Positions 1 to 64,000 of a stretch of DNA of 64,000 nt are shown here, one piece after another. Source of the stretch: a bacterium (GTDB taxonomy: Bacteria; Hinthialibacterota; Hinthialibacteria; Hinthialibacterales; Hinthialibacteraceae); the NCBI GenBank assembly GCA_016125385.1, contig WGLV01000014.1, positions 1-64,000 on the forward strand, written 5' to 3'. The notes below the pieces were generated by a model. That model saw nothing but the letters and a program-made list of their open reading frames with translations, was not told where the DNA came from and did not search any database. The number at the start of each line of letters is the position of its first letter. Within the stretch, counting starts at the first letter, position 1. Both the position numbers and the translations under genes were made by a program.

Positions 1-117
1 ATTCAGAAAACTATATTCGCGTTCACGCAATCCGGCAGGTCCTCCGGGCACTCAATTCATGAAAACAGGTTCTTAACAATCCCATCCAAATCAAGTTTTT
101 CAAGAAATATTTTTATC

Positions 118-146
118 TTGATTTTACAAACGCGCCCGTTTATATG
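118..146 (+). promoter_or_regulatory. candidate sigma70-type promoter upstream of larA
   Basis: TTGATT at 118-123 and TATATG at 141-146 are separated by 17 bases. The gene start lies about 150 bases downstream, so the leader would be long. This is a match to consensus only. The rest of bases 1-296 shows no convincing gene. Confidence 0.3.
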
Positions 147-296
147 GCGCTCTGAGTCAAATCATCAATCCACCATTGCGATAGTCGGACGTTCCATTGT
201 TTGGGTTCCATCTCGGTGATAATCTTTTTTATGAGGTTTGTATGACGGCGTCGAACTGACGCCTCAACTCGTACCAATACCTTGCGGGAGGCGGTT

Positions 297-1616
297 ATGA
301 AGTTGGATCTGGCGTATGGGAAAACCGGTTTGAGCGTGGAAATTCCCGACAAGCATCTCGCCGGCGTGATTCACATGCGGGAGGCTGAACCCGTTCAGGA
401 CGCGGATGCGGCGGTGCGTGGAGCGCTGACCTCGCCAATCGAGAGTCAGCCGCTGGTTGAAATCGCGCGCGGGCGTGAATCCGCGGTTATCGTCATATCC
501 GACATTACCAGGCCGGTTCCCAACAAGGTCATCCTGCCGCCGATTCTCGAAACGATCGAAGCGGCGGGTGTTCCTCGCGAGAAGATCACAATTTTGATCG
601 CGACCGGCATCCACCGTCCCAATCTGGGCGATGAACTGGTGGAGCTCGTAGGAGAAGAGATCGCCTCCCGTTACCGCGTTGAAAATCACTATTCCGAAGA
701 TCCTGAAGCCAACCAGTATATAGGAACCGTTAATGGCGACATCCCGGTTTATATCGATAAACATTATCTGAACGCCGACCTGAAAATTCTGACCGGCCTG
801 GTTGAACTACATCTCATGGCCGGGTACTCAGGAGGGCGCAAAGCCGTTTTGCCGGGCATCGCGTCGCTGGAAACCATGAAACACATGCATGGCTACCGCA
901 TGCTGCAACGCGATGAAACCTGCAACGGCCGCCTGCACGGCAATCCGTTTCACGAGGCGGCGGTGAAAGTGGCGCGGCAGGCTGGAGCCGACTTCATCCT
1001 TAACGTGACTCTCAATGAAAAGCGAGAGATCACGGGCGTGTTCGCCGGCGATCTGGAAGCCGCCCATGAACGGGCTTGCGAGCACGCCGCGTCTAACACG
1101 CTTGTCGAAATTCCTGAACCGGTGGATATCGTTGTCACGACCAGCGGCGGATACCCTCTCGACAAAACGCTGTACCAGGCGATCAAAGGATTCGTGGGCG
1201 CGCTGGAAGCGGTCAAGCCGGGAGGGACCGTGGTACTGGCGGCGCGTAACGACGAGGGTTGCGGCAGCGCCGAGTTTGAAGGCCTGCTCAGACGCTTGAA
1301 AAATCCGGCGGACTTTTACGATATCGTGGCGGGGCCGAATTACGTCGCCAAGGACCAGTGGATGATTCAGGAACTGGTGAACGGACTGCACCGCTGTGAA
1401 CTGTTGTACTACACCGACGGGATTTCCGATGACGATCTGCGCGACTTTCTGGTGAAACCTATCGCCTCCATGCAGGAAGGCATCGACGCCGCGCTGGCGC
1501 GCCGCGGGCCGGACGCTACCGTTCTTGCGATTCCCGAAGGGCCGTATGTGGTCCCCAAACTGACGCACGAGGTGACCGGCCTGTATTCGTGGCGAGCGGC
1601 GGACGCATCCGCTTAG
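297..1616 (+). CDS. larA: nickel-dependent lactate racemase family protein (LarA, DUF2088)
   Basis: LarA-family enzymes interconvert D- and L-2-hydroxyacids, classically lactate, using a nickel-pincer nucleotide. The 439-residue product matches the usual length of about 425. Residues known from Lactobacillus plantarum LarA are visible at near-identical spacing: R72 in DITRP, H106 in ATGIHRP, H172 in the ELHLMAGYSGG segment, K182 (the cofactor attachment lysine) and H198 in KHMHG. I chose ATG 297 because GGGAGG at 286-291 lies at ideal distance; an in-frame TTG at 282 has no such site. The cofactor-making genes larB, larC and larE are not in this window. Many LarA homologues act on other 2-hydroxyacids, so the substrate is uncertain. 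A terminator follows directly. Confidence 0.88.
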   Translation: MKLDLAYGKTGLSVEIPDKHLAGVIHMREAEPVQDADAAVRGALTSPIESQPLVEIARGRESAVIVISDITRPVPNKVILPPILETIEAAGVPREKITILIATGIHRPNLGDELVELVGEEIASRYRVENHYSEDPEANQYIGTVNGDIPVYIDKHYLNADLKILTGLVELHLMAGYSGGRKAVLPGIASLETMKHMHGYRMLQRDETCNGRLHGNPFHEAAVKVARQAGADFILNVTLNEKREITGVFAGDLEAAHERACEHAASNTLVEIPEPVDIVVTTSGGYPLDKTLYQAIKGFVGALEAVKPGGTVVLAARNDEGCGSAEFEGLLRRLKNPADFYDIVAGPNYVAKDQWMIQELVNGLHRCELLYYTDGISDDDLRDFLVKPIASMQEGIDAALARRGPDATVLAIPEGPYVVPKLTHEVTGLYSWRAADASA

Positions 1617-1645
1617 CGGATTCAGCGGGGATCGTGATACAATCG

Positions 1646-1683
1646 CGTCCGTGATGGATTTTCATCGCGGACGTTTTCATTTT
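1646..1683 (+). terminator. rho-independent terminator after larA
   Basis: An 11-bp stem (1646-1656 with 1663-1673, one G-T wobble) encloses a six-base loop and is followed by TTTTCATTTT. It lies between larA and the next gene on the same strand. Confidence 0.7.
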
Positions 1684-1694
1684 AAGGGAAAAAC

Positions 1695-4600
1695 ATGGGC
1701 CGATCCATCTTGCGTTTCATATTATTCATCCCGCTTGCGCTGATTTCATGCTTTCACGCTCAGGCGGAGAGAGAAATCGGCTGGTCGTTGAGTCTGGCGA
1801 GCGGGAGCGACTGGGAGCAACTCTCGAAAACGGGAACGCTTGAACACGATGGCGACAACGGCGTAATTTTTACTCTGCCGCCCAACTCCCGCGCGGCGTG
1901 GAAACTGAATACACAGCCGATCTGGCTCGACATGTTTCAGGATATTCAAGTGCGTTTTCGTTGCGAGGGGGTGCGCGGCGATCTCAATTTTCCTGTAATC
2001 ACGTTTTATGGACAGCCATTCGGCTCGGTTCACCGCAAGACGCAACGCCTCACACTCAATCCGCCCGCGAAACCGATTCAATCGGGGGAGAATAAACTGG
2101 TTCAACATACCGGCGGCAAGAACGACGACGGCGTGAAATGGGACGACGCCGCCGACTGCCTGACGTTCGAACTCTGGAGCGGGCCTGAAGCCCTGCGCTT
2201 CGAATTGCGTGAACTGACCGTCGATATCGACGAAGCGGCCCCGCTCTTCAAGACGTTTCCATTCAACGCGGCGCAAGGAGAGGACGATTCGGAAATCGAG
2301 TTCCTGCATCCATCCGCCGCCACGATTCCATTGGGCGATATTTGCGGCGTGACGGCGCCTTCGACTCGATTACGCGGTCCGTGGAGCAGCGACTCGCCCC
2401 TGTTCGAGTTGAGCGATGACGGCGTATGCGCCACGCCGCTGGCGGCGACGGGCGAAATCGTTATTGATGCAAACAGCCAGGGAAGCGAGGCGTACCTGCT
2501 GATGGGCGTCTGGCTCGCTGGAAGCAACGGATCGTTTACACATTCTTATCGTAACGAGCTGTCTCAGCCGGAAGAAATCATCATCCGAAAAGAATACGAA
2601 GATGGAAGCGTGGAGAAATCGTTCCCGTGGTCAATCAGGCGATATGCGTACTCGATGGAATCAGGCCAATGGGACGTGTTTGCGGTCCCGCTCGATCCGG
2701 ACAAGACGCTGCGGCGGCTGGTGGTGGAAGATCGGGTCGTCTATGGACGCTTGTTCGTCGCGGCGGCCTCGTTGAACAGGGGAGCGTTGCGCTCATCCGA
2801 TTTCAAGCAACCTTTTATGGGACGCCGGGAATACAACGCACGGATCGACGGCGTCACGCCAAGCATCTCGACGAGTGGCCGCGATGAGTTCACCCTGAGC
2901 GATTCAACCTTCGACCTGACGCTTTCAACCCGCGATGGGCTGACGGCGTCTTCTCTCGTTCACAAACTCAGTGGGGATCAACTGTTAAACGCCCCGGCGC
3001 TATTGTTCAGCGTGATCGCCAACGGCTCGATGCTTGGCGCGAGAGATTGGCGGATTCGCGAATGCGAGGTCAACGAAGGAAGACTGCATGTCTCGCTCGA
3101 CTCGCGAGGCGGCGAAATGCTGGCCGCGCGGCTGAGTCTCAGCGCCGCCACTCCCGATGCGGTTGAGATGACGCTCACCCTGACCAACCAGGGCGCGGCG
3201 CCCGTCAACGTGCGCGTGATGGCGCCCGCGCTGCAATCGCTCCGATGTGGAACGGCGTGGGTATATCCCACCGAACGCATGGCGTGGGGCGAGGGATCGA
3301 TCGAGATCGCCGAGCCGTACTCGGGGAGGGCGCCATTGCAGTTTCTCGACGTCTATTCCAGCGGAAAAGGATACGGGGTCGCGCTCCACGCGCGCGATCC
3401 GCTCGGAACGTCGAAACGCCTGCGGTTGAAGGTCGATGACAGCGGAGCCCGGCTGGGCGTGGAATATGGCTACGAAGAACCGCTGTTACTCAAGCCGGGC
3501 GAGTCGTTCGAGACGCCGCCGTCATTGATTGAGATTCACGATGGAGACTGGTTCGCGGCGTTCAAACGCTACCGCGAATGGCTCAACTCACTTGATGGAG
3601 AACGCGAGCCGAACGCCTCGTTGAAGGACGTGTTTATCGCCCGTCGCGACTACCCCGTCACAGGAACAGGCTATCTCTATAACCCCTTCGCGAAACAATA
3701 TGACTTCGAACGCCTGATCGAAACCACGCGCGCTGAATTCGGCGGGCTCGACTGGATCGAACTGGCTGGTTGGGGGTATCCGCCCGAATCGCCTGATAAG
3801 ATTGCTTATGGGGGAAGTGAGAGCCTCGCCGGCAATATACAAGAGGCGAATGAGAACGGCGTAGGAGTCGGGTTGTATTTCGATCCTCACATCCCTATGC
3901 GCCGATATGGCGATGCCATATTCGATTCGCCGCCTCATGGCGAAGATGGAATCAGTACGACTGAAATCGAGCGTAAATCTCTGACGTGGGCGCCTTGGCG
4001 TTCATTCGTGATTGATACCACCCTGGCGTTATGCGGCGCGCTCAAGCCGAACGGGGCGTATTTCGATTATCTTGGTATGTACACTCCCGGCGAAAACGCC
4101 GCCGAGACCTCGTTTCTCAATGAGTTGCGAGCGCAAGCCGATGAGGATCACGGGGCATTCTATGCGGAACGCGCACCCGGCGACATCGCCGCTCTCTCTC
4201 TGGACGGGGCGTTGTCGTACGCTCTGCTGGGCGGTTCCAGTCCGACGCCGCTTCCGGTGAACCTGTTGCGATTCGCCTTGCCGAGGTTGAAAATCATGGA
4301 GCGGGTTCATCCGGGCTGGACCACGTTTCTGGTGCATGAAAGCGCCGTGAAATTGAGTCTGTTTCATGGCGAGGCGATTCATCTCAAGGGCCGGGCGCAT
4401 TCATGGTACAGCGATTCGTTCAGGCGATCCGCCGCACATGCGTATGCGGTGTTTCATCGGCACGAAGACGCATTCACTTCGCTGGATGTCGAGCCGCTCA
4501 TCCCAACTCAGCAAGGCGGCGTGTACGCCAACCGCTTTTCATCGGATACAGAGACGGTCGTTACGCTCTACAACGCTTCGATGCAGACCATCGCAGGCGA

Positions 4601-4745
4601 TCTGGCGACGATCGAAACCGGTTACGGGGCCGCCGGGGAAGAGTGGGGAATGGTGGATTTTAATGCGGCGCGCCATGATAACGCGTGGACGATACGCGGC
4701 CGGCTCCATCCCCACGATATCGCCTGCGTCGTGTTTCATGACTGA
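1695..4745 (+). CDS. large secreted glycoside-hydrolase-like protein (DUF6259-like)
   Basis: The 1016-residue protein begins with a Sec signal peptide (hydrophobic core about residues 6-20, likely cleavage after AQA). The first 600 residues look like beta-rich carbohydrate-binding or jelly-roll material. The region from about 640 onward (GYLYNPFAKQYD, ELAGWGYPP, VGLYFDPH, ANGAYFDYLG-like strands) resembles the TIM-barrel of glycoside-hydrolase-like DUF6259 proteins. An aspartate in the YFDYLGMY segment (about residue 793) is a possible catalytic position. Substrate and activity cannot be assigned from sequence. It sits alone between a terminator and the oxidase operon. An AAGGG ribosome site precedes ATG 1695. 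Confidence 0.6.
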   Translation: MGRSILRFILFIPLALISCFHAQAEREIGWSLSLASGSDWEQLSKTGTLEHDGDNGVIFTLPPNSRAAWKLNTQPIWLDMFQDIQVRFRCEGVRGDLNFPVITFYGQPFGSVHRKTQRLTLNPPAKPIQSGENKLVQHTGGKNDDGVKWDDAADCLTFELWSGPEALRFELRELTVDIDEAAPLFKTFPFNAAQGEDDSEIEFLHPSAATIPLGDICGVTAPSTRLRGPWSSDSPLFELSDDGVCATPLAATGEIVIDANSQGSEAYLLMGVWLAGSNGSFTHSYRNELSQPEEIIIRKEYEDGSVEKSFPWSIRRYAYSMESGQWDVFAVPLDPDKTLRRLVVEDRVVYGRLFVAAASLNRGALRSSDFKQPFMGRREYNARIDGVTPSISTSGRDEFTLSDSTFDLTLSTRDGLTASSLVHKLSGDQLLNAPALLFSVIANGSMLGARDWRIRECEVNEGRLHVSLDSRGGEMLAARLSLSAATPDAVEMTLTLTNQGAAPVNVRVMAPALQSLRCGTAWVYPTERMAWGEGSIEIAEPYSGRAPLQFLDVYSSGKGYGVALHARDPLGTSKRLRLKVDDSGARLGVEYGYEEPLLLKPGESFETPPSLIEIHDGDWFAAFKRYREWLNSLDGEREPNASLKDVFIARRDYPVTGTGYLYNPFAKQYDFERLIETTRAEFGGLDWIELAGWGYPPESPDKIAYGGSESLAGNIQEANENGVGVGLYFDPHIPMRRYGDAIFDSPPHGEDGISTTEIERKSLTWAPWRSFVIDTTLALCGALKPNGAYFDYLGMYTPGENAAETSFLNELRAQADEDHGAFYAERAPGDIAALSLDGALSYALLGGSSPTPLPVNLLRFALPRLKIMERVHPGWTTFLVHESAVKLSLFHGEAIHLKGRAHSWYSDSFRRSAAHAYAVFHRHEDAFTSLDVEPLIPTQQGGVYANRFSSDTETVVTLYNASMQTIAGDLATIETGYGAAGEEWGMVDFNAARHDNAWTIRGRLHPHDIACVVFHD

Positions 4746-4982
4746 GCGGTGACTATGGTGATCGCGATCACTGCCAAGGTGAAACAGGCCCCTGATACCA
4801 GCGTTGATGAGAAGTTGACTAAATAGATAACCAGGCACTTTCTATTCATGAACCGGTTTTCTATACTTTGAAGAAGAGGCTTGGGGCGGCTTTTATTCAT
4901 TCAAAAGCCGAATCTCTGTTCAACACCTTACCGAACGCGGCGATGCAGCCACTCCGGATCGACAGCCAGAAAGGATCGCGCG

Positions 4983-6335
4983 ATGCCACACACGATTCAA
5001 TATCCCATCTGGGATGTTCCCATCATTGGCGGAGGCATGGTGATCGCCATTATCGCCATCGTTCACGTCACCTTCGCTCATTTTACCGTCGGCGCCGGGT
5101 TGTTCACCGCCTGGGCCGAGTGGAAGGCTAACCGCAAGGGCGACACGCTCATGCTGAAGTTCCTCAAGGATTTCAGCCGCTACATCATCCTGTTGCCCTT
5201 CATTTTTGGCGCGTTGACCGGCGTGGGCATCTGGTTTTCCATCGCGCTGGTCAGCCCCGACGCCACCTCCGCCCTGATTCACCAGTACGTGTGGGGCTGG
5301 GCGACGGAATGGGTGTTTTTTATCGTTGAGATCATTTCCGGATACATTTATTACTATACGTGGGGCAAGCTCACGCCCGGGCGTCACAACGTTATTGGAT
5401 GGATCTATGCGTTCGCCGCGTATATGAGCCTCGTCATTATTAACGGCATTCTGACCTTTATGCTGTCGCCGGGCGGGTGGGTCGTCAATCAGGAATTCTG
5501 GACCGGCTTCTTCAACCCCACTTACTGGCCTTCGTTGTTGCTGCGCACCATCAGCGCCATGTCGCTGGCGGGCATTTTTATCGCCGTCGCGGCGAACACG
5601 CTCTACGATTATACCCGCGAAGAACGTCACCATATCATCACGGAAGGCGGCAAGTTTCTGATCCCTCTGATTCTGATGATTCCCGCGTCGATCTGGTTTC
5701 TGGCCAATATTCCCGAAGCGTCGGCGCGGATGGTGAAAGGCGGCGCCATCGCGATGACGCTGTTTTTCATGTTCGGCCTGGCGGCTTCAACACTGGTCGG
5801 TCTGTACGCCTATTTCGGTTTGATTCTGAAGCGTCGCTATATCAATCTTGAAACCGCGCTGTTACTGGGTGCGATCGCCTTCATCGCCACCGGCGCGATG
5901 GAATTCGTCCGCGAGGGCGTTCGTAAACCTTATGTGATATACGACTACATGTATTCAAACGGTATATTGGTTAAAGACGCCGACCGTCTCAATCAGGAAG
6001 GCGTGCTGACCTTCGCCCCGTGGACGGTGGCGCGACTGGGGGCGAATTCTCCCGATCAACTGACGCATGAGCAGCTGGGGCAGGCGGTCTACGCGGCGCA
6101 ATGCAGCCGCTGCCATACGATCGACGGCGTCAATGGAATCAAGCCGCTGATCTGGGGGTGGCCGGAGGATTCAATCAAGCACAATCTCGATACGCTTCAT
6201 ACCGAACAGCCCTATATGCCTCCCTTTATCGGAACCAGCGCTGAAAAACAGGCGCTAGCCGATTATCTGAAAGGTCTGCAGGATCAGTATGAATCAGCCA
6301 AAGCGAACTCAACCCGCGAGTCGACTCGCTCGTAA
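4983..6335 (+). CDS. bd-superfamily oxygen reductase subunit I (CydA-like) with C-terminal cytochrome c heme site
   Basis: This is an integral membrane subunit of a cytochrome bd-type quinol (or cytochrome c) oxygen reductase, 450 residues with about nine membrane helices. Helix 1 carries the pattern VHVTFAHFTVGAG, which matches the heme-ligand helix of CydA. The WATEWVFFIVEIISG segment followed by WGKLTPGRH parallels the conserved glutamate helix. The periplasmic tail has one c-type heme motif, CSRCH, near residues 374-378, followed by a MPP-type loop (PYMPPF) typical of a cytochrome c domain. Canonical CydA lacks this domain. I chose ATG 4983 (GAAAGGA about 9 bases upstream); a longer start at 4881 would add a hydrophilic stretch ahead of helix 1. 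It is followed after 20 bp by its partner. It belongs with the 'OR-C'-like branch in outline; the electron donor is unknown. Confidence 0.75.
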   Translation: MPHTIQYPIWDVPIIGGGMVIAIIAIVHVTFAHFTVGAGLFTAWAEWKANRKGDTLMLKFLKDFSRYIILLPFIFGALTGVGIWFSIALVSPDATSALIHQYVWGWATEWVFFIVEIISGYIYYYTWGKLTPGRHNVIGWIYAFAAYMSLVIINGILTFMLSPGGWVVNQEFWTGFFNPTYWPSLLLRTISAMSLAGIFIAVAANTLYDYTREERHHIITEGGKFLIPLILMIPASIWFLANIPEASARMVKGGAIAMTLFFMFGLAASTLVGLYAYFGLILKRRYINLETALLLGAIAFIATGAMEFVREGVRKPYVIYDYMYSNGILVKDADRLNQEGVLTFAPWTVARLGANSPDQLTHEQLGQAVYAAQCSRCHTIDGVNGIKPLIWGWPEDSIKHNLDTLHTEQPYMPPFIGTSAEKQALADYLKGLQDQYESAKANSTRESTRS

Positions 6336-6355
6336 CCCATAAAGGAGACGCATCC

Positions 6356-7654
6356 GTGAACGGCCTGATCCCTACCCCCGACCCACTGGGCGCGCCCTCG
6401 CCGACGATCATCTTTCAGCTGCTGGGCTGGCTGACGCTGGTTCTGCATTTCGCCTTCATGAACTTCATATTGGGCGGAACACTGATCGTCACGATTCAGG
6501 AATGGCTGTTCGGTCATCGTCCCGTCATCGCGCGGGCGAACAGCCTGATGCTTAAAACCATGCCGGTGGCGCTATCGATGGCGATCACCATGGGCGTGGC
6601 CCCCCTGCTGTTCGTTCAGGTGTTACACGGCCAGTTTTTTTACAGCGCCAACATCATGATGGGATGGTACTGGATGGCCATTCTGGGGCTGGTGACGGTG
6701 GCGTTTTACCTGATCTACGTCCTGATTTCATTGCGCCCCCTTGATGGGCGCGCGACGCTGCTGTCACGCCTGATCGTGCTCGTCAACGCAGCGATCTTCA
6801 TCACCGTATCGCTGATCTTCACCAATAACGCGACGCTGGTCGAACACCCCGAGTTATGGGCGAAGATTCACGCGGGTGAACTCTCTCCGCTGGTGATGGA
6901 CACGAAATTCTGGATGCGCTGGTCGCACACGGTCTTCGGCGCTCTGGCGGTGGCGGGGCTCTGGTGCTCGGGCATCGGCCTTTTTCAGAAGCGATATCAC
7001 GCTGCCAACAGGGAAGCCGGCGAATGGATGTACCGCAACGGTCTGTATTGGGCCAAAAGCGGCGTATTTCTCGCCATGATTGTTGGATTCATTTACCTGT
7101 TCACGCTGGGCGGCGACACCCTGAAGAACTTCATGGGTAATGGCTTTATGTTCGTGGGGTGGGCGGTATCGGTCTGCACCGCGTTCGTGGGGCTGGCATT
7201 GATGGTGATGGCGACCATCAAGAAGGATCAACCCAAATACTACTGGGCGGCCGTGGCAGTGGTATTCATTACCCTGTTCGGTATGGTTATGGGCCGCGAC
7301 CTGTTGCGTTATATCGCACTGGAGCCTTACTACACGCTGAGTGATCTGACAGTCAGACCTCACGTGTCGAGCCTGGCGCTTTTCCTGGGCACATTCGTGA
7401 TCGGCTTGCTGATTCTCGCGTATATGATCCGTTTGTTGTGGACCGTCCCGGGCGATCCTCCCACGGACGGCGCGCCACAAGAGACTCCGGCGGCGGCTGG
7501 CGAGTCAATCGCCGCTCCGGTAGAAGAAGCCGCGGCGGCTGTGCCTGATGAGCCCGCTGATGAAGCATCGAAGGTTTCGGATCAATCGGACGATTCCGTT
7601 CAAAAGGAACCGGATGAAGGAGAAGAGCCAAAACCTGACGCGCCTCAAGCGTAA
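6356..7654 (+). CDS. bd-superfamily oxygen reductase subunit II, CydA-like paralogue
   Basis: This second subunit of the oxidase has 432 residues and about nine membrane helices. Its first helix (LHFAFMNFILGG) aligns in pattern with helix 1 of the upstream subunit, including the histidine, and not with the CydB N-terminus. A later helix begins RWSHTVFGALAVAG and offers another heme-ligand histidine. The last 65 residues are a disordered tail rich in Ala, Pro, Glu and Asp, probably cytoplasmic. GTG 6356 is chosen because AAAGGAGA at 6341-6348 is spaced correctly and no ATG fits. The gene is co-transcribed with the upstream gene and closed by a terminator. Heme content and exact subfamily are inference. 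Confidence 0.68.
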   Translation: MNGLIPTPDPLGAPSPTIIFQLLGWLTLVLHFAFMNFILGGTLIVTIQEWLFGHRPVIARANSLMLKTMPVALSMAITMGVAPLLFVQVLHGQFFYSANIMMGWYWMAILGLVTVAFYLIYVLISLRPLDGRATLLSRLIVLVNAAIFITVSLIFTNNATLVEHPELWAKIHAGELSPLVMDTKFWMRWSHTVFGALAVAGLWCSGIGLFQKRYHAANREAGEWMYRNGLYWAKSGVFLAMIVGFIYLFTLGGDTLKNFMGNGFMFVGWAVSVCTAFVGLALMVMATIKKDQPKYYWAAVAVVFITLFGMVMGRDLLRYIALEPYYTLSDLTVRPHVSSLALFLGTFVIGLLILAYMIRLLWTVPGDPPTDGAPQETPAAAGESIAAPVEEAAAAVPDEPADEASKVSDQSDDSVQKEPDEGEEPKPDAPQA

Positions 7655-7965
7655 CGCTGTAGCGTCGAATCAGAGAATAAAACTACGAGGCGGCCGATCG
7701 ACCGCCTCGTTTCTGTTTGAAATTCTGGAACTGCAATCCGTTATCGGGCTCTCCTCAGATGTAAACCAAGGCGAATCTCCACGGAAAAAATGGAAGGTGG
7801 GTCTTTAAAGATCGGTTTCCACAGCATTTAAATCTGTTTCTATTAAAAGTGAACAAATGTATAAATTTCCTCTTTCCTTTTAAAACTGAATTCGATACAA
7901 TGACGTCGAATCGCACCATCGCCTGTTCCATCAATCTTCAAGATTCCGTGTAAGGAAACCACGCC
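7655..7965. other. 311-bp intergenic region
   Basis: It holds the oxidase-operon terminator (7686-7718), then AT-rich DNA. A TACAAT at 7896-7901 could be a -10 box for the DinB-like gene, but no good -35 lies upstream. No gene or RNA was recognised. Confidence 0.6.
7686..7718 (+). terminator. rho-independent terminator after the oxidase operon
   Basis: A perfect GC-rich 8-bp stem (7686-7693 with 7702-7709) and an 8-base loop containing CGATCG are followed by a T-rich run. Confidence 0.85.
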
Positions 7966-8490
7966 ATGGACTTGAAACAACTATTGATCGATGAAATCGA
8001 AGATGCGTACAACATCTCCGAGCGGTTGATCCGTCTCGCGGAGAAATATCCTCTCGACTGGAAACCAACGACCGGGTCGAACTGGTTGACCAATGGCCAA
8101 CTGATTCACCATGTGACGAACGCCTGCGGCGCGCCGATCAAAGGATTTGTCACCGGAGACTGGGGCATGCCCGCCGATTTTGATCCCAGTCAGATGAAAC
8201 CGGAGGACATGCTTCCTCCCGCGGAGAAATTTCCTTCTGTCTCCAGCATCGCTGAAGCGCTTGAGCTGCTCGCCAGCGACAAACAGGTCGCGCTCGACAT
8301 GGTTACGCAATGCAGTGTGGACGACCTGAGTAACAAGCCTTCGCCCGCGTTCTGGGATCCGACTCCCTTGCCGCTTGGCCGCCGGTTGTTGCAGATGGTC
8401 AATCATCTCAATACGCACAAGTTTCAGCTGTTCACGTACCTCAAACTTCAGGGCGAGCCGGTGAACACGAATACGTTGTATGGTCAGTAA
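7966..8490 (+). CDS. DinB-superfamily protein
   Basis: A 174-residue soluble protein with the four-helix DinB/YfiT layout. The typical metal-binding histidines are visible: H48/H49 in the first half and an HxxxH pair, H147 and H151, in the C-terminal helix (VNHLNTHKFQLF), ending in the usual LKLQGEP segment. DinB-like proteins are metal-dependent; some are thiol transferases (bacillithiol or mycothiol S-transferases) and many have unknown roles. AAGGAA at about 7952 precedes ATG 7966. It is a single gene convergent with the glycosyltransferase pair. Confidence 0.7.
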   Translation: MDLKQLLIDEIEDAYNISERLIRLAEKYPLDWKPTTGSNWLTNGQLIHHVTNACGAPIKGFVTGDWGMPADFDPSQMKPEDMLPPAEKFPSVSSIAEALELLASDKQVALDMVTQCSVDDLSNKPSPAFWDPTPLPLGRRLLQMVNHLNTHKFQLFTYLKLQGEPVNTNTLYGQ

Positions 8491-8529
8491 GGAATTTGCA
8501 TACGGCGTTCATGACGCTCAATATATGGA

Positions 8530-8563
8530 AGGCCGCGCGGCCCGGTGATGCGCCGCGCGGCCT
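8530..8563. terminator. GC-rich hairpin between convergent genes, probable shared terminator
   Basis: The 11-bp perfect stem 8530-8540/8553-8563 surrounds a 12-base loop. There is no T-run on the plus side and only a weak T/A-rich stretch on the minus side. Its position between two gene ends supports a terminator role. Confidence 0.5.
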
Positions 8564-8576
8564 GATTCACGTGCGA

Positions 8577-10418
8577 TCAGGATTGATGGCCGAAGTGGAA
8601 TCCCGTTTCCGCCTCAATCCATCGAACCCAGCGCACGTAGGTCCACTCGCTGTGGGTTCGCCACCAGCCTGCTTCGCGAATCGAGTCCACTTCGGCGGGA
8701 TTGGCCAGGTAATAGCGAATGCTTTCGGTGAGATCGGCTTCGCTTTCAAATCGCGCCCACTCTACACCGGGGGTAAGGAATTCGTCGAAAGCTCCATCGC
8801 TCAGTTGGAACCCACCCATGCCGCAGACGTTGAAGAAGCGCATGTTGGGGCCGGTGACATGACCGGTTGAGTGGATGTTGATGAAGATTTTCCCGCGTTC
8901 GAATAGTTCGCGTTCGCGTTGTATAGGCCAAGGGCCTTGCAGGCACGAGCGTAAGGGAGAATCCGGCGTCACGCTATGCTCCCAGTTGCCGAAGACGTGC
9001 GGTTTCAACGGCGCGATCGATTCCAGCAGGCGCACTCTCCGCGCCGCGGTTGATTCGCACAGCAGATAGCGAAACACGGCGTATTCCTCTTCCGGCGAAT
9101 CGAGGGAAGGGAAGCGCGCGCTCTCCATCACATCGTACAGATTGCGTCCGGAATCGAACGATGACAGGAGAGCCTCCGCTTCATCTATTTGCTCGAGCAG
9201 GCCGGGGCGCCGCGCCCATTCACGGCGCAACGCCTCTCGTTCACGCGGATTCAGCCCCAGTGAATTTCCAACGAAGACAATCGGCATCGAGCCGTCGCTT
9301 TGCGCGGGACGTTCAGCGGCGTAATCGGCCATGATGGGCAGAAAGAACACATCGTTGACGCCGCGCTTGCGGTAGAGACCGATCAGTCCGCGGTCGATAA
9401 CGGCGGCGCGCTCGCCGTTGAAATATGTGCGATCGAAATGGGCGATGTTCGAGACGATCTGGATGAACGGCGCGTTGAACGCTTCGAACGCATCGCGCTC
9501 GAACAGGTGCGGTGCGTGATAAGCGTATGACAGCGCCAATTGCGGCTGAAATTCGTTCAATAGAGCAAGAAGGCGCGGTTCGAGCAACCGGCGGTACTCC
9601 CGCGCGTGCAGATCGAAACGGAAACCGTCCAGCGTGAATACCCGCGTTTCAACGCCGCGCGATTGCAGCGCGGTTTGCGCCGCCTGGATGTGAACGTGTT
9701 GGGGTTGTTGAGACCAGCAGTCGAAAAGCAGGACGCGTTCGATCGTCTCATTCGCGCGGGGACGTGCGTTGAGCGAATCAATCACGCGAATACGCTCATG
9801 CGCCAAATCATCGATCAGCTCGCCGTAAGCGGCGTTGAATGTGTCGCCGCTGAATACGCCATCGAATTTGGAATCACACACCCAATACGCCTGCTTCGCG
9901 CCGCGTGGATTGCATGCGCGAATCGCATCGAGCACTGAGCCCGGCTCAGGCGGCGCGAGGGCGAGATGGAGGCGCCCACTGGCGAGGGCGTCGCGAAGGT
10001 CCGCATTGCCGGCGCACAGCGTCATGCGCGCAACGCTGCATTCAATCAGCAAAACGCGGCCACGAGGAAAGCGCTGCAACCATTGCACCGCGGCCTGCGC
10101 GGAGTAGCCCGCCCGCGTTCCCGCGACGATGACAAAATCCGCCTCCGGCGGAACGCGCGACCATTTCGATTTCAGTTCGTTCATCTCGCGAGCCGGGTCT
10201 TCGCCGAAGACCCAGGTCTGGTCATCCGTGCGGCGGCAACGCAGAAATTGGGCGAATATCTGGACGGCGAGCGCCTCATCATTGGGCCGATCTTGCATTC
10301 GCGCCCAAACGTCGGGAGCGAACGAGGGCAGGTAGGCGAAATTCGCCCGCCGTTGCGGCGAGTCGAGAGCGTCGAGACTGCGCCAGGGCGCCGAGCCGAA
10401 TGGGTCAGCCGTTGCCAT
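8577..10418 (-). CDS. CgeB-like glycosyltransferase family protein
   Basis: This is a soluble 613-residue protein. The C-terminal half (about residues 380-600) fits a CgeB/Glyco_trans_1_2 (GT-B) domain: FVGNSLG opening the second Rossmann domain, then FINIHSTGHVTGPNMR, FNVCGMGGFQLSD and a terminal segment of the YYLANPAE type. The N-terminal third (VIVAGTRAGYSAQ, RVLLIECSVA) resembles the Maf/MptE-like module of flagellin or surface glycosyltransferases. It begins inside the end of the upstream gene (14-bp overlap), so translation is probably coupled. The acceptor is unknown; modification of a surface protein or polysaccharide is inference. Confidence 0.7.
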   Translation of the reverse strand: MATADPFGSAPWRSLDALDSPQRRANFAYLPSFAPDVWARMQDRPNDEALAVQIFAQFLRCRRTDDQTWVFGEDPAREMNELKSKWSRVPPEADFVIVAGTRAGYSAQAAVQWLQRFPRGRVLLIECSVARMTLCAGNADLRDALASGRLHLALAPPEPGSVLDAIRACNPRGAKQAYWVCDSKFDGVFSGDTFNAAYGELIDDLAHERIRVIDSLNARPRANETIERVLLFDCWSQQPQHVHIQAAQTALQSRGVETRVFTLDGFRFDLHAREYRRLLEPRLLALLNEFQPQLALSYAYHAPHLFERDAFEAFNAPFIQIVSNIAHFDRTYFNGERAAVIDRGLIGLYRKRGVNDVFFLPIMADYAAERPAQSDGSMPIVFVGNSLGLNPREREALRREWARRPGLLEQIDEAEALLSSFDSGRNLYDVMESARFPSLDSPEEEYAVFRYLLCESTAARRVRLLESIAPLKPHVFGNWEHSVTPDSPLRSCLQGPWPIQRERELFERGKIFINIHSTGHVTGPNMRFFNVCGMGGFQLSDGAFDEFLTPGVEWARFESEADLTESIRYYLANPAEVDSIREAGWWRTHSEWTYVRWVRWIEAETGFHFGHQS

Positions 10419-12258
10419 ATCGCTCCTGAATGCGCTTTACCAGCGTGTTTAACACGCGAGGAGTACGCACGGCGTAGGTGTGATCGCACATCACCCGCGC
10501 CTGACCGGCGCGCACGATCGGTTCACGTTCATCTGGATGTTCGAGATAATGGCGAATTTTATTCTCCAGATCGTCGAGGTTCTGGTAAAACACCATCTCC
10601 TGACCAGGGCGGAAAAAGTGATCGGCGCCATCGACCCAATCGGTCAACAGAAATCCGCCGACCAGAGGGCAGTTGAAATCGCGCTGGTTTAAGCTGGTGA
10701 GGGCTTGGAGGCTGTGAATATTGAGGTTGATCGCGCTCGACATGAATATGCTTGGCGCGTCGCGTTCCGGATCGGCGGGGCCTTGAAAACAGTCGAGCAG
10801 CGAATCGTCTTTCAGATAGACTCGCCAGTCTTCATTTCCGTAAAACTTGAGGCCGAACGGCGCCGCCCGGCGCAACGCTGCGATTCGCCAGCGCGCGTTG
10901 GCGACCACGTACGCCGCGTAACGGAAAAAGCGCGGCGCCTCGTTCTCCGGAGTCTCCAGAATTCGAACGCCGAAATGGTCCTGATGTTCGAAGATCAATG
11001 ACTCGTAACTTCGTGATCGGTCTTCGGCTTTACGTTCTCCGATCCATGCCGCGAACTCGGCTTCTTTTGGCGGGAGACCCAACGAGGCCGCGTCGAGCGT
11101 TTTGACCTGGCCGATGTAACTTACCGGCGATATAAAGCGCTCTTCGACCCGAGGGAGCGCGCCATCCATGTCGGCGACATAGGGAAAGTGGTCGACCTCA
11201 CGCGCGCTTTTCGATTTCAGGTAATCGCTGTAATGCTCATCCCAGGTAAAGACGAAATCGTGTTGGTTGAAAGCGTCGCCCATAAAGCAGGTGGGGTCGT
11301 CGATGCACCAGATCATGCGTGGCAGCCGCAGCCGATCCAGCGTGACCCGTTCGGCGAATTCACCGGCGGAGCGATTGATGAACAGCATGAGGTCCGGTTT
11401 GTCGCGAGCAATGCGTTTCAGCAGGCCGATGTCGCCGCGAAACGATGGCGTATGATGAATCACGCTCAGCCCCAGTTTGCGGCACTCGGAGAGAAAACGT
11501 TCCTGAATATAGGGGATCGCCTTTCCTGGATCGGCGGCGGTCGACGGCGCAAGGATCGTTTTGATTTGGGTCGGCGGTTTGTGCGCGTAGTATGCTTCCG
11601 CTTCGGCGAGCTGGTCTTCGAATTGCCTGCGGCCGAGGGTGATGCACTCCCGCATCAGTTCCTGTAACGGCGTCCAGCAGGAGAGGCGGTCGACACGCCG
11701 GGCCCCCGCCGCGAACAGGACGTCGGGCCGGTCGATGGTGAAGAAATTGTGATCCCAGAATATGCGGCTGAAACTCTCGCTCCATGATTCGCCCGCCGCC
11801 CACGTCACGCGGTTGCTCTCTAGCCATGTGGTTAACGGGTGTGAACCCAGCGTCAGAGCCAGGTAGCGCGCGTCTGGTTCGACGATCAGAATCGCTTTGT
11901 CTGGAGCGTCGCGAAGGTGGCGTTTTAACACGTCGAAGGCGGCGCCGAGGTCGCAGCCCAGCACGAGGATGAGATTGGGGCGTTCGGGCGGCGTGAACGC
12001 GTTGAGCGCGCTCAGCATGGGCTGGTGATCGCGCTGAAAGTCTTCCGCTGTGACCGCGGGAGTGGTTTCTCCCGCGTCTTCGATGGCGGCTTCGATGACG
12101 CCTCCCACGCCGCGCCGCAACAGGAGACCGCTTTCCCGCATCAGCGGTTCCACCGCCGCGAAGGCGTGCGTATGCCGTTTGCGCAACGATCTCAGGTTGC
12201 TTTCCAGCGCTTCCGGCTCAAATTCCCGCCACGAAATCCAATTCGATTGAGTGTTCAT
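10405..12258 (-). CDS. Maf/CgeB-like glycosyltransferase family protein
   Basis: A 617-residue protein with the same two-part layout as its downstream neighbour. The N-terminal part has a Rossmann-like Maf/MptE-type segment (LILVLGCDLGAAFDVLK, ILIVEPDARYLAL) at about residues 95-150. A CgeB-like GT-B part lies from about residue 250 to the end (IWCIDDPTCFMGDAF, SSAINLNIHSLQ, GGFLLTDWV, HYLEHPDER). The two genes look like diverged duplicates. The start at 12258 follows an AT-rich spacer shared with the divergent ATPase gene. The sugar donor and target are unknown. Confidence 0.68.
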   Translation of the reverse strand: MNTQSNWISWREFEPEALESNLRSLRKRHTHAFAAVEPLMRESGLLLRRGVGGVIEAAIEDAGETTPAVTAEDFQRDHQPMLSALNAFTPPERPNLILVLGCDLGAAFDVLKRHLRDAPDKAILIVEPDARYLALTLGSHPLTTWLESNRVTWAAGESWSESFSRIFWDHNFFTIDRPDVLFAAGARRVDRLSCWTPLQELMRECITLGRRQFEDQLAEAEAYYAHKPPTQIKTILAPSTAADPGKAIPYIQERFLSECRKLGLSVIHHTPSFRGDIGLLKRIARDKPDLMLFINRSAGEFAERVTLDRLRLPRMIWCIDDPTCFMGDAFNQHDFVFTWDEHYSDYLKSKSAREVDHFPYVADMDGALPRVEERFISPVSYIGQVKTLDAASLGLPPKEAEFAAWIGERKAEDRSRSYESLIFEHQDHFGVRILETPENEAPRFFRYAAYVVANARWRIAALRRAAPFGLKFYGNEDWRVYLKDDSLLDCFQGPADPERDAPSIFMSSAINLNIHSLQALTSLNQRDFNCPLVGGFLLTDWVDGADHFFRPGQEMVFYQNLDDLENKIRHYLEHPDEREPIVRAGQARVMCDHTYAVRTPRVLNTLVKRIQERYGNG

Positions 12259-12306
12259 TTTGCGTGTATTATATCATGAAGATATGGGGCGGAACATACT
12301 TTAGGC

Positions 12307-12334
12307 TTGATTTTGATCGGCTTTCAGGTAAATT
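12307..12334 (+). promoter_or_regulatory. candidate promoter for the ATPase/RloB pair
   Basis: TTGATT at 12307-12312 and TAAATT at 12329-12334, spacer 16, lie in the AT-rich spacer 55 bases before the ATPase start. This is consensus matching only. Confidence 0.3.
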
Positions 12335-12388
12335 AATGTAAGGTTTTTTGAGTAAAAATCGTGGAAAAGGCGATTAAATTGAAATCAA

Positions 12389-13678
12389 ATGCTGATTGAG
12401 TTCTCTGTCAAAAACTTCCGATCATTCAAAGACCAGCAAACGCTGAGCATGGTTGCCAATAACAAGGAAAAGGGTAAGCCGGATCATCTTATTCCCTTGG
12501 ATGCGCCTGGTCTTCAGGATGTCTCGTTGCTTAAGAGCGTTGCGATCTTTGGAGCGAACGCTTCGGGAAAAAGCAATCTGATTAAAGCTGCGATGTTCGT
12601 TCAGGATTTTGTGGAAAATTCAGCGACCGAACTGAAACCGGGGCAAAAAATTGATGTGAAACCTTTTCTGCTGAATCCTGAAACCGCAAAACAACCCAGT
12701 GAATTTGAAGTGATCTTCTTGCATGAGAATATCCGCTATCAGTATGGTTTTGTCGTTGACTCTGATCGAGTGTACGAAGAATGGTTGTATGCTTATCCGT
12801 TTGGCCGGCCTCAGGAATGGTTTCGCCGAAAATTTAATAAAAGAGATAAAAGGTATGGATGGAATTTTAGCTCGGCAAATTTTAAAGGCGAGAAGGAAAG
12901 TTTGAAAGGGAAAACACGAGAGAATACGCTATTTGTATCAGTAGCGGCTCAGTTTAACCATGAGCAAATTCTTTCTGTTTATGAATGGTTTTCTGATTTT
13001 TTTCGCTTTATAAATTTGTCCATGGCAGATTTTTCATATACCTTTACCGCTGAAAAAATTAACGAAAGCGAATTCTTCAGAAAAACCGTGCATGATATTA
13101 TCCGTAATGCTGATAATGGGATTGAGCAAATTCAAGTTGATGTTAAAGATTTTGATTTTGATCAATTTGATGATGAGATCGTTAAGCAGATATCATCTTT
13201 AGGTAAAATTGAAGATCTGAAAAAAATGAAATTTCTTGATTTGAAACTATGTCATCGATCTTCCGATGATGCACTGGTTTATCTCGATCCAGAAGATGAA
13301 TCTACGGGGACCATAAAGTTATTTTCATTATTGGGGCCTTGGATTGATGTTACGAATAATGGCTATGTTGTGTGTATTGATGAACTCGGTGCTAAACTGC
13401 ATCCTCTCTTGGTTAAATTTCTGATTGAGAAGATGAATTCTCATCAATTTAATGATAAGGGGGCTCAAGTAATTTTTACGACGCATGACACAACGATATT
13501 GGATAATGAATTGCTTCGAAGGGATCAGATTTGGTTCACGGAAAAAGAACGCAATGGCTCAACAAGTTTGTGTCCATTATCGGATTATAAACCACGAAAT
13601 GATGAAGCCTTGCAGAAAGGATATTTAGCCGGGCGGTATGGCGGTATCCCTTTTATCGCCGGTCAATTCGATAACTAA
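12389..13678 (+). CDS. AAA/ABC-type ATPase of an AbiL/RloA-like defence pair
   Basis: A 429-residue AAA_21/AAA_15-type ATPase. The N-terminus MLIEFSVKNFRSF is typical of this SMC-like family. Walker A is GANASGKS at 55-62, the signature-like ESTGT lies near 303-307, Walker B VCIDELGAKLHP near 327-338, and the switch histidine follows in TTHDTT. A RloB-like gene starts 14 bp downstream, the arrangement of AbiL and RloAB pairs in which both genes give phage abortive infection. Codon use and base composition are visibly more AT-rich than in flanking genes, which suggests horizontal acquisition. No restriction or modification genes accompany it. Confidence 0.8.
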   Translation: MLIEFSVKNFRSFKDQQTLSMVANNKEKGKPDHLIPLDAPGLQDVSLLKSVAIFGANASGKSNLIKAAMFVQDFVENSATELKPGQKIDVKPFLLNPETAKQPSEFEVIFLHENIRYQYGFVVDSDRVYEEWLYAYPFGRPQEWFRRKFNKRDKRYGWNFSSANFKGEKESLKGKTRENTLFVSVAAQFNHEQILSVYEWFSDFFRFINLSMADFSYTFTAEKINESEFFRKTVHDIIRNADNGIEQIQVDVKDFDFDQFDDEIVKQISSLGKIEDLKKMKFLDLKLCHRSSDDALVYLDPEDESTGTIKLFSLLGPWIDVTNNGYVVCIDELGAKLHPLLVKFLIEKMNSHQFNDKGAQVIFTTHDTTILDNELLRRDQIWFTEKERNGSTSLCPLSDYKPRNDEALQKGYLAGRYGGIPFIAGQFDN

Positions 13679-13692
13679 ATTTTGCCGCGCCC

Positions 13693-14343
13693 ATGAGACG
13701 AGCACGTGTAAATATAAGACGGCCTTTCAAAAGAAACCTCGTCGATCAGAATTTAATTCTGATTGTTTGTGAAGGTGAAAAGACAGAACCTTATTATTTT
13801 CGCTCACTCGTAAAACATTGGCGTATCCGTCCCGCGACGGTGCGGATTATTGGCGAGGAATGTGGCAGCTCACCTATTAACGTCGTGGATTTTGCAGTTG
13901 AGCAAAAAAATGGAAATTTGAAAAAGGTAAAAAAAGGCGAGAGTGCAAAATTTGATGAAATTTGGTGCGTTTTCGATCACGAGGGCGTTTACAAGCATCA
14001 GAGTTTTGATCAAGCGTTGGATAAAGCGCAGAGTAATGATTTAAAAGTTGCTTTTTCCGTTCCCTGTTTTGAGTTCTGGTATATGCTTCACTATAAGTAT
14101 AGTACGAGTAAATTTGAATGCGCAGATTCAATGATATCGGCTTTCAAAAAAGAAGCAGGTTTAAAAAAGTATTCTAAATCCGGGGTTCCATTTGATGCAC
14201 TAATCGACAAACTTCCCTTCGCCTTCAATAACGCGACCCAGCTTAGACAAGACTATGAAAATAGATCAGAAGGAATCAAAACCCGCTGGCCTTATACGGA
14301 AGTTGATCTTCTTGTAAAAGTGTTAAAAGCATACGACAAGTAA
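13693..14343 (+). CDS. rloB: RloB-like protein, partner of the AAA ATPase
   Basis: A 216-residue RloB/AbiLii-family protein. The N-terminal motif LILIVCEGEKTEPYYF (residues 17-32) and the later DEIWCVFDHEG segment (about 93-103) match the acidic pattern of a Toprim-like nuclease fold; catalysis is inferred from family resemblance. It follows the ATPase by 14 bp and shares its AT-rich composition. Its stop lies 5 bp from the stop of the convergent DUF1080 gene, so no intrinsic terminator fits between them. Confidence 0.78.
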   Translation: MRRARVNIRRPFKRNLVDQNLILIVCEGEKTEPYYFRSLVKHWRIRPATVRIIGEECGSSPINVVDFAVEQKNGNLKKVKKGESAKFDEIWCVFDHEGVYKHQSFDQALDKAQSNDLKVAFSVPCFEFWYMLHYKYSTSKFECADSMISAFKKEAGLKKYSKSGVPFDALIDKLPFAFNNATQLRQDYENRSEGIKTRWPYTEVDLLVKVLKAYDK

Positions 14344-14348
14344 CACCT

Positions 14349-15092
14349 TTACGGCAGTTCAAAGATCTCCACGTCCTTGAAGTGGATGCGTAAGGCGTCG
14401 CCCGTGTGAATCTGAAACGCGAGATGGCCGGTTTCGCCCACCTGATGAGCCTGATGCGCTTCGTCGTTCAGAATACCTTCGCCGTGAAAATCGGTGACCA
14501 GTGAGCCGTTCAGCCAGGCTTTCACATCCCAGCCGTCGGCCATGACCTCCATCTCATTCCAACGGTTATCGTCTTTGGCGTAGTAAAAAACGCGCGGCGG
14601 CTGCGCCATCGATTCATCCACCCACTTGTCTTTCGGCAGGTCGGGGAAGATCCAGCGCTGTACGCCCCGAGTTTCATCCCACATCATGCCGGTTCGCCAT
14701 GGCGCGGGGGGATGAATGTCGATCTGGGGACCGTCGAGCCAGCCCGCTTCATTGTCATAGCGGCTGCGAATCTGAACGCCACTGTTGCCGGGGCTGGCGA
14801 CGTACGCCTGAAACTTGAAGCGCAGCCTGAAATTATGATATTCGGCGTCGCTCATCAACCATACGTAGTCATGTTCGGGCCGTTCCATCGAATTCGCGGC
14901 AATCGCCCCATCTTCCACCGTCCAGTAGGCGGCTTCGCGATCTTCCGGCTTGCACCGCACCGACCAGCCGCTCAGATCGTGGCCGTTGAACAGAGGACGC
15001 CATTCGTTCGCCGTCTCCTGACTCCAGGGCGGAGAGGTCAACGCCGCCGTCAGAACGATGAACAGGAGTCCAGAAAACACAAATGAACGCAT
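14349..15092 (-). CDS. secreted DUF1080 (3-keto-disaccharide hydrolase family) protein
   Basis: A 247-residue exported protein: signal peptide (residues 1-24), then a concanavalin-like jelly roll with family hallmarks WRPLFNGHDLSGW, WTVEDGAIA, NSGVQIRSRY, GPQIDIH, WNEMEVMADG and the terminal LAFQIHTGDALRIHFKDVEI. DUF1080 proteins act on or bind sugars; some cleave 3-keto-glucosides. I prefer the start at 15092 because AAAGGA sits 8 bases upstream. An alternative ATG at 15110 overlaps the previous stop as ATGA and would add six residues. It forms an operon with the upstream secreted protein. Confidence 0.8.
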   Translation of the reverse strand: MRSFVFSGLLFIVLTAALTSPPWSQETANEWRPLFNGHDLSGWSVRCKPEDREAAYWTVEDGAIAANSMERPEHDYVWLMSDAEYHNFRLRFKFQAYVASPGNSGVQIRSRYDNEAGWLDGPQIDIHPPAPWRTGMMWDETRGVQRWIFPDLPKDKWVDESMAQPPRVFYYAKDDNRWNEMEVMADGWDVKAWLNGSLVTDFHGEGILNDEAHQAHQVGETGHLAFQIHTGDALRIHFKDVEIFELP

Positions 15093-15106
15093 GGTGAAAG
15101 ATCCTT

Positions 15107-15973
15107 TCATGGATGAGCGCCGCCGGAGGCGGAAGAATCATCCGCGTCCAGCGTACCAATATAATCGGTTGCAATCACCACATCGTCAAACCATACGCGA
15201 TTGATTTCAGGATTCTCATGAATATACAACATGAGCCAGAAATCATTGACGAGCAAACGGGCGTCATTCCGCCAGCGGATGCCGGTGAAACGGGCTTTCT
15301 GATCTCCGTTGATCCAGAAGGCCTGCTCGCCGTCCCGTTCGCCGGGCGTGTTCGCCTGGATCATCATCTCAACGCAAATCCATTCGCCTCGCGTTGCGAG
15401 AACCGGATTATCGGGCGTCATCATCTGGCCCCAGTATTTGCCCATTTTGGGGTCGGCGGGCATATCCATGTGATAGGTGTACATCATCCACGCGCCCGGG
15501 GCGGGGTTGCGCTTCCAGTCGCGCCACGGCTCGATGGAGGTGGTGAAAAAGTCCGCCCCGCCCGGCCTGATTCCCGCTTTGCCGAACGCCGACCAGCGGT
15601 CGTCCTGACGATTCGCGGCCAGATGGCAGAAGTGCATCAGGTTTCCCTGGTCGAAATCGTCCTCGAATTTGCAATAAAAGCGGGCGTACACCCGATCGTA
15701 GCCGGGCATGAACCACTTGTTCAGTTTACCGCCTTTTCCCGAGCCGGGCTGAGCGATGATTTCCAACGCGCGTTTTCCCGCGTGGACGTTTTCGGGATTA
15801 TCGGTGATGACGACGCGGCTGGGATCGTCGCTGTTTGAATCCGCGTCCCAGTTTTTCAGCGAGCCGGATTCAAAATCGTCCTGAAAAATGATTTTACCGT
15901 CCGCATGGGCGAGAAAACCCGTACAGACCATCGCCATACACCACATCAATATCCATTTTGGGGCGGCGTTCAT
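15107..15973 (-). CDS. secreted jelly-roll protein, polysaccharide-lyase-like
   Basis: A 288-residue exported protein with signal peptide (residues 1-25, cleavage near AHA-DG). The opening IIFQDDFESGSLKNW, the later VYARFYCKFEDDF and the final NRVWFDDVVIATDYIG are typical of concanavalin-like lyase or carbohydrate-binding folds. No catalytic residues can be fixed with certainty. ATG 15973 is chosen for the GGGAGA site before it; upstream in-frame ATGs at 15991 and 15997 lack one. The gene end overlaps the possible early start of the DUF1080 gene, so the pair is probably co-translated and may act on the same glycan. Confidence 0.65.
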   Translation of the reverse strand: MNAAPKWILMWCMAMVCTGFLAHADGKIIFQDDFESGSLKNWDADSNSDDPSRVVITDNPENVHAGKRALEIIAQPGSGKGGKLNKWFMPGYDRVYARFYCKFEDDFDQGNLMHFCHLAANRQDDRWSAFGKAGIRPGGADFFTTSIEPWRDWKRNPAPGAWMMYTYHMDMPADPKMGKYWGQMMTPDNPVLATRGEWICVEMMIQANTPGERDGEQAFWINGDQKARFTGIRWRNDARLLVNDFWLMLYIHENPEINRVWFDDVVIATDYIGTLDADDSSASGGAHP

Positions 15974-16111
15974 GTTTTTTCTCCCATCCATAGTCATGAA
16001 TCGAACTTTTCGATACTTTATTTCGTATCATGAATGGAGATGATTTTCACCGGGCAGCCCCATTAACCGGTTCTGGCTTAGCAGATCAAATCGTGGAGGG
16101 AGACAACCACC

Positions 16112-16894
16112 ATGCCGGCGGCGTTGATTCAGGTCGATAATTATCACAAGTCATACAACGAGTTTGACGCGGTGAGCGGGCTCAGTTTTCAGGTCAACGC
16201 CGGCGAGATTCTCGGGCTGGTCGGTCCGAATGGCGCGGGAAAAACCACCACCCTGCGCGCATTGGTCGGCATTATTCCTCCCACCAGCGGCGCCCTGTTC
16301 GCGGCGGGATTCGACATCGTCAAGCAATCTGTCGAGGCCAAGAGAGAACTGGCTTTCATTCCCGACGATCCACGGCTGTTCGATTCGCTTACGGTATGGG
16401 AGCATCTGGAGTTTATCGCCGCCGCCTATCGCCTGCAAAACTTTGAAACCTATGGCGAAGCGCTGTTGCGCCGATTCGACCTGCTGGAAAAGCGGGACGT
16501 GTTCGCGAACGAACTCTCGCGCGGCATGCGGCAGAAAGTCGCCATCATCTGCGCCTATCTGCGCGATCCGAAGGTTATCATTCTTGACGAACCGCTGACC
16601 GGTCTCGACCCGCGCGGCATCCGGCAGATGAAGGATTCGATTCTCGAACGCGCCCGCGACGGCGCCGCCGTGGTGATCAGTTCTCATCTTCTCGATCTGG
16701 TTGAAGACATGTGTTCGCACCTTCTCATACTCAACCGCGGGCGTTCGCTCTTTTTCGGCAGCGTCGCCGAGGCGCGCGGGGCGTTCAGCGACATGCAGGA
16801 GAACTCAACGCTGGAGGATATTTTCTTCCGCATCACGGAAAGCGGCGGTGACACGCAAGCCGAAGTCATGGGCGAGGAGACGCCTCAATCATGA
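16112..16894 (+). CDS. ABC transporter ATP-binding protein
   Basis: A 260-residue ABC ATPase of the drug/lipid-export class. Walker A is GPNGAGKTT at 38-46, the signature is the divergent ELSRGMRQK, Walker B is VIILDEPLTGLD and the H-loop is SSHLLD. It drives export through the permease encoded next, whose ATG overlaps this stop by 4 bp (ATGA at 16891). A strong ribosome site GGAGGGAGA precedes ATG 16112. The substrate cannot be told. Confidence 0.92.
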   Translation: MPAALIQVDNYHKSYNEFDAVSGLSFQVNAGEILGLVGPNGAGKTTTLRALVGIIPPTSGALFAAGFDIVKQSVEAKRELAFIPDDPRLFDSLTVWEHLEFIAAAYRLQNFETYGEALLRRFDLLEKRDVFANELSRGMRQKVAIICAYLRDPKVIILDEPLTGLDPRGIRQMKDSILERARDGAAVVISSHLLDLVEDMCSHLLILNRGRSLFFGSVAEARGAFSDMQENSTLEDIFFRITESGGDTQAEVMGEETPQS

Positions 16895-18549
16895 TCAATT
16901 CATCGTTGATGAAACTTCTGCGCCTGCGAGCCAAAGGATCTTTCAAGCGGACGTTGCTCGGGCTCCGGTCGCCCAAACGAGCCGTTTTCACCATTATCGC
17001 AGCCCTGATGTTCATGCTGTGGATCATCCCTCAACTCTTCGTCGCATCGCGCCCGCATGAAACCAACGTGGACGCGGTCATCGCGATCATGCCGCTCGGA
17101 ATCATGGGGATCACGCTGTTGAATCTGCTTTCCGCCGCGAAGGACGTGGCGGTGAAGTTTGATCCCAACGAGATCGATTTTCTATTCGCCGGTCCATTCT
17201 CACGCCGCGAGTTGATGGTGTACAAACTGATCGACAAGATGAGAGGCATTTTGTTCAGCTCGTTCATCTTCACGATCATCTCATTTCAATTCATTCATTC
17301 CGGGCCCAAGGTTTTCGGCGGGATGTTTTTGCTGTTTCTGTTTATTACCCTGCTGGATATCGCGGTGGTTCTCTTCAAGCAGAATCTGGATTTTTTTAAA
17401 AAAGCACGCACGGCGTTTTGGATTTTCATCGCGGTTGGGCTGGTTTCATTCGCTGTCAGCGTCATGGGGGCGTCGCCTCCCGAATCGACGATGGATCTGG
17501 TTCGGCGGTTTCATCAGCACTGGTTCGGCGGGCTGGCGCTCGCGCCTTTCAAGCCGTTCACCTACATGATCGCCGCGCAGGCGTTTTTTCCTGACTGGCT
17601 GATGTGGACCGCGTTGTCCGGTCTGATTTGCGCTGCGTTGTTCTGGATCATTCTTTTGCTTGATGAAAATTTCATCGAAGTTTCGCTCAACGCCAGCCGC
17701 CGTTTTCAGGAACGGCGGATGAAGGCGGTCAGCGGTGGCTTTCTGGGCGGACACGCCAAAAACCGCAACGCCGCGCGGCGGGTTCCGCGCTTGCCCTGGT
17801 GGTTTGGCGCGGGCCCCATCGCCTGGCGCCAACTCAACGAAGCGCAACGGAACGCGGGTGCATTGCTTCGCCTGATGATCGTTCCGATCATCGTGATTGC
17901 TTTTTCGCTGTTTCCCTCCATGATGAGAGGAGGCGATCATTTCGATCCGACGCCGGTCGTCGTCGGCGTGGTATCGTTTTTCTCGATTTTTTTCACGCAG
18001 CATATCCGCTTTGACTTCCGCAGCGATGTTGATTCGATGGAGTGGTTCAAGCAATTGCCGATCCATTCGGTTTCCATTTCGCTGGGGCAGTTGATTACGC
18101 CCACGCTGATTCTGTTCGGCATGTTGCTGTTAATCATCAGCACCATGCTGTTGCCGTTCGGACGATTCGATGTCTGGATCGCGATCATGGCGTTTCTGCC
18201 TTCCGGGCTGTTACTTCTGTTTGAAATTGAGAATTTCATCTTTCTGCTGTTCCCTTTCCGCATCGATCCGGTTTCGGGCGCCGATATGCAGTTGATGGGG
18301 CGCATCTATGCGATGTTGTTACTCAAGGTTCTGATCGCCGGATTGTGCGCGGGGGCGGCTGCCGGATTGGGCGCGCTCATCGTGTGGGCGGCGCGGACGT
18401 TGAACCCGGGAGCGATCAATCAGACGGCCGGCTGGTTATTGTTTGGGGGCGTGGCGTGGGGCGTATGTCTGATCTGCAACGCGATCATGCTGCTGGTCGT
18501 GGCGTGGGCGTTCAGGCGATTCGACGTGAGCGCCGACGCACCGGTCTGA
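16891..18549 (+). CDS. ABC exporter permease (ABC_export-like)
   Basis: A 552-residue membrane protein with about ten to twelve helices grouped in two halves around a basic cytoplasmic loop (RRFQERRMKAVSGG, about 270). The N-terminal DPNEIDFLFAGPFSRREL and the later DVDSMEWFKQLPI segments are characteristic of the 'putative ABC exporter' family. It overlaps the ATPase gene by 4 bp, which supports a two-component exporter. The substrate is unknown. Confidence 0.8.
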   Translation: MINSSLMKLLRLRAKGSFKRTLLGLRSPKRAVFTIIAALMFMLWIIPQLFVASRPHETNVDAVIAIMPLGIMGITLLNLLSAAKDVAVKFDPNEIDFLFAGPFSRRELMVYKLIDKMRGILFSSFIFTIISFQFIHSGPKVFGGMFLLFLFITLLDIAVVLFKQNLDFFKKARTAFWIFIAVGLVSFAVSVMGASPPESTMDLVRRFHQHWFGGLALAPFKPFTYMIAAQAFFPDWLMWTALSGLICAALFWIILLLDENFIEVSLNASRRFQERRMKAVSGGFLGGHAKNRNAARRVPRLPWWFGAGPIAWRQLNEAQRNAGALLRLMIVPIIVIAFSLFPSMMRGGDHFDPTPVVVGVVSFFSIFFTQHIRFDFRSDVDSMEWFKQLPIHSVSISLGQLITPTLILFGMLLLIISTMLLPFGRFDVWIAIMAFLPSGLLLLFEIENFIFLLFPFRIDPVSGADMQLMGRIYAMLLLKVLIAGLCAGAAAGLGALIVWAARTLNPGAINQTAGWLLFGGVAWGVCLICNAIMLLVVAWAFRRFDVSADAPV

Positions 18550-18639
18550 TCGTTCCGCATGGATTGGGTTCCTCTTGGCTTTCCGTATCAATCGGCGTAT
18601 TTGTAGAACGTTGTCCAATACGCAAAAGGAGATTGATGA

Positions 18640-19335
18640 ATGCGGTTTCAGACTGTTTTGCTTGCGCTCTTCTGTTTAATGATTCCCGCGATTGATGTGT
18701 ACGCGCAGAATCAGGGACCCGATCGGTGGGAAAACGACATCGCCGCTTTTGAACGGCAGGATCAGCAGAATCCACCACCGGAAAGTCTTGTACTCTTCGT
18801 TGGAAGTTCCAGCATCCGTATCTGGGACCTGGATCGCTGGTTCCCCGAGATCGAGACTCTCAATCGCGGATTCGGCGGTTCGCAAATGGAAGACAGCGTG
18901 TATTTCTTCGACCGGATCGTCAAACCCTACCATCCACGCGCTATCGTTGTATACGCGGGCGACAATGACATCGCGGCCGGCAAAACGCCCGACCAGGTTT
19001 ATGCGGATTTTCAAGCGTTCGTCGGGAAGAAGCGTGAAGCGATGGGAGGGATCTCCGTCCTGTACATCGCGGTTAAACCCAGCATCGCCAGATGGAATCT
19101 GATCGACGCCGTGCGCGAAACCAATCGGAAAATCGCCGCGTACGCGGATGAAAATTCCGATCTGTATTTCATTGACATCGACGCTCCCATGATCGGCGAG
19201 GATGGGACGCCTCGAAAAGAATTGTTTAAAGACGACGGGCTGCATCTCAACGATCAGGGGTATGAGATATGGACCTCGATCGTGAAAGCCACTTTGTTTC
19301 CATTATTGAAGATTGAAACCGAGCTGCAGCAATAG
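18640..19335 (+). CDS. secreted SGNH/GDSL-type hydrolase
   Basis: A 231-residue exported protein (signal peptide to about residue 22, AYAQ-type cleavage). Block I FVGSSSIR at 53-60 supplies the nucleophile serine, block II is RGFGGS, block III is GDNDIAAG, and block V is DGLHLNDQGY with the catalytic Asp/His. These enzymes deacylate sugars or lipids. AAAAGGAG about 10 bases upstream supports ATG 18640. It is followed by a strong terminator. Confidence 0.85.
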   Translation: MRFQTVLLALFCLMIPAIDVYAQNQGPDRWENDIAAFERQDQQNPPPESLVLFVGSSSIRIWDLDRWFPEIETLNRGFGGSQMEDSVYFFDRIVKPYHPRAIVVYAGDNDIAAGKTPDQVYADFQAFVGKKREAMGGISVLYIAVKPSIARWNLIDAVRETNRKIAAYADENSDLYFIDIDAPMIGEDGTPRKELFKDDGLHLNDQGYEIWTSIVKATLFPLLKIETELQQ

Positions 19336-19388
19336 GATGATCCTCACCACTGCGAATTGAATTCATCACATCAAGCGACCTGACATCA

Positions 19389-19425
19389 AGCGCCTCGGCT
19401 CAACTCCACCGCCGAGGCGCTTTTT
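19389..19425 (+). terminator. rho-independent terminator after the GDSL gene
   Basis: A perfect 11-bp stem AGCGCCTCGGC/GCCGAGGCGCT with an 11-base loop and TTTTT. Confidence 0.9.
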
Positions 19426-19815
19426 ATGTGAAAAAAGCGTGCAATTCTTGATTCGGCAATTTCTTCTCTTAAATGAAAAATCGCAAAACAGGCTGGAATC
19501 ATTCACCGCCACTACCAATTTAGCGGCGGAGGTGTAATAATGCCTATGTGCGCTTATGCGCATAAATTATAAGTTTTATTAACCAAGTATGAGAGTGGAA
19601 AAAAACGCATTTGAGATCTATTGATGTTAGCGTGTATTGTAAGTTTATTAAAATGATTAATTGAATTGATGTTGTCGTCTATTGGAATATGTTTTTCTTT
19701 ATGTATGGTAATGTGAGCATGTTATGTGTTTTGTTTGATGATGCAATCATGATTAAACTTATATTATTCAGTAAGTATTTCGTATATTTTTTATTTGAAA
19801 AAGTGAGATTTTCAA

Positions 19816-19844
19816 TTGATATGAATTCATAGCTATTATAGAAT
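19816..19844 (+). promoter_or_regulatory. promoter of the ArsR-family gene
   Basis: TTGATA (19816-19821) and TAGAAT (19839-19844) are each one base from consensus with an ideal 17-base spacer. Transcription would start near 19851, 17 bases before the ATG. Confidence 0.6.
19820..19831. promoter_or_regulatory. palindrome overlapping the arsR promoter, candidate operator
   Basis: TATGAATTCATA is a perfect 12-bp palindrome lying from the end of the -35 box into the spacer. ArsR repressors typically bind such AT-rich dyads and regulate themselves. Its use as an operator is inference. Confidence 0.42.
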
Positions 19845-19867
19845 TAAGCTAACATGAGGTTAACGGA

Positions 19868-20230
19868 ATGTCTAACATGGAAACCACATCAACCGAAATC
19901 GCCAACCCCGAATTCCGCCGTCTTCTGGCCGACCGAATCCGTGCCCTCGCTGACCCGACCCGCATTCACCTTCTTCATTGTCTTATGCAGGAGGAATGCT
20001 GTGTGCGGGAACTGGCCGCGCAGGTAGGTAAAAGCCAGGCGACCGTCTCCAAACACCTCGCCATATTATTCCGTCATGGGTACGTCGCCCAACGCAAAGA
20101 CGGAGTCCAGACCTTTTACCGGGTGGAGGGAGAAGGGCTCAATTTTTTTTGTCAGTATATGTGCGGCTCACTGAAAGAGCACTTGAAGAAAATGGCCGTG
20201 TATGGCCTGGAGCCGGTTTTTAGAGGCTGA
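19868..20230 (+). CDS. ArsR/SmtB-family transcriptional regulator
   Basis: A 120-residue winged-helix repressor. LADPTRIHLLHCL (28-40), the recognition region VRELAAQVGKSQATVSKHL and the wing VAQRKDGVQTFYRV are canonical. Cysteines C44/C45 occupy the ELCVCDL-like metal site of alpha-3, and C95 and C99 lie in the last helix; C38 is also close. This suggests metal, metalloid or thiol-redox sensing, but the ligand is not determinable. GAGGT about 7 bases before ATG 19868 is the ribosome site. It has its own promoter and terminator and lies immediately upstream of the multiheme cytochrome region, so control of that region is possible but unproven. Confidence 0.9.
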   Translation: MSNMETTSTEIANPEFRRLLADRIRALADPTRIHLLHCLMQEECCVRELAAQVGKSQATVSKHLAILFRHGYVAQRKDGVQTFYRVEGEGLNFFCQYMCGSLKEHLKKMAVYGLEPVFRG

Positions 20231-20316
20231 GTGCGGTTTGGCTCAGGAGGCGCCCCGTCGGCGTATGTAGAAAAGCCTTCCATCGCGAGAAGGAAAGTGG
20301 TGATTTTTGTATGACC

Positions 20317-20355
20317 AATCTCCCCGGGACGTCCGTGCGTCCGGGGAGATTTTTA
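20317..20355 (+). terminator. rho-independent terminator after the ArsR gene
   Basis: Stem AATCTCCCCGG (20317-20327) pairs with CCGGGGAGATT (20341-20351), with further ACG/CGT pairing in the loop, followed by Ts. Confidence 0.92.
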
Positions 20356-20422
20356 TTAACGCAGGATTGACTGTACTCACGTTATTTTGCATTGTTCATT
20401 CATGCCGATCAGGAGTGATATC

Positions 20423-22108
20423 ATGAAATGTTCTATATGTTCGACGATGCTGACTTTTCTTTTAACCACAGCATGGCTGTGTGTGATCTCATCGCCGGGT
20501 TTAACACAAACTCTGCCGTTCGCCTCCGGCGATCTGATGGCGGGGTCAGGTAACTGTGCGTTATGCCATGACAATCTGGCCGATCAGACCGGAGCGGATG
20601 TATCCATTGGCGGGCAGTGGCGATCGACCATGATGGCCAACAGCGCGCGGGATCCTTTTTTTATCGCGAAAGTGAGCACCGAGATCGAACGATACCCCGC
20701 GCTGTCGTCCATTATTCAGGACAAGTGCGCCAATTGCCACATGGGTCTGGCTCATGTCGAGGCTCAGGCCAAGGGAGAATCAACGCTGATGTTCGGCGAC
20801 GGATTCACCAATCCCGCTAATTCGTATCACGCTCTGGCGATGGACGGGGTTTCCTGCACGCTCTGCCACCAGATTGAAAACGAAGGCCTCGGAGAGCCGG
20901 AAACTTTCAGCGGACATTACCCTATCGATCGGGAAACCGCCAAACCCGATCGGATCGTCTATGGACCCTATGGGAATTCGCTTCTGAATCCGATGCAGTC
21001 GGCAAGCGGTTATCGCCCTGAGCACGGCGAACACCTCACGGAATCGAAGTTATGCTCTACCTGTCACACGCTTTATACGCCCACGGTGAACGATGAAGGA
21101 GAAATCGTGGGCGAGTTTCCGGAGCAGATGGTCTATCTGGAATGGCAACACAGCGCGTTCGCGGACGGAGGCGATGACGACCGTACCTGTCAGCAATGCC
21201 ACATGCCCGCCGCGCCGGGCGGTGTGAAGATTTCATCCATTCCTCCCAACCTTTCGCCGCGTGAACCGTTCGCACAACATCATTTCGTGGGGGGTAACGT
21301 CTTCATGCTGCGCGTGCTGCGCGATAACGCGGATGAGCTGGGCGTTACCGCGACCACGGCGCAATTCGACGCGACCATCAACCGCGCTTTGAGCCACATG
21401 GAGAATCTGGGAGCCAAACTTGTCATTCTCGACGCCAGCGCGCCGGCAGGGCGGTTAAACGCGAACCTATCTGTAACGAATGCCGCGGGGCACAAGTTTC
21501 CCGCCGGTTTTCCGTCTCGCCGCGCGTGGATTCACTTTCAGGTTGAGGACGCCAACGGTGCCATGGTGTTTGAATCGGGGCGTCTGATGGACGACGGGAG
21601 TATTGAAGGCGTCGACTCGGACGCCGATGAGACGCGTGTTGAGCCTCACTATGAGACGATTAACTCGCCGGAACAGGTTCAGGTGTATGAGGCGTCGTTG
21701 ATGGATGTGAATGGGGAAGTTACCACCACGCTGTTGCGCGCGGCGGGGTATCTAAAAGACAACCGGTTGCTTCCACGCGGATTCGACAAAGCGACGGCGG
21801 AAAGCGATATAGAGGTTGCCGGCGGCGCCCGGCAGGATGCGGATTTCATCGGCGGGGGAGACGTGATTCGCTATAGCGTGGACGTATCCGCGTACGCGGG
21901 GCCGTTTACGGTGCGGGCGGAATTGATGCTTCAGTCGATATCGCATCCCTTCACTCGCGATTTGCGCCAGGCATCCACGGAGGAGGCCCGGCGCTTCATG
22001 TCGTACTATGACCAGCAAGAGGACAGTGCGGTGATCTGCTCCAGCGCGATGCTTGAAAGAGTTGAAAAGACCACTGCGATTGAAGATTGGGAACTGTACA
22101 GGGATTAA
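20423..22108 (+). CDS. exported pentaheme cytochrome c with C-terminal beta domain
   Basis: A 561-residue periplasmic or secreted protein with a signal peptide (residues 1-30). Five c-type heme motifs occur in the first half: CALCH, CANCH, CTLCH, CSTCH and CQQCH. A beta-sandwich region then opens with LSVTNAAGHKFPAGFPSRR, a signature of large multiheme cytochromes of anaerobic respirers. The start at ATG 20423 is set by AGGAGTG at 20411; an earlier TTG at 20387 would overlap little and has no such site. It is a single gene bounded by terminators and convergent with the minus cytochrome operon. A reductase or electron-transfer role is inferred from heme content; the substrate is unknown. Confidence 0.85.
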   Translation: MKCSICSTMLTFLLTTAWLCVISSPGLTQTLPFASGDLMAGSGNCALCHDNLADQTGADVSIGGQWRSTMMANSARDPFFIAKVSTEIERYPALSSIIQDKCANCHMGLAHVEAQAKGESTLMFGDGFTNPANSYHALAMDGVSCTLCHQIENEGLGEPETFSGHYPIDRETAKPDRIVYGPYGNSLLNPMQSASGYRPEHGEHLTESKLCSTCHTLYTPTVNDEGEIVGEFPEQMVYLEWQHSAFADGGDDDRTCQQCHMPAAPGGVKISSIPPNLSPREPFAQHHFVGGNVFMLRVLRDNADELGVTATTAQFDATINRALSHMENLGAKLVILDASAPAGRLNANLSVTNAAGHKFPAGFPSRRAWIHFQVEDANGAMVFESGRLMDDGSIEGVDSDADETRVEPHYETINSPEQVQVYEASLMDVNGEVTTTLLRAAGYLKDNRLLPRGFDKATAESDIEVAGGARQDADFIGGGDVIRYSVDVSAYAGPFTVRAELMLQSISHPFTRDLRQASTEEARRFMSYYDQQEDSAVICSSAMLERVEKTTAIEDWELYRD

Positions 22109-22130
22109 TTCAATCCATGTTTTCCGTCAT

Positions 22131-22162
22131 AAAAAAAGCCCCGCGATTTTGCGGGGCTTTTT
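22131..22162. terminator. bidirectional terminator between cytochrome genes
   Basis: AAAAGCCCCGC/GCGGGGCTTTT form an 11-bp perfect stem around GATTTT, with an A-run on the left and a T-run on the right, between two convergent genes. Confidence 0.93.
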
Positions 22163-22179
22163 CGTGTTGGATGGATTGG

Positions 22180-23349
22180 CTATTCGCTCGCCGTGAATCC
22201 TTTTTTCGGATCATACGAGCGGCCATCGTCATGACAGCCCGCGCACGAGGCGGTTACTTTGCCGCTGCTGGCGATGAGCATGCCGTCTTTCTCCGTCATT
22301 GAATCTTCATGGCAATCGGTACAACCGGCTTCGACGTGAACTTCATCAAGCGCAACGCCGGTCAGGGCATGGTTGAAGCCTTCCGCTTTCCAGCCGCTTG
22401 CGTGACACGCCGTGCAGGACGGGTTGAGTTTGGTGAAGGCGCCGCTGGTGGTGTGGCAATCGCGGCAGTGCAGCGCCTGATGAAACGGCTTCAGAACGAA
22501 GTCGACGCGCTTTTCATGGACGAACACATCGTCTTCGGAACGGCCGTGACAATGCTCGCAATCGTCGTCGCCGTGGCATACGAAACAGCGGTCATGCATC
22601 TGGTCAGGCGTCAAGTCGCCCATCGGTTTGATTTCGGTTTTCGTCGGATCGTGGCATGCGTCGCACCCCTGATCGGCGTGGCAGTCGCCGCAGTTACGGT
22701 CATAGCGGTATGCGTGTGTTTTGTGATGGAACGGAACCGGTTCGACGTCTTCGGATTTATATACGATCAGCTCGCGGAAGGGTACGACCTTGTACTTTTT
22801 TTCGTATGCCGCCTGAGTCGCGGTTCCATTGAGTTTACCGCCGGCCTTTTTTTCATGACAGAAAACGCATTCGGTGTTCGGGTCCCATTGAGTGTGGCAC
22901 CCGATGCACTGGCGGTGATAGGCGCCCTTTAAACCGGGCTGTTTGAGATTTTCATGGATAATGTCCTTGGGGTGGCAGGACGCGCACGCCGCCGGTTGAG
23001 GGCTTTCTTCATTGTAATGATGGCACATCTGGCAGCCCTGCGCCGTGCTCGACATGTGTGCGTGAGTTTCGTGATTGAACAAAACCGGCACGTAAAGGTC
23101 TTCCACATCCTGCAGCTGGTTGAGCTCGACCATTTTCGGCCCCATTTTGGAGAGAGGTAGCACCTCGCTCTTCAGCCTGGGGCAGGGGAGCAGGCAGGGA
23201 TCGTCTTTGGTGGGATTCAGGCACTTGTGACAGAACGTACAATCGACCTGCACGCCCGGATGAGGCGATTGCGTCGCCTCGGGAGCGCTTGAGGCCGAGA
23301 GCGCGAACGATGCGATCAGAGCGATCGCCGCGATGCGAAAGCGAATCAT
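22180..23349 (-). CDS. periplasmic 13-heme cytochrome c (c3/HmcA-like)
   Basis: A 389-residue exported protein with signal peptide (residues 1-22). Thirteen CxxCH motifs are spread along its length, from CTFCH near residue 37 to CAGCH near the end. Many lone histidines (FNHETHAH, PFHHKTHAY, PFHQALH) are placed as distal ligands, as in cytochrome c3/HmcA families. It is the last gene of the operon after the 11-heme/cytochrome b and Fe-S/NrfD genes, and AGGAGA precedes its start. By analogy with Hmc and Qrc complexes it would exchange electrons between the membrane complex and other periplasmic carriers. Confidence 0.88.
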   Translation of the reverse strand: MIRFRIAAIALIASFALSASSAPEATQSPHPGVQVDCTFCHKCLNPTKDDPCLLPCPRLKSEVLPLSKMGPKMVELNQLQDVEDLYVPVLFNHETHAHMSSTAQGCQMCHHYNEESPQPAACASCHPKDIIHENLKQPGLKGAYHRQCIGCHTQWDPNTECVFCHEKKAGGKLNGTATQAAYEKKYKVVPFRELIVYKSEDVEPVPFHHKTHAYRYDRNCGDCHADQGCDACHDPTKTEIKPMGDLTPDQMHDRCFVCHGDDDCEHCHGRSEDDVFVHEKRVDFVLKPFHQALHCRDCHTTSGAFTKLNPSCTACHASGWKAEGFNHALTGVALDEVHVEAGCTDCHEDSMTEKDGMLIASSGKVTASCAGCHDDGRSYDPKKGFTASE

Positions 23350-23369
23350 GATGTGTTCTCCTGTTGGAC

Positions 23370-25499
23370 TCAGCCTTGTTGTTTTTCCGGCGCGGGCAGG
23401 ACTGGGAATACCGTCACCGCCAACCGGTACATCAGAACCAGCGTCGAGATAAGCCCCGCCGTTACGGCGATCTCCATCAAACTGGGGAAATAGCGCTGGG
23501 TTTCATACACGGGGTGGAACGCGGTCAGAAAGACGTTGATACGGTTGAGCATCACGCCGCCCACGATCAACGCCGCCGCCGTGAACAGCAACGCGGGCGA
23601 TTTTCGCACGGTACGGGTGCAGAGCATGACGAAGGGCAGAACCACGCCACCGATCAACTCGACGAGGAACCAGTTGGATTCGGCCGATCCGTTCCATAAC
23701 AGCGGAACCGCGTCGCGAATCACCAGATCGCCGATCTTGAAAGCAAGATAAACCGCCAACAGCACCGCTGCGATTTTGGAGAGCGGCGCCAGCAGTTCCA
23801 TTTCCGGCTTGCGGCCCAATGATTTTGAAGCCCACATCGATTCGAACACCACCATCGGAAAGCCAACGGCGAAAGCCGACAGAAGGAACAGCAGCGGCAG
23901 AACCGGCGTATACCACAGCGGGTGAACCTTGCCCGGCGCGATCACCATCAATGCGCCCAGCGACGACTGGTGCATACAGGAGAGCATGACGCCCGCGATG
24001 ATAAAGATCCACATGACTTTGGGCAGGGTTGCGTCGGCGATGGAGAGCAGCGTTTCAGCCAGCCCGTTCAACGCCTTTAACGGCCCCGGCAACGCGACGC
24101 GGCCCTTAAAGCGCTCAACCGCGATAGGCAGGAATTCGATGTACAGAACGGTCAGATAAAACGATACGCACATGCCTACTTCAAACAGCACGGAATGGCC
24201 CGACCACATCCACGGCATCATGGGATGCCAGACGTTGTAATAGCGCCCGAGGTCGGCGGTTAAACCGATGACCACGAAGGTATAGCCCAGCACCGCTGTG
24301 AGAAGCGCGGGGCGTACCAGCGGGTGGTATTTTTCCTGATGAAAGATGTGAACCAGCGCGGCGGTTGTGAATCCGCCAGCCGCCAGCGCGACGCCGGTGG
24401 CGACGTCGATGGCGATCCATATGCCCCACGGGAACTGGTCGCTCAGATTGGTGGCGGCGCCGATGCCGAAGATGAAACGATACGCCGCCGCGCCCGCGCC
24501 GACGAGGGCGATCGCGATCAGCAGCAGAACGCCGGGCGTGAAGAACGGTTTGGCGACCGGTTCCGGATCGGGGTGATGATGAGCTTGACTTGGATTATGG
24601 TTTTTAACGGGCGCTTCTTCCGCGCCGTCTTCTTCCTCAGGCTTGCCCAGGCTCATAATCAGCCCGAGTACGCCGAACAGGGCCGCGGGAGGCACGAACC
24701 AGCGGAAGATGCCATGCTGCATTTTTTCGGTGCGCAACGAGGGCGCGACCGCCGCTACCGTGGGGAGGTGAAGTTCTTCAAAGGGTTTGTTGGAGACATA
24801 CAACCACGATGTGCCGCCGGCTTCATGTTCGCCGTATACTTTATTGACATACTGATCCGGCTCGGCGCCGATCTTTCCATGAGCCAGGGTCAGCAGGTCT
24901 TTTTTCTTGCCGAATGTCAGGCATTGCGGCGGGCATACCTCCACGCAGGCCGGAACGCCGCCGTCCTTGATGCGGTCATAGCACAGGTTGCACTTCTGCA
25001 CCTTGGGCGCCAGCGGTTCATTGTATTGATAGGCGGGTATCTGAAAGGGGCAGGCCACCATACAGTAGCGGCATCCCATGCAGCGATCGGGGTCGTAGAT
25101 CACCGCGCCGGTTTCCGTCTTGGTGAAAGCAGTGACGAGGCAGGCTGAATAACACGCCGGTTCATCACAATGAAAACACTGGTATTTCACAAAGACGGGT
25201 TTTTCGCTGCCTTCCGGCGGATCGGTTTTGTTAACGACGGTGTAGTGACCGCCGTCGGGCCGCCGGAAGAGGTCGAATACTTCCTTCTCTTCAAATGAGG
25301 CCAGCGTCTGGGTTGGAAGATGATTGGATTCATTGCAGGCCCATTCGCACTTTCTGCATCCGATGCACTGGCTGACATCGGTCAGGACGCCGAACGCGTC
25401 GCCTGAATCCCCCCTGGTTTCGGAAGCGAAAAGAGGGCCGCCCGCCACGCAGGTAGCCCCCATTGTCGCCGCCGTCTGAAAGAAACTTCGTCGATCCAT
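23370..25499 (-). CDS. HybA-HybB-like fusion: Tat-exported four-cluster Fe-S protein joined to NrfD membrane subunit
   Basis: A 709-residue fusion. A twin-arginine signal (MDRRSFFQTA) is followed by a ferredoxin-like part (residues about 35-220) with sixteen cluster cysteines in four sets: CIGCRKCEWAC, CFHCDEPACYSAC, CMGCRYCMVAC and CNLCYDR...CVEVC. After a HybA-like membrane anchor (about 270-290) comes an NrfD/PsrC/HybB domain with roughly ten helices. Such modules pass electrons between quinone and periplasmic redox proteins. HybA and HybB are normally separate genes. ATG 25499 is used (GGGAG upstream, Tat motif at once); a GTG at 25517 is possible. It lies 20 bp before the 13-heme cytochrome gene and 45 bp after the upstream gene. 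Confidence 0.88.
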   Translation of the reverse strand: MDRRSFFQTAATMGATCVAGGPLFASETRGDSGDAFGVLTDVSQCIGCRKCEWACNESNHLPTQTLASFEEKEVFDLFRRPDGGHYTVVNKTDPPEGSEKPVFVKYQCFHCDEPACYSACLVTAFTKTETGAVIYDPDRCMGCRYCMVACPFQIPAYQYNEPLAPKVQKCNLCYDRIKDGGVPACVEVCPPQCLTFGKKKDLLTLAHGKIGAEPDQYVNKVYGEHEAGGTSWLYVSNKPFEELHLPTVAAVAPSLRTEKMQHGIFRWFVPPAALFGVLGLIMSLGKPEEEDGAEEAPVKNHNPSQAHHHPDPEPVAKPFFTPGVLLLIAIALVGAGAAAYRFIFGIGAATNLSDQFPWGIWIAIDVATGVALAAGGFTTAALVHIFHQEKYHPLVRPALLTAVLGYTFVVIGLTADLGRYYNVWHPMMPWMWSGHSVLFEVGMCVSFYLTVLYIEFLPIAVERFKGRVALPGPLKALNGLAETLLSIADATLPKVMWIFIIAGVMLSCMHQSSLGALMVIAPGKVHPLWYTPVLPLLFLLSAFAVGFPMVVFESMWASKSLGRKPEMELLAPLSKIAAVLLAVYLAFKIGDLVIRDAVPLLWNGSAESNWFLVELIGGVVLPFVMLCTRTVRKSPALLFTAAALIVGGVMLNRINVFLTAFHPVYETQRYFPSLMEIAVTAGLISTLVLMYRLAVTVFPVLPAPEKQQG

Positions 25500-25544
25500 T
25501 TTGCCGCTCCCGTCCACTTCGGGGCGGCGAAGAGTCGTACTATT

Positions 25545-27482
25545 CTACCGCGGCTCTTCGTCCGAAGTGGCGCTGTTGTCTTCAATGATGTCTTGATCAT
25601 TCAACCGCTCGAATTCAAGCGGGTGACGATTCTTCAAATGATGTAACGTCATTCGGCCGTTCAGCCAGGTTACGCTCATCGGGTATTCTTCGGGATGGAA
25701 GATCACGAAGAAGAAATGCCACACTACGATGGCCAGCGTCGCCAATATAGCCTCATAGTAGTGTATTCTTTCCGCGATGTCGATGAGCCATTTGGGCATG
25801 TACTCAAAAGAAAGGATGGGGAACCAGAGAATCAGGCCGGTTACCGCCATGATAATGACGCCCCAGATCAGCGCCCAGAATTCCATTTTTTCGGTGTAGT
25901 CATAGCGGTCGAATTTGGGCGGTTCATTGCGCTTGCCCAGATAAAACGCGAGATGCTGATAGACATGGGTCAGGTCGCGTGGACGCGGCATGAAGGCGAT
26001 GACTTCAGAGCGGCCGCGGCGGGTGCAGAGCATGTAGACGCCATACATGAACGATACGATTATCAGACCCACGCCGTTGATGCGGTGGATCGTGCCGCGG
26101 ACGGATTCAGTAAAGCCGATGTACGACAAGCCGGTTACCCACCATGAATTCGGCGACAGTAAGGCGAAGCCCGTAATGGAGAGCATGATAAAGGTAAACG
26201 TCAGCACCACGTGACAGAAGATTTCAAAGTTGGTAAAGCGCCGGTATGACTTCATCCCCTTTTCCTGGCGGAACTTTTCTTTCAGCAGCGCCCACAGGAT
26301 CACGCCGTTGTGCAACAACATGCCGCCAATGACCAGGATAATCAGGGGGATGTAAATGCGTGGAACCCACGCCACGATGGAGGAAGACCTGAGCGTAACC
26401 ACCGAGTGAATCGGCGCGGCCAGTACGTTGGCGCTGATGCCTTCGTGGCATTTACCGCAGGTTTCGACGAGACGCTCGGGACTGACCGTCGAACGCGGAT
26501 CGCTGGGCGGAAGAATGAGGTGGTTGCCGTGGCAACTGGCGCAGTTCGCGGCTTTGGTGGAGCCGCCCTTCATCGCCAGACCGTGATAACTTTCGAAATA
26601 ATTCGTCACTTTCTGAGTGGCGATGTTGTACTTTTCGTTGATAACGATGGAGGAGTGGCAGCGCGCGCAGGTGTTGCCCGCCACGTTGAAGAACGAGACC
26701 GGTGAGCGGGGGTCGTTCGTACGGTAAATGGCGTGTTCGCCGTGGCAGTCGGTGCAGATCGGCGCGTCTTTATGGCCATACATCGCCGATTCGCCGTGAA
26801 TGCTTTGCAGGTATTGTTCGCTCTCGACCTTGTGGCATTGGCCGCAGGTTTTGGGCACATTCATGAAGTTCGTGCGCGATTCTGGATCACGAAGCGGTTT
26901 GATGTCGTGAGCGCCGTGACACTGGATGCAGGAAGGCGCTTTTTCATTGCCCGCCGCCAGTTCCTTAGCGTGGACGCTTTCCTGAAACAGCGCTTCACGC
27001 TGGAAGATGTCGGTTTTGTATTCCGACATGATCGCGGGATCTGAGTGGCATTTTCCGCAGGTATTGGCGATGTTGAAATGATTGGTTCTGGAATCGCGGT
27101 TATCGGCGGGAAGAATGCCGTGCGGTTCGCCGTGGCAATCGAGGCACTTCGGTCCTTTTTCATCTTTGTGGACGGAAGTAACCAGTTTTTCATTCGCCTC
27201 ATGACAACTGGAGCAATCGACCTTGGGAAGCGGGTCGTCATGGGGGAGTTCTTCAACTGAACTATGGCAGTCAACGCAGCTTAACCCACTGTGAATCGAG
27301 GCGTCAAAGCGTTCCGGATCGATGTACATGGACGTTTCAACGCCGTCCAGTTCGCCGGTCATGTCCTTTTCGCCGTGACATTCGAGACAGGTATTGTTGT
27401 CGCTGACGTCTTGAGCGGATGTGGAAAAGCAGAAAACCAATGAGATAACAGCGAGAAGCAGAATGAAGTGATGCCGTTTCAT
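25545..27482 (-). CDS. 11-heme cytochrome c fused to a cytochrome b membrane domain (CbcL-like layout)
   Basis: A 645-residue protein. It has a signal peptide (residues 1-22), a periplasmic region with eleven CxxCH motifs (CLECH through CGKCH, about 30-370), then five membrane helices of the cytochrome b/FdnI/HydC type. Candidate b-heme histidines lie in the second helix (FCHVVLTF), third (TIHRINGVG) and last (VVWHFFFVIFHPEEYP). The same layout is known in Geobacter CbcL, an inner-membrane quinol oxidase feeding extracellular respiration; orthology is not claimed. The longer TTG start at 27524 is rejected because ATG 27482 gives a clean signal peptide. It is first in the minus operon, transcribed from the shared AT-rich spacer. 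Confidence 0.85.
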   Translation of the reverse strand: MKRHHFILLLAVISLVFCFSTSAQDVSDNNTCLECHGEKDMTGELDGVETSMYIDPERFDASIHSGLSCVDCHSSVEELPHDDPLPKVDCSSCHEANEKLVTSVHKDEKGPKCLDCHGEPHGILPADNRDSRTNHFNIANTCGKCHSDPAIMSEYKTDIFQREALFQESVHAKELAAGNEKAPSCIQCHGAHDIKPLRDPESRTNFMNVPKTCGQCHKVESEQYLQSIHGESAMYGHKDAPICTDCHGEHAIYRTNDPRSPVSFFNVAGNTCARCHSSIVINEKYNIATQKVTNYFESYHGLAMKGGSTKAANCASCHGNHLILPPSDPRSTVSPERLVETCGKCHEGISANVLAAPIHSVVTLRSSSIVAWVPRIYIPLIILVIGGMLLHNGVILWALLKEKFRQEKGMKSYRRFTNFEIFCHVVLTFTFIMLSITGFALLSPNSWWVTGLSYIGFTESVRGTIHRINGVGLIIVSFMYGVYMLCTRRGRSEVIAFMPRPRDLTHVYQHLAFYLGKRNEPPKFDRYDYTEKMEFWALIWGVIIMAVTGLILWFPILSFEYMPKWLIDIAERIHYYEAILATLAIVVWHFFFVIFHPEEYPMSVTWLNGRMTLHHLKNRHPLEFERLNDQDIIEDNSATSDEEPR

Positions 27483-27919
27483 GTTGTCGTTCGCAACCTT
27501 CCTGCGGAGGATGTGTCTGTACAAGAGTATATGGCTAAATAGCTAAAAATGTGAATAGTTGGATGAAATAAAATCTTGAAAATCTCCTGCTTTTTTTGCT
27601 TGATAATGATGACCAAAATAATCGAGTATATGTTTATATATCCTGTCTTTTTGATGAACCTGATTTAAGCAGGATTTAATAATTATTGACTTGGATGTGG
27701 GATTGAGCGCATTTTTAAAAATAAAATAGTTTATAAAATATATAAAATTCCTTAAAAATCAGCGAGTTAGAAAATTTGACCTTTTTAGGAAAAAAATCGA
27801 AAAATAGGCTTTAATCTGTTGCCAGATGTGGGAGAATTGTGGTAAATGTATTATTAGATGAATAGCTAACCAGCGATGCTTTTTTACGTCGCCACCCGAT
27901 TATAGGTATTTTTCTAACG
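27483..27919. other. 437-bp AT-rich spacer between divergent cytochrome operons
   Basis: It lies between the starts of the two operons and must hold both promoters. TTGACT at 27686 and TTGACC at 27776 could be -35 boxes on the plus strand, but no convincing -10 is spaced correctly. No gene, RNA or clear repeat was recognised. Confidence 0.6.
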
Positions 27920-29827
27920 ATGAATCTGAATCGTTTTCTGCATCGATCGACTTTCCTCGCCGCGCTGTTCCTCGCGTCGCCCGCTTTCGCCCGGATTGAT
28001 ATCGTGGCGGTTTCGCCTCGGGCCGCAGGGCTCTCAGCGGATGATCTGTTCGTCGAAACCTCTTCGGGTCTGCACGTCGCGGGGCTGGGCGAGAAAGTGT
28101 ATCTTCGCGCTTCGGCCAATCAGACCGGCGCGACGCTGTCGGATATTCAATGGACGCTGACCAAGAAGCCAAGCGGATCGGCGGTTGATTTTGTAATTAA
28201 CGGTCAAACGATGACCGCTTTCGTTCCCGATAAAACCGGCGAATATCAGGTCGCGCTGTCCGCGAAATCATCCAGCGGCGCCACGCTCAACGAGACGGTG
28301 CGAGTCGTGGGCGGAACTTATGACGGGGCGGGGAATCTGACCGATGCGCCTCCCGGTTTGCAGTGCGCGCTCTGTCATACCGATAACGCGAAGGGTTGGC
28401 TTAAGACCAATCACGCTCATGTGCTTGAAAACCACCTGAACGGGATGCGGTCCGATCAGTACGACGAATCATGTTTCGCCTGTCACACCACCGGTTTTCA
28501 TGCCGAGGGCGGCATCGCCAATAAAGGATTCACCGACCGCGTCGACGAAGCGGGGCTGACTCTCGCCGATCTCGCCGATCAGGTGAATGAAGCGTATCGC
28601 CTCAATCATGACAAAGATCCGGGGAACGATGTCGCCTACTATGACATGCTGCCGAATTCCGTAAAGCAAATGGCGAACGCGCAGTGTGAAATGTGTCATG
28701 GTCCCGGCAGCCAGCACCTGGGTAATACCGCCAACATCGAAAAACCCTGGCATTCCAATTCATGCCTGCGTTGTCACGACGCGAAAGGCTTCTCGAAAGA
28801 TCTCGAAACCGAGCATCAGCCTTACGCGGCGGGACCCAACCTCCACACTCAGCCGACCGCGATATTCCAGACCGCTCCAGCGCTGCTTCAGACCGCCTGC
28901 GCGAAATGCCACTCGGCCGAGGGCTTCGTGACTCTTGCGGTTGAGGGCGGAACGGTCAGTCAGCTCAGCCCCAAGACGCAGCCGCACGGCGTAACCTGCG
29001 CCGCCTGCCACGATCCGCATGACTCCAGCCACCCCAACCAGCTGCGTACCGTCGCGGCGGTTACGCTTGACAGTGGGCAGCAGTTCGACGGCGGCGGAAA
29101 AGGCAACCTTTGCGCCAACTGCCATCAATCACGCGTACCCTCCGATCTGGAGAATTACATTCAATCGAGTTCAAACGGCCCTCACTTCGCCCCGCAGGCC
29201 GACATCATGATGGGCGTTAACGTCTGGACCTATGGTGAAGAACCCAAACGCCGCGAATCGGTGCATCAGGAAGTCGTTCAAGACACCTGCGTCGCCTGTC
29301 ACATGGCGCGCGTTCCGCATGACGGCTGGACCGATGAAAGCGGCGTGGTGATGGGCGGTCACAGTTTCCTGATCCGTTCGCGGGTGAGCGAAGCGGATAA
29401 TCATCAAAACGCCTGCACGCCGTGCCACCTCACCATGAAGTCGCTCGACCGCGTTCTGACCACTGGCCGGGATTATGACGGCGACGGCGTAAAAGAAGGC
29501 GTTCAATCGGAAGTGAAGGGATTGATGATTCGCATCGGTCAGATTCTGGCGGATCGCTATCCCGGCGTTACCGTGGCGGAAGACGGCGCGCTCAATGTGA
29601 CGGCCAGTCTTTACCAGAAGATGACTTTCGATGAGAAAGCGGCCGTGTACAACGTCCATATGTTCTACCGCGACGGCAGTTTTGGCATTCACAACGCCAG
29701 CCTGACCGTCGAGACGCTGCAGAAGACGTACGGCGCCATCGCCGGAACTTCATTCGCGGCGGAGTTTCCAAAAGCGTACATCATTGGCAGCACCGGCATC
29801 GAAGATTGGCCGGCGCATATCGAATAA
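27920..29827 (+). CDS. exported nonaheme cytochrome c with N-terminal beta domain
   Basis: A 635-residue protein with a signal peptide (residues 1-24) and a PKD/Ig-like N-terminal domain (about 50-135, YLRASANQTGATLSD to TGEYQVALSAK). Nine CxxCH motifs follow: CALCH, CFACH, CEMCH, CLRCH, CAKCH, CAACH, CANCH, CVACH and CTPCH. The C-terminal helices end in the AAVYNVHMFYRDGSFGIHN pattern seen at the equivalent place in NrfA/octaheme reductase relatives. There is no CxxCK motif, so a classical NrfA-type nitrite site is not supported. A calcium-loop-like DYDGDGVKEG lies near 517. It is first gene of the plus operon; the ribosome site is weak. Confidence 0.82.
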   Translation: MNLNRFLHRSTFLAALFLASPAFARIDIVAVSPRAAGLSADDLFVETSSGLHVAGLGEKVYLRASANQTGATLSDIQWTLTKKPSGSAVDFVINGQTMTAFVPDKTGEYQVALSAKSSSGATLNETVRVVGGTYDGAGNLTDAPPGLQCALCHTDNAKGWLKTNHAHVLENHLNGMRSDQYDESCFACHTTGFHAEGGIANKGFTDRVDEAGLTLADLADQVNEAYRLNHDKDPGNDVAYYDMLPNSVKQMANAQCEMCHGPGSQHLGNTANIEKPWHSNSCLRCHDAKGFSKDLETEHQPYAAGPNLHTQPTAIFQTAPALLQTACAKCHSAEGFVTLAVEGGTVSQLSPKTQPHGVTCAACHDPHDSSHPNQLRTVAAVTLDSGQQFDGGGKGNLCANCHQSRVPSDLENYIQSSSNGPHFAPQADIMMGVNVWTYGEEPKRRESVHQEVVQDTCVACHMARVPHDGWTDESGVVMGGHSFLIRSRVSEADNHQNACTPCHLTMKSLDRVLTTGRDYDGDGVKEGVQSEVKGLMIRIGQILADRYPGVTVAEDGALNVTASLYQKMTFDEKAAVYNVHMFYRDGSFGIHNASLTVETLQKTYGAIAGTSFAAEFPKAYIIGSTGIEDWPAHIE

Positions 29828-29849
29828 GTTTAAGCAAGGAGACAGCAAC

Positions 29850-30422
29850 ATGAAACGGCTTCTTATCCTGGGACTCATTGTTGGAACCGCGGGATTACTT
29901 CTCTTTCCCGCTCAGCCAAGCGTCAGCGACGAAGCGGACGACATCGCTTTCGTTGGCGCGGCCAAGTGCAAAATGTGCCATAACAAATCCAGTTCGGGCA
30001 AGTTTTATGACGACTGGGAAGCGGGCCCCCACGCCAAGGCTTTTGAAGTTCTGAAAGACGACGAAAAGAAAGACCCCAAATGCCTGAAATGCCACACCAC
30101 CGGCTATGGCATGAAGGACGGTTTCGTCAGTCTGGAAGAAACCGAGAAAATGGCGGGCGTTCAGTGTGAAATGTGCCACGGCCCCGGCGAAAAGCACATC
30201 AAATCGAAAAAAGATAACGTGATTCCGCACGTCTGGAAGCCGGTCGAAGAGACCTGCAAAAAGTGCCATAACGAAGAAAATCCCAACTGGGATCCGAATC
30301 GCTACACTGACGCGGACGGCAACAAGACGGGCTTCGATTACAAGCAGGCCGTAAAGAAGATCAATCACGGCGCCGTTTTTGAAGCCATTGGCAAAAAGCC
30401 CCCGATGACGGGCGATCTGTAA
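29850..30422 (+). CDS. tetraheme cytochrome c554-like protein
   Basis: A 190-residue periplasmic protein with a signal peptide (residues 1-25) and four heme motifs, CKMCH, CLKCH, CEMCH and CKKCH, in the order and spacing of the cytochrome c554 family. In Nitrosomonas c554 takes electrons from hydroxylamine oxidoreductase; related proteins act as general periplasmic shuttles. Start ATG 29850 is fixed by AAGGAG about 8 bases before it. It lies 22 bp after the nonaheme gene and is lysine-rich, suggesting interaction with acidic partners. Confidence 0.87.
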   Translation: MKRLLILGLIVGTAGLLLFPAQPSVSDEADDIAFVGAAKCKMCHNKSSSGKFYDDWEAGPHAKAFEVLKDDEKKDPKCLKCHTTGYGMKDGFVSLEETEKMAGVQCEMCHGPGEKHIKSKKDNVIPHVWKPVEETCKKCHNEENPNWDPNRYTDADGNKTGFDYKQAVKKINHGAVFEAIGKKPPMTGDL

Positions 30423-30489
30423 TTCGATACGCCGGATCAGAACACGGTTTGTTGTTACCACCATTACGGTTTGAGAGTGCGCAGCGGGA

Positions 30490-31884
30490 ATGATCAGACG
30501 AAACCAACCTATGTGGATCGCACTTTTTCTGTTCGGTCTCGCCGGAGCGATGTTCGCTCCGGCGGGCTGGGCGGAAGAAGCGGATGGCGCCGTAGCCGAC
30601 GCCACCGGGCAATCGGTGTTTTCTTCGGCGAAATTGTCGGGATCGCTCAGTTCAACCTATTACTTCCGTGAGCGGAACGGCGATACCGATAATGATTTTT
30701 ACAACTTCTTCTCGGCTCGCCTTGATGATGTTGTAAAAGATCGAGTCGACGTCGGCATGTCGTTCTACTGGCATGAAGACCTCGATGGAACCACCGGCTC
30801 TTCGAAACGGTGGGATCCGTTTCTGGATATCGACCAGGCGGGCAATGAAGACTTCCGTCTCTTTACCGCCTATATGACGATCAAGCAGCTGGTCTTTGAC
30901 GACAGTTACCTGCGCGTCGGGCGTCAATATCTGGAAGACATCGATAACGCTCATTTCGACGGCGCGACGTATTACTTCTCGCCCGTCGACAAGTTGGGCG
31001 TGACTTTATTCGGCGGCGTGCCGGTGGCGTTTTATTCGGATACTGACGGCGACCTGTTTTATGGCGCCAGCGTCGATTACCGGTTCTCAGACCGGAGCCG
31101 CGCGGCCGTCCGGTATTATCGCTACGACGCCGAGCCATTTCAGGATGATCTGTTGACCCTCGAAATGTGGAATCAGATCTTTCCGTGGTTGATGAGTCAT
31201 GATGAATTCTCGCTGTTGAACGGTGAACCGTACATTTATAACGGCGACATCTACGCGCGATGCGAGGCGATCGACCTCGACGTGATGGTGAAGGCGGTCC
31301 ACATGTTCGCCACTATCTCCGACTCGACGATCAACTTCAATCCGTATTTCCCCTTGCTGAACAGCTATGAACCGTTTGACTATATTTCGTTGTACATGGT
31401 CAAAGGGGTTTCGGATCTGTTGAGCCTGACGGGCGGCGTCGACTATCGCCAGGCGGAGGATTCAGGCACGGTCACCGAAACGACGAATCGCGACTACTGG
31501 CGCGGGACGGTCGGAGTGGAGATTTATCCCACGAAGCAACTGACCCTCAGCGCCAACGCTGAATTCTGGAACGCGAACCCCAACGATGAATTCACCGGAT
31601 TTTCCGGCGAAATCGAATACCGGCCCGCGAAACAGTGGACCCTGACCGCCGGCGCCGAATACGGCGAGTACGTTCAGGAATACCGCGACGAGTTTCTGCT
31701 GTTCTTCGGCGAAGAACGCGTCTTCCGCATCACCCCCGACGTAATCACCTATTACGCCAGCGTGAAGTGGCAGCCGTGTGAACGCGCTTACACCAAGGCG
31801 ACCTTCGAGTACGAGGTGGAAGACGGCATTTACGATAACGACGAGTGGTTTGCATTCAGGCTTCAGGCAGGGGTGAATTTCTAA
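30490..31884 (+). CDS. outer-membrane beta-barrel protein of the cytochrome operon
   Basis: A 464-residue protein with a signal peptide (residues 1-28, AGWA-EE). The body consists of alternating, aromatic-rich strands (LSGSLSSTYYFRER, LFYGASVDYRFSDRSRAAV, LTLSANAEFWN, WTLTAGAEYGEY) and ends in ..LQAGVNF, a C-terminal phenylalanine typical of barrels folded by BamA. I count at least 16 likely strands by eye, which is approximate. It has no heme motif. The next gene, an 11-heme cytochrome, starts one base after the stop, so the two products are likely made together, as in porin-cytochrome conduits. It shows no clear similarity that I recognise to MtrB. Confidence 0.72.
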   Translation: MIRRNQPMWIALFLFGLAGAMFAPAGWAEEADGAVADATGQSVFSSAKLSGSLSSTYYFRERNGDTDNDFYNFFSARLDDVVKDRVDVGMSFYWHEDLDGTTGSSKRWDPFLDIDQAGNEDFRLFTAYMTIKQLVFDDSYLRVGRQYLEDIDNAHFDGATYYFSPVDKLGVTLFGGVPVAFYSDTDGDLFYGASVDYRFSDRSRAAVRYYRYDAEPFQDDLLTLEMWNQIFPWLMSHDEFSLLNGEPYIYNGDIYARCEAIDLDVMVKAVHMFATISDSTINFNPYFPLLNSYEPFDYISLYMVKGVSDLLSLTGGVDYRQAEDSGTVTETTNRDYWRGTVGVEIYPTKQLTLSANAEFWNANPNDEFTGFSGEIEYRPAKQWTLTAGAEYGEYVQEYRDEFLLFFGEERVFRITPDVITYYASVKWQPCERAYTKATFEYEVEDGIYDNDEWFAFRLQAGVNF

Positions 31885-31885
31885 G

Positions 31886-32851
31886 ATGACTCAGCGCTTG
31901 ACGGTTTCAGTTCTATTTCCATGTTTCCTGGCGGCGGCGGGGCTGCTCTTTCTGGGGTGCGACCCCGAGAAGGAGTCGATTGAGAACTTTCCTCACAAGC
32001 CCCATATCGAGCAGGAAATCTCCTGTGACACCTGCCACGCCGTCGAGGCGGAGGGCATCGCTATGCCCACGCTCGATACCTGTCTGACCTGCCACGACGT
32101 CGAAGAAGACGAAGCGTATAATCGCTGTTCAACCTGTCACGACAAAGTTGACGTTCACCTCTCCAACGACATGGGAGAGAAGGTCGTTCAGCATCAGAAA
32201 ATCTTCAGTAAGCTCATACCAAAAGAGTGGGCGGACGTGAAGTACAAGCACGCCGAGTATTGGGAAGACACCGAAAACTGCCTCCTTTGCCATACCAATA
32301 TCGCAAGCGCGATGGGATCTTCGCTGGATAACCTGCCTTCCATGAAAACGGCGATATCCGTGCAGGAGCAGTTTGGTTTCTCCACTGAATGCTCCGTTTG
32401 TCACCTTGAAATCAATAAGTTGAATCCTCCCGCCAGCCACGACAAATCGTGGGAAAAGATGCACGGGCGCATGGCGGTGTTCAGCAACAAGCAGGATTGC
32501 CTTATGTGCCATCAGGAAGCCACCTGCCAGGCGTGTCATGAGGTTCAGAAGCCAGACAACCATACCAGTCTGTTCCGCCGTCAGACGCACGGCCTGTTGG
32601 CTTCATTCGACCGGGACAAGTGTCAGACCTGTCACCGCGTCGATGAATGCGAAACATGCCACCGCGCCAGCGCGCAGCCCATCCCGGCGGCGTCTTACCA
32701 TACTCCGGACGCCTCCTGTCTGACCTGCCATGATCCGATGGCCGCGCAGGGACCCTCGCCGCGTCCGCCACAGCGCCTGTTCAAGCCCATGCCTCACCGC
32801 CTGATGATGGGAGTGACATCGCAGAAGTGCTTGGAGTGCCATTCTTTCTGA
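31886..32851 (+). CDS. 11-heme cytochrome c, probable lipoprotein
   Basis: A 321-residue protein with a lipoprotein-type signal peptide ending LLFLGC (cysteine 25; lipobox by the permissive rule). Eleven CxxCH motifs run from CDTCH to CLECH at the extreme C-terminus. The first motif is preceded by FPHKPH, as in c7/c3 hemes. Aspartate follows the lipid cysteine; in E. coli that favours inner-membrane retention, but the rule does not hold in all phyla. The gene is coupled to the barrel gene (one-base gap) and followed by a strong terminator. Placement in or on the outer membrane is inference. Confidence 0.85.
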   Translation: MTQRLTVSVLFPCFLAAAGLLFLGCDPEKESIENFPHKPHIEQEISCDTCHAVEAEGIAMPTLDTCLTCHDVEEDEAYNRCSTCHDKVDVHLSNDMGEKVVQHQKIFSKLIPKEWADVKYKHAEYWEDTENCLLCHTNIASAMGSSLDNLPSMKTAISVQEQFGFSTECSVCHLEINKLNPPASHDKSWEKMHGRMAVFSNKQDCLMCHQEATCQACHEVQKPDNHTSLFRRQTHGLLASFDRDKCQTCHRVDECETCHRASAQPIPAASYHTPDASCLTCHDPMAAQGPSPRPPQRLFKPMPHRLMMGVTSQKCLECHSF

Positions 32852-33445
32852 GTGACGACCGATAAGAATCCATCCAAAAGACGCGCCTGTCCGGCGCGTC
32901 TTTTTCGTTTGCGAATGAGAAGGGGTACAGGGGGAAAATAACAAAATTGAAAAAACTTCTTGAATTTCGATGAATTTTATATAAATAATATATTTGACGT
33001 CCGAGCGACGTTCAGATAGATTAGACCGAAAATCTGGTTTTGTTGCGGTGTTTGGCGATTGTAGCGTGTATAAATGAATGGTTTTGAGTGAGTCTGTATT
33101 GTGAAGCCGGGATGTCAGGTCTGGTGAATTGTAATTTGTTCTTTCGATGGTTTGATACGCGTAAGTTGTTGTTTTTTAGTATGTTATGTCTTGTTTTGAA
33201 TAACTGTGCGATTTTTCCGCATCTGGTAAAAGTATCTATCACACGGTCCGGATAACAGGGTTGTGAGAATATGATGATTCAAGCAAAAAAATCAGAGTCT
33301 GGCTGGACTTCAGCGATTTTTTCCAGTACTCTACCCAGTAGCTTTGGAAGCCTCTCAACAGGTTGAATTTCATTCGGCTTTTTCTGAAAAATCGGGTAGA
33401 ATGAATCCTGTTTGTTCAAAGCCGTAAGCAAGGTATATCGAAGAA
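32852..33445. other. 594-bp intergenic region
   Basis: After the operon terminator the DNA is AT-rich and has no credible gene. TAGAAT at 33397-33402 could be a -10 box for the PHP gene but lacks a good -35. No RNA or repeat was recognised. Confidence 0.6.
32876..32910 (+). terminator. rho-independent terminator of the plus cytochrome operon
   Basis: A perfect 12-bp stem AAAAGACGCGCC/GGCGCGTCTTTT with loop TGTCC, followed by more Ts. Confidence 0.96.
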
Positions 33446-34447
33446 ATGATGTTGCTGCCCACTTCGTACCGCGATCGAATCCTATCCTTCGAACAGAGTG
33501 AGGAGAACGTCCGTCAGGGCTACGCTCCCGCCGATCTTCACGTCCACTCCTCCTGTTCGCATGACGTACTTCCTTTTCCCGACTTCCATCCCGAAGCGAT
33601 ATATCAGGAAGCGCTGAAGAAGGATTTCGCGTATATCACGATCACCGACCACGACACGATGGAAGCCTATGACATCATCGGCTGGGATCGTGAGCGGCTT
33701 GTGACCGGCGTAGAGATCACGTTGCGAGATCCGATTCGTGTGGGGCACACGATTCACGTAAACGTATACGAACTCAACAAGAAACAGTTCGAGGAACTGC
33801 GTTCGATCGCGGTGTTCGATCAGAACATCGAAACCTTTATTTCGTTTTTGCGCGATCAGAACCTGCCTTATACCTATAACCATCCCTTCTGGTTCGTTAC
33901 GCACGACAAACCCAATTACCGCGCCGTGGAAGAGATCATCGAACTGTTCCCCGTGATTGAGTACAACATGAAGCGCGTTCGCCGGAAGAACCTGATGGCG
34001 CTGTGGCTGGCGGCGAAATACGGCAAGGGCATCATCGCCTCGACCGACACGCATATCGGCCAGTTGGGCCGTGCATATACGCTGTCGAAGGGCGATACAT
34101 TCCGCGAGTATTTTCAAAACATCGCGGATTGCAACGCTTTTATCGTGCCTCAGGACCTGACGTTGAAGAATCTCAATTACGAGATCGCCACCTGGATTGA
34201 AGTTTTGTTCAACCTCGATGAAACGACGCCCGGGGCGACGCGGTATACCGGTATCGGCGTGGTGGACCGATTTATCAATTTCTGTGCGGCCAATACGTAT
34301 GAAGATTATCCGCGCGTGTTTCCAATCATGGAGCGCTGTTTTCAGGAGTTGGCGCGCACGGGTCTCTTCTCGCTGTTGTATCTCAGTTCTCAGAATCACA
34401 AAGCGCGCAAAATCCGCAAGCTGCTTGAGATTCCCGACCTGGCCTGA
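33446..34447 (+). CDS. PHP-domain metal-dependent phosphoesterase-like protein
   Basis: A 333-residue cytosolic protein with the four PHP metal-binding motifs: DLHVHSSCSHD (30-40), TDHDT, the GVEIT glutamate, and YNHPFW plus STDTHIG late in the domain (about 145-205). PHP enzymes hydrolyse phosphoesters in nucleotides, histidinol phosphate or nucleic acids; the substrate here is unknown. The C-terminal 110 residues are helical and not recognised. It is the first gene after the cytochrome region, 181 bp before btaA, with no terminator between. Confidence 0.8.
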   Translation: MMLLPTSYRDRILSFEQSEENVRQGYAPADLHVHSSCSHDVLPFPDFHPEAIYQEALKKDFAYITITDHDTMEAYDIIGWDRERLVTGVEITLRDPIRVGHTIHVNVYELNKKQFEELRSIAVFDQNIETFISFLRDQNLPYTYNHPFWFVTHDKPNYRAVEEIIELFPVIEYNMKRVRRKNLMALWLAAKYGKGIIASTDTHIGQLGRAYTLSKGDTFREYFQNIADCNAFIVPQDLTLKNLNYEIATWIEVLFNLDETTPGATRYTGIGVVDRFINFCAANTYEDYPRVFPIMERCFQELARTGLFSLLYLSSQNHKARKIRKLLEIPDLA

Positions 34448-34628
34448 CGCGGTTTTGCCTGGACGTCCCGATCGCTACGCCTCGCCCCTCCACGGATTAT
34501 CCGCCCGCGAAGCATACGAAATGACATCCAATCTCAGGCCGAACGGCTTTGCGCCTATCCGCGCTCATTGATGGATACGGCGGCTTTCGGCTACAATCCA
34601 GTGCGATTTCATCTTGAAGGATGGTTCC

Positions 34629-35852
34629 ATGACCGTTGAATCACCGTCTTTGATCAAACACGCCGTAGAACATCATTCCGCCGCCAGCAAAAAAGGCCTT
34701 CTCGAACGCTTGTTCACCTATTGGTTCGACGGTTTCGTCTATAACCAGATATGGGAAGACCCGCGCGTCGACATGGAAGCGTTACGGCTCGATTCGAACA
34801 GCCGAATCATGACCATCGCGTCAGGCGGCTGCAACATTCTCAACTATCTGACCGCCGGTCCCGCCGCGATTCACGCCGTCGATCTGAACCAGTATCACGT
34901 TCATTTCACAACGCTCAAATTCACCGCGCTGCGTTGTCTGCCCAATCACGAGGCGTTCTTTGACTTTTACGGTTACGCCAACAAGCGTGAAAACGTGGCG
35001 AATTATTACAAGTACATCCGCGAGAATCTGCCCGAGGCGACCCGCGAATATTGGGAAACCGGCGGCATCGGCAGCGCGCCCCGCATTCATTATTTTGAGA
35101 ACAACATCTATAACTACGGCGCGATGGGCAAGTTCATCGGTTTTGTGCACCGGTTGTGCATCTGGTTCGCCGAACATCCCCGCGAGATGCTGAAGGTGAC
35201 CGATCTCGACAAGCGAACGGCGTTATTTAACGAGAAATTTTCTCCGTTCTTCGACCGCTGGCTGGTCAAGACGCTGGGGCGTATGCCGTTCATGTTTTAC
35301 AGCCTGGGGATTCCGCCGCAGCAGTTCGAGTGCATGAAGCGCGAGTGTAACGGTCAGCTCAACGAATTGTGCCGCGACCGCATCCACCGGATGGCGTTGC
35401 AGTTTCCCATTGATGACAACTATTTCGCCTGGCAGGCGTTTGACCGACGATACGACACTGAAAACCGCGTGGCGATTCCCGATTATCTGAAGGAAGAGAA
35501 CTACGCAGCGGTGAAAACTGGTCTCGACAAGGTGACGCTCGACCTGATCTCCACGACCAACTTCCTGAAAAAACAGCCCGACGATTCGATGAACCGTTTC
35601 ATCCTGCTCGATTCGATGGATTGGATGGACGCCGCCGACATCACCGAACTCTGGTCGGAAATCGCGCGCGTGGGGCAACCCGGCAGCCGCGTTATCTTCC
35701 GAACCGCCGCCTGGGATTCGCCCATTGAGCCTTCATTACCAGCCGATTTGATGGCGCGATTTCATTATTACGAAGAAGATTCGAAGCGGCTCTTTCAGCA
35801 GGACCGCTCGGCGATCTATGGCGGTTTTCACATCTATGAATTGAAGGGTTGA
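34629..35852 (+). CDS. btaA: BtaA-like 3-amino-3-carboxypropyl transferase (DUF3419)
   Basis: BtaA transfers the aminocarboxypropyl group of S-adenosylmethionine to diacylglycerol, the first step to the betaine lipid DGTS. The 407-residue product shows the family pattern: YNQIWEDPRVDMEAL near the start, then MTIASGGCNILNYL (SAM-binding), HAVDLNQYH, and a long helical C-terminus. ATG 34629 is supported by GAAGGAT 8 bases upstream. The next gene encodes the matching N-methyltransferase, which makes the assignment firm. Confidence 0.87.
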   Translation: MTVESPSLIKHAVEHHSAASKKGLLERLFTYWFDGFVYNQIWEDPRVDMEALRLDSNSRIMTIASGGCNILNYLTAGPAAIHAVDLNQYHVHFTTLKFTALRCLPNHEAFFDFYGYANKRENVANYYKYIRENLPEATREYWETGGIGSAPRIHYFENNIYNYGAMGKFIGFVHRLCIWFAEHPREMLKVTDLDKRTALFNEKFSPFFDRWLVKTLGRMPFMFYSLGIPPQQFECMKRECNGQLNELCRDRIHRMALQFPIDDNYFAWQAFDRRYDTENRVAIPDYLKEENYAAVKTGLDKVTLDLISTTNFLKKQPDDSMNRFILLDSMDWMDAADITELWSEIARVGQPGSRVIFRTAAWDSPIEPSLPADLMARFHYYEEDSKRLFQQDRSAIYGGFHIYELKG

Positions 35853-35866
35853 TAGAGACCAGAGAT

Positions 35867-36535
35867 ATGAATCAAACCGCCGACCACGCCGCACTCATGG
35901 ACCGCATCTATCGCTATCAGCGGTTTGTCTACGATCTCAGCCGCAAGTATTACCTTCTGGGCCGCGACGCTCTGATTCAGGAGATGGACGTCAAACCCGG
36001 CGATCATGTTCTGGAAATGGGATGCGGTACGGCGCGTAACTTGATCCTGCTGGCTAAGCTCCGCCCCGACGCGACGTTGTATGGCATTGACGCATCACAG
36101 GAGATGCTCAATACCGCGCAGATCAAAGTCGACCGCGCCGGACTGACCGATCGGATTATTTTGAAACACGCTCTCGCGGAAGACGTTGAATACGGGAAGA
36201 CCTTCGGGCTCGACCGGCCGTTTGATGCGGTGTTTTTCTCTTACTCTCTGTCTATGATTCCAACCTGGAAGCAGGCGGTTCAAACCGCGCTCAAAAACCT
36301 CAAACCGGGGGGGACGGTTTACATTGTCGACTTCTGGGACCAGGGCGGTTGGCCCGGTTGGTTTCAGGGGATGTTGAAAGGCTGGCTGGCGTTATTTCAC
36401 GTCAGGCATGAACCGGAATTGCTCGATTATCTCAAGACGTTTGAAAACGCGGGCGCCGACCGTATTCAGATCGATTCCATCTTTCGGCGCTATGCATTCA
36501 AAACCCGCCTCCGCAAGGAAACCCCGTCCGCCTGA
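35867..36535 (+). CDS. btaB: BtaB-like SAM-dependent N-methyltransferase
   Basis: BtaB methylates diacylglyceryl-homoserine three times to give the betaine lipid. The 222-residue class I methyltransferase has motif I HVLEMGCGTARNL, the acidic ribose-binding residue in YGIDASQEM, and the post-motif GGTVYIVDFWD. An alternative in-frame TTG at 35849 overlaps btaA by 4 bp and would add six residues. Identity rests on the adjacent btaA plus the fold; on its own it would be a generic methyltransferase. It abuts the stop of the convergent brnA. Confidence 0.8.
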   Translation: MNQTADHAALMDRIYRYQRFVYDLSRKYYLLGRDALIQEMDVKPGDHVLEMGCGTARNLILLAKLRPDATLYGIDASQEMLNTAQIKVDRAGLTDRIILKHALAEDVEYGKTFGLDRPFDAVFFSYSLSMIPTWKQAVQTALKNLKPGGTVYIVDFWDQGGWPGWFQGMLKGWLALFHVRHEPELLDYLKTFENAGADRIQIDSIFRRYAFKTRLRKETPSA

Positions 36536-36862
36536 TTAACCGTGCTCCATCGCATCGCGCAGGATGGAGTTAATTTTAGACTGATAACCGGGGCCCTGAT
36601 TTTTCAGCCATTCAAGTAAATCTGCGTCTAACCGGATGGTAATCCGTTCTTTTGGATGTAGTTTGGGCGGTCTTCCACGCTGGTTCAGATGAGCGTTGGC
36701 GTTTTCTTCACCAACATACTCGTGTAATGACTCCCGAGCTGGACGGGCTCGGGAAAAATCCTCATCCGTCCATTCCGGGTTCTCAACATCCTTTTCGATT
36801 CCGCGCTGTATGGCGGCGTTCTCATGTTTCCCGGGCGTTTTTATCCGTGAATGTTTTTTCAT
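36536..36862 (-). CDS. brnA: BrnA-family antitoxin
   Basis: A 108-residue protein that neutralises BrnT and represses the operon in known systems. The C-terminus KERITIRLDADLLEWLK followed by GYQSKINSILRDAM is the ribbon-helix-helix DNA-binding signature of BrnA. The start overlaps the end of the brnT frame by 41 bp, the usual toxin-first order. GAGAGG about 10 bases before the ATG is the ribosome site. The gene is intact although the toxin gene ahead of it is not. Confidence 0.86.
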   Translation of the reverse strand: MKKHSRIKTPGKHENAAIQRGIEKDVENPEWTDEDFSRARPARESLHEYVGEENANAHLNQRGRPPKLHPKERITIRLDADLLEWLKNQGPGYQSKINSILRDAMEHG

Positions 36863-37114
36863 ACCGTCCAGCCTCTCTGCTATTCGCCCTGCGCAAACTG
36901 ATTATGCGAATATTTCTTCTCCTCGGTGTAAAAACCAAGCAATGCAATCGATCGCCAAGCGGAGCTAATGCGATGTACCTGGTTTCGCCATATTCCTTTC
37001 TTTTATCTTGTTTTATATGAGCGAATTCCCATTCAAAATCTTCAACATCTCTAAAATCCACCTCGTGATATGAAGATTCCTTAGCCGTTTGGTTTCATCC
37101 CATTCATACTTCAT
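36822..37114 (-). pseudogene. brnT: brnT toxin gene with a one-base frameshift
   Basis: BrnT is a small RelE-fold ribonuclease toxin. ATG 37114 opens a reading frame giving MKYEWDETKRLRNLH, the classic BrnT start, but it runs off to a stop at 37013. The continuation HEVDFRDVEDFEWEF... (motifs GETRYIALAPLG and NIRIISLRRAN) lies in another frame from 37067 down to 36822. The two parts join exactly with one missing base between 37072 and 37067, where the lysine of the family's KHG triplet should be. The toxin is therefore either inactivated or split by a sequencing error. Confidence 0.82.
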
Positions 37115-37218
37115 TGATTAATTGTACATACAAAAAAGAGGAAATCCATCTTTTTATGGTTAGAACCCATGATGAGACGCTCTTTTTCATATGAGATCAA
37201 ACGGAATATAAATCGCTG

Positions 37219-39576
37219 TTATTGCGTTTTGATCAGCCATACTTCGTTAAGCCGGGATTCCTGACGCCAGTTGACGCCCGGTTCGTAGGGATCGTCAAAA
37301 GTGACTTCGATGATTCCATCCTTCAAGGCGTCCGCGGGGACGGGAAATTCCTTGATTTCGCCGATCTCTTTCCCATACACAGTCGGCTTCACCGGTTCGC
37401 CGTCCACGCGGGGCAACGCATCTTTGTACCCGGTCATGCGCAGCACGTACTTACCGTGAGGATCGAGCCCGGCGTAACGTAAGCCGAGAGGCCAGTCCAT
37501 CTTGGTTATCCACGACGGGCGGAGGCGGCTTTTGCCGGAGTTCCACCACATCCAATCAGGGTTTGGATTGATCTCCACCTCGGGATCGGTGTTGACGTCT
37601 TCACCGCGAATTACATGCGGCGATTTAGCGACGTTGCCGATGTCGTCGTAATAACTGCCGGGGCCCGGGTGTTCCCATGTCCGGATGGTTTCGAGACGGC
37701 GCCACTGTTCAGTTTCGTCTTTGAAAAGGCGAATTTCGGTGAACTGGTCTTCAAGCCACCAGCGATCGTTAAGGGGATGATCGATGAAGTCGAGCACGGC
37801 GCCGCGCTCCGGGCCGCTGGCGTGATATTTTTCGACGCTGGTCTGAAGGCCGATGGATTGATTGAGCGCTTCGCACAAATCGATGATCCGCTGACGCAGT
37901 TTGGGCGCGGCGGCGTGCTCATCGGCCTTCGCGAGAATTTTGAGCGCGCGGTCCATTGCGGCTGACGGCGTATCATCGGGTGATTTTTTAATCAGCTCAT
38001 TATTGGCGTGGTCTTCCAAGGTTTCCTCATAGATCAACCGGCGGCGGTCATACGCGTCGTAATTCGCGCGTAGCAGCATCATCTGCCAGCGCCAGTTATC
38101 GTTCAACTCGGGGCGCCGTCTTTCGAGTTCGCGCCAGTGTGACAGCGTGGTTTCAACGCCGCCGTTGAGGCGCAACGCGCCTCGCCAGTTCCGCTCCAGC
38201 GCAAGAATGCCCGCCGCCGCGCCATGAGACACACCGGCGCCGAAGAAAAAGCGCGCGTAATCGAGCACGATTTCATCGATGGGGCGATCGGGATCCCAGG
38301 CGATCTGGCTCCAGACGGCCTTGTTGACGTCATCGTTGACGCCATCTGAATAGGATAGAAAACCGTCCGTATATGGCGCGTAATAGCGTGCGATCTGAGC
38401 GTAATACACGGGCATGGGATTCACGGGTTCACGCCCGAGGGTGAAGGCGAAGGCCGGATCCCACCACGGCACGGGATACTGGCAGCGCACGGTATGGGTG
38501 ATGTCGGGGTAGTGGCGTAATTTGTAACGCGCGGGCAGGCGAAGCCGCGTTTCGGGGATGGGAGGGCTTGAAGGACCCGCCACCACGCCGCCCAGCCAAT
38601 CGGGCTGATGGTCATTCAGCCATTGATAGAAATAGTCGACCTGTTCTTCGTCGAATCCCTGTAATGAAATCCACATGCGGGCGCCGGGATGCGTTTCCAT
38701 CAGTGGTTTGGAGAGGGCTTCCATGTATGGCAACAGCAGGCGCGGATGGTTGTCGCCGGGATCTCCGCCCGGGACGAAGATGGCGTCGAGCCGGGGGCAT
38801 TCGCGGTAAAAGGCCGCGTTTTCTTCCAGCGCTTTCTCTCGAAGCCCGGCGTCGTTCAAGTCAAAGTCGGCCGGAACCCATACCCAGTATTGAATATCGT
38901 ATTTTTTGCAGATTTCGCTGATCGCGAGGTTCATTTCGTCACGTGGCGATTTCATGACCGGGCTGGGGCGATCATCCTGAAAGGGGATATTTTCGATGCT
39001 GTTCGCGCCGAAGAGTATCAGTTCGCGGATGTACTGTTCGTATTGCTCCGCGCTCCATGCATCGTATGAATTGGCGGCGGCGCGATAGCCCAGCTGATGA
39101 CCGCGAATCGATTGACGCGGGCTAGAGGTCTCGTCAAGCGGGCCGGGAAGACTGACGCCATCGCCGGAGATTTGAAGCGCGCGCAACAACCGTCCCACGC
39201 CGTACAACAAGCCGCGCTGACCGTCGCCCGCGACCCATACTCGAGGTGCGCTTTTTGTGGTTTCCTGGGTGAGAATGGTGTAGCCTTCCACGCCGAACGC
39301 ATCGACACGCATCGCGAATTCCTGGGGAAGAAGCGATTCGAAACGCAGTTTCTCACGCGAGATGATCGTGATCGCGGGAGTTTTTCCGTCCGGTTCCTGT
39401 GAAATGGAAACCGCTCCGCCGCGTTTGTTTATTTCTTCCATCAAGACCTGGGCGGGCAACGCTGCCTCAGCCCCCATCGGGGTAATAACGGCGCCATCAA
39501 GCAAGACCGGAGCGGCGGTAGACACGAGCGAAATGTAGAAAATCCCCATGAAAATCAAAAAAAAGCGATGCGTCAT
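37219..39576 (-). CDS. large secreted glycoside-hydrolase-like protein (GH67/GH20-like)
   Basis: A 785-residue exported protein (signal peptide 1-21). Residues 22-140 resemble the alpha/beta domain found at the front of GH67 and GH20 enzymes (RVWVAGDGQRGLLYGVGR). A TIM-barrel follows (RGHQLGYR, YIRELILFGANSIE, YWVWVPADFD, IFVPGGDPGDN, ISLQGFDEEQ), then helices and a C-terminal beta domain. No proven catalytic pair can be named. Its purpose is probably breakdown of an acidic or amino-sugar glycan. GGAGGATGG precedes the ATG. It is divergent from the propeller-containing gene and may share regulation with it. Confidence 0.6.
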   Translation of the reverse strand: MTHRFFLIFMGIFYISLVSTAAPVLLDGAVITPMGAEAALPAQVLMEEINKRGGAVSISQEPDGKTPAITIISREKLRFESLLPQEFAMRVDAFGVEGYTILTQETTKSAPRVWVAGDGQRGLLYGVGRLLRALQISGDGVSLPGPLDETSSPRQSIRGHQLGYRAAANSYDAWSAEQYEQYIRELILFGANSIENIPFQDDRPSPVMKSPRDEMNLAISEICKKYDIQYWVWVPADFDLNDAGLREKALEENAAFYRECPRLDAIFVPGGDPGDNHPRLLLPYMEALSKPLMETHPGARMWISLQGFDEEQVDYFYQWLNDHQPDWLGGVVAGPSSPPIPETRLRLPARYKLRHYPDITHTVRCQYPVPWWDPAFAFTLGREPVNPMPVYYAQIARYYAPYTDGFLSYSDGVNDDVNKAVWSQIAWDPDRPIDEIVLDYARFFFGAGVSHGAAAGILALERNWRGALRLNGGVETTLSHWRELERRRPELNDNWRWQMMLLRANYDAYDRRRLIYEETLEDHANNELIKKSPDDTPSAAMDRALKILAKADEHAAAPKLRQRIIDLCEALNQSIGLQTSVEKYHASGPERGAVLDFIDHPLNDRWWLEDQFTEIRLFKDETEQWRRLETIRTWEHPGPGSYYDDIGNVAKSPHVIRGEDVNTDPEVEINPNPDWMWWNSGKSRLRPSWITKMDWPLGLRYAGLDPHGKYVLRMTGYKDALPRVDGEPVKPTVYGKEIGEIKEFPVPADALKDGIIEVTFDDPYEPGVNWRQESRLNEVWLIKTQ

Positions 39577-39791
39577 TTATTCCATCCTCCAACCATTTTT
39601 GTTTCTCTGAAAATGAGCGTAGAAAATTGAAAATATAACCATAGCACAAGTGGTGATAAAAAACTCTGATTTAATTAGAGACAGAAAATAAATGATGCAC
39701 TATGCTTGCGTCAAGATTGACTATTTGAATCTGTCCCGGAAGCGATATAGTAAGAAACCCTAAATAATCTGATTTGACGAGGATGGGAAGA

Positions 39792-42125
39792 ATGAGAATT
39801 TTTCACTTTTTTCTGTTTGCGACCATTTGTCTGATAACGGCATACGCTCAGCCGGTTCCTCCGGTTTATCATGCCGGCGTATTTCAACAGGAAGTATCCC
39901 GCGCCTATACCAAGGCGGATGGTTTGTTGTCGAATAACGTGCTGAGTATCGCGATTTCGAACTCGGGTAAAGTCTATGCGGGGACGGACAAGGGCTTGTC
40001 AACATTCGACGGAGCCTCATGGAAAACCATCGACGGCGTCGATGGGCCAGTAACCCTGATCGTAATCACGAATGATGCGGTAATTGCGCTCACGGGCGCC
40101 ACATGGATGCGGATCGAACCGAAGATCGAACCGGCGGGGTGGAACGCCGTGGATGGCGTCAACGACGCGGCGCTAGCGAATACTCCCTGGTTCGCCATGA
40201 ACAACGGGATCAATCGGATCGTCAGTGAGGCGATCCAGCAGGCGCCGGTGTCGCCGGGAGCGCCGTATCCGGGCGAAGCCTATTGCATCAAGGCGGGGCC
40301 GTTTGGCGCGATCGCCGCAGGAACGGAAAACGGTTTATATCTTTCCAGCAATGGGGCCGCGTTCAAGCCGGTTTATCCCAATGATGAGAGTGGGCGCAGC
40401 TGGGCGCCGCGTGAGGTGAAAGCGCTGACTTTCGACGAGCAATCGCGCATGTGGTTTGGTTCGCCGCAAGGCGTGGGGATGTTTGACGGAAAGTCATGGA
40501 CGCTGTTTGAGGGCAAAGACGGCCTGCCGATCAATCGCTTCACCTGCGCGGCGGCGGGCGGCGGCGCGGTGTGGTTCGGTGGGCCGGTCGGGGCGATCCG
40601 GTATGACGGCGACGGCTTCGCGTATCGTCAGGGGCCGCGTTGGCTGCCCGGCGACGATGTGCGCGGCGTCACGGTGAACGAAAAAGGAGAGGCCTGGTTC
40701 GCGACCGCGAAGGGCGTTGGTTTCATCGGTTTTCAGGATATGACACTCGCTCAAAAAGCGGCGTTTTATGAAGACGAGGCCGATAAATTCATCAAGCGCA
40801 CCGAGTTCGGTTATCTCTCCGAGGTGAATCTCGAAAAGCCCGGCGACAAGAGCCATATCATTTATTCAGACAGCGACAACGATGGTCTCTGGACCAGCAT
40901 GTATGGCGCGGGCGAGTGTTTCGCCTACGCGGCGACGAAAGATCCCAAGGCCAAAGAACGCGCGACGAAAGCCTTTGAAGCGTTGCGCTATTTAAGCATC
41001 GCACCCGCGAATGGAGAGATCGAACAGCAGCCCGGTTTCGTGGCTCGCACCGTGTTGCCCACCACGGAGCCTGACCCCAATCTGCGCCACGGGCACACGC
41101 TCGAAGGACAGCGGGAAGATCGCGACAACGGAGATACGCTGTGGAAGGTTTACACGCCCCGCTGGGTGAAGACGCGCGACGGCAAGTATTGGTATAAAAC
41201 CGATACGAGCTCAGACGAACTCGATGGGCATTACTTTTTTTATGCGCAGTATTACGAACTCGCCGCCGAGACGGACGCCGAAAAAGACGCCGTGCGCGAG
41301 GTGGTGCGCAACCTGACGGATCACCTGATGCGGAACGATTACTGTCTGATCGATCACGATGGCACGCCGACTCGCTGGGCGGTTTACTCACCCGACGCGC
41401 TCAATCACGATCCTAACTGGTGGAGCGAACGCGGGCTGAAATCGCTGAGCATTCTTTCGTATCTGACGGTGGCAGAGCACATCACCGGCGACGCGAAGTA
41501 CAGCGACGCGATCCGGGAGCTCAGAGAGAAGGACGCTTTCGATACCAATGCCATGATCGCCAAGGTACAGTTCGGCATCGGCTCGGGCAACCAGTCCGAC
41601 GATGAAATGGCGGTGATGAATTATTACGATCTGATCCGTTATACCAAAGACGAAACGCTTCGATCGGAGATGGCGTATTCGTTTTATCAATACTGGATCA
41701 TGGATCAGCCCGAGATGAACCCGTTTTTTAACTACGCCTTCGCCGCGTGTTCATATGGAATTCAATATTCAAATCCGTGGGGGAGTTACTGGCTGCAACC
41801 GTGGGAGGGCTGGCTGGACGATTCGATGGCGACGCTGCATGGCTTTCCACTCGACCGGGCGAACTGGCCGCTGCACAACAGCGACCGGCTCGACATCGTT
41901 CTGCTGCCCCGGCAGGCGCAGGCGGAACCGTATGAAGAGCCGCGTCGTTCGCGCGGCGTGCGAGTAAACGGAAAAGTTTTACCAATCCAAGAGCGTCATT
42001 TCAATCACTGGAACACCGATCCCTATGCGTTGAATTACGGCGGCGACGGGCGCACGCTCGCCAGCGGGGCCGTTTATCTGCTGCCTTATTACATGGGGTT
42101 GTATCACGGCTTCATTCAAGAGTGA
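39792..42125 (+). CDS. secreted protein: beta-propeller plus glucanase-like helical domain
   Basis: A 777-residue exported protein with a signal peptide (1-20). Residues about 45-320 are propeller repeats of the two-component-regulator type (LSNNVLSIAISNSGKVYAG, GLSTFDGASW, VKALTFDEQSRMWFG, VRGVTVNEKGEAWFA). The rest looks like an (alpha/alpha)6-barrel of glycan-active enzymes (HIIYSDSDNDGLWTS, ATKAFEALRYLS). It ends in a beta segment. The combination of propeller and helical toroid without any kinase is unusual. ATG 39792 is preferred (GAGGA 8 bases before); TTG 39774 and ATG 39783 are in frame. Confidence 0.62.
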   Translation: MRIFHFFLFATICLITAYAQPVPPVYHAGVFQQEVSRAYTKADGLLSNNVLSIAISNSGKVYAGTDKGLSTFDGASWKTIDGVDGPVTLIVITNDAVIALTGATWMRIEPKIEPAGWNAVDGVNDAALANTPWFAMNNGINRIVSEAIQQAPVSPGAPYPGEAYCIKAGPFGAIAAGTENGLYLSSNGAAFKPVYPNDESGRSWAPREVKALTFDEQSRMWFGSPQGVGMFDGKSWTLFEGKDGLPINRFTCAAAGGGAVWFGGPVGAIRYDGDGFAYRQGPRWLPGDDVRGVTVNEKGEAWFATAKGVGFIGFQDMTLAQKAAFYEDEADKFIKRTEFGYLSEVNLEKPGDKSHIIYSDSDNDGLWTSMYGAGECFAYAATKDPKAKERATKAFEALRYLSIAPANGEIEQQPGFVARTVLPTTEPDPNLRHGHTLEGQREDRDNGDTLWKVYTPRWVKTRDGKYWYKTDTSSDELDGHYFFYAQYYELAAETDAEKDAVREVVRNLTDHLMRNDYCLIDHDGTPTRWAVYSPDALNHDPNWWSERGLKSLSILSYLTVAEHITGDAKYSDAIRELREKDAFDTNAMIAKVQFGIGSGNQSDDEMAVMNYYDLIRYTKDETLRSEMAYSFYQYWIMDQPEMNPFFNYAFAACSYGIQYSNPWGSYWLQPWEGWLDDSMATLHGFPLDRANWPLHNSDRLDIVLLPRQAQAEPYEEPRRSRGVRVNGKVLPIQERHFNHWNTDPYALNYGGDGRTLASGAVYLLPYYMGLYHGFIQE

Positions 42126-42151
42126 ATGATAAGAGAATCGGGCAATGAAAG

Positions 42152-42175
42152 AGGCGGCCTTGGCCGCCTTTTTTT
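42152..42175 (+). terminator. rho-independent terminator after the propeller gene
   Basis: AGGCGG/CCGCCT stem (extendable into the CCTTGG loop) followed by seven Ts. Confidence 0.88.
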
Positions 42176-42332
42176 GTGGGCGGCTGTAGACCTGCATTAT
42201 TCTGTTGCATGAATTGTGGGTAATTAGATCGGTTATGTTAATTTTATTTGAAATAAATGGGTACAGCCTGGATATAGATTGAGACCAGCCGTAATTTCGG
42301 CTGAGATCACGATCGTATCATGAGGTGATTCA

Positions 42333-43382
42333 ATGCAGGTTTGTGAAACTAGCGTGGAGCAATTTGGCGAAAAACTGATGACGGAACTCTCAGCGGCTGC
42401 GACCGCGCCCCTGGTGATCGTCGGTCACCGGCTGGGCATGTGGGACGCGTTGGCACAGGCGCCCGCCTCGGCGGGTGAACTTGCGCGGCGCGCTCATGTG
42501 AACGAGCGATGCGCGCTTGAATGGCTGTGCGCTCAGGCAGCGGCGGGGTACGTTGAATACGACGCGATGCTGGATCAATTCAACATGAACGAAGCCCAGA
42601 TCGCGGCGTTTACCGATGAAGACAGTCCGATGTACGCTATCGGTCATTTTTACGGACTGATCTCAATCGCAATTGATGAAGAGAAAGTCGCGGAGGCTTA
42701 TCGAAGCGGGGGGAGCCTTCCGTGGGGGATGCACAACAGCTGCCTGTTCTGCGGGACCGAACTCTCATTCCGGCCCGAATACATCAATCGATTGCTGGGC
42801 GAATGGATTCCCGCGCTTGACGGCATGGAAGAAAAACTGCGGGCGGGCGTTCGCGTGGCTGATGTCGGTTGCGGACATGGCTTGTCGACGCTGTTGATGG
42901 CGGAGGCGTTTCCCAAATCGCAATTCACCGGTTTTGATTATCACAAACCCTCGATCAAGCATGCGGCGGAGATCGCTCGGGAGAAGGGATTGCGCAACAT
43001 TCGATTTGAATGCGCCGGGGCGCAAGGCTATGACGGCGAGTTCGATCTGATCTCTTTTTTTGATTCACTGCATGACATGGGAGATCCGGTCGGCGTCATG
43101 CGTTACGCCAAGGCCCGGCTCGAGGGCGATGGAATGGTGATGCTGGTCGAACCGTTCGCTCACGATGAACTGGAGAAGAATTTCACGCCAGTGGGGCGGA
43201 TGAGTTATGCGTTTTCCGCGATGATCTGTACGCTTAACGCGCTCAGCCAGGATGGCGGGATGGCGCTTGGCGCGCAGGCGGGTCCGGGGCGGCTGAAGGC
43301 GGTGGCGGAACAGGCTGGCTTCGCACGCGTCCGCACGGCGGCTGAGACTCCGTTCAACCTGGTGATGGAAGCGAGAAAATGA
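42333..43382 (+). CDS. SAM-dependent methyltransferase with N-terminal winged helix
   Basis: A 349-residue protein of the O-methyltransferase/Rv2258c-like type. The N-terminus (residues 20-90) is a winged-helix dimerisation part (SAGELARRAHVNERCALEWL). Motif I is VADVGCGHGLSTLL near 172-185, with the acidic residue in FTGFDYHKP and a later FDLISFFDSLHDMGDP motif. The substrate is unknown. It lies between two nearly identical terminators as an isolated unit. Confidence 0.8.
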   Translation: MQVCETSVEQFGEKLMTELSAAATAPLVIVGHRLGMWDALAQAPASAGELARRAHVNERCALEWLCAQAAAGYVEYDAMLDQFNMNEAQIAAFTDEDSPMYAIGHFYGLISIAIDEEKVAEAYRSGGSLPWGMHNSCLFCGTELSFRPEYINRLLGEWIPALDGMEEKLRAGVRVADVGCGHGLSTLLMAEAFPKSQFTGFDYHKPSIKHAAEIAREKGLRNIRFECAGAQGYDGEFDLISFFDSLHDMGDPVGVMRYAKARLEGDGMVMLVEPFAHDELEKNFTPVGRMSYAFSAMICTLNALSQDGGMALGAQAGPGRLKAVAEQAGFARVRTAAETPFNLVMEARK

Positions 43383-43410
43383 CGCCGGTTGACGATTCTG
43401 ATGGCGATGC

Positions 43411-43438
43411 AAAAAGGCGGCCCTGGCCGCCTTTTTTT
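43411..43438 (+). terminator. rho-independent terminator after the methyltransferase gene
   Basis: AAAAAGGCGG/CCGCCTTTTT with loop CCCTGG and a T-run. The core GGCGGCC-N-TGGCCGCC repeats the terminator at 42152. Confidence 0.93.
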
Positions 43439-43584
43439 GTTTCTGGTTGACAACAGAAATTTAAGGGATCATGGATTTTGGCAAGATAACAACCGATTGA
43501 ATTATTGTTATATTGTATCGATTGATCGTATAAAAAATTTGTTATAATTGATTTGACATAATCATGTTTTGAGGTGGAACTCCA

Positions 43585-46464
43585 ATGGGGAAATTGGTTC
43601 ACAGCAGAAGAATGCTGCTTGTGTATTTATTTGTAACTATTTGTTTTAATTCAAATTATGGCTATTGTTCGATAGAGGCTGTGATCGAAGCGATTCGCGG
43701 TCATTCTCCGGAGAGAGCGCGAATTGAATTGAGGCGTTTCAAAGATAACCTCTCTTTGGATGAAATCATAAAGTTTGATGTCGTCCTCCAGTCAATTCAA
43801 CCTGATGAACAATGGATGACGTTTCTTTCGGACTTGTGTGAGCGTTTTCCTGAGTCGGGTTTGTTGAAATCCCACTTGGCCAGACTCCTGATCCTGACCA
43901 ATCATACCAGTGAAGGGATGGATATCTTCAAACAGGCTGTTACGGCGGAACCTGATAACCCTGTTCTTCTCTATCGGGCCGCCATGCTGGCGTATATCTC
44001 CAATCAATACGATTCCGCAAGCCGCTGGATCGATGATTTGTTGCGAATCGAGCCGGTTCATGCGGATGGCCTGTTTGTGAAAGGGGCTTTACTGTCACGG
44101 CGAGGCGAATACGAGCAGGCGCGCCGTGTTCTGCTGGAAGCGGCCCGGTTAAAACCAGAGCATCCACTGGTGTATCAGGAACTGGGAGTAATTGAAAACG
44201 CCGACGGACGACCGGACCGGGCGGAAGGATATTTGAGAAAGGCCGTACAAGATAATCCATTTCACCTTGAGGCGTACAATCAATTGATTGTCAGCCTGGC
44301 CCGGCAGAAAAAAAACAAGGAACTTGAACCGATTCGGGACGCGGCGGCTTATCTTAATTCATGGGGTAAGGGAAAACTGAACCGTATTCATTCCCTTGAA
44401 TCGAGAAAAGAATTGTTAACCGCCGACGAAGCGTTTGAGCTGGCGGTTGAATATTGCAGCGTCGAGCGCTCAGACCTGGCGCAACGTCTGGTCGAAAGCG
44501 TATTGAAGACAGGGCGAGAGAATGACCGGTTGCGGTTTCTGGCCGGCCAGATCGAGTATTTCCACCAGAACTATCAAAATTGCCTCGAACATCTGGAGCA
44601 GGTAAGCGACTCTAGGTTGGAAGGGCTTGAGCGGTATTGGGAATTGAAAACGGGATCTCTATTGCGTATCGGCCGGATGGAAGAATTCAGATCAGCGATC
44701 GAAGCCGCGTTGAAACAATATCCGGATTCCATCTCATTGCGTGAATTGCTTCGTGAATCGGAAACAGCCGGTTCTACACAACGCCAATTCGAAGAGCCAG
44801 AGATTGCGGAAAAAACTTCTGACGCCGCTCCCCCCGCTTCAACCGCCGCTGAATCCAATGATCCTGCTTCGTGTATGTCTTCACCTCTCGTTCCAGAATC
44901 CGTTGCGTTTCAATTTGCCGACGCGAGCGAGGCGAGCGGGATCACTACGTTTGAACATCGTCTCGGTCACGCGGACAAGCGCTGGATTATCGATGCGATG
45001 GGGTCGGGCGTAGCAGTGGGCGACTATGATAACGACGGCGACGACGATCTGTATTTCGTTAACGGCCGGCCCGACGCTATAACGCCCGATCTCCGATGGC
45101 GCAACGCGTTGTTTCGTAACGACGGGGGACGCTTTACCGATGTGACGGAACAGGCGGGAGTGGGCGATCCGGGATTCGGCATGGCGGCGGTGTGGGGCGA
45201 TGTGAACAACGACGGATGGATCGATTTATACGTGGGAAATTATGGCCGCAACGTCCTGTATCTCAATCGGGGCGACGGAACGTTTGAAGATATCTCCACG
45301 CGGTCAGGGGCGGATGACGACGGCTATTGCGCCGGCCTGGCGTTTGGCGATGTTGACCACGACGGAGATCTCGATCTTTATGTAGGGAATTACGTCGATT
45401 TTGATCCTGCTCGTGACGGCGATTTGCGGGGCGAGTTTCACGGAATGGCCGTGTTTCCTCACCCCCTGGCGTTTAATTCACAACCGGATCGCCTGTTGAT
45501 TAACGATGGATTCGGCGGGTTTCATGATGAAGCAGTGAAACGTGGTTTACGTATGGATGATGGGCGCGCGATGGGGGTTGTGTTTATGGATTTGGATCTC
45601 GACGGCGATCTTGATTTGTATGTGGCGAACGATTCGTCATCCAATTGCGTTTTTCTAAACATTGGCGATGGATATTTTGAGGATATGAGTTACTCGTCTG
45701 GCGGCGCCTTTACGAAAAACGGTCAGGCTCACGCCAGTATGGGCCTGGCTCCAGGGGATTTCGATAATGACGGCTTCATCGATCTGGCCGTGACTTCGTA
45801 TGCGTACCAGACCGATCTGATCTACAGGAACCTGGGCGGAGGATTGATGGACGACGTCACTGGGGCGCTTGGGCTTTCGCAAAACAGTTACGCGAAAGTG
45901 ACGTGGGGAGTGCATTGGTGCGATTTCAACTCGGATGGATTTCTCGATCTGTTTACCGCCAACGGACATCTGTATCCACAAGCCGATTCGCTCCGGGGCG
46001 AATCGCCATATAAGCAAGGCGTCTCGTTCTACCAGAATCTCGGGACGAAATTCATGGAAAATACGGAAAAGAGCATGAATCAGCTGAGAATCGAGTCGTG
46101 CCGAGGGTCCGCGCTGCTGGATTACGACGGCGACGGAGACATGGACATCGCGGTGAATTGCATCGATTCACACCCGTTGCTGCTCGAAAACCGGACGCCC
46201 TCCGGCTCATGGATAAAAGTCAAACTGGCGGGGACCAGCGCACAGACTTATGGCGTACGGATTACGGCGACCGCGGGGAAACGGATATGGATGCGAATGG
46301 TGGATGGCGGTTCCAGCTACCTGTCTCAATCCAGCGCCGTTCAGCATTTTGGTTTTGGATCGCTTGAACGCATCGACGCCGTTACCGTGTATTGGCTCGA
46401 CGCGCCGCCAACCCGAATCGGCTCGCCGTTGATCAATCAGACGATCGTGATCAAGCATCCATGA
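43585..46464 (+). CDS. exported TPR / FG-GAP / ASPIC-UnbV protein (CRTAC1 family)
   Basis: A 959-residue secreted protein. A signal-peptide-like segment (residues 9-27) is followed by tetratricopeptide repeats (about 55-395). Next come seven calcium-loop FG-GAP repeats, each of the D-x-D-x-D-G-x-x-D type (DYDNDGDDDLYFVN, DVNNDGWIDLYVGN, DVDHDGDLDLYVGN and others), and a C-terminal ASPIC/UnbV domain (SGSWIKVKLAG, SSYLSQSSAVQHFG). Such proteins are common in Planctomycetota and Acidobacteriota and are thought to act at the cell surface; the function is not established. It is convergent with the sucrose genes, 13 bp from their stop. Confidence 0.82.
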   Translation: MGKLVHSRRMLLVYLFVTICFNSNYGYCSIEAVIEAIRGHSPERARIELRRFKDNLSLDEIIKFDVVLQSIQPDEQWMTFLSDLCERFPESGLLKSHLARLLILTNHTSEGMDIFKQAVTAEPDNPVLLYRAAMLAYISNQYDSASRWIDDLLRIEPVHADGLFVKGALLSRRGEYEQARRVLLEAARLKPEHPLVYQELGVIENADGRPDRAEGYLRKAVQDNPFHLEAYNQLIVSLARQKKNKELEPIRDAAAYLNSWGKGKLNRIHSLESRKELLTADEAFELAVEYCSVERSDLAQRLVESVLKTGRENDRLRFLAGQIEYFHQNYQNCLEHLEQVSDSRLEGLERYWELKTGSLLRIGRMEEFRSAIEAALKQYPDSISLRELLRESETAGSTQRQFEEPEIAEKTSDAAPPASTAAESNDPASCMSSPLVPESVAFQFADASEASGITTFEHRLGHADKRWIIDAMGSGVAVGDYDNDGDDDLYFVNGRPDAITPDLRWRNALFRNDGGRFTDVTEQAGVGDPGFGMAAVWGDVNNDGWIDLYVGNYGRNVLYLNRGDGTFEDISTRSGADDDGYCAGLAFGDVDHDGDLDLYVGNYVDFDPARDGDLRGEFHGMAVFPHPLAFNSQPDRLLINDGFGGFHDEAVKRGLRMDDGRAMGVVFMDLDLDGDLDLYVANDSSSNCVFLNIGDGYFEDMSYSSGGAFTKNGQAHASMGLAPGDFDNDGFIDLAVTSYAYQTDLIYRNLGGGLMDDVTGALGLSQNSYAKVTWGVHWCDFNSDGFLDLFTANGHLYPQADSLRGESPYKQGVSFYQNLGTKFMENTEKSMNQLRIESCRGSALLDYDGDGDMDIAVNCIDSHPLLLENRTPSGSWIKVKLAGTSAQTYGVRITATAGKRIWMRMVDGGSSYLSQSSAVQHFGFGSLERIDAVTVYWLDAPPTRIGSPLINQTIVIKHP

Positions 46465-46477
46465 CGAGACCGCGCGA

Positions 46478-48868
46478 TCAGGCGTGGGGAACCTCGTTGG
46501 CCAGATTGCGGTAGGTCGCGCCGTAAAACATTTCCAGGTAGCGGCGCGTTTCCTCTCGTTCCAGATTGGAAACATATTTCCAGAATCCATAAATTCGCGA
46601 GAGGCTCATAAGCCGTTCGGCGTAGAGCTTCCAGTTATACCGCGTCCGGATGCGTTCGATGGCTCCATTGGAGATTTCATCCCAATACGATGGCTTCTCC
46701 TGGCAACGCTCGAAGAACGCCGCCATTTTGCGGGCGGCTTCTTCACCGTGGTTAGGGTCGATGTGAAAACCGGAGACGCCGTCGACGATGATTTCATTGG
46801 GGCCGCCGTAGCGGGTGGCGAAGATGGGCAGACCCGACGACATCGCCTCAATGACGGTGAGACCGAACGCTTCGAACAACGCGGGCTGAACGAACGCGCC
46901 TTTGCGGTCGGCGATGACGCGGTAGACCTCGCCCGCCAGCCGTTTATCGAGTTGAAGCCCCATCCAGCGCACGCTCGAATCGAGATTGTGTTCGTCGAAC
47001 AGATTATGCATCTGATAAATCTGTTCGCGCTCTTCATTGTCGCCGGAGCGGTTGGGATCGGTGTATCCCCCCACCACCACGAGGTTGGCGGCTTCACGCA
47101 ATTCGGTTGAGTTGGCGTACCAACTGACGAATCCCGTCAGGTTTTTGATTTTGTCCATGCGCGCCATGGTGAAGAGGACCGGTTTATCCGAATCGGCCAA
47201 CGCGCCGCGCACGCCATCGCGCGCCTCGCCGAAGAGCAGATCGGATATCTCGCCCTGCATGTCTTTAAGGCGGCGATCGGTCTCTTTGTAGGAGAAGTAA
47301 ATGCGGGGGTCGGCGCCCGGCGAAACGATGTTGAATTTGGGATCGAACAGATCGACGCCGGACGCGACGCGATACAGGCCCGGCATAGTGAATGAATGGT
47401 AACTTTCGTATTGCCCCACGCTGTCGGCGTTTCCGGCGATTTCCTGATAGGTGCTGGCGATGATGAAGTCGGCGGTGTTCATGGCGATGATGTCGGCGGT
47501 GAACTGGCAACCGAAGTGATATTGAGGATCGAGGTTGTGCCAGTAGAGATCGGAGAAGAGGTATTTCGATTTTTCCAGTGCGTGAGCGATGTTGCACTGA
47601 GTGACGTTGAGACGACGCGACAGGATCGAAGCGACCAGGTTGCCGTCGGAATAATTGCCGATAATAAGATCGGGGCTGTCGTCAAGAATGGACAGAATCT
47701 CTTTCTCCACCTCAATGGCGAAGCGTTCGAGATAAGGCCATACGTTGAATCGCGAGATCCAGTGAGGAACGACGTCGCCTTGCTCATTACGAAACGGCAC
47801 GCGGATAATTTTGGCGTTCTGGGTTCCGACGATGGGTTCGATGTGCTGATCGCAGCTGGTTTCACCCGCATCGGGAATCAGGCGTGTGACGACGAGAATC
47901 TGCGGCTCAATATCGAGACCGTGTTCGCGGATCTGGTCGCGCATTTCCTGTTCGAGCGCCAGAACCTGATCGAGAATGTAAACCACCTGACCGCCGGTGT
48001 CGGGAAGACCGAACACCTTGCCCTGACTGAAATATCCGTGCGGCGAAAGGATGACCAAGTTGTAGATCATGGGGATGCGGCTGAGAAAGCGGCTGATCAT
48101 GTCGGGATCGGGGCCCTCCATGATGTCGGTCAGAAGGTGGAACGATTCGACGATCCGCTTCACGGTTCGGCCCCAGCCCGGCTCGAAGCCGAGATTCTGA
48201 AGTTCATGGGCGACGGCGTCCCATTCCGCGTCCTGAGGCTGGCCGGAGAGGTAATCGAGACCAGCGCGGAGCGCGGAACGCAATCCCCGGTTATCGGTGA
48301 TCCGATTGTTCACCATCAACTGCATGCCGTGGCACTGGTGAACGCGCATGAAATCGAGCAGTGACTTGTGTCCATTACGATTTTCAGTGAACAGGCGGTT
48401 GGAGAGATAGCGGTTTAAAAACTCGACGCCTCGGCCGATATTGCGCGGTTCAGAGAGTTTGGGGAAGTCGCGGTTGAACGGGCTCAGGTCGATTTCCATC
48501 ACCCAGTCATCGTCGCCCTGAGAGGTGTTGACGAGGCGCTCTTTGAACCGTAAAAACGCGGAGACTCCGATCTCTTCGAAATCGACGGTTTCGGCGTGAA
48601 AGCGCACGTAGATCCATTCCGCCACGCGGGGCCGGATGGCGAAGCATAACCACGAACCCGAGACGCAAACCTCCTGAGTACGGCGCACCACGCGTTCAAA
48701 GGGCGTGTGGCGCAAGTCGCATTCGGCGGTCGATTCGCAGAACGCGGTGAACGCGTCCCACACATCCGACTGGAGCAGAATCTGACGGTCGAGACCGGTC
48801 AGCTGCCGTAAAAACGCATACAGCGCGTTATGGTTGGATTCGATGGTTTTGCGGATGATTTCAATCAT
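46478..48868 (-). CDS. sucrose synthase
   Basis: A 796-residue enzyme that interconverts sucrose plus a nucleoside diphosphate with NDP-glucose plus fructose in the cytosol. Length and layout match plant and bacterial sucrose synthases. The N-terminal regulatory half is followed by a GT4 GT-B core opening with [20 protein letters not shown], then [12 protein letters not shown], and the donor motif [16 protein letters not shown]. Its ATG overlaps the stop of the upstream sucrose-phosphate synthase (ATGA at 48865-48868). No sucrose invertase or transporter lies nearby. Confidence 0.92.
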
Positions 48869-51018
48869 GCTTCCTCCTTATGTGGAACGCGAATATCGCC
48901 GAAAAAGCCGTAGTGATCGGCTCCTTCCAATATGCCGCGCGCGTATTCACCCTGTGCGAAATAGATAGTGGGCGAGCCCTTGAGGTGGGCGAGTTCAGGA
49001 TCGTGGTTGCCCACCACGACGCTCAGCGCGCTGCTGGCCAGCATCTCTTCATCGTTGCCCGAGTCGCCCGCGACGAGAATGTGATCCATCGGCAGGCCCC
49101 ACTTGTTGGCGAGGTACCACACCGCAAGACCTTTTGATGCGCGGATGGGAAGAAAATCGAGATACTGCTGGTGTGAGAATATAGTTTTGACCTGAAACTT
49201 GTTGCGGCGAATTTCGCGAATGATGTCGCGCTTCGACGGCGCGACGTTCGGGTCGTAATAAAAACTCAGTTTATGTCGGCGCTGAAATTCATCTTCCTGA
49301 ATAAGGACGCCTTCAAATTGCTGCATGAATTCGCGCAGGCGATCGGGTTCCCAGCGGTAGTCGAGATGCCGCGTCCAGTCGGCGTCGGGCGAAAGATCGT
49401 GCCCGTAATAGATTTCGGCGCCGACGGAGGTGATCAGGATATCGGGCCGGGGGACCTTCCATTCATCAAACGCCTGAAGGCAACTTTGCAGATGCCGGCC
49501 GGTGGCGATGCCGAACCCGATTTTTCGATCGGACGATTTCAGACGTTTCATCAATTCCTGAAGGCTTTCTGAATCACCGATGAGGGTATTGTCGATGTCG
49601 GAAATAACGAGGCGGTCGCTGGAAAGCAGACGCTTGCCCGAAGTCGTCCAGAAAGGTTTGGGACGCGCGTCGCGGATGAAGCGCTGGATGGTCTGTACGT
49701 AAGTTTTGACATGGCCGCTCCATGAATAGTGACGGCGGACGCCGCGCAGCCCGTTGCGTGAAAGATTGCGCCAGCGAGTCGGGTTGCGCAGAATTTCAGT
49801 GATGGCATCGGCCATGTCTTCGGAGTTTAGAGGATCGATCAGGGAGCCATTCGAACAGTTGGCGGTGATGTCGCGCGGTCCGCCGTCATTGGTGGCGACG
49901 ATGGGTAATCCACAGGCGGCGGCTTCGATGAGGGTTAGGCCGAAGGGTTCGGTCAACGCGGGATTGACGAAAACGCCGCGCGTTTTGGCGGCGATGCGGT
50001 ATATGTCGGGCACCTCATCCGCCACGTGATGTTTCGGATAAGCCACGCGGCCGTACAGGTCGTACCGGTCGATCAGATAGAGAATCTCGTTGAGGACGTC
50101 TCGCGCGCCGGTATCCATTTCACGGTAATCGTCGCGGTTGCCTGCGACGATCACCAGATTGGCCATGCGTTTAAGTTCATCATTCTCTCCATAGGCTTTG
50201 ATCAGCGTCGTGATGTTTTTTCGTTCGTCGGGGCGAGACAGCGCGAGGATCATCGGCTTGCGCGGCTCCTGAAGAAAACGCGAAAGTTCCTGCATGTAGG
50301 TGTGTTGAAACTGAAAACGCGCGGGCGGATAAAAGCGTTCGAGGTCGATGCCCGGCGGGATTACGACCATCTTATCAGTCTGATAATTCTGATAGCGTTC
50401 GTACTGTTCTTCGATTTCCTGACTGGTGCTGACCACGACCAGCGATGCGGTGTTGAGCGCTTCTTCTTCGGCTTCGATACGCGGCTCAATGTTATAGCGG
50501 CGTGCGATTGTTTCCTGGCTTAAACCGCTTTCAAGCAGCCGTTCGTTTTTGACGCGGCCCAGCGAATGGCCGGTGAAGACCATCGGCACGCCCAGCAGGT
50601 TGGCGAGTTTGGCGGCGAGATACCCCGCGTCGGCGTAATGTCCATGAATGACGTGAGGGATTCGCCCGATGCGCCGGAAGTGTTTGATGCACTCATCGGC
50701 GAACGCGTCGAGATAGGGCCACAGAGATTCTTTGCGCAGATAACGCCGGGGGCCGCATGGAAGACGCACGATGCGCGCTTTGTCGCTGAGTTGTTCTTCG
50801 GGTTCGGAATAGGAATCATCGATGCGGGGATCGAACACGCGCCGAGTGGCGAGATCAATGCGGGCTACGCGGGAATGATCGGAAAGCGCCCGGGCGAGTT
50901 CCACTACATACTTGATTTGTCCACCGGTATCAGCGTCGCTGCCGAGTTCCATCTCGTGGCCGCGCACCAAACCGTGAACGCTGATCATGAATACATAGAG
51001 TCCGTCATTTTTCGGCAT
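48865..51018 (-). CDS. bifunctional sucrose-phosphate synthase / phosphatase
   Basis: A 717-residue protein. Residues about 8-455 form a GT4 sucrose-phosphate synthase ([59 protein letters not shown]) that makes sucrose-6-phosphate from NDP-glucose and fructose-6-phosphate. Residues about 470-717 form a HAD phosphatase domain. Its catalytic motif DIDNT is near 474, and its GDSGNDEE motif supplies the metal ligands, so this domain should be active and release sucrose. Many plant SPS copies have lost these residues. It is first in the operon with sucrose synthase. Confidence 0.9.
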
Positions 51019-51329
51019 GGTTCCGTTCGTTTTCAGTTCTCCTGTTCTGAGAGTTGGATAGAGCGGGTTGGAGGGCGAGATCGCCTCCCTGAATCGAAAA
51101 AGTTACAAAATCGTTGAGTTTTTGATGTGCGGGAATGACTTCGGCATCTGTTTAGTAGTGTAATGATTCGATTTGACGATTCAAGTGGAGAGTCTACCCG
51201 GCGCATGGGCGTATGGCCATCCCGCGCTGGATTTTCATGTAAAACTAACGCGTGCGTGGATGGGGATGCGAACAGAATACCGATATACTGATGCTTCGTT
51301 ATTTTCTCAACGGAAAAAGGAGCGGCGTG
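51019..51329. other. 311-bp divergent spacer between sucrose and phosphonate genes
   Basis: It must hold promoters for both directions. TATACT at 51284-51289 could be a -10 box for phnW, 40 bases before its start, but no good -35 is visible. TTGACG at 51173 has no matching -10. No Pho-box-like direct repeat was recognised by eye. Confidence 0.5.
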
Positions 51330-52469
51330 ATGACAAAGCCGAGCGCGGATAAAATTTTATTCACCCCCGGGCCTCTCACAACCAGTCTCAGCGTAAAAGA
51401 AGCCATGTTGCGCGACCTGGGGTCGCGCGATTTTGAATTCATTCAGACGGTGCGCGACATTCGCGCTCAGCTGCTCTCTATCGGCGAAGTCTCCGAAGAG
51501 ACGTATACCGCGATTCCGATGCAGGGCAGCGGCACGTTCGGTCTGGAGGCGGTATTGTCATCGTGCATTCCGCCTGATGGAAAACTGCTGGTCGTCATTA
51601 ACGGTGCGTACGGAAAGCGCATTGAAAAAATCGCGAGCGTGTTGAAGATCGATATCGCCGTGCTGGAGTACCCCGAGAATGAACTCCCGTCGTTGGAGGA
51701 GATCGACAAGACTCTCGCCTCCGACCCGGCGATTACCCACGTGGAAATGGTTTCCTGTGAAACCACGACGGGCATCTTTAACCCGGTGCGTGAAGTGGGC
51801 GAGATTTGCGCGAAGCACGATCGCCTGTTTTTCGTCGACGCGATGAGCAGTTTTGGCGCCGTTCCGCTGAACCTGGCTGAATGTCATGTCGATTACCTGG
51901 TCTCATCCGCCAACAAGTGCATTGAGGGCGTCCCCGGCTTTTCATTCGCGATCGCGCGCAAAGAGCCGTTTCTCAAGACAGAAGGATTCGCGCGCAGTTT
52001 AAGTTTTGATCTGTACGGTCAATGGAAAGGGCTGGAGTCAAACGGCCAGTTCCGATTCACGCCGCCGACGCACACGCTGCTTGCGTTCAGGCAGGCGTTG
52101 CGCGAACTCGACGAAGAAGGCGGAGTGACCGGGCGCGCGGCGCGCTACAAAGCGAATTATGAGACGCTGGTGAGCGCCATGCGGGAGATGGGCTTTGAGG
52201 AATACCTCCAGCCCGAGATTCAAGGATACATCATTACGTCGTTCCGGTATCCGAATCATCCTCAATTCGACTTCGAAGAATTTTACCGCCGTTTGAACGA
52301 GCGGGATCAGGTCATCTACCCCGGCAAAGTGAGCAACGCGGACTGCTTCCGCATTGGCAACATCGGTCGAATCGACACGAGTCACGTCAAAACGCTGATT
52401 GGCGCGATTCGTGAGGTCATGACGGAGATGAAAATCGATTTGCCGCTGACGGCGGCGCCATCGCGGTGA
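51330..52469 (+). CDS. phnW: 2-aminoethylphosphonate--pyruvate transaminase
   Basis: PhnW converts 2-aminoethylphosphonate and pyruvate into phosphonoacetaldehyde and alanine. The 379-residue PLP enzyme has the family N-terminus ILFTPGPLTTSLSVK, the QGSGTFGLEA phosphate-binding turn, D170 in FVDAMSSFGA and the Schiff-base lysine K196 in SSANKCIEGVPG. ATG 51330 is set by AAGGAG 7 bases upstream; the longer TTG start at 51252 adds a non-conserved piece. It is followed by phnX and pbfA, which settles the pathway. Confidence 0.93.
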   Translation: MTKPSADKILFTPGPLTTSLSVKEAMLRDLGSRDFEFIQTVRDIRAQLLSIGEVSEETYTAIPMQGSGTFGLEAVLSSCIPPDGKLLVVINGAYGKRIEKIASVLKIDIAVLEYPENELPSLEEIDKTLASDPAITHVEMVSCETTTGIFNPVREVGEICAKHDRLFFVDAMSSFGAVPLNLAECHVDYLVSSANKCIEGVPGFSFAIARKEPFLKTEGFARSLSFDLYGQWKGLESNGQFRFTPPTHTLLAFRQALRELDEEGGVTGRAARYKANYETLVSAMREMGFEEYLQPEIQGYIITSFRYPNHPQFDFEEFYRRLNERDQVIYPGKVSNADCFRIGNIGRIDTSHVKTLIGAIREVMTEMKIDLPLTAAPSR

Positions 52470-52551
52470 CGCAAGCGTAGTGCATCATTCAACTGGAAAA
52501 ATGAATATCGCCTCGGCGGTTTTCGCCCGGCGCTCTTGAAGGAGAAAGCGA

Positions 52552-53382
52552 ATGGACTTTGTTTTTCAACGCACGTACCGAGGGCCGCTGCAAGCGGCGA
52601 TCTTCGACTGGGCGGGCACGACGGTCGATTACGGCTGTTTCGCTCCGGCGGTTGTATTTATTGAAGTGTTCAAGAATCACGGCGTTGAGATCAACATGGA
52701 ACAGGCGCGCGGTCCCATGGGCGCGGCGAAACGCGAGCACATTAAAATGATCAGCCAGATGGAACCTGTGGCGGAAGCCTGGCGCGCCAAACATGGAAGC
52801 GAATGCAGCGAAGCGGATATCGACACGATGTATCAGGAATTTATTCCGCTGCAATTGAAATGCATTCTCGATTATAACGAACTGGTTCCGGGCGTGATCG
52901 ACACGATGCGCGATATTCGGGGACGCCGCATGAAGATCGGTTCGACCACGGGCTATAACCGTGAAATGATGGAACTGGTGGCTGGCGACGCAAAAAAACA
53001 CGGGTATTCACCCGACGCGGATACATGCGCCAGCGATGTTCCCGCCGGGCGTCCCGAACCGTGGATGTGCCTGAAAATCGCTCAGGAATTGCGCGTGTAT
53101 CCGATGGAAGCCGTGGTGAAGATCGGCGATACGGTTCCCGATATTGATGAAGGTCTCAACGCCAACATGTGGACGGTCGGCGTGGTGATGAGCGGCAACG
53201 AGATGGGGCTGCGGCCCGCCGAGGTCAATTTCGGCGATGACAAGACGCTCAACAAGAAGCGGGAGAAGGCCTATTTGAAGCTGGCGCAGGCGGGAGCGCA
53301 TTACGTGATCGACAGCGTGATCGACCTGCCCGCCGTACTGGACGACATCAACGCGCGGCTGGCGCGCGGCGAACGCCCCTGA
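52552..53382 (+). CDS. phnX: phosphonoacetaldehyde hydrolase (phosphonatase)
   Basis: PhnX cleaves the carbon-phosphorus bond of phosphonoacetaldehyde into acetaldehyde and phosphate. This HAD enzyme has 276 residues. The nucleophile D19 lies in FDWAGTTVD and the Schiff-base lysine K60 in PMGAAKREH; both sit seven positions later than D12 and K53 of the Bacillus cereus enzyme. Motif III and motif IV residues follow in PAGRPEPWMC and KIGDTVPDIDEG. It lies between phnW and pbfA. Confidence 0.94.
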   Translation: MDFVFQRTYRGPLQAAIFDWAGTTVDYGCFAPAVVFIEVFKNHGVEINMEQARGPMGAAKREHIKMISQMEPVAEAWRAKHGSECSEADIDTMYQEFIPLQLKCILDYNELVPGVIDTMRDIRGRRMKIGSTTGYNREMMELVAGDAKKHGYSPDADTCASDVPAGRPEPWMCLKIAQELRVYPMEAVVKIGDTVPDIDEGLNANMWTVGVVMSGNEMGLRPAEVNFGDDKTLNKKREKAYLKLAQAGAHYVIDSVIDLPAVLDDINARLARGERP

Positions 53383-53396
53383 CCGGGAGAGAACGG

Positions 53397-54767
53397 ATGA
53401 CCAATGGACGCGACGTCAGCCATCTGAAATCGGAAGGCGATCTCAATATCACGCCGCGACGCCAGCAATGGCAGGACGAGCATCTCGACGAGAAAACCAG
53501 ACAGCTACTCAAACGCGACGCCGATGTGTTTCTGCATCAGTCTCTCTCGTCGCCCTGCCTGAACGCCATGCGCGCCTGCGGCGGAGTTTATATTGAAGAC
53601 ACGCAGGGGCGGCGCTATCTCGATTTTCACGGCAATAACGTCCATCAGGCCGGATTCAGTCATCCCCGCGTGATTAAGGCGATCGAGCGCCAGTTACACG
53701 AACTTTCTTTCTGTACGAGACGGTATACCAACGCGCCCGCGATCGAACTGGCGGAAAAACTGACCTCGCTGGCCCCCGGCGATCTGAACCGGGTTTTGTT
53801 CGCTCCGGGTGGAACCGCTGCGATCGGCATGGCGCTGAAACTGGCGCGCGCCGCCACCGGACGCCATAAAACCATTTCGATGTGGGATTCGTTTCACGGC
53901 GCGTCGCTGGACGCGATTTCGCTGGGCGGCGAAGCGATTTTCCGAGCTGGGGTGGGACCGCTGCTTTCCGGTTGCGAACACGCGCCGCCGCCGGACGCGT
54001 ACCGCTGTATCTGGGGATGTGAGGGAACGTGCAACCTGAAGTGCGCCGATTACATCGAATACATGCTTGAAAAAGAAGGCGACGTCGCGGCGGTGGTGGC
54101 CGAGACGGTACGCAGTACGCCGTTTCTTCCTCCCGCCGATTACTGGAAGAAAGTGCGCGCCGCCTGCGACAAATACGGCGCGCTGCTGATTCTCGATGAG
54201 ATTCCACATTGTCTTGGCCGCACAGGAAAAATGTTCACCGTTGAGCATTACGGCATCACGCCCGACATGCTGGTGATCGGCAAAGGGCTGGGCGGCGGCG
54301 TGTTCCCCCTTGCGGCGTTAATCGCTCGCGAAGGGCTCAACGAAGCGATGGCCGATAAGGCGCTGGGACACTATACCCACGAAAAGAACCCGGTGGCGTG
54401 CGCGGCGGCATTAGCGGCGCTGGGCGTGATCGAAGATGAAGGACTGTGTGAAAACGCGGCGCGGGTGGGAGAATTCGCGTTGGAACGCATGCGCGCCATG
54501 ATGGATCGGCATCCGCTGATCGGCGACGTCCGCGGGCTGGGCCTGCTGTTGGGTATGGAACTGGTTCGGGATCGCGCTACGAAAGAGAAGGCGCTAGATG
54601 AAGCCGAGGCTGCGATGTATGGCGCCTTGACGCGCGGGCTTTCGTTCAAATTGACGATGGGGTGCATCCTGACGCTGACTCCCGCATTAATGATTACTGA
54701 AGAACAGATGGGGCGGGCGCTCGATATCATCGAAGAATGTCTGATCGAGATTGAATCCTCGAATTAA
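53397..54767 (+). CDS. pbfA: class III aminotransferase-fold enzyme, probable (R)-1-hydroxy-2-aminoethylphosphonate ammonia-lyase
   Basis: PbfA removes ammonia from (R)-1-hydroxy-2-aminoethylphosphonate to give phosphonoacetaldehyde, so the same PhnX can act on both substrates. The 456-residue PLP protein has D267 in LILDEIPHCLGRTG and the Schiff-base lysine K296 in IGKGLGGG. The cysteine-rich insert CIWGCEGTCNLKC (about 204-216) and the DEIPHCLG variant of the usual DEVQTGFG motif set it apart from normal transaminases. It starts 14 bp after phnX, the known genomic context of PbfA. Without that context it would be annotated only as an aminotransferase. Confidence 0.8.
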   Translation: MTNGRDVSHLKSEGDLNITPRRQQWQDEHLDEKTRQLLKRDADVFLHQSLSSPCLNAMRACGGVYIEDTQGRRYLDFHGNNVHQAGFSHPRVIKAIERQLHELSFCTRRYTNAPAIELAEKLTSLAPGDLNRVLFAPGGTAAIGMALKLARAATGRHKTISMWDSFHGASLDAISLGGEAIFRAGVGPLLSGCEHAPPPDAYRCIWGCEGTCNLKCADYIEYMLEKEGDVAAVVAETVRSTPFLPPADYWKKVRAACDKYGALLILDEIPHCLGRTGKMFTVEHYGITPDMLVIGKGLGGGVFPLAALIAREGLNEAMADKALGHYTHEKNPVACAAALAALGVIEDEGLCENAARVGEFALERMRAMMDRHPLIGDVRGLGLLLGMELVRDRATKEKALDEAEAAMYGALTRGLSFKLTMGCILTLTPALMITEEQMGRALDIIEECLIEIESSN

Positions 54768-54768
54768 A

Positions 54769-54797
54769 TTGACGCCCTTTAGCGTAAACTATATGTA
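54769..54797 (+). promoter_or_regulatory. candidate promoter of the YhfC-like gene
   Basis: TTGACG (54769-54774) lies 15 to 17 bases before TATATG/TATGTA (54790-54797). The -10 match is mediocre, so this is weak. Confidence 0.3.
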
Positions 54798-54831
54798 TTC
54801 GCCGTAACGCGATTTCCGGGGGGATCCGATC

Positions 54832-55938
54832 ATGACGATTCATCGATGGGTTTGCATTTGTGTTTGTTTTCTCATATCTCCTGTTTCTTCTTTCGCTGCT
54901 CCATTACTCGATCTGACAATTCAACACGCGGGCCAACCAGAATCGGCGAGTTTTCCATTTGATGTAACCGAATCCGCCTCAAATTTGACGCTGTCAGTCA
55001 GTTCGAGTCTACGCTCGGGTACGTGCGAATTCAGATTGATTAATCCGAATGGCGATGAACTGAAGAACTTTTCGTGGGGGAAACTGACTCTGTCGGATCA
55101 CGTTGATATCCGCGGAGTCACGGGCGAATATTCCGCCGTCCTTACACCGCATGATGCGGTTGGCGAGACGAATCTACTGATCGAAGCGGCGGCGGAAAAG
55201 CGCGGGAATTCGCTGTTCGTGTTCGGCGGCGTGTTGATGATCGCCATCGCTTGTGGATACGTTATTGTCTGGCGGATGCGATCGCACGCGGCGTGGCGCT
55301 GGTTCTGGGCGGGCGCGGGGGTGTGGACGCTGGGCGTGGCGTTGAAATTTATCGCCGCGTATTTCGCTTATCAACCGGTGCTGGAATGGAGCAAGGAGAG
55401 GATGCCGCACGCCGCGTATCTCATCTGGGGATGTTTTTACGGCGGCGCCTACACCGGCGTGTTCGAGATCGGCGTTACGTATCTGTTCGCTCTGTGGGCG
55501 CGCGGCATGGCGAAAAATGTGAAGAACGCGATGGCGGTGGGAATTGGCGCGGGCGCGTTTGAAGCGGCTTTGCTCGGGCTTGGCGCGGCGATCGGCGGCG
55601 CGTTGGCATCGGCGTCGGCTTTTCCTGTGGCGGGCGTTCTCTGGCTGGCGGGGCCGTATGAACGGCTGATTACAATTCTCTTTCACACGGCGTCGCGCGT
55701 GTTCGCGCTGCAAGCCATCGCGCAGCGGCGTATCCTATTGTTCTGGTATGGTTTTCTGTTAATGACGCTGGTCGACGGAATCGCGACGTACGCCTATTTG
55801 GCGGATGTTTTAAAAACTCATTCCCCCTGGTGGATCGAACTGGCGCTGACGCCTATCGCGATTTTCAGCGTGTGGATGATCCGGTGGAGTCTGAAAACCT
55901 GGCGGACGGATTCCGGCGTTCGGCAAGGAAGCGTTTGA
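54832..55938 (+). CDS. YhfC-like intramembrane protein with N-terminal extracytoplasmic domain
   Basis: A 368-residue protein with a signal peptide (1-22), a periplasmic beta domain (about 25-120) and seven or eight membrane helices. The second part follows the YhfC pattern: AVGIGAGAFEAALLGLGAA, then PYERLITILFHTASRVFALQ. YhfC proteins are putative membrane metalloproteases with a first-motif histidine; here the expected histidine before the glutamate appears as alanine. The glutamate and the second-motif ERxxxxxFH are kept. The role is unknown. It sits downstream of the phosphonate operon with 64 bp between. Confidence 0.55.
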   Translation: MTIHRWVCICVCFLISPVSSFAAPLLDLTIQHAGQPESASFPFDVTESASNLTLSVSSSLRSGTCEFRLINPNGDELKNFSWGKLTLSDHVDIRGVTGEYSAVLTPHDAVGETNLLIEAAAEKRGNSLFVFGGVLMIAIACGYVIVWRMRSHAAWRWFWAGAGVWTLGVALKFIAAYFAYQPVLEWSKERMPHAAYLIWGCFYGGAYTGVFEIGVTYLFALWARGMAKNVKNAMAVGIGAGAFEAALLGLGAAIGGALASASAFPVAGVLWLAGPYERLITILFHTASRVFALQAIAQRRILLFWYGFLLMTLVDGIATYAYLADVLKTHSPWWIELALTPIAIFSVWMIRWSLKTWRTDSGVRQGSV

Positions 55939-55958
55939 ATGAGAGAAAGCCAGCGCCG

Positions 55959-56585
55959 TTAATCGATCCAGTAGAAAGTTTTGATGTTGACTTGCGCCCG
56001 TTCAGCATTTTCGATCAGAACGCTGGCGACGTTTTCTCCATCGGAATAATACGCGTAGTGGAGACCATCGAATCCCTTTCCGCAAAACAGCGGCGCGCCG
56101 CATTCCCGGGTTAATTCGGAGAGCGTGACGGTCTGGCCCGTGTAAGTGCGGACGAGATCATAGCCACGTATGCAAATCCGTTCATGAGCGAAATTCATTA
56201 TGGCTATTGAACTCATGACAACGAGACAAAACGCAAGCGAACGATACCGCTTCCGGTAGTAGAGCCATACCACCAATTGAGGAAGAAGATACAACACAAT
56301 CAAGGCGGCGAGCAGTACGATTAAACCTGATCCGCCTCGAATACCCGCCAGAGTGGCGCTGGAGCCAGGATTCACCCAGCCCAGCAACCGGGCGCTGAGC
56401 AGATCAATACGGAGCAGCGGAAGCGCGATGCGTCCAAACACCGGATTCAACAGCGCGACGGGCGCAAGAAACATAGAGAAAAAACTGATATAAAACACGC
56501 CCACGTGGGTAAGAACCCGGTTCTGGCTCAGCAAATCCGTCAATGGCGGATTGACTTTTCGCGTTTCGGTCAGCGTGGCGATCAT
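55959..56585 (-). CDS. membrane protein of unknown function
   Basis: A 208-residue protein with three or four membrane helices in its first 150 residues (VGVFYISFFSMFLAPVALL, GGSGLIVLLAALIVLYLLPQ, LAFCLVVMSSIAIMNFA) and a soluble C-terminal tail. No family was recognised. It overlaps the upstream lipoprotein-like gene by 4 bp (ATGA), so the two probably work together in the envelope. It is convergent with the YhfC-like gene. Confidence 0.65.
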   Translation of the reverse strand: MIATLTETRKVNPPLTDLLSQNRVLTHVGVFYISFFSMFLAPVALLNPVFGRIALPLLRIDLLSARLLGWVNPGSSATLAGIRGGSGLIVLLAALIVLYLLPQLVVWLYYRKRYRSLAFCLVVMSSIAIMNFAHERICIRGYDLVRTYTGQTVTLSELTRECGAPLFCGKGFDGLHYAYYSDGENVASVLIENAERAQVNIKTFYWID

Positions 56586-57139
56586 TGCGTTTTTTTCAGC
56601 GTCAGCGGATCGTCAAATGCGTCCCGATCTTTGGCGTGTTGAGTAACAAACACCTGTAGTTCCGCGGTTCTGGCGGTGATGAGAATCATATCGTCTTCGC
56701 TGACGACGTGTGCGAGGCCGTTTTCGTTCGCGAGTTGATCTTTCATCCAGTCCACATTGAATGGAATCAGTTTCAATTCCCCATTCAGTTCGATTTTGAA
56801 TATATGGCGAATGGGGAGCAGGTGCATCTTGGGGAAGTCTCCCTGCAAGGGAAGGTCTTTCACCTTGGTGTTCAGAAAAGGTTCTCCGCCCAGCTCAACC
56901 AGCCCCGCTTCAAGAACCGCGAGAGTTTTGCCATCCTCCATGTATTCCAGATTGTACAGTTTGGAGTCTCCGTTACGGGAAAAACGAAAAACGTGGCTAT
57001 CGTCATCTTGCCAGTCGCCCAACAGCGACGGCTTGAATTGCAGGGTGTCTTCAGTCCAGAGGGGATTCAGGAATGGCACGAAACATCCGTTAAAGGTAAT
57101 ACAGACCAGCATTACGACGGGCAATAGGGTTCGCTTCAT
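56582..57139 (-). CDS. probable lipoprotein of unknown function
   Basis: A 185-residue protein with a signal sequence ending NGC (cysteine 20), a near-lipobox, followed by FVPFLNPLWTEDTLQF and a beta-rich domain beginning LLGDWQDDDSHVF. This opening is a recurring unnamed pattern in Planctomycetota-like genomes as far as I recall. ATG 57139 is preferred (GGAGGA 9 bases before); a longer start at 57262 would hide the signal. It is co-translated with the downstream membrane protein. Confidence 0.6.
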   Translation of the reverse strand: MKRTLLPVVMLVCITFNGCFVPFLNPLWTEDTLQFKPSLLGDWQDDDSHVFRFSRNGDSKLYNLEYMEDGKTLAVLEAGLVELGGEPFLNTKVKDLPLQGDFPKMHLLPIRHIFKIELNGELKLIPFNVDWMKDQLANENGLAHVVSEDDMILITARTAELQVFVTQHAKDRDAFDDPLTLKKTQ

Positions 57140-57365
57140 CTCAGGTGATCCTCCGCAACGCGAAACGGGGCGAAAACGCCCGATAGAGTGAATGACATGG
57201 GGCAGTGTATTACGCAATAAATGATATGGTTGAAATGTATCACACCGCATTGAGCAAGACAAATGAATTCGAGGAATCGTTCACAAAAGCGCCGGGAATG
57301 TGGTAGGCTGACCTGATTACTTCAGCGATGATTAAGCATGATATTTTGATTTCGGGAGAGACGCG

Positions 57366-58805
57366 ATGAAACGACGCGGGTTTATTCATACAATGGGGCT
57401 GGCCGCCGCTTCGGCCGCCTGTCCGGCGATTCTTCGATCCGAGGCGGCAGCGAGGCCGAATATTCTGTTTCTGTTTACCGACGATCAGACGTTCCGCTCG
57501 ATTGGATCGCTGAATAACCCCGCCGTGAAAACGCCGAATATCGATCGCCTGGTGCGTAATGGAGTGACGTTTACTCATGCCTTTAATCAGGGCTCGTGGA
57601 CCGGGGCGGTGTGCATCGCCAGCCGCGCTATGCTCAACACAGGCCGATTTATCTATCACGCCCAGCACGATATCGGAAACGCGGGAAAGGGCGAGGCGCC
57701 TTGCGTCCCGTTGTGGAGTGAGACGCTGGGCCGAGCGGGATACGACACGTTTATGACGGGCAAATGGCATAATGGCGACCTTGCGCTGAAGCAGGGGTTC
57801 AAGCACGTGGGGCCGCATGGCGGCGGCATGCTGCCTTCGACCGAGGTCGGCGGCGAGGCGTATAACCGCCCCGCGCCGGGAAACACGTGGACGCCTTATG
57901 ATCCTAAATGGGAAGGTCATTGGATGGACGACGGAGAAGGCGGCATCGTTCACAGCAGCGTGCGCTGGGCCAATGCGGCCGTCGATTATCTGAAGGGCCG
58001 CGAGGCGGGCGGCGATCCATTTTTCATGTACGTGGCGTTTCACGCGCCGCACGATCCACGCCAGTCGCCGAAGGAGTACATCGATCTGTATCCTCTGGAT
58101 GAGATTCAGATTCCACCGAATTTTTATCCCGAGCATCCCTTTGACCAGGGCGAGCGGTACACGTTGCGTGATGAGAGGCTGGCTCCGTTTCCCCGGACGC
58201 CGGATGAGATCAAGGTTCACATCCAGGAATATTACGCGATCATCTCACACGCCGACGCGCAGATCGGACGCATTCTCGATACGCTGGAGGCGAGCGGCGA
58301 GATGGATAACACGCTGATCGTTTTCTCCGCCGATCACGGGCTGGCGATGGGGCAGCACGGGCTGATGGGTAAGCAGAATCAATACGATCACAGCATCCGC
58401 ATGCCGTTGATCTTCTGCGGGCCGGGGCTGGAGAAAAACAAGCGCATCGATTCACTGGTCTATCTGCACAATACGTATGCGACCACTTGTGAACTCGCGG
58501 GCGTCGAGGTTCCCGAAACGGTCGAGTTTCGAAGCCTCGCTCCGCTATTACGAGGTGAAACCGATCGTGTGTATGACGCGATCTTCGGCTCCTACGTCGA
58601 TTTTCAGCGCATGGTGAGGACGGACCGGTATAAACTGATCCGGTATCCCAAAGTTGGAGAGACGCAGCTGTTCGATCTCGTCGAAGACCCTTGGGAGATG
58701 AATAACCTGGCGGGCGAGAAAGCGTATAGTGGAGTACTCGACCGGCTCAGTTATCGCCTGAGTGAACTGCAGCGGCAGGTGGGTGACGAGCTGGTTCTTA
58801 CGTGA
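57366..58805 (+). CDS. Tat-exported sulfatase
   Basis: Hydrolyses sulfate esters, probably of a polysaccharide or choline-type substrate. It is a 479-residue exported protein with a twin-arginine-like signal (MKRRGFIHTM). The opening NILFLFTDDQ supplies the metal-binding aspartates (D39, D40). The formylglycine motif is CIASR, cysteine 83, in the C-x-A-x-R form. FSADHGLAMGQHGLMGKQN supplies the later active-site residues. A formylglycine-generating enzyme is needed but is not in this window. GGGAGAG is the ribosome site. A terminator follows. Confidence 0.92.
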   Translation: MKRRGFIHTMGLAAASAACPAILRSEAAARPNILFLFTDDQTFRSIGSLNNPAVKTPNIDRLVRNGVTFTHAFNQGSWTGAVCIASRAMLNTGRFIYHAQHDIGNAGKGEAPCVPLWSETLGRAGYDTFMTGKWHNGDLALKQGFKHVGPHGGGMLPSTEVGGEAYNRPAPGNTWTPYDPKWEGHWMDDGEGGIVHSSVRWANAAVDYLKGREAGGDPFFMYVAFHAPHDPRQSPKEYIDLYPLDEIQIPPNFYPEHPFDQGERYTLRDERLAPFPRTPDEIKVHIQEYYAIISHADAQIGRILDTLEASGEMDNTLIVFSADHGLAMGQHGLMGKQNQYDHSIRMPLIFCGPGLEKNKRIDSLVYLHNTYATTCELAGVEVPETVEFRSLAPLLRGETDRVYDAIFGSYVDFQRMVRTDRYKLIRYPKVGETQLFDLVEDPWEMNNLAGEKAYSGVLDRLSYRLSELQRQVGDELVLT

Positions 58806-58848
58806 GGAGATCCTGTCCGTTTGCAGGATTCTAGTGAACCTCAAAGCG

Positions 58849-58886
58849 TCGCCGCCGGGTTTTTCCCGGGCGGCGATTTCTTTTTG
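58849..58886 (+). terminator. rho-independent terminator after the sulfatase gene
   Basis: TCGCCGCCGGG pairs with CCCGGGCGGCGA with one bulged base, and is followed by TTTCTTTTT. A smaller hairpin (58810-58829) precedes it. Confidence 0.82.
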
Positions 58887-58950
58887 TTATGAAATGTGAT
58901 TAAATAGATCGGTTTTATAGAATTCGCTTTACCGTAAAGGAGTGGGGATC

Positions 58951-59994
58951 ATGCAAGAGACGACTTATACGCGCATCTCGAATTCCATCACACGGCGGTC
59001 CGTGTTAAAAGGAGCGGCGGCGGGCGCCGCCGCGCTGGCCATGCCCAATCTGGCGCTGGCGGCGAAGAACCCCTGGAAGGTGCAGGGAAGCGGTAAACAC
59101 AAATATGAAGTGATCGAGGGATGGGGCGTGATCCCCAAGCATATCACGCTGGGCTATACCCACGGGGTGTGCGTCGATTCACAGGGAAGGGTGATCGTTC
59201 ATCACACCGGCAAGGACTCGATCATCTATTTCGATGACAAGGGCAAGTTCATCAAGTCATGGGGCGACGAGTTTGAGGGTGGCGCTCACGGTTTGACGAT
59301 CAATAAAGAGAACGGCGAAGAGTATCTCTACCTCTCCGACACCAAGCGCGATCTGGTGATTAAAGCCGATCTGGACGGAAAGAAAATCTGGACGATCGAG
59401 AAGCCCGAGCAGTCGGGCGTATACGCGGATGGCAAGGAATATACGCCGACCAATGTGGCGATCGCGCCTAACGGCGACGTGTATGTCGCCGATGGATACG
59501 GCTCGAGTTATATCCATCAGTACAACGCCAACGCCGAATACATCCGCACCTGGGGCGGGAAGGGCTCGGAAGACGGCAAGATGAACTGCCCGCACGGCAT
59601 TACCATCGACCTGCGCGGCGACGATCCGCTGGTGCTGGTGGCCGACCGCGCCAACGTGCGTCTTCAGTATTTCACCCTCGACGGCAAGCACGTGAAAAAC
59701 GTGGCTCATGAGTTGCGCCACCCCTGTCATTTCGACCAGCGCGAGGGTGACCTGCTTGTTCCCGATCTGTTCGGGCGCGTGACGATCTTCAACAAGGATA
59801 ATGAACTGGTCGAACACCTGGGCGGCGATCCGGAATGGAATAAACCCGATCAATATCCCAACGTGCCGAAAGAGACGCTGGTCCCCGGCAAGTTCGTCTC
59901 GCCTCACAGCGCCTGCTGGGACGCGGACGGCAACATTTACGTAGTCGAGTGGATCGATTACGGCCGCATCACCAAGTTTCAGCGTGTGGCGTGA
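58951..59994 (+). CDS. Tat-exported NHL-type six-bladed propeller protein
   Basis: A 347-residue secreted protein. A twin-arginine motif (ITRRSVLKG, residues 15-23) and an alanine-rich hydrophobic stretch form the export signal. The rest is NHL/SMP-30-like propeller repeats (GVCVDSQGRVIVHH, AIAPNGDVYVADGYG, GITIDLRGDDPLVLVADRAN, ACWDADGNIYVVEWIDYGRI). Such propellers bind partners or act as lactonase-like enzymes; no active-site residues can be named. AAAGGAG precedes ATG 58951. It starts a probable operon with the PSD1-type and DUF1501 genes. Confidence 0.82.
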   Translation: MQETTYTRISNSITRRSVLKGAAAGAAALAMPNLALAAKNPWKVQGSGKHKYEVIEGWGVIPKHITLGYTHGVCVDSQGRVIVHHTGKDSIIYFDDKGKFIKSWGDEFEGGAHGLTINKENGEEYLYLSDTKRDLVIKADLDGKKIWTIEKPEQSGVYADGKEYTPTNVAIAPNGDVYVADGYGSSYIHQYNANAEYIRTWGGKGSEDGKMNCPHGITIDLRGDDPLVLVADRANVRLQYFTLDGKHVKNVAHELRHPCHFDQREGDLLVPDLFGRVTIFNKDNELVEHLGGDPEWNKPDQYPNVPKETLVPGKFVSPHSACWDADGNIYVVEWIDYGRITKFQRVA

Positions 59995-60020
59995 GTGAAT
60001 CGCGAAAGGCGGCGCGAGCG

Positions 60021-63000
60021 ATGAAGAAGTTCTGCATGCTGAGTGTGGCGGCGTGGTTGGCGCTGGCGTTGTGCGCGTGGAGCGCGGACGAAGCGCTGGT
60101 CGTCCCTCCCGAAGTTCAGGCGGAGCTGGAGCGCTCGCCCGCCGCCGATTTTAACTTCGACGTCAAACCGATTCTCGCGGACCGGTGTTTCAAGTGTCAT
60201 GGCCCCGACATCAATCATCGCATGGTGAATCTTCGTCTCGACACGGCGGAGGGCGCATACGGCCCTCTACTGATCGGGGAGGGATCGGCGGTGGTTCCGG
60301 GGAAACCGCAAGAAAGCGAGATGCTGCGGCGCGTGCTTTCCTACGACAAAGAACGCGTAATGCCTCCCGCCGGATCGGACCTGACGCTTTCCGCGCGTGA
60401 AAAAGCGATTCTATACCGCTGGGTCGAACAGGGCGGCGCATACAAACGGCACTGGGCGTTTATCCCACCTGAGGAAGCGCTGGCTGAGGCGAATACCGCG
60501 CCTGAGGCGTCGCGTTCTATCGACGCGTTTGTCCAGCGGGAACTTCAAGAACACCGGCTTTCATTTTCGCCCGAGGCGGACAAAGAAACGCTGATTCGAC
60601 GGGTTACGTTCGATCTGACCGGGTTGCCGCCGACTCTGGAAGAGATTGACGCGTTTCTGGCCGACGAGTCGCAGGATGCATACGAACACGTCGTCGACAG
60701 GCTGCTGGCGTCGCCGCGCTACGGCGAACGCATGGCGATGAACTGGCTCGATGTGGCGCGCTACGCGGATACCTATGGGTATCAGGCCGACAATTACCGG
60801 CCCATGTGGCGCTGGCGCGATTGGGTGATCGGCGCCTATAACCGCAACATGCCCTACGACCGGTTTGTTGAATGGCAACTGGCGGGAGACCTGGAACCGA
60901 ACGCCAGTCAGGAACAGATTCTCGCCACAGCGTTTAACCGTAACCATCCCCAGAACGCCGAAGGCGGCATCGTCAACGAAGAGTATCAGGTGGAATACGC
61001 GGTCGACCGAGTTGATACCTTCGGGAAAGCCTTTCTCGGCGTGACCGTGCAATGCGCTCGCTGTCACGATCACAAGTACGACCCCATCAAGCAGAAAGAG
61101 TTTTACCAGCTTTCGAGCTTCTTCAACAACTTGGATGAAGCGGGGCAGATTACGTGGAGCCAGAGCGATACGCCTTCGCCGTCGCTGATGTTGCCAAGCG
61201 ATGAGCAGAAATCGAAACTCGCGGGGCTGGACGGCGAGATTCAAACCGTGCAAGCACGACTTGACGCTCTTGATTCACGCAAACGGGATGCGTTCGAGCA
61301 TTGGCTGGCGAGGGCGAAACGCGGTGAAATAGAGATCGAACCTCGATTCCTGCAGGCTCACTACACACTCGACGCGGCGACGAATGAATCCATCGAGAAC
61401 GAAGAAGGAAGCGACACGGGCCGCATTGTTGATCCCGTCACCATGGGGTTGGCGGAAACTTCGCCCAGGCCGGTGGAAGGCGCGCACGGCGGGGGGCTGC
61501 TGATCGACGGCGATCAGATGCTCGATTTTCCTGGCGTGGGACGGTTCAGCAAGGCGCAGCCGTTTTCCGTGGGGATGTGGGTCTGGATTCCGAACGATCT
61601 GCAAAACGGCGTGATTTTTCACTCCAATCGAGGCGGAATCATATACAGCTTTAAAGGCTATCAGGTTTCGATTGAAGACGGATTTTTCGATGTCCGGCTG
61701 GCTCACGTGTTTCCTGGCAACGCCATTCATCTGGTTTCTGAGGAAACGGCGCCGCGTGAAACCTGGACGCACGTAATGCTGACATACGACGGTTCGGCGA
61801 AGGCGGCGGGCGTGCGTTTTTACGTAAACGGCGAGCCGCTCGCGATGAAAACGTTGTGTGACCATCTGATAAAAGACATCGTTTTCGTGAAAGATGGAAT
61901 CGGCACGAATCTTCGGGTCGGCGCGCGCTGGCGGTCGCGCGGTTTCAAGGATGGAAAGATCGACGACGTTATCGTTTATAACCAGGCGTTGACGCCGCTG
62001 GCTGTAAAAGAAGCCATCGGTCAACACGCCGTGCGGACGTTAATCGATCTCGATCGAGTTCAGTGGAGCGAGGCGGAGACGGAGGCGCTGTATGCTTATT
62101 ATCTGTCGAACTTCGATCTCGACGCTATCGCCTTGCGCAACCGGTTGATCGATCTGCGCGCGCAACGCGCCGCGATCGAGGAAGACGTCGATGAAATTAT
62201 GGTGATGAAGGAAGCGTCTGTGCCGAGGCAGGCCTACGTGTTGCAGCGCGGCGTATACAGCGCGCGCGGCGAGGCGGTTGAGCCGGGCGTGATTCAGAGT
62301 GTTTTGCCCTATCCTGACGACTATCCCAAAAACCGGCTTGGACTGGCGCGCTGGTTGACGAAGCCCGATAACCCATTGACCGCGAGGGTGGAGGTCAACC
62401 GTCTGTGGCAGCAGTGCTTTGGCCGGGGCATCGTCAAGACGGCGGAGGATTTCGGCGTTCAGGGCGAATTGCCTACGCATCCCGAGTTGCTCGACTGGCT
62501 CGCGGTGGAATTCATGCGCTCGGGATGGGATGAAAAAGCCATGCTGAAACGTATCGTCACGTCGAGAACCTATCGTCAGACTTCGGTCGCTTCCGCGGAG
62601 GCTTTGGCTAACGATCCAGAAAACCGGTGGCTGGCGCGTGGGCCCCGCCAACGCCTGACGGCGGAAATGCTGCGCGACGCCGCGCTGGCGGCGGGGGGAT
62701 TAATGAACGGCGTCATCGGCGGCCCCAGCGTGAAACCCTATCAACCCGACGGATTATGGTCGTTCGGGATGAATTCGCATTACGAGCAGGATCATGGAGA
62801 CAAACTGTACCGGCGCAGCCTGTACACCTTCTGGAAGCGCACCGTGCCGCATCCAACCATGAATGTGTTCGACGCGCCTGACCGCAGTTATTGCGTAGTG
62901 CGGCGTCAGAAGACGAACACGCCGCTGCAGGCATTGACGCTGATGAACGACCCGCAGTTCGTCGAAGCGGCGCGGGCGCTGGCGGGGCGGATGACGGCGC

Positions 63001-63266
63001 AAGAAAGCGCCATGCCGGACGAGCGGATCGATTTCGCGTTTCGCGCGCTGACTTCTCGCGATCCGGCGCCCAGAGAACTCGACGTGCTGCGCCTGCTGTA
63101 TGAGCGTCAGCGGGATGCGTTCAGCCGGGCGCCTGAGTCGGCGAAGGGCTGGCTGGAGACGGGCGAGTCGCCGCGTCTTGATACGGACGATGACGCCGGT
63201 CTGGCCGCCTGTGCGGTGGTGGCGAGCACGATCGTCAACTCGGATGCGTTTATCGTAAAAAGGTGA
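60021..63266 (+). CDS. PSD1-type protein (c-type heme, DUF1549, LamG-like, DUF1553)
   Basis: A 1081-residue secreted protein with a signal peptide (1-22). A planctomycete-type cytochrome c domain carries CFKCH at 56-60. DUF1549 spans about 145-360, with a second heme-like motif CARCH at 344-348 followed by DHKYDPI. A concanavalin/LamG-like insert lies about 445-680, and DUF1553 follows from about 740 to the end. These proteins are abundant in Planctomycetota and related groups, are paired with DUF1501 proteins and have unknown function. ATG 60021 is chosen over an overlapping start at 59949 because it gives a proper signal peptide. It ends 4 bp before the next gene. Confidence 0.9.
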   Translation: MKKFCMLSVAAWLALALCAWSADEALVVPPEVQAELERSPAADFNFDVKPILADRCFKCHGPDINHRMVNLRLDTAEGAYGPLLIGEGSAVVPGKPQESEMLRRVLSYDKERVMPPAGSDLTLSAREKAILYRWVEQGGAYKRHWAFIPPEEALAEANTAPEASRSIDAFVQRELQEHRLSFSPEADKETLIRRVTFDLTGLPPTLEEIDAFLADESQDAYEHVVDRLLASPRYGERMAMNWLDVARYADTYGYQADNYRPMWRWRDWVIGAYNRNMPYDRFVEWQLAGDLEPNASQEQILATAFNRNHPQNAEGGIVNEEYQVEYAVDRVDTFGKAFLGVTVQCARCHDHKYDPIKQKEFYQLSSFFNNLDEAGQITWSQSDTPSPSLMLPSDEQKSKLAGLDGEIQTVQARLDALDSRKRDAFEHWLARAKRGEIEIEPRFLQAHYTLDAATNESIENEEGSDTGRIVDPVTMGLAETSPRPVEGAHGGGLLIDGDQMLDFPGVGRFSKAQPFSVGMWVWIPNDLQNGVIFHSNRGGIIYSFKGYQVSIEDGFFDVRLAHVFPGNAIHLVSEETAPRETWTHVMLTYDGSAKAAGVRFYVNGEPLAMKTLCDHLIKDIVFVKDGIGTNLRVGARWRSRGFKDGKIDDVIVYNQALTPLAVKEAIGQHAVRTLIDLDRVQWSEAETEALYAYYLSNFDLDAIALRNRLIDLRAQRAAIEEDVDEIMVMKEASVPRQAYVLQRGVYSARGEAVEPGVIQSVLPYPDDYPKNRLGLARWLTKPDNPLTARVEVNRLWQQCFGRGIVKTAEDFGVQGELPTHPELLDWLAVEFMRSGWDEKAMLKRIVTSRTYRQTSVASAEALANDPENRWLARGPRQRLTAEMLRDAALAAGGLMNGVIGGPSVKPYQPDGLWSFGMNSHYEQDHGDKLYRRSLYTFWKRTVPHPTMNVFDAPDRSYCVVRRQKTNTPLQALTLMNDPQFVEAARALAGRMTAQESAMPDERIDFAFRALTSRDPAPRELDVLRLLYERQRDAFSRAPESAKGWLETGESPRLDTDDDAGLAACAVVASTIVNSDAFIVKR

Positions 63267-63270
63267 ACTG

Positions 63271-64000
63271 ATGAACGAAGAAGACCGATTGTTTGAAACT
63301 CTCAGCCGGCGCCATTTTCTGACGCGTACCTCGCTGGGGCTTGGCGCCGCCGCGCTGGGTTCGCTGGTGAATCCCCGCGCCGCGCACGCGGCGGGACGCC
63401 CCGGCGTATTGACCGAGACGCATTTCCCCGCGAAGGCGAAGCGGGTTATCTACCTGTTTCAGAGCGGCGGCCCCTCGCAGATGGAACTGCTCGATTACAA
63501 GCCCAAACTGGCGGAATTGCACGGACAGCAATTACCCGATTCGGTGCGGCAGGGACAACGCCTGACCGGGATGAGCGCGGGGCAGTCGAGTTTTCCGCTG
63601 GCGGAATCGATATTTTCATTCGAGCGGCGTGGAGAATGCGGCGCGTGGGTCAGCGAACTGCTGCCGCATACCGCGAAAGTGATCGATGAGCTGTGCGTGA
63701 TTCGCTCCATGCACACCGAGGCGATCAATCACGACCCGGCGATCACGTTCTTTCAGACCGGTTCGCAGTTGCCGGGCCGCCCCAGCATGGGCGCATGGGT
63801 CAGCTACGGGCTGGGCTCGGATAATGATAATCTGCCCGAGTTTATCGTGCTGGTCTCAAAAAACGGCAGCGGCCAGCCCTTATACGCGCGGTTGTGGGGC
63901 AGCGGGTTTCTGCCGACGCGTCATCAGGGCGTTCAGTTTCGCGCCGGCACGGACCCGGTGTTGTATCTGAACGATCCGGAAGGATATTCGCGCGACGACC
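63271..64000 (+). CDS. DUF1501 protein, truncated by the window end
   Basis: The first 243 residues of a Tat-exported DUF1501 protein. The twin-arginine signal is LSRRHFLTRT, followed by the family hallmarks VIYLFQSGGPSQMELLDYKP, ELCVIRSMHTEAINHDPA and GRPSMGAWVSYGLGS. DUF1501 proteins belong to a sulfatase/alkaline-phosphatase-like fold and nearly always partner the PSD1 gene just upstream. AAAGGTG precedes ATG 63271. The missing C-terminal half lies beyond the window. Confidence 0.9.
   Translation, partial: MNEEDRLFETLSRRHFLTRTSLGLGAAALGSLVNPRAAHAAGRPGVLTETHFPAKAKRVIYLFQSGGPSQMELLDYKPKLAELHGQQLPDSVRQGQRLTGMSAGQSSFPLAESIFSFERRGECGAWVSELLPHTAKVIDELCVIRSMHTEAINHDPAITFFQTGSQLPGRPSMGAWVSYGLGSDNDNLPEFIVLVSKNGSGQPLYARLWGSGFLPTRHQGVQFRAGTDPVLYLNDPEGYSRDD

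Follow-up and report, generated by a model that had tools for sequence, protein, structure and literature searches.

A predicted extracellular respiratory chain with a porin-cytochrome conduit at its core, encoded by a multihaem cytochrome locus in the Hinthialibacterota

Overview

A cluster of eight genes (positions 20423-32851) in a member of the Hinthialibacteraceae, made up of six multihaem cytochrome genes, an Fe-S/NrfD fusion and a beta-barrel gene, probably encodes an extracellular respiratory chain organised around a porin-cytochrome conduit, carrying electrons from quinol to an acceptor at the cell surface. We put the probability of this reading at roughly 0.72. The window analysed is a 64 kb stretch from contig 32 of a 5.53 Mb draft genome. 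Our reading draws on those genes and their domains, the fold modelled for the barrel, the lipobox of one cytochrome, the operon structure and the conserved co-occurrence of the genes in other genomes; from these we infer a complex between the barrel G and the cytochrome H, a location outside the cell for the cytochrome E, an outward direction of electron flow and the kind of final acceptor.

In the mechanism that we propose, menaquinol would be oxidised at the inner membrane by D, a CbcL-like protein, and in parallel by the B-C module, which pairs a Hmc/Hyb-like NrfD-FeS protein with a 13-haem cytochrome. An ImcH homologue encoded elsewhere in the genome is a probable further menaquinol oxidase. 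Electrons would cross the periplasm via F and B to H, a lipid-anchored cytochrome predicted to thread or dock the barrel G, the two forming the outer-membrane conduit. From H they would reach E, an OcwA-related terminal reductase at the surface, whose acceptor could be minerals, humic matter or a partner cell.

Organisation of the locus

The six cytochrome genes carry 5 (A), 13 (B), 11 (D), 9 (E), 4 (F) and 11 (H) CxxCH motifs, 53 in total and exactly as counted in the preliminary description, each motif being a potential for haem binding and not a measure of occupancy. When the residues of each cytochrome were shuffled 2000 times, the highest count obtained was 3, with means of 0.01-0.17, and the remaining open frames of the 64 kb window contain at most two such motifs each. 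Two tight runs of genes are apparent. The minus-strand run is D-C-B, whose genes are separated by 27 and 20 bp, and the plus-strand run is E-F-G-H, where the spacings are 22, 67 and 1 bp. These runs are divergent, in keeping with the two divergent operons first proposed, and the start of D lies about 435 bp from that of E; A stands apart from both runs. The features are collected in Table 1.

Table 1. Features of the locus and its flanks, with coordinates in the window
Feature	Coordinates	Strand	Description	Supporting matches
ArsR-family gene	19868..20230	+	probable local regulator	PF01022, NF033788
A	20423..22108	+	5-haem secreted cytochrome, doubtful member	5 CxxCH
B	22180..23349	-	13-haem HmcA-like periplasmic cytochrome	PF02085; HmcA model 3e-15, under its cut-off
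C	23370..25517	-	HmcB/HybA-type Fe-S + HmcC/HybB-type NrfD fusion, predicted quinone module	PF13247, PF03916
D	25545..27482	-	11-haem + b561 membrane cytochrome, CbcL/MtrH/MtoC-like	PF01292 7e-18, Cytochrome_C7
Upstream region	27483..27919		shared divergent upstream region of D-C-B and E-F-G-H	D/E divergent in family members too
E	27920..29827	+	9-haem cytochrome, OcwA-related, likely terminal reductase	9 CxxCH; PF22113, PF13435
F	29850..30422	+	4-haem cytochrome c554-type periplasmic carrier	PF13435 3e-18
G	30490..31884	+	outer-membrane barrel, C-terminal Phe	AlphaFold2 pLDDT 85.7, pTM 0.78
H	31886..32851	+	11-haem lipoprotein, proposed cytochrome of the barrel conduit	11 CxxCH in 321 residues

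The barrel G and the lipoprotein H

The AlphaFold2 model of G bears out the beta-barrel that had been proposed from its sequence, having 22 membrane-spanning strands (counted from the DSSP line of the model) and no plug domain, and the protein ends in a Phe residue, as is common in outer-membrane proteins. The 50 PDB matches listed by Foldseek are mostly outer-membrane barrels, including MOMP, Occ/OprD, FimD and AlgE, and they mark the modelled fold as an outer-membrane barrel and say no more than that; MtrB was not found among these 50. At the level of sequence, G matched nothing in the PDB and no curated family in Pfam or NCBIfam above threshold.

H, which starts only 1 bp after G, had been described as lipoprotein-like, and its lipobox cysteine (Cys25) is kept in all 16 aligned homologues, which come from several phyla. 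It falls into general cytochrome c7-type Pfam families, with DmsE-like models remaining below threshold (21 bits vs 192). Its structure model is of low confidence (pLDDT 65.6) and matched no fold in the PDB, and we therefore make no claim about its shape. H is more likely to be a barrel-plugging cytochrome than an extracellular reductase, a role for which E appears from its sequence to be the better candidate.

Cytochromes E and F

E belongs to a conserved 9-haem family found across many phyla, and consists of an N-terminal Ig-like domain, recognised by eye, followed by its nine haem motifs. Searched against the PDB, its profile matched OcwA of Thermincola (6i5b) at 5.4e-20, in five segments that comprise the CxxCH regions and a C-terminal DGS-G-HN segment, so that E is, like OcwA, nonahaem and homologous to it along its length. 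Weaker matches were obtained to several other multihaem proteins, among them MccA, c554, ammonia-forming nitrite reductases such as NrfA, and octahaem nitrite reductase. The N-terminus resembles a signal peptide. A lipobox is absent from the Hinthialibacteraceae versions of E and is present in homologues from the Calditrichota and some others. Taken on these matches, E is likely to be the terminal reductase of the chain. OcwA itself works at the cell surface as a terminal reductase and is also active on nitrite and hydroxylamine (PMC6703420), and a soluble substrate is therefore possible for E as well. The resemblance has limits: OcwA comes from a Gram-positive organism without an outer membrane, whereas E has the additional Ig-like domain and adjoins a barrel conduit. 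F, the predicted carrier encoded next to E, is 58-65% identical to its counterparts in four family genomes.

The quinone side of the chain

Electron flow from quinol across the periplasm, as suggested from the outset, is supported by the domain content of two predicted membrane modules, the CbcL-like D and the HmcBC-like C. The CbcL/MtrH/MtoC quinol oxidases combine a multihaem N-terminal half with a b-type membrane half (PMC6295460), and D has this same architecture, with its CxxCH motifs in the N-terminal half and a HydC/FdnI-like membrane half. Five hydrophobic segments follow the haem domain, five His residues in the b561 part are invariant in an alignment of seven homologues, and identity to D in four family genomes is 62-69%. 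D is best read as a predicted quinol oxidase of the CbcL/MtrH/MtoC type, differing from CbcL of G. sulfurreducens in having 11 haem motifs rather than 9.

In relatives, D is joined by a 6-haem gene of about 500 aa that has a NapC/NirT-type N-terminal region, a CX3CH motif and six CX2CH motifs. ImcH has been defined by a length of about 500 aa, a CX3CH and six CX2CH motifs, and three N-terminal membrane segments (PMC6295460). The genome studied here has its own homologue outside the window (contig 70, 31455-32933; 62% identity to the copy in genome G003), which carries both the CX3CH plus six CX2CH motifs and the three membrane segments.

C contains the Fe-S and NrfD domains of the fusion originally noted, its periplasmic Fe-S part having a Tat-like N-terminus (judged by eye) and the whole protein 11 hydrophobic segments; in genome G012 the equivalent is encoded as two genes. 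The matches of C to the HmcB (1e-95), HybB (3e-110) and HmcC (8e-89) models are strong, and none rises above its curated cut-off. In bits against cut-off, the scores are 56/400 for HmcA, 320/420 for HmcB and 299/550 for HmcC. The label HybA/HybB had been given to C; because its partner B is a 13-haem, HmcA-like protein, B-C is at least as Hmc-like as it is HybA/HybB-like, and we have dropped HybA/HybB as the sole label. Relative to HmcABC of sulfate reducers and to HybA/HybB, C is strongly similar to the HmcB, HmcC, HybA and HybB models and B to HmcA; here, however, the HmcB and HmcC parts form one protein, the haems of B number 13 and not 16, and HmcD-F were not seen among the window genes. 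Separate HmcA-F subunits scoring above curated cut-offs, the mark of the Hmc family, are thus lacking in B-C. As every Hmc and Hyb model scores below its curated cut-off, we describe B-C as Hmc/Hyb-like: it may work like the Hmc complex without being filed as one.

Conservation and distribution

The preliminary description had proposed looking for the same eight genes in related genomes. D, E, G and H are conserved in the family, A is not, and B-C is found at the loci of two family genomes, G001 and G003. G-H occurs with E and a divergent D in four of the five other family genomes, the contig of the fifth (G002) ending before the position of D. G lies directly upstream of H throughout the family genomes, and F is present in all of them but G005. 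B adjoins C in G001 and G003, and likewise in G012 and in a deltaproteobacterial MAG (L097).

Beyond the family, G is found in 11 of 14 genomes of the phylum, and a strong match to H (E-value at most 1e-25) in 41 of the 386 genomes sampled, 11 within the phylum and 30 outside it. At every one of 21 further H loci listed, two of which (L165 and L166) belong to the same class, the ORF immediately upstream of H has 295-486 aa and no haem motifs; in a few cases it is called barrel-like by size and position alone. A wider count of H-barrel pairs gave 67 of 71, but it includes duplicate loci and B-C pairs, and the 21-locus figure is for that reason the cleaner of the two. The H homologues paired with a barrel-sized gene have 11 to 14 haems and often occur without E. 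This recurrence of a barrel-sized gene directly upstream of H, seen in dozens of genomes, supports the route across the outer membrane that had been suggested.

E, G and H occur together in Pontiellaceae bacterium B1224, a Kiritimatiellales MAG, a Lentisphaerae MAG and two Planctomycetota MAGs, with more distant versions of the three in the Calditrichota. The complete set of an ImcH homologue with D, F, E, G and H is present in Pontiellaceae B1224 (L077) and the Kiritimatiellales MAG. In the former, one strand carries D and ImcH, and the other carries F, a gene read as hemA, E, G and H. B1224 is not labelled as a MAG in its record and is apparently an isolate.

Relation to known conduits

The preliminary description held that the locus matches no named conduit, which proved too strong: G-H is best read as being of the porin-cytochrome (Pcc) type. 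The H profile found a 12-haem protein of 361 aa in Anaeromyxobacter oryzae (1.3e-24); the ORF just before its gene is 497 aa long and gives a weak match to the G profile (1.7e-7). Other Anaeromyxobacter species have two-gene pcc clusters consisting of a barrel and a 338-344 aa cytochrome with 12 to 14 haems (Shi et al., PMC4245776). Because H, and more weakly G, is related to a pair in A. oryzae that fits the pcc description, we place G-H, on sequence and gene order, among the Pcc systems in the broad sense, where it would be a variant marked by the lipid anchor of its cytochrome and by its OcwA-like partner; this placement runs via the Anaeromyxobacter pair and the published description. With the Pcc systems (OmbB-OmaB-OmcB of Geobacter and the two-gene clusters of Anaeromyxobacter and Kuenenia; PMC4245776) the locus shares a barrel gene adjoining that of a multihaem cytochrome of about 300-400 aa, the two being 1 bp apart here, and inner-membrane and periplasmic cytochromes nearby. 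It differs from them in that H is a predicted lipoprotein and the large accompanying cytochrome is E, which is not of the OmcB type.

The MtrCAB, MtoAB and PioAB conduits would work in a similar way, with one cytochrome in the barrel and another outside. They are built from a 26-strand MtrB/PioB barrel and a decahaem MtrA/DmsE cytochrome, neither of which is present in G-H. MtrB has 26 strands (PMC12133095) and G has 22, no MtrB model matched, and the DmsE-family score was 21 bits against 192, which together rule out G-H as an MtrAB pair. The Geobacter ExtABCD, ExtEFG and ExtHIJKL systems (PMC6148476) resemble the locus in being non-Mtr conduits with several cytochromes and a barrel, but their gene sets and order are different, and weak ExtKL similarity is confined here to the doubtful A. 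The porin-MHC clusters of Verrucomicrobia (PMC5615132) are likewise proposed conduits from other phyla, in which a 7- to 8-haem cytochrome lies beside a 710-743 aa barrel that is weakly similar to G; homologues of E adjoin apparent clusters of this kind at three loci (L061, L066 and L068).

Given that the core pair recurs in many little-known bacterial groups, the locus is, as judged from its genes, a widespread and unnamed version of a known conduit type. In outline, then, the original interpretation was right, and it is partly supported by what we find. A stronger proposal, which we hold only tentatively, is that G-H-E forms a distinct and unnamed conduit lineage, with a 22-strand barrel, a lipid-anchored plug of 11 to 14 haems and an OcwA-related nonahaem reductase, spread over many uncultured phyla.

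Alternative explanations

E belongs to the OcwA/NrfA/HAO lineage, which includes soluble terminal reductases, and the locus might accordingly serve respiration of a soluble substrate in the periplasm. E would then be a reductase of the nitrite, hydroxylamine or sulfite type that receives its electrons from D, C-B and F, with G as a channel for substrate or product and H as a carrier lipid-anchored in the outer membrane's inner leaflet. The profile relationships of E to OcwA, MccA, NrfA and octahaem nitrite reductase fit such a role, as do its lack of a lipobox in this family and the activity of OcwA on nitrite and hydroxylamine (PMC6703420). The catalytic CXXCK motif is absent from E, however, and homologues elsewhere do carry lipoboxes. 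The CbcL-like and ImcH-type quinol oxidases represented here are regarded as hallmarks of extracellular respiration (PMC6295460), and the tie between a lipid-anchored 11- to 14-haem cytochrome and a barrel in dozens of genomes, often where E is missing, would be left unexplained. We consider periplasmic respiration, the chief rival, unlikely on this balance. A neighbouring soluble terminal reductase, which the preliminary description had taken to speak against a conduit, was not found among the window genes examined.

The conduit could also run inwards, with electrons from an extracellular donor such as Fe(II) or a partner cell reducing quinone through D or C. CbcL/MtrH/MtoC homologues occur in Fe(III) reducers and Fe(II) oxidisers alike, with no sequence feature that tells the direction (PMC6295460), and NrfD modules are reversible in principle. 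Against this, ImcH is known only from Fe(III) reducers (PMC6295460), and it is encoded both with the conduit in relatives and elsewhere in this genome; E, moreover, resembles a terminal reductase. Inward flow is in our view quite unlikely. A further arrangement, in which B-C-D is a Hmc/Hyb-type quinone module for periplasmic chemistry that lies beside an unrelated conduit E-F-G-H, would account for the loci of G004 and G005, which have D and E-H (without F in G005) but lack B-C. The divergent placement of D relative to E-F-G-H throughout the family tells against it, and so does the company kept by B-C elsewhere, with D and ImcH in G012 and beside E in L097. Two independent systems are very unlikely in the light of these associations, and the outward-flowing extracellular chain is the reading that we prefer.

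Significance

We found no report of such a system in the Hinthialibacterota. If the extracellular chain is as proposed, most of the wiring from the quinone pool to the cell surface lies within one locus, and the G-H profiles would make it possible to find such conduits by homology in many candidate phyla that may have a part in metal and humic cycling. It would also place the OcwA family of surface reductases, known from a Gram-positive setting, at the end of Gram-negative barrel conduits. Should the tentative distinct lineage G-H-E prove real, its spread over many uncultured phyla would mean that extracellular respiration is far commoner there than marker sets based on Mtr, Omb and Ext report.

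Flanking genes

A, on the plus strand and convergent with B, stands on its own, and its similarity to the ExtKL model is weak (34 bits against a cut-off of 250). Among the family genomes compared, its trace in relatives amounts to a short match at the margin of the region in G001, and as it is not conserved at their loci we have set it aside as part of the system. On the other side of A lies the ArsR-family gene, a probable local regulator on the basis of its sequence, homologues of which (60-64% identity) stand beside the same locus in the family genomes G003 and G005.

Related loci

In three loci from Verrucomicrobia (L061, L066 and L068), one or two homologues of E, the 9-haem OcwA-related cytochrome, are followed by another E-like 9-haem gene, and then by a 7-haem lipoprotein-like gene and a barrel-like gene of 710-743 aa. 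Homologues of D, the 11-haem CbcL-like membrane cytochrome, and of the quinol oxidase ImcH lie upstream in L061 and L068. These gene sets probably represent the porin-MHC system described in PMC5615132, together with its quinol oxidases.

In several relatives, D or the predicted conduit (barrel G and lipoprotein H) adjoins a second D-like membrane cytochrome with 19 haems, which, unlike in those relatives, is missing from the window. Elsewhere in the window's own genome we observed an isolated second 9-haem paralogue of E, with neither G nor H nearby in its locus (L197), and a 10-haem protein near a 434 aa ORF of barrel-like appearance (L198). Other genes close to this 10-haem protein look, on inspection by eye, like nitrate-transport and nitrite-reductase genes.

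Neighbouring genes

Beyond the conduit, we read the DUF3419 and methyltransferase genes as BtaA/BtaB-like betaine-lipid genes; locus comparison places a PHP gene and a DUF3419 gene likewise after the conduit in G001, another genome of this family. The protein combining bd and cbb3-type domains would be unusual, either as a bd-like oxidase or as a quinol-linked protein. The AAA_21 ATPase and RloB-like genes are a defence-type pair.

Coordinates of features in the window and in other loci
Feature	Location	Basis
Cytochrome bd subunit I domain, then cbb3-type cytochrome c domain, one protein	window 4881-6335	domain matches
AAA_21 ATPase adjoining RloB-like gene	window 12389-14343	domain matches
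DUF3419 protein, then methyltransferase	window 34614-36535	domain matches
Sucrose synthase adjoining glycosyltransferase/sucrose-phosphate phosphatase fusion	window 46478-51018	domain matches
19-haem D-like membrane cytochrome	L035 9238-12048; L037 8814-11768; L046 10718-13552	locus comparison
Second E paralogue	L197 8995-10668 (G000:C2:132916-134661)	
10-haem protein and 434 aa ORF	L198 2369-7501 (G000:C77)
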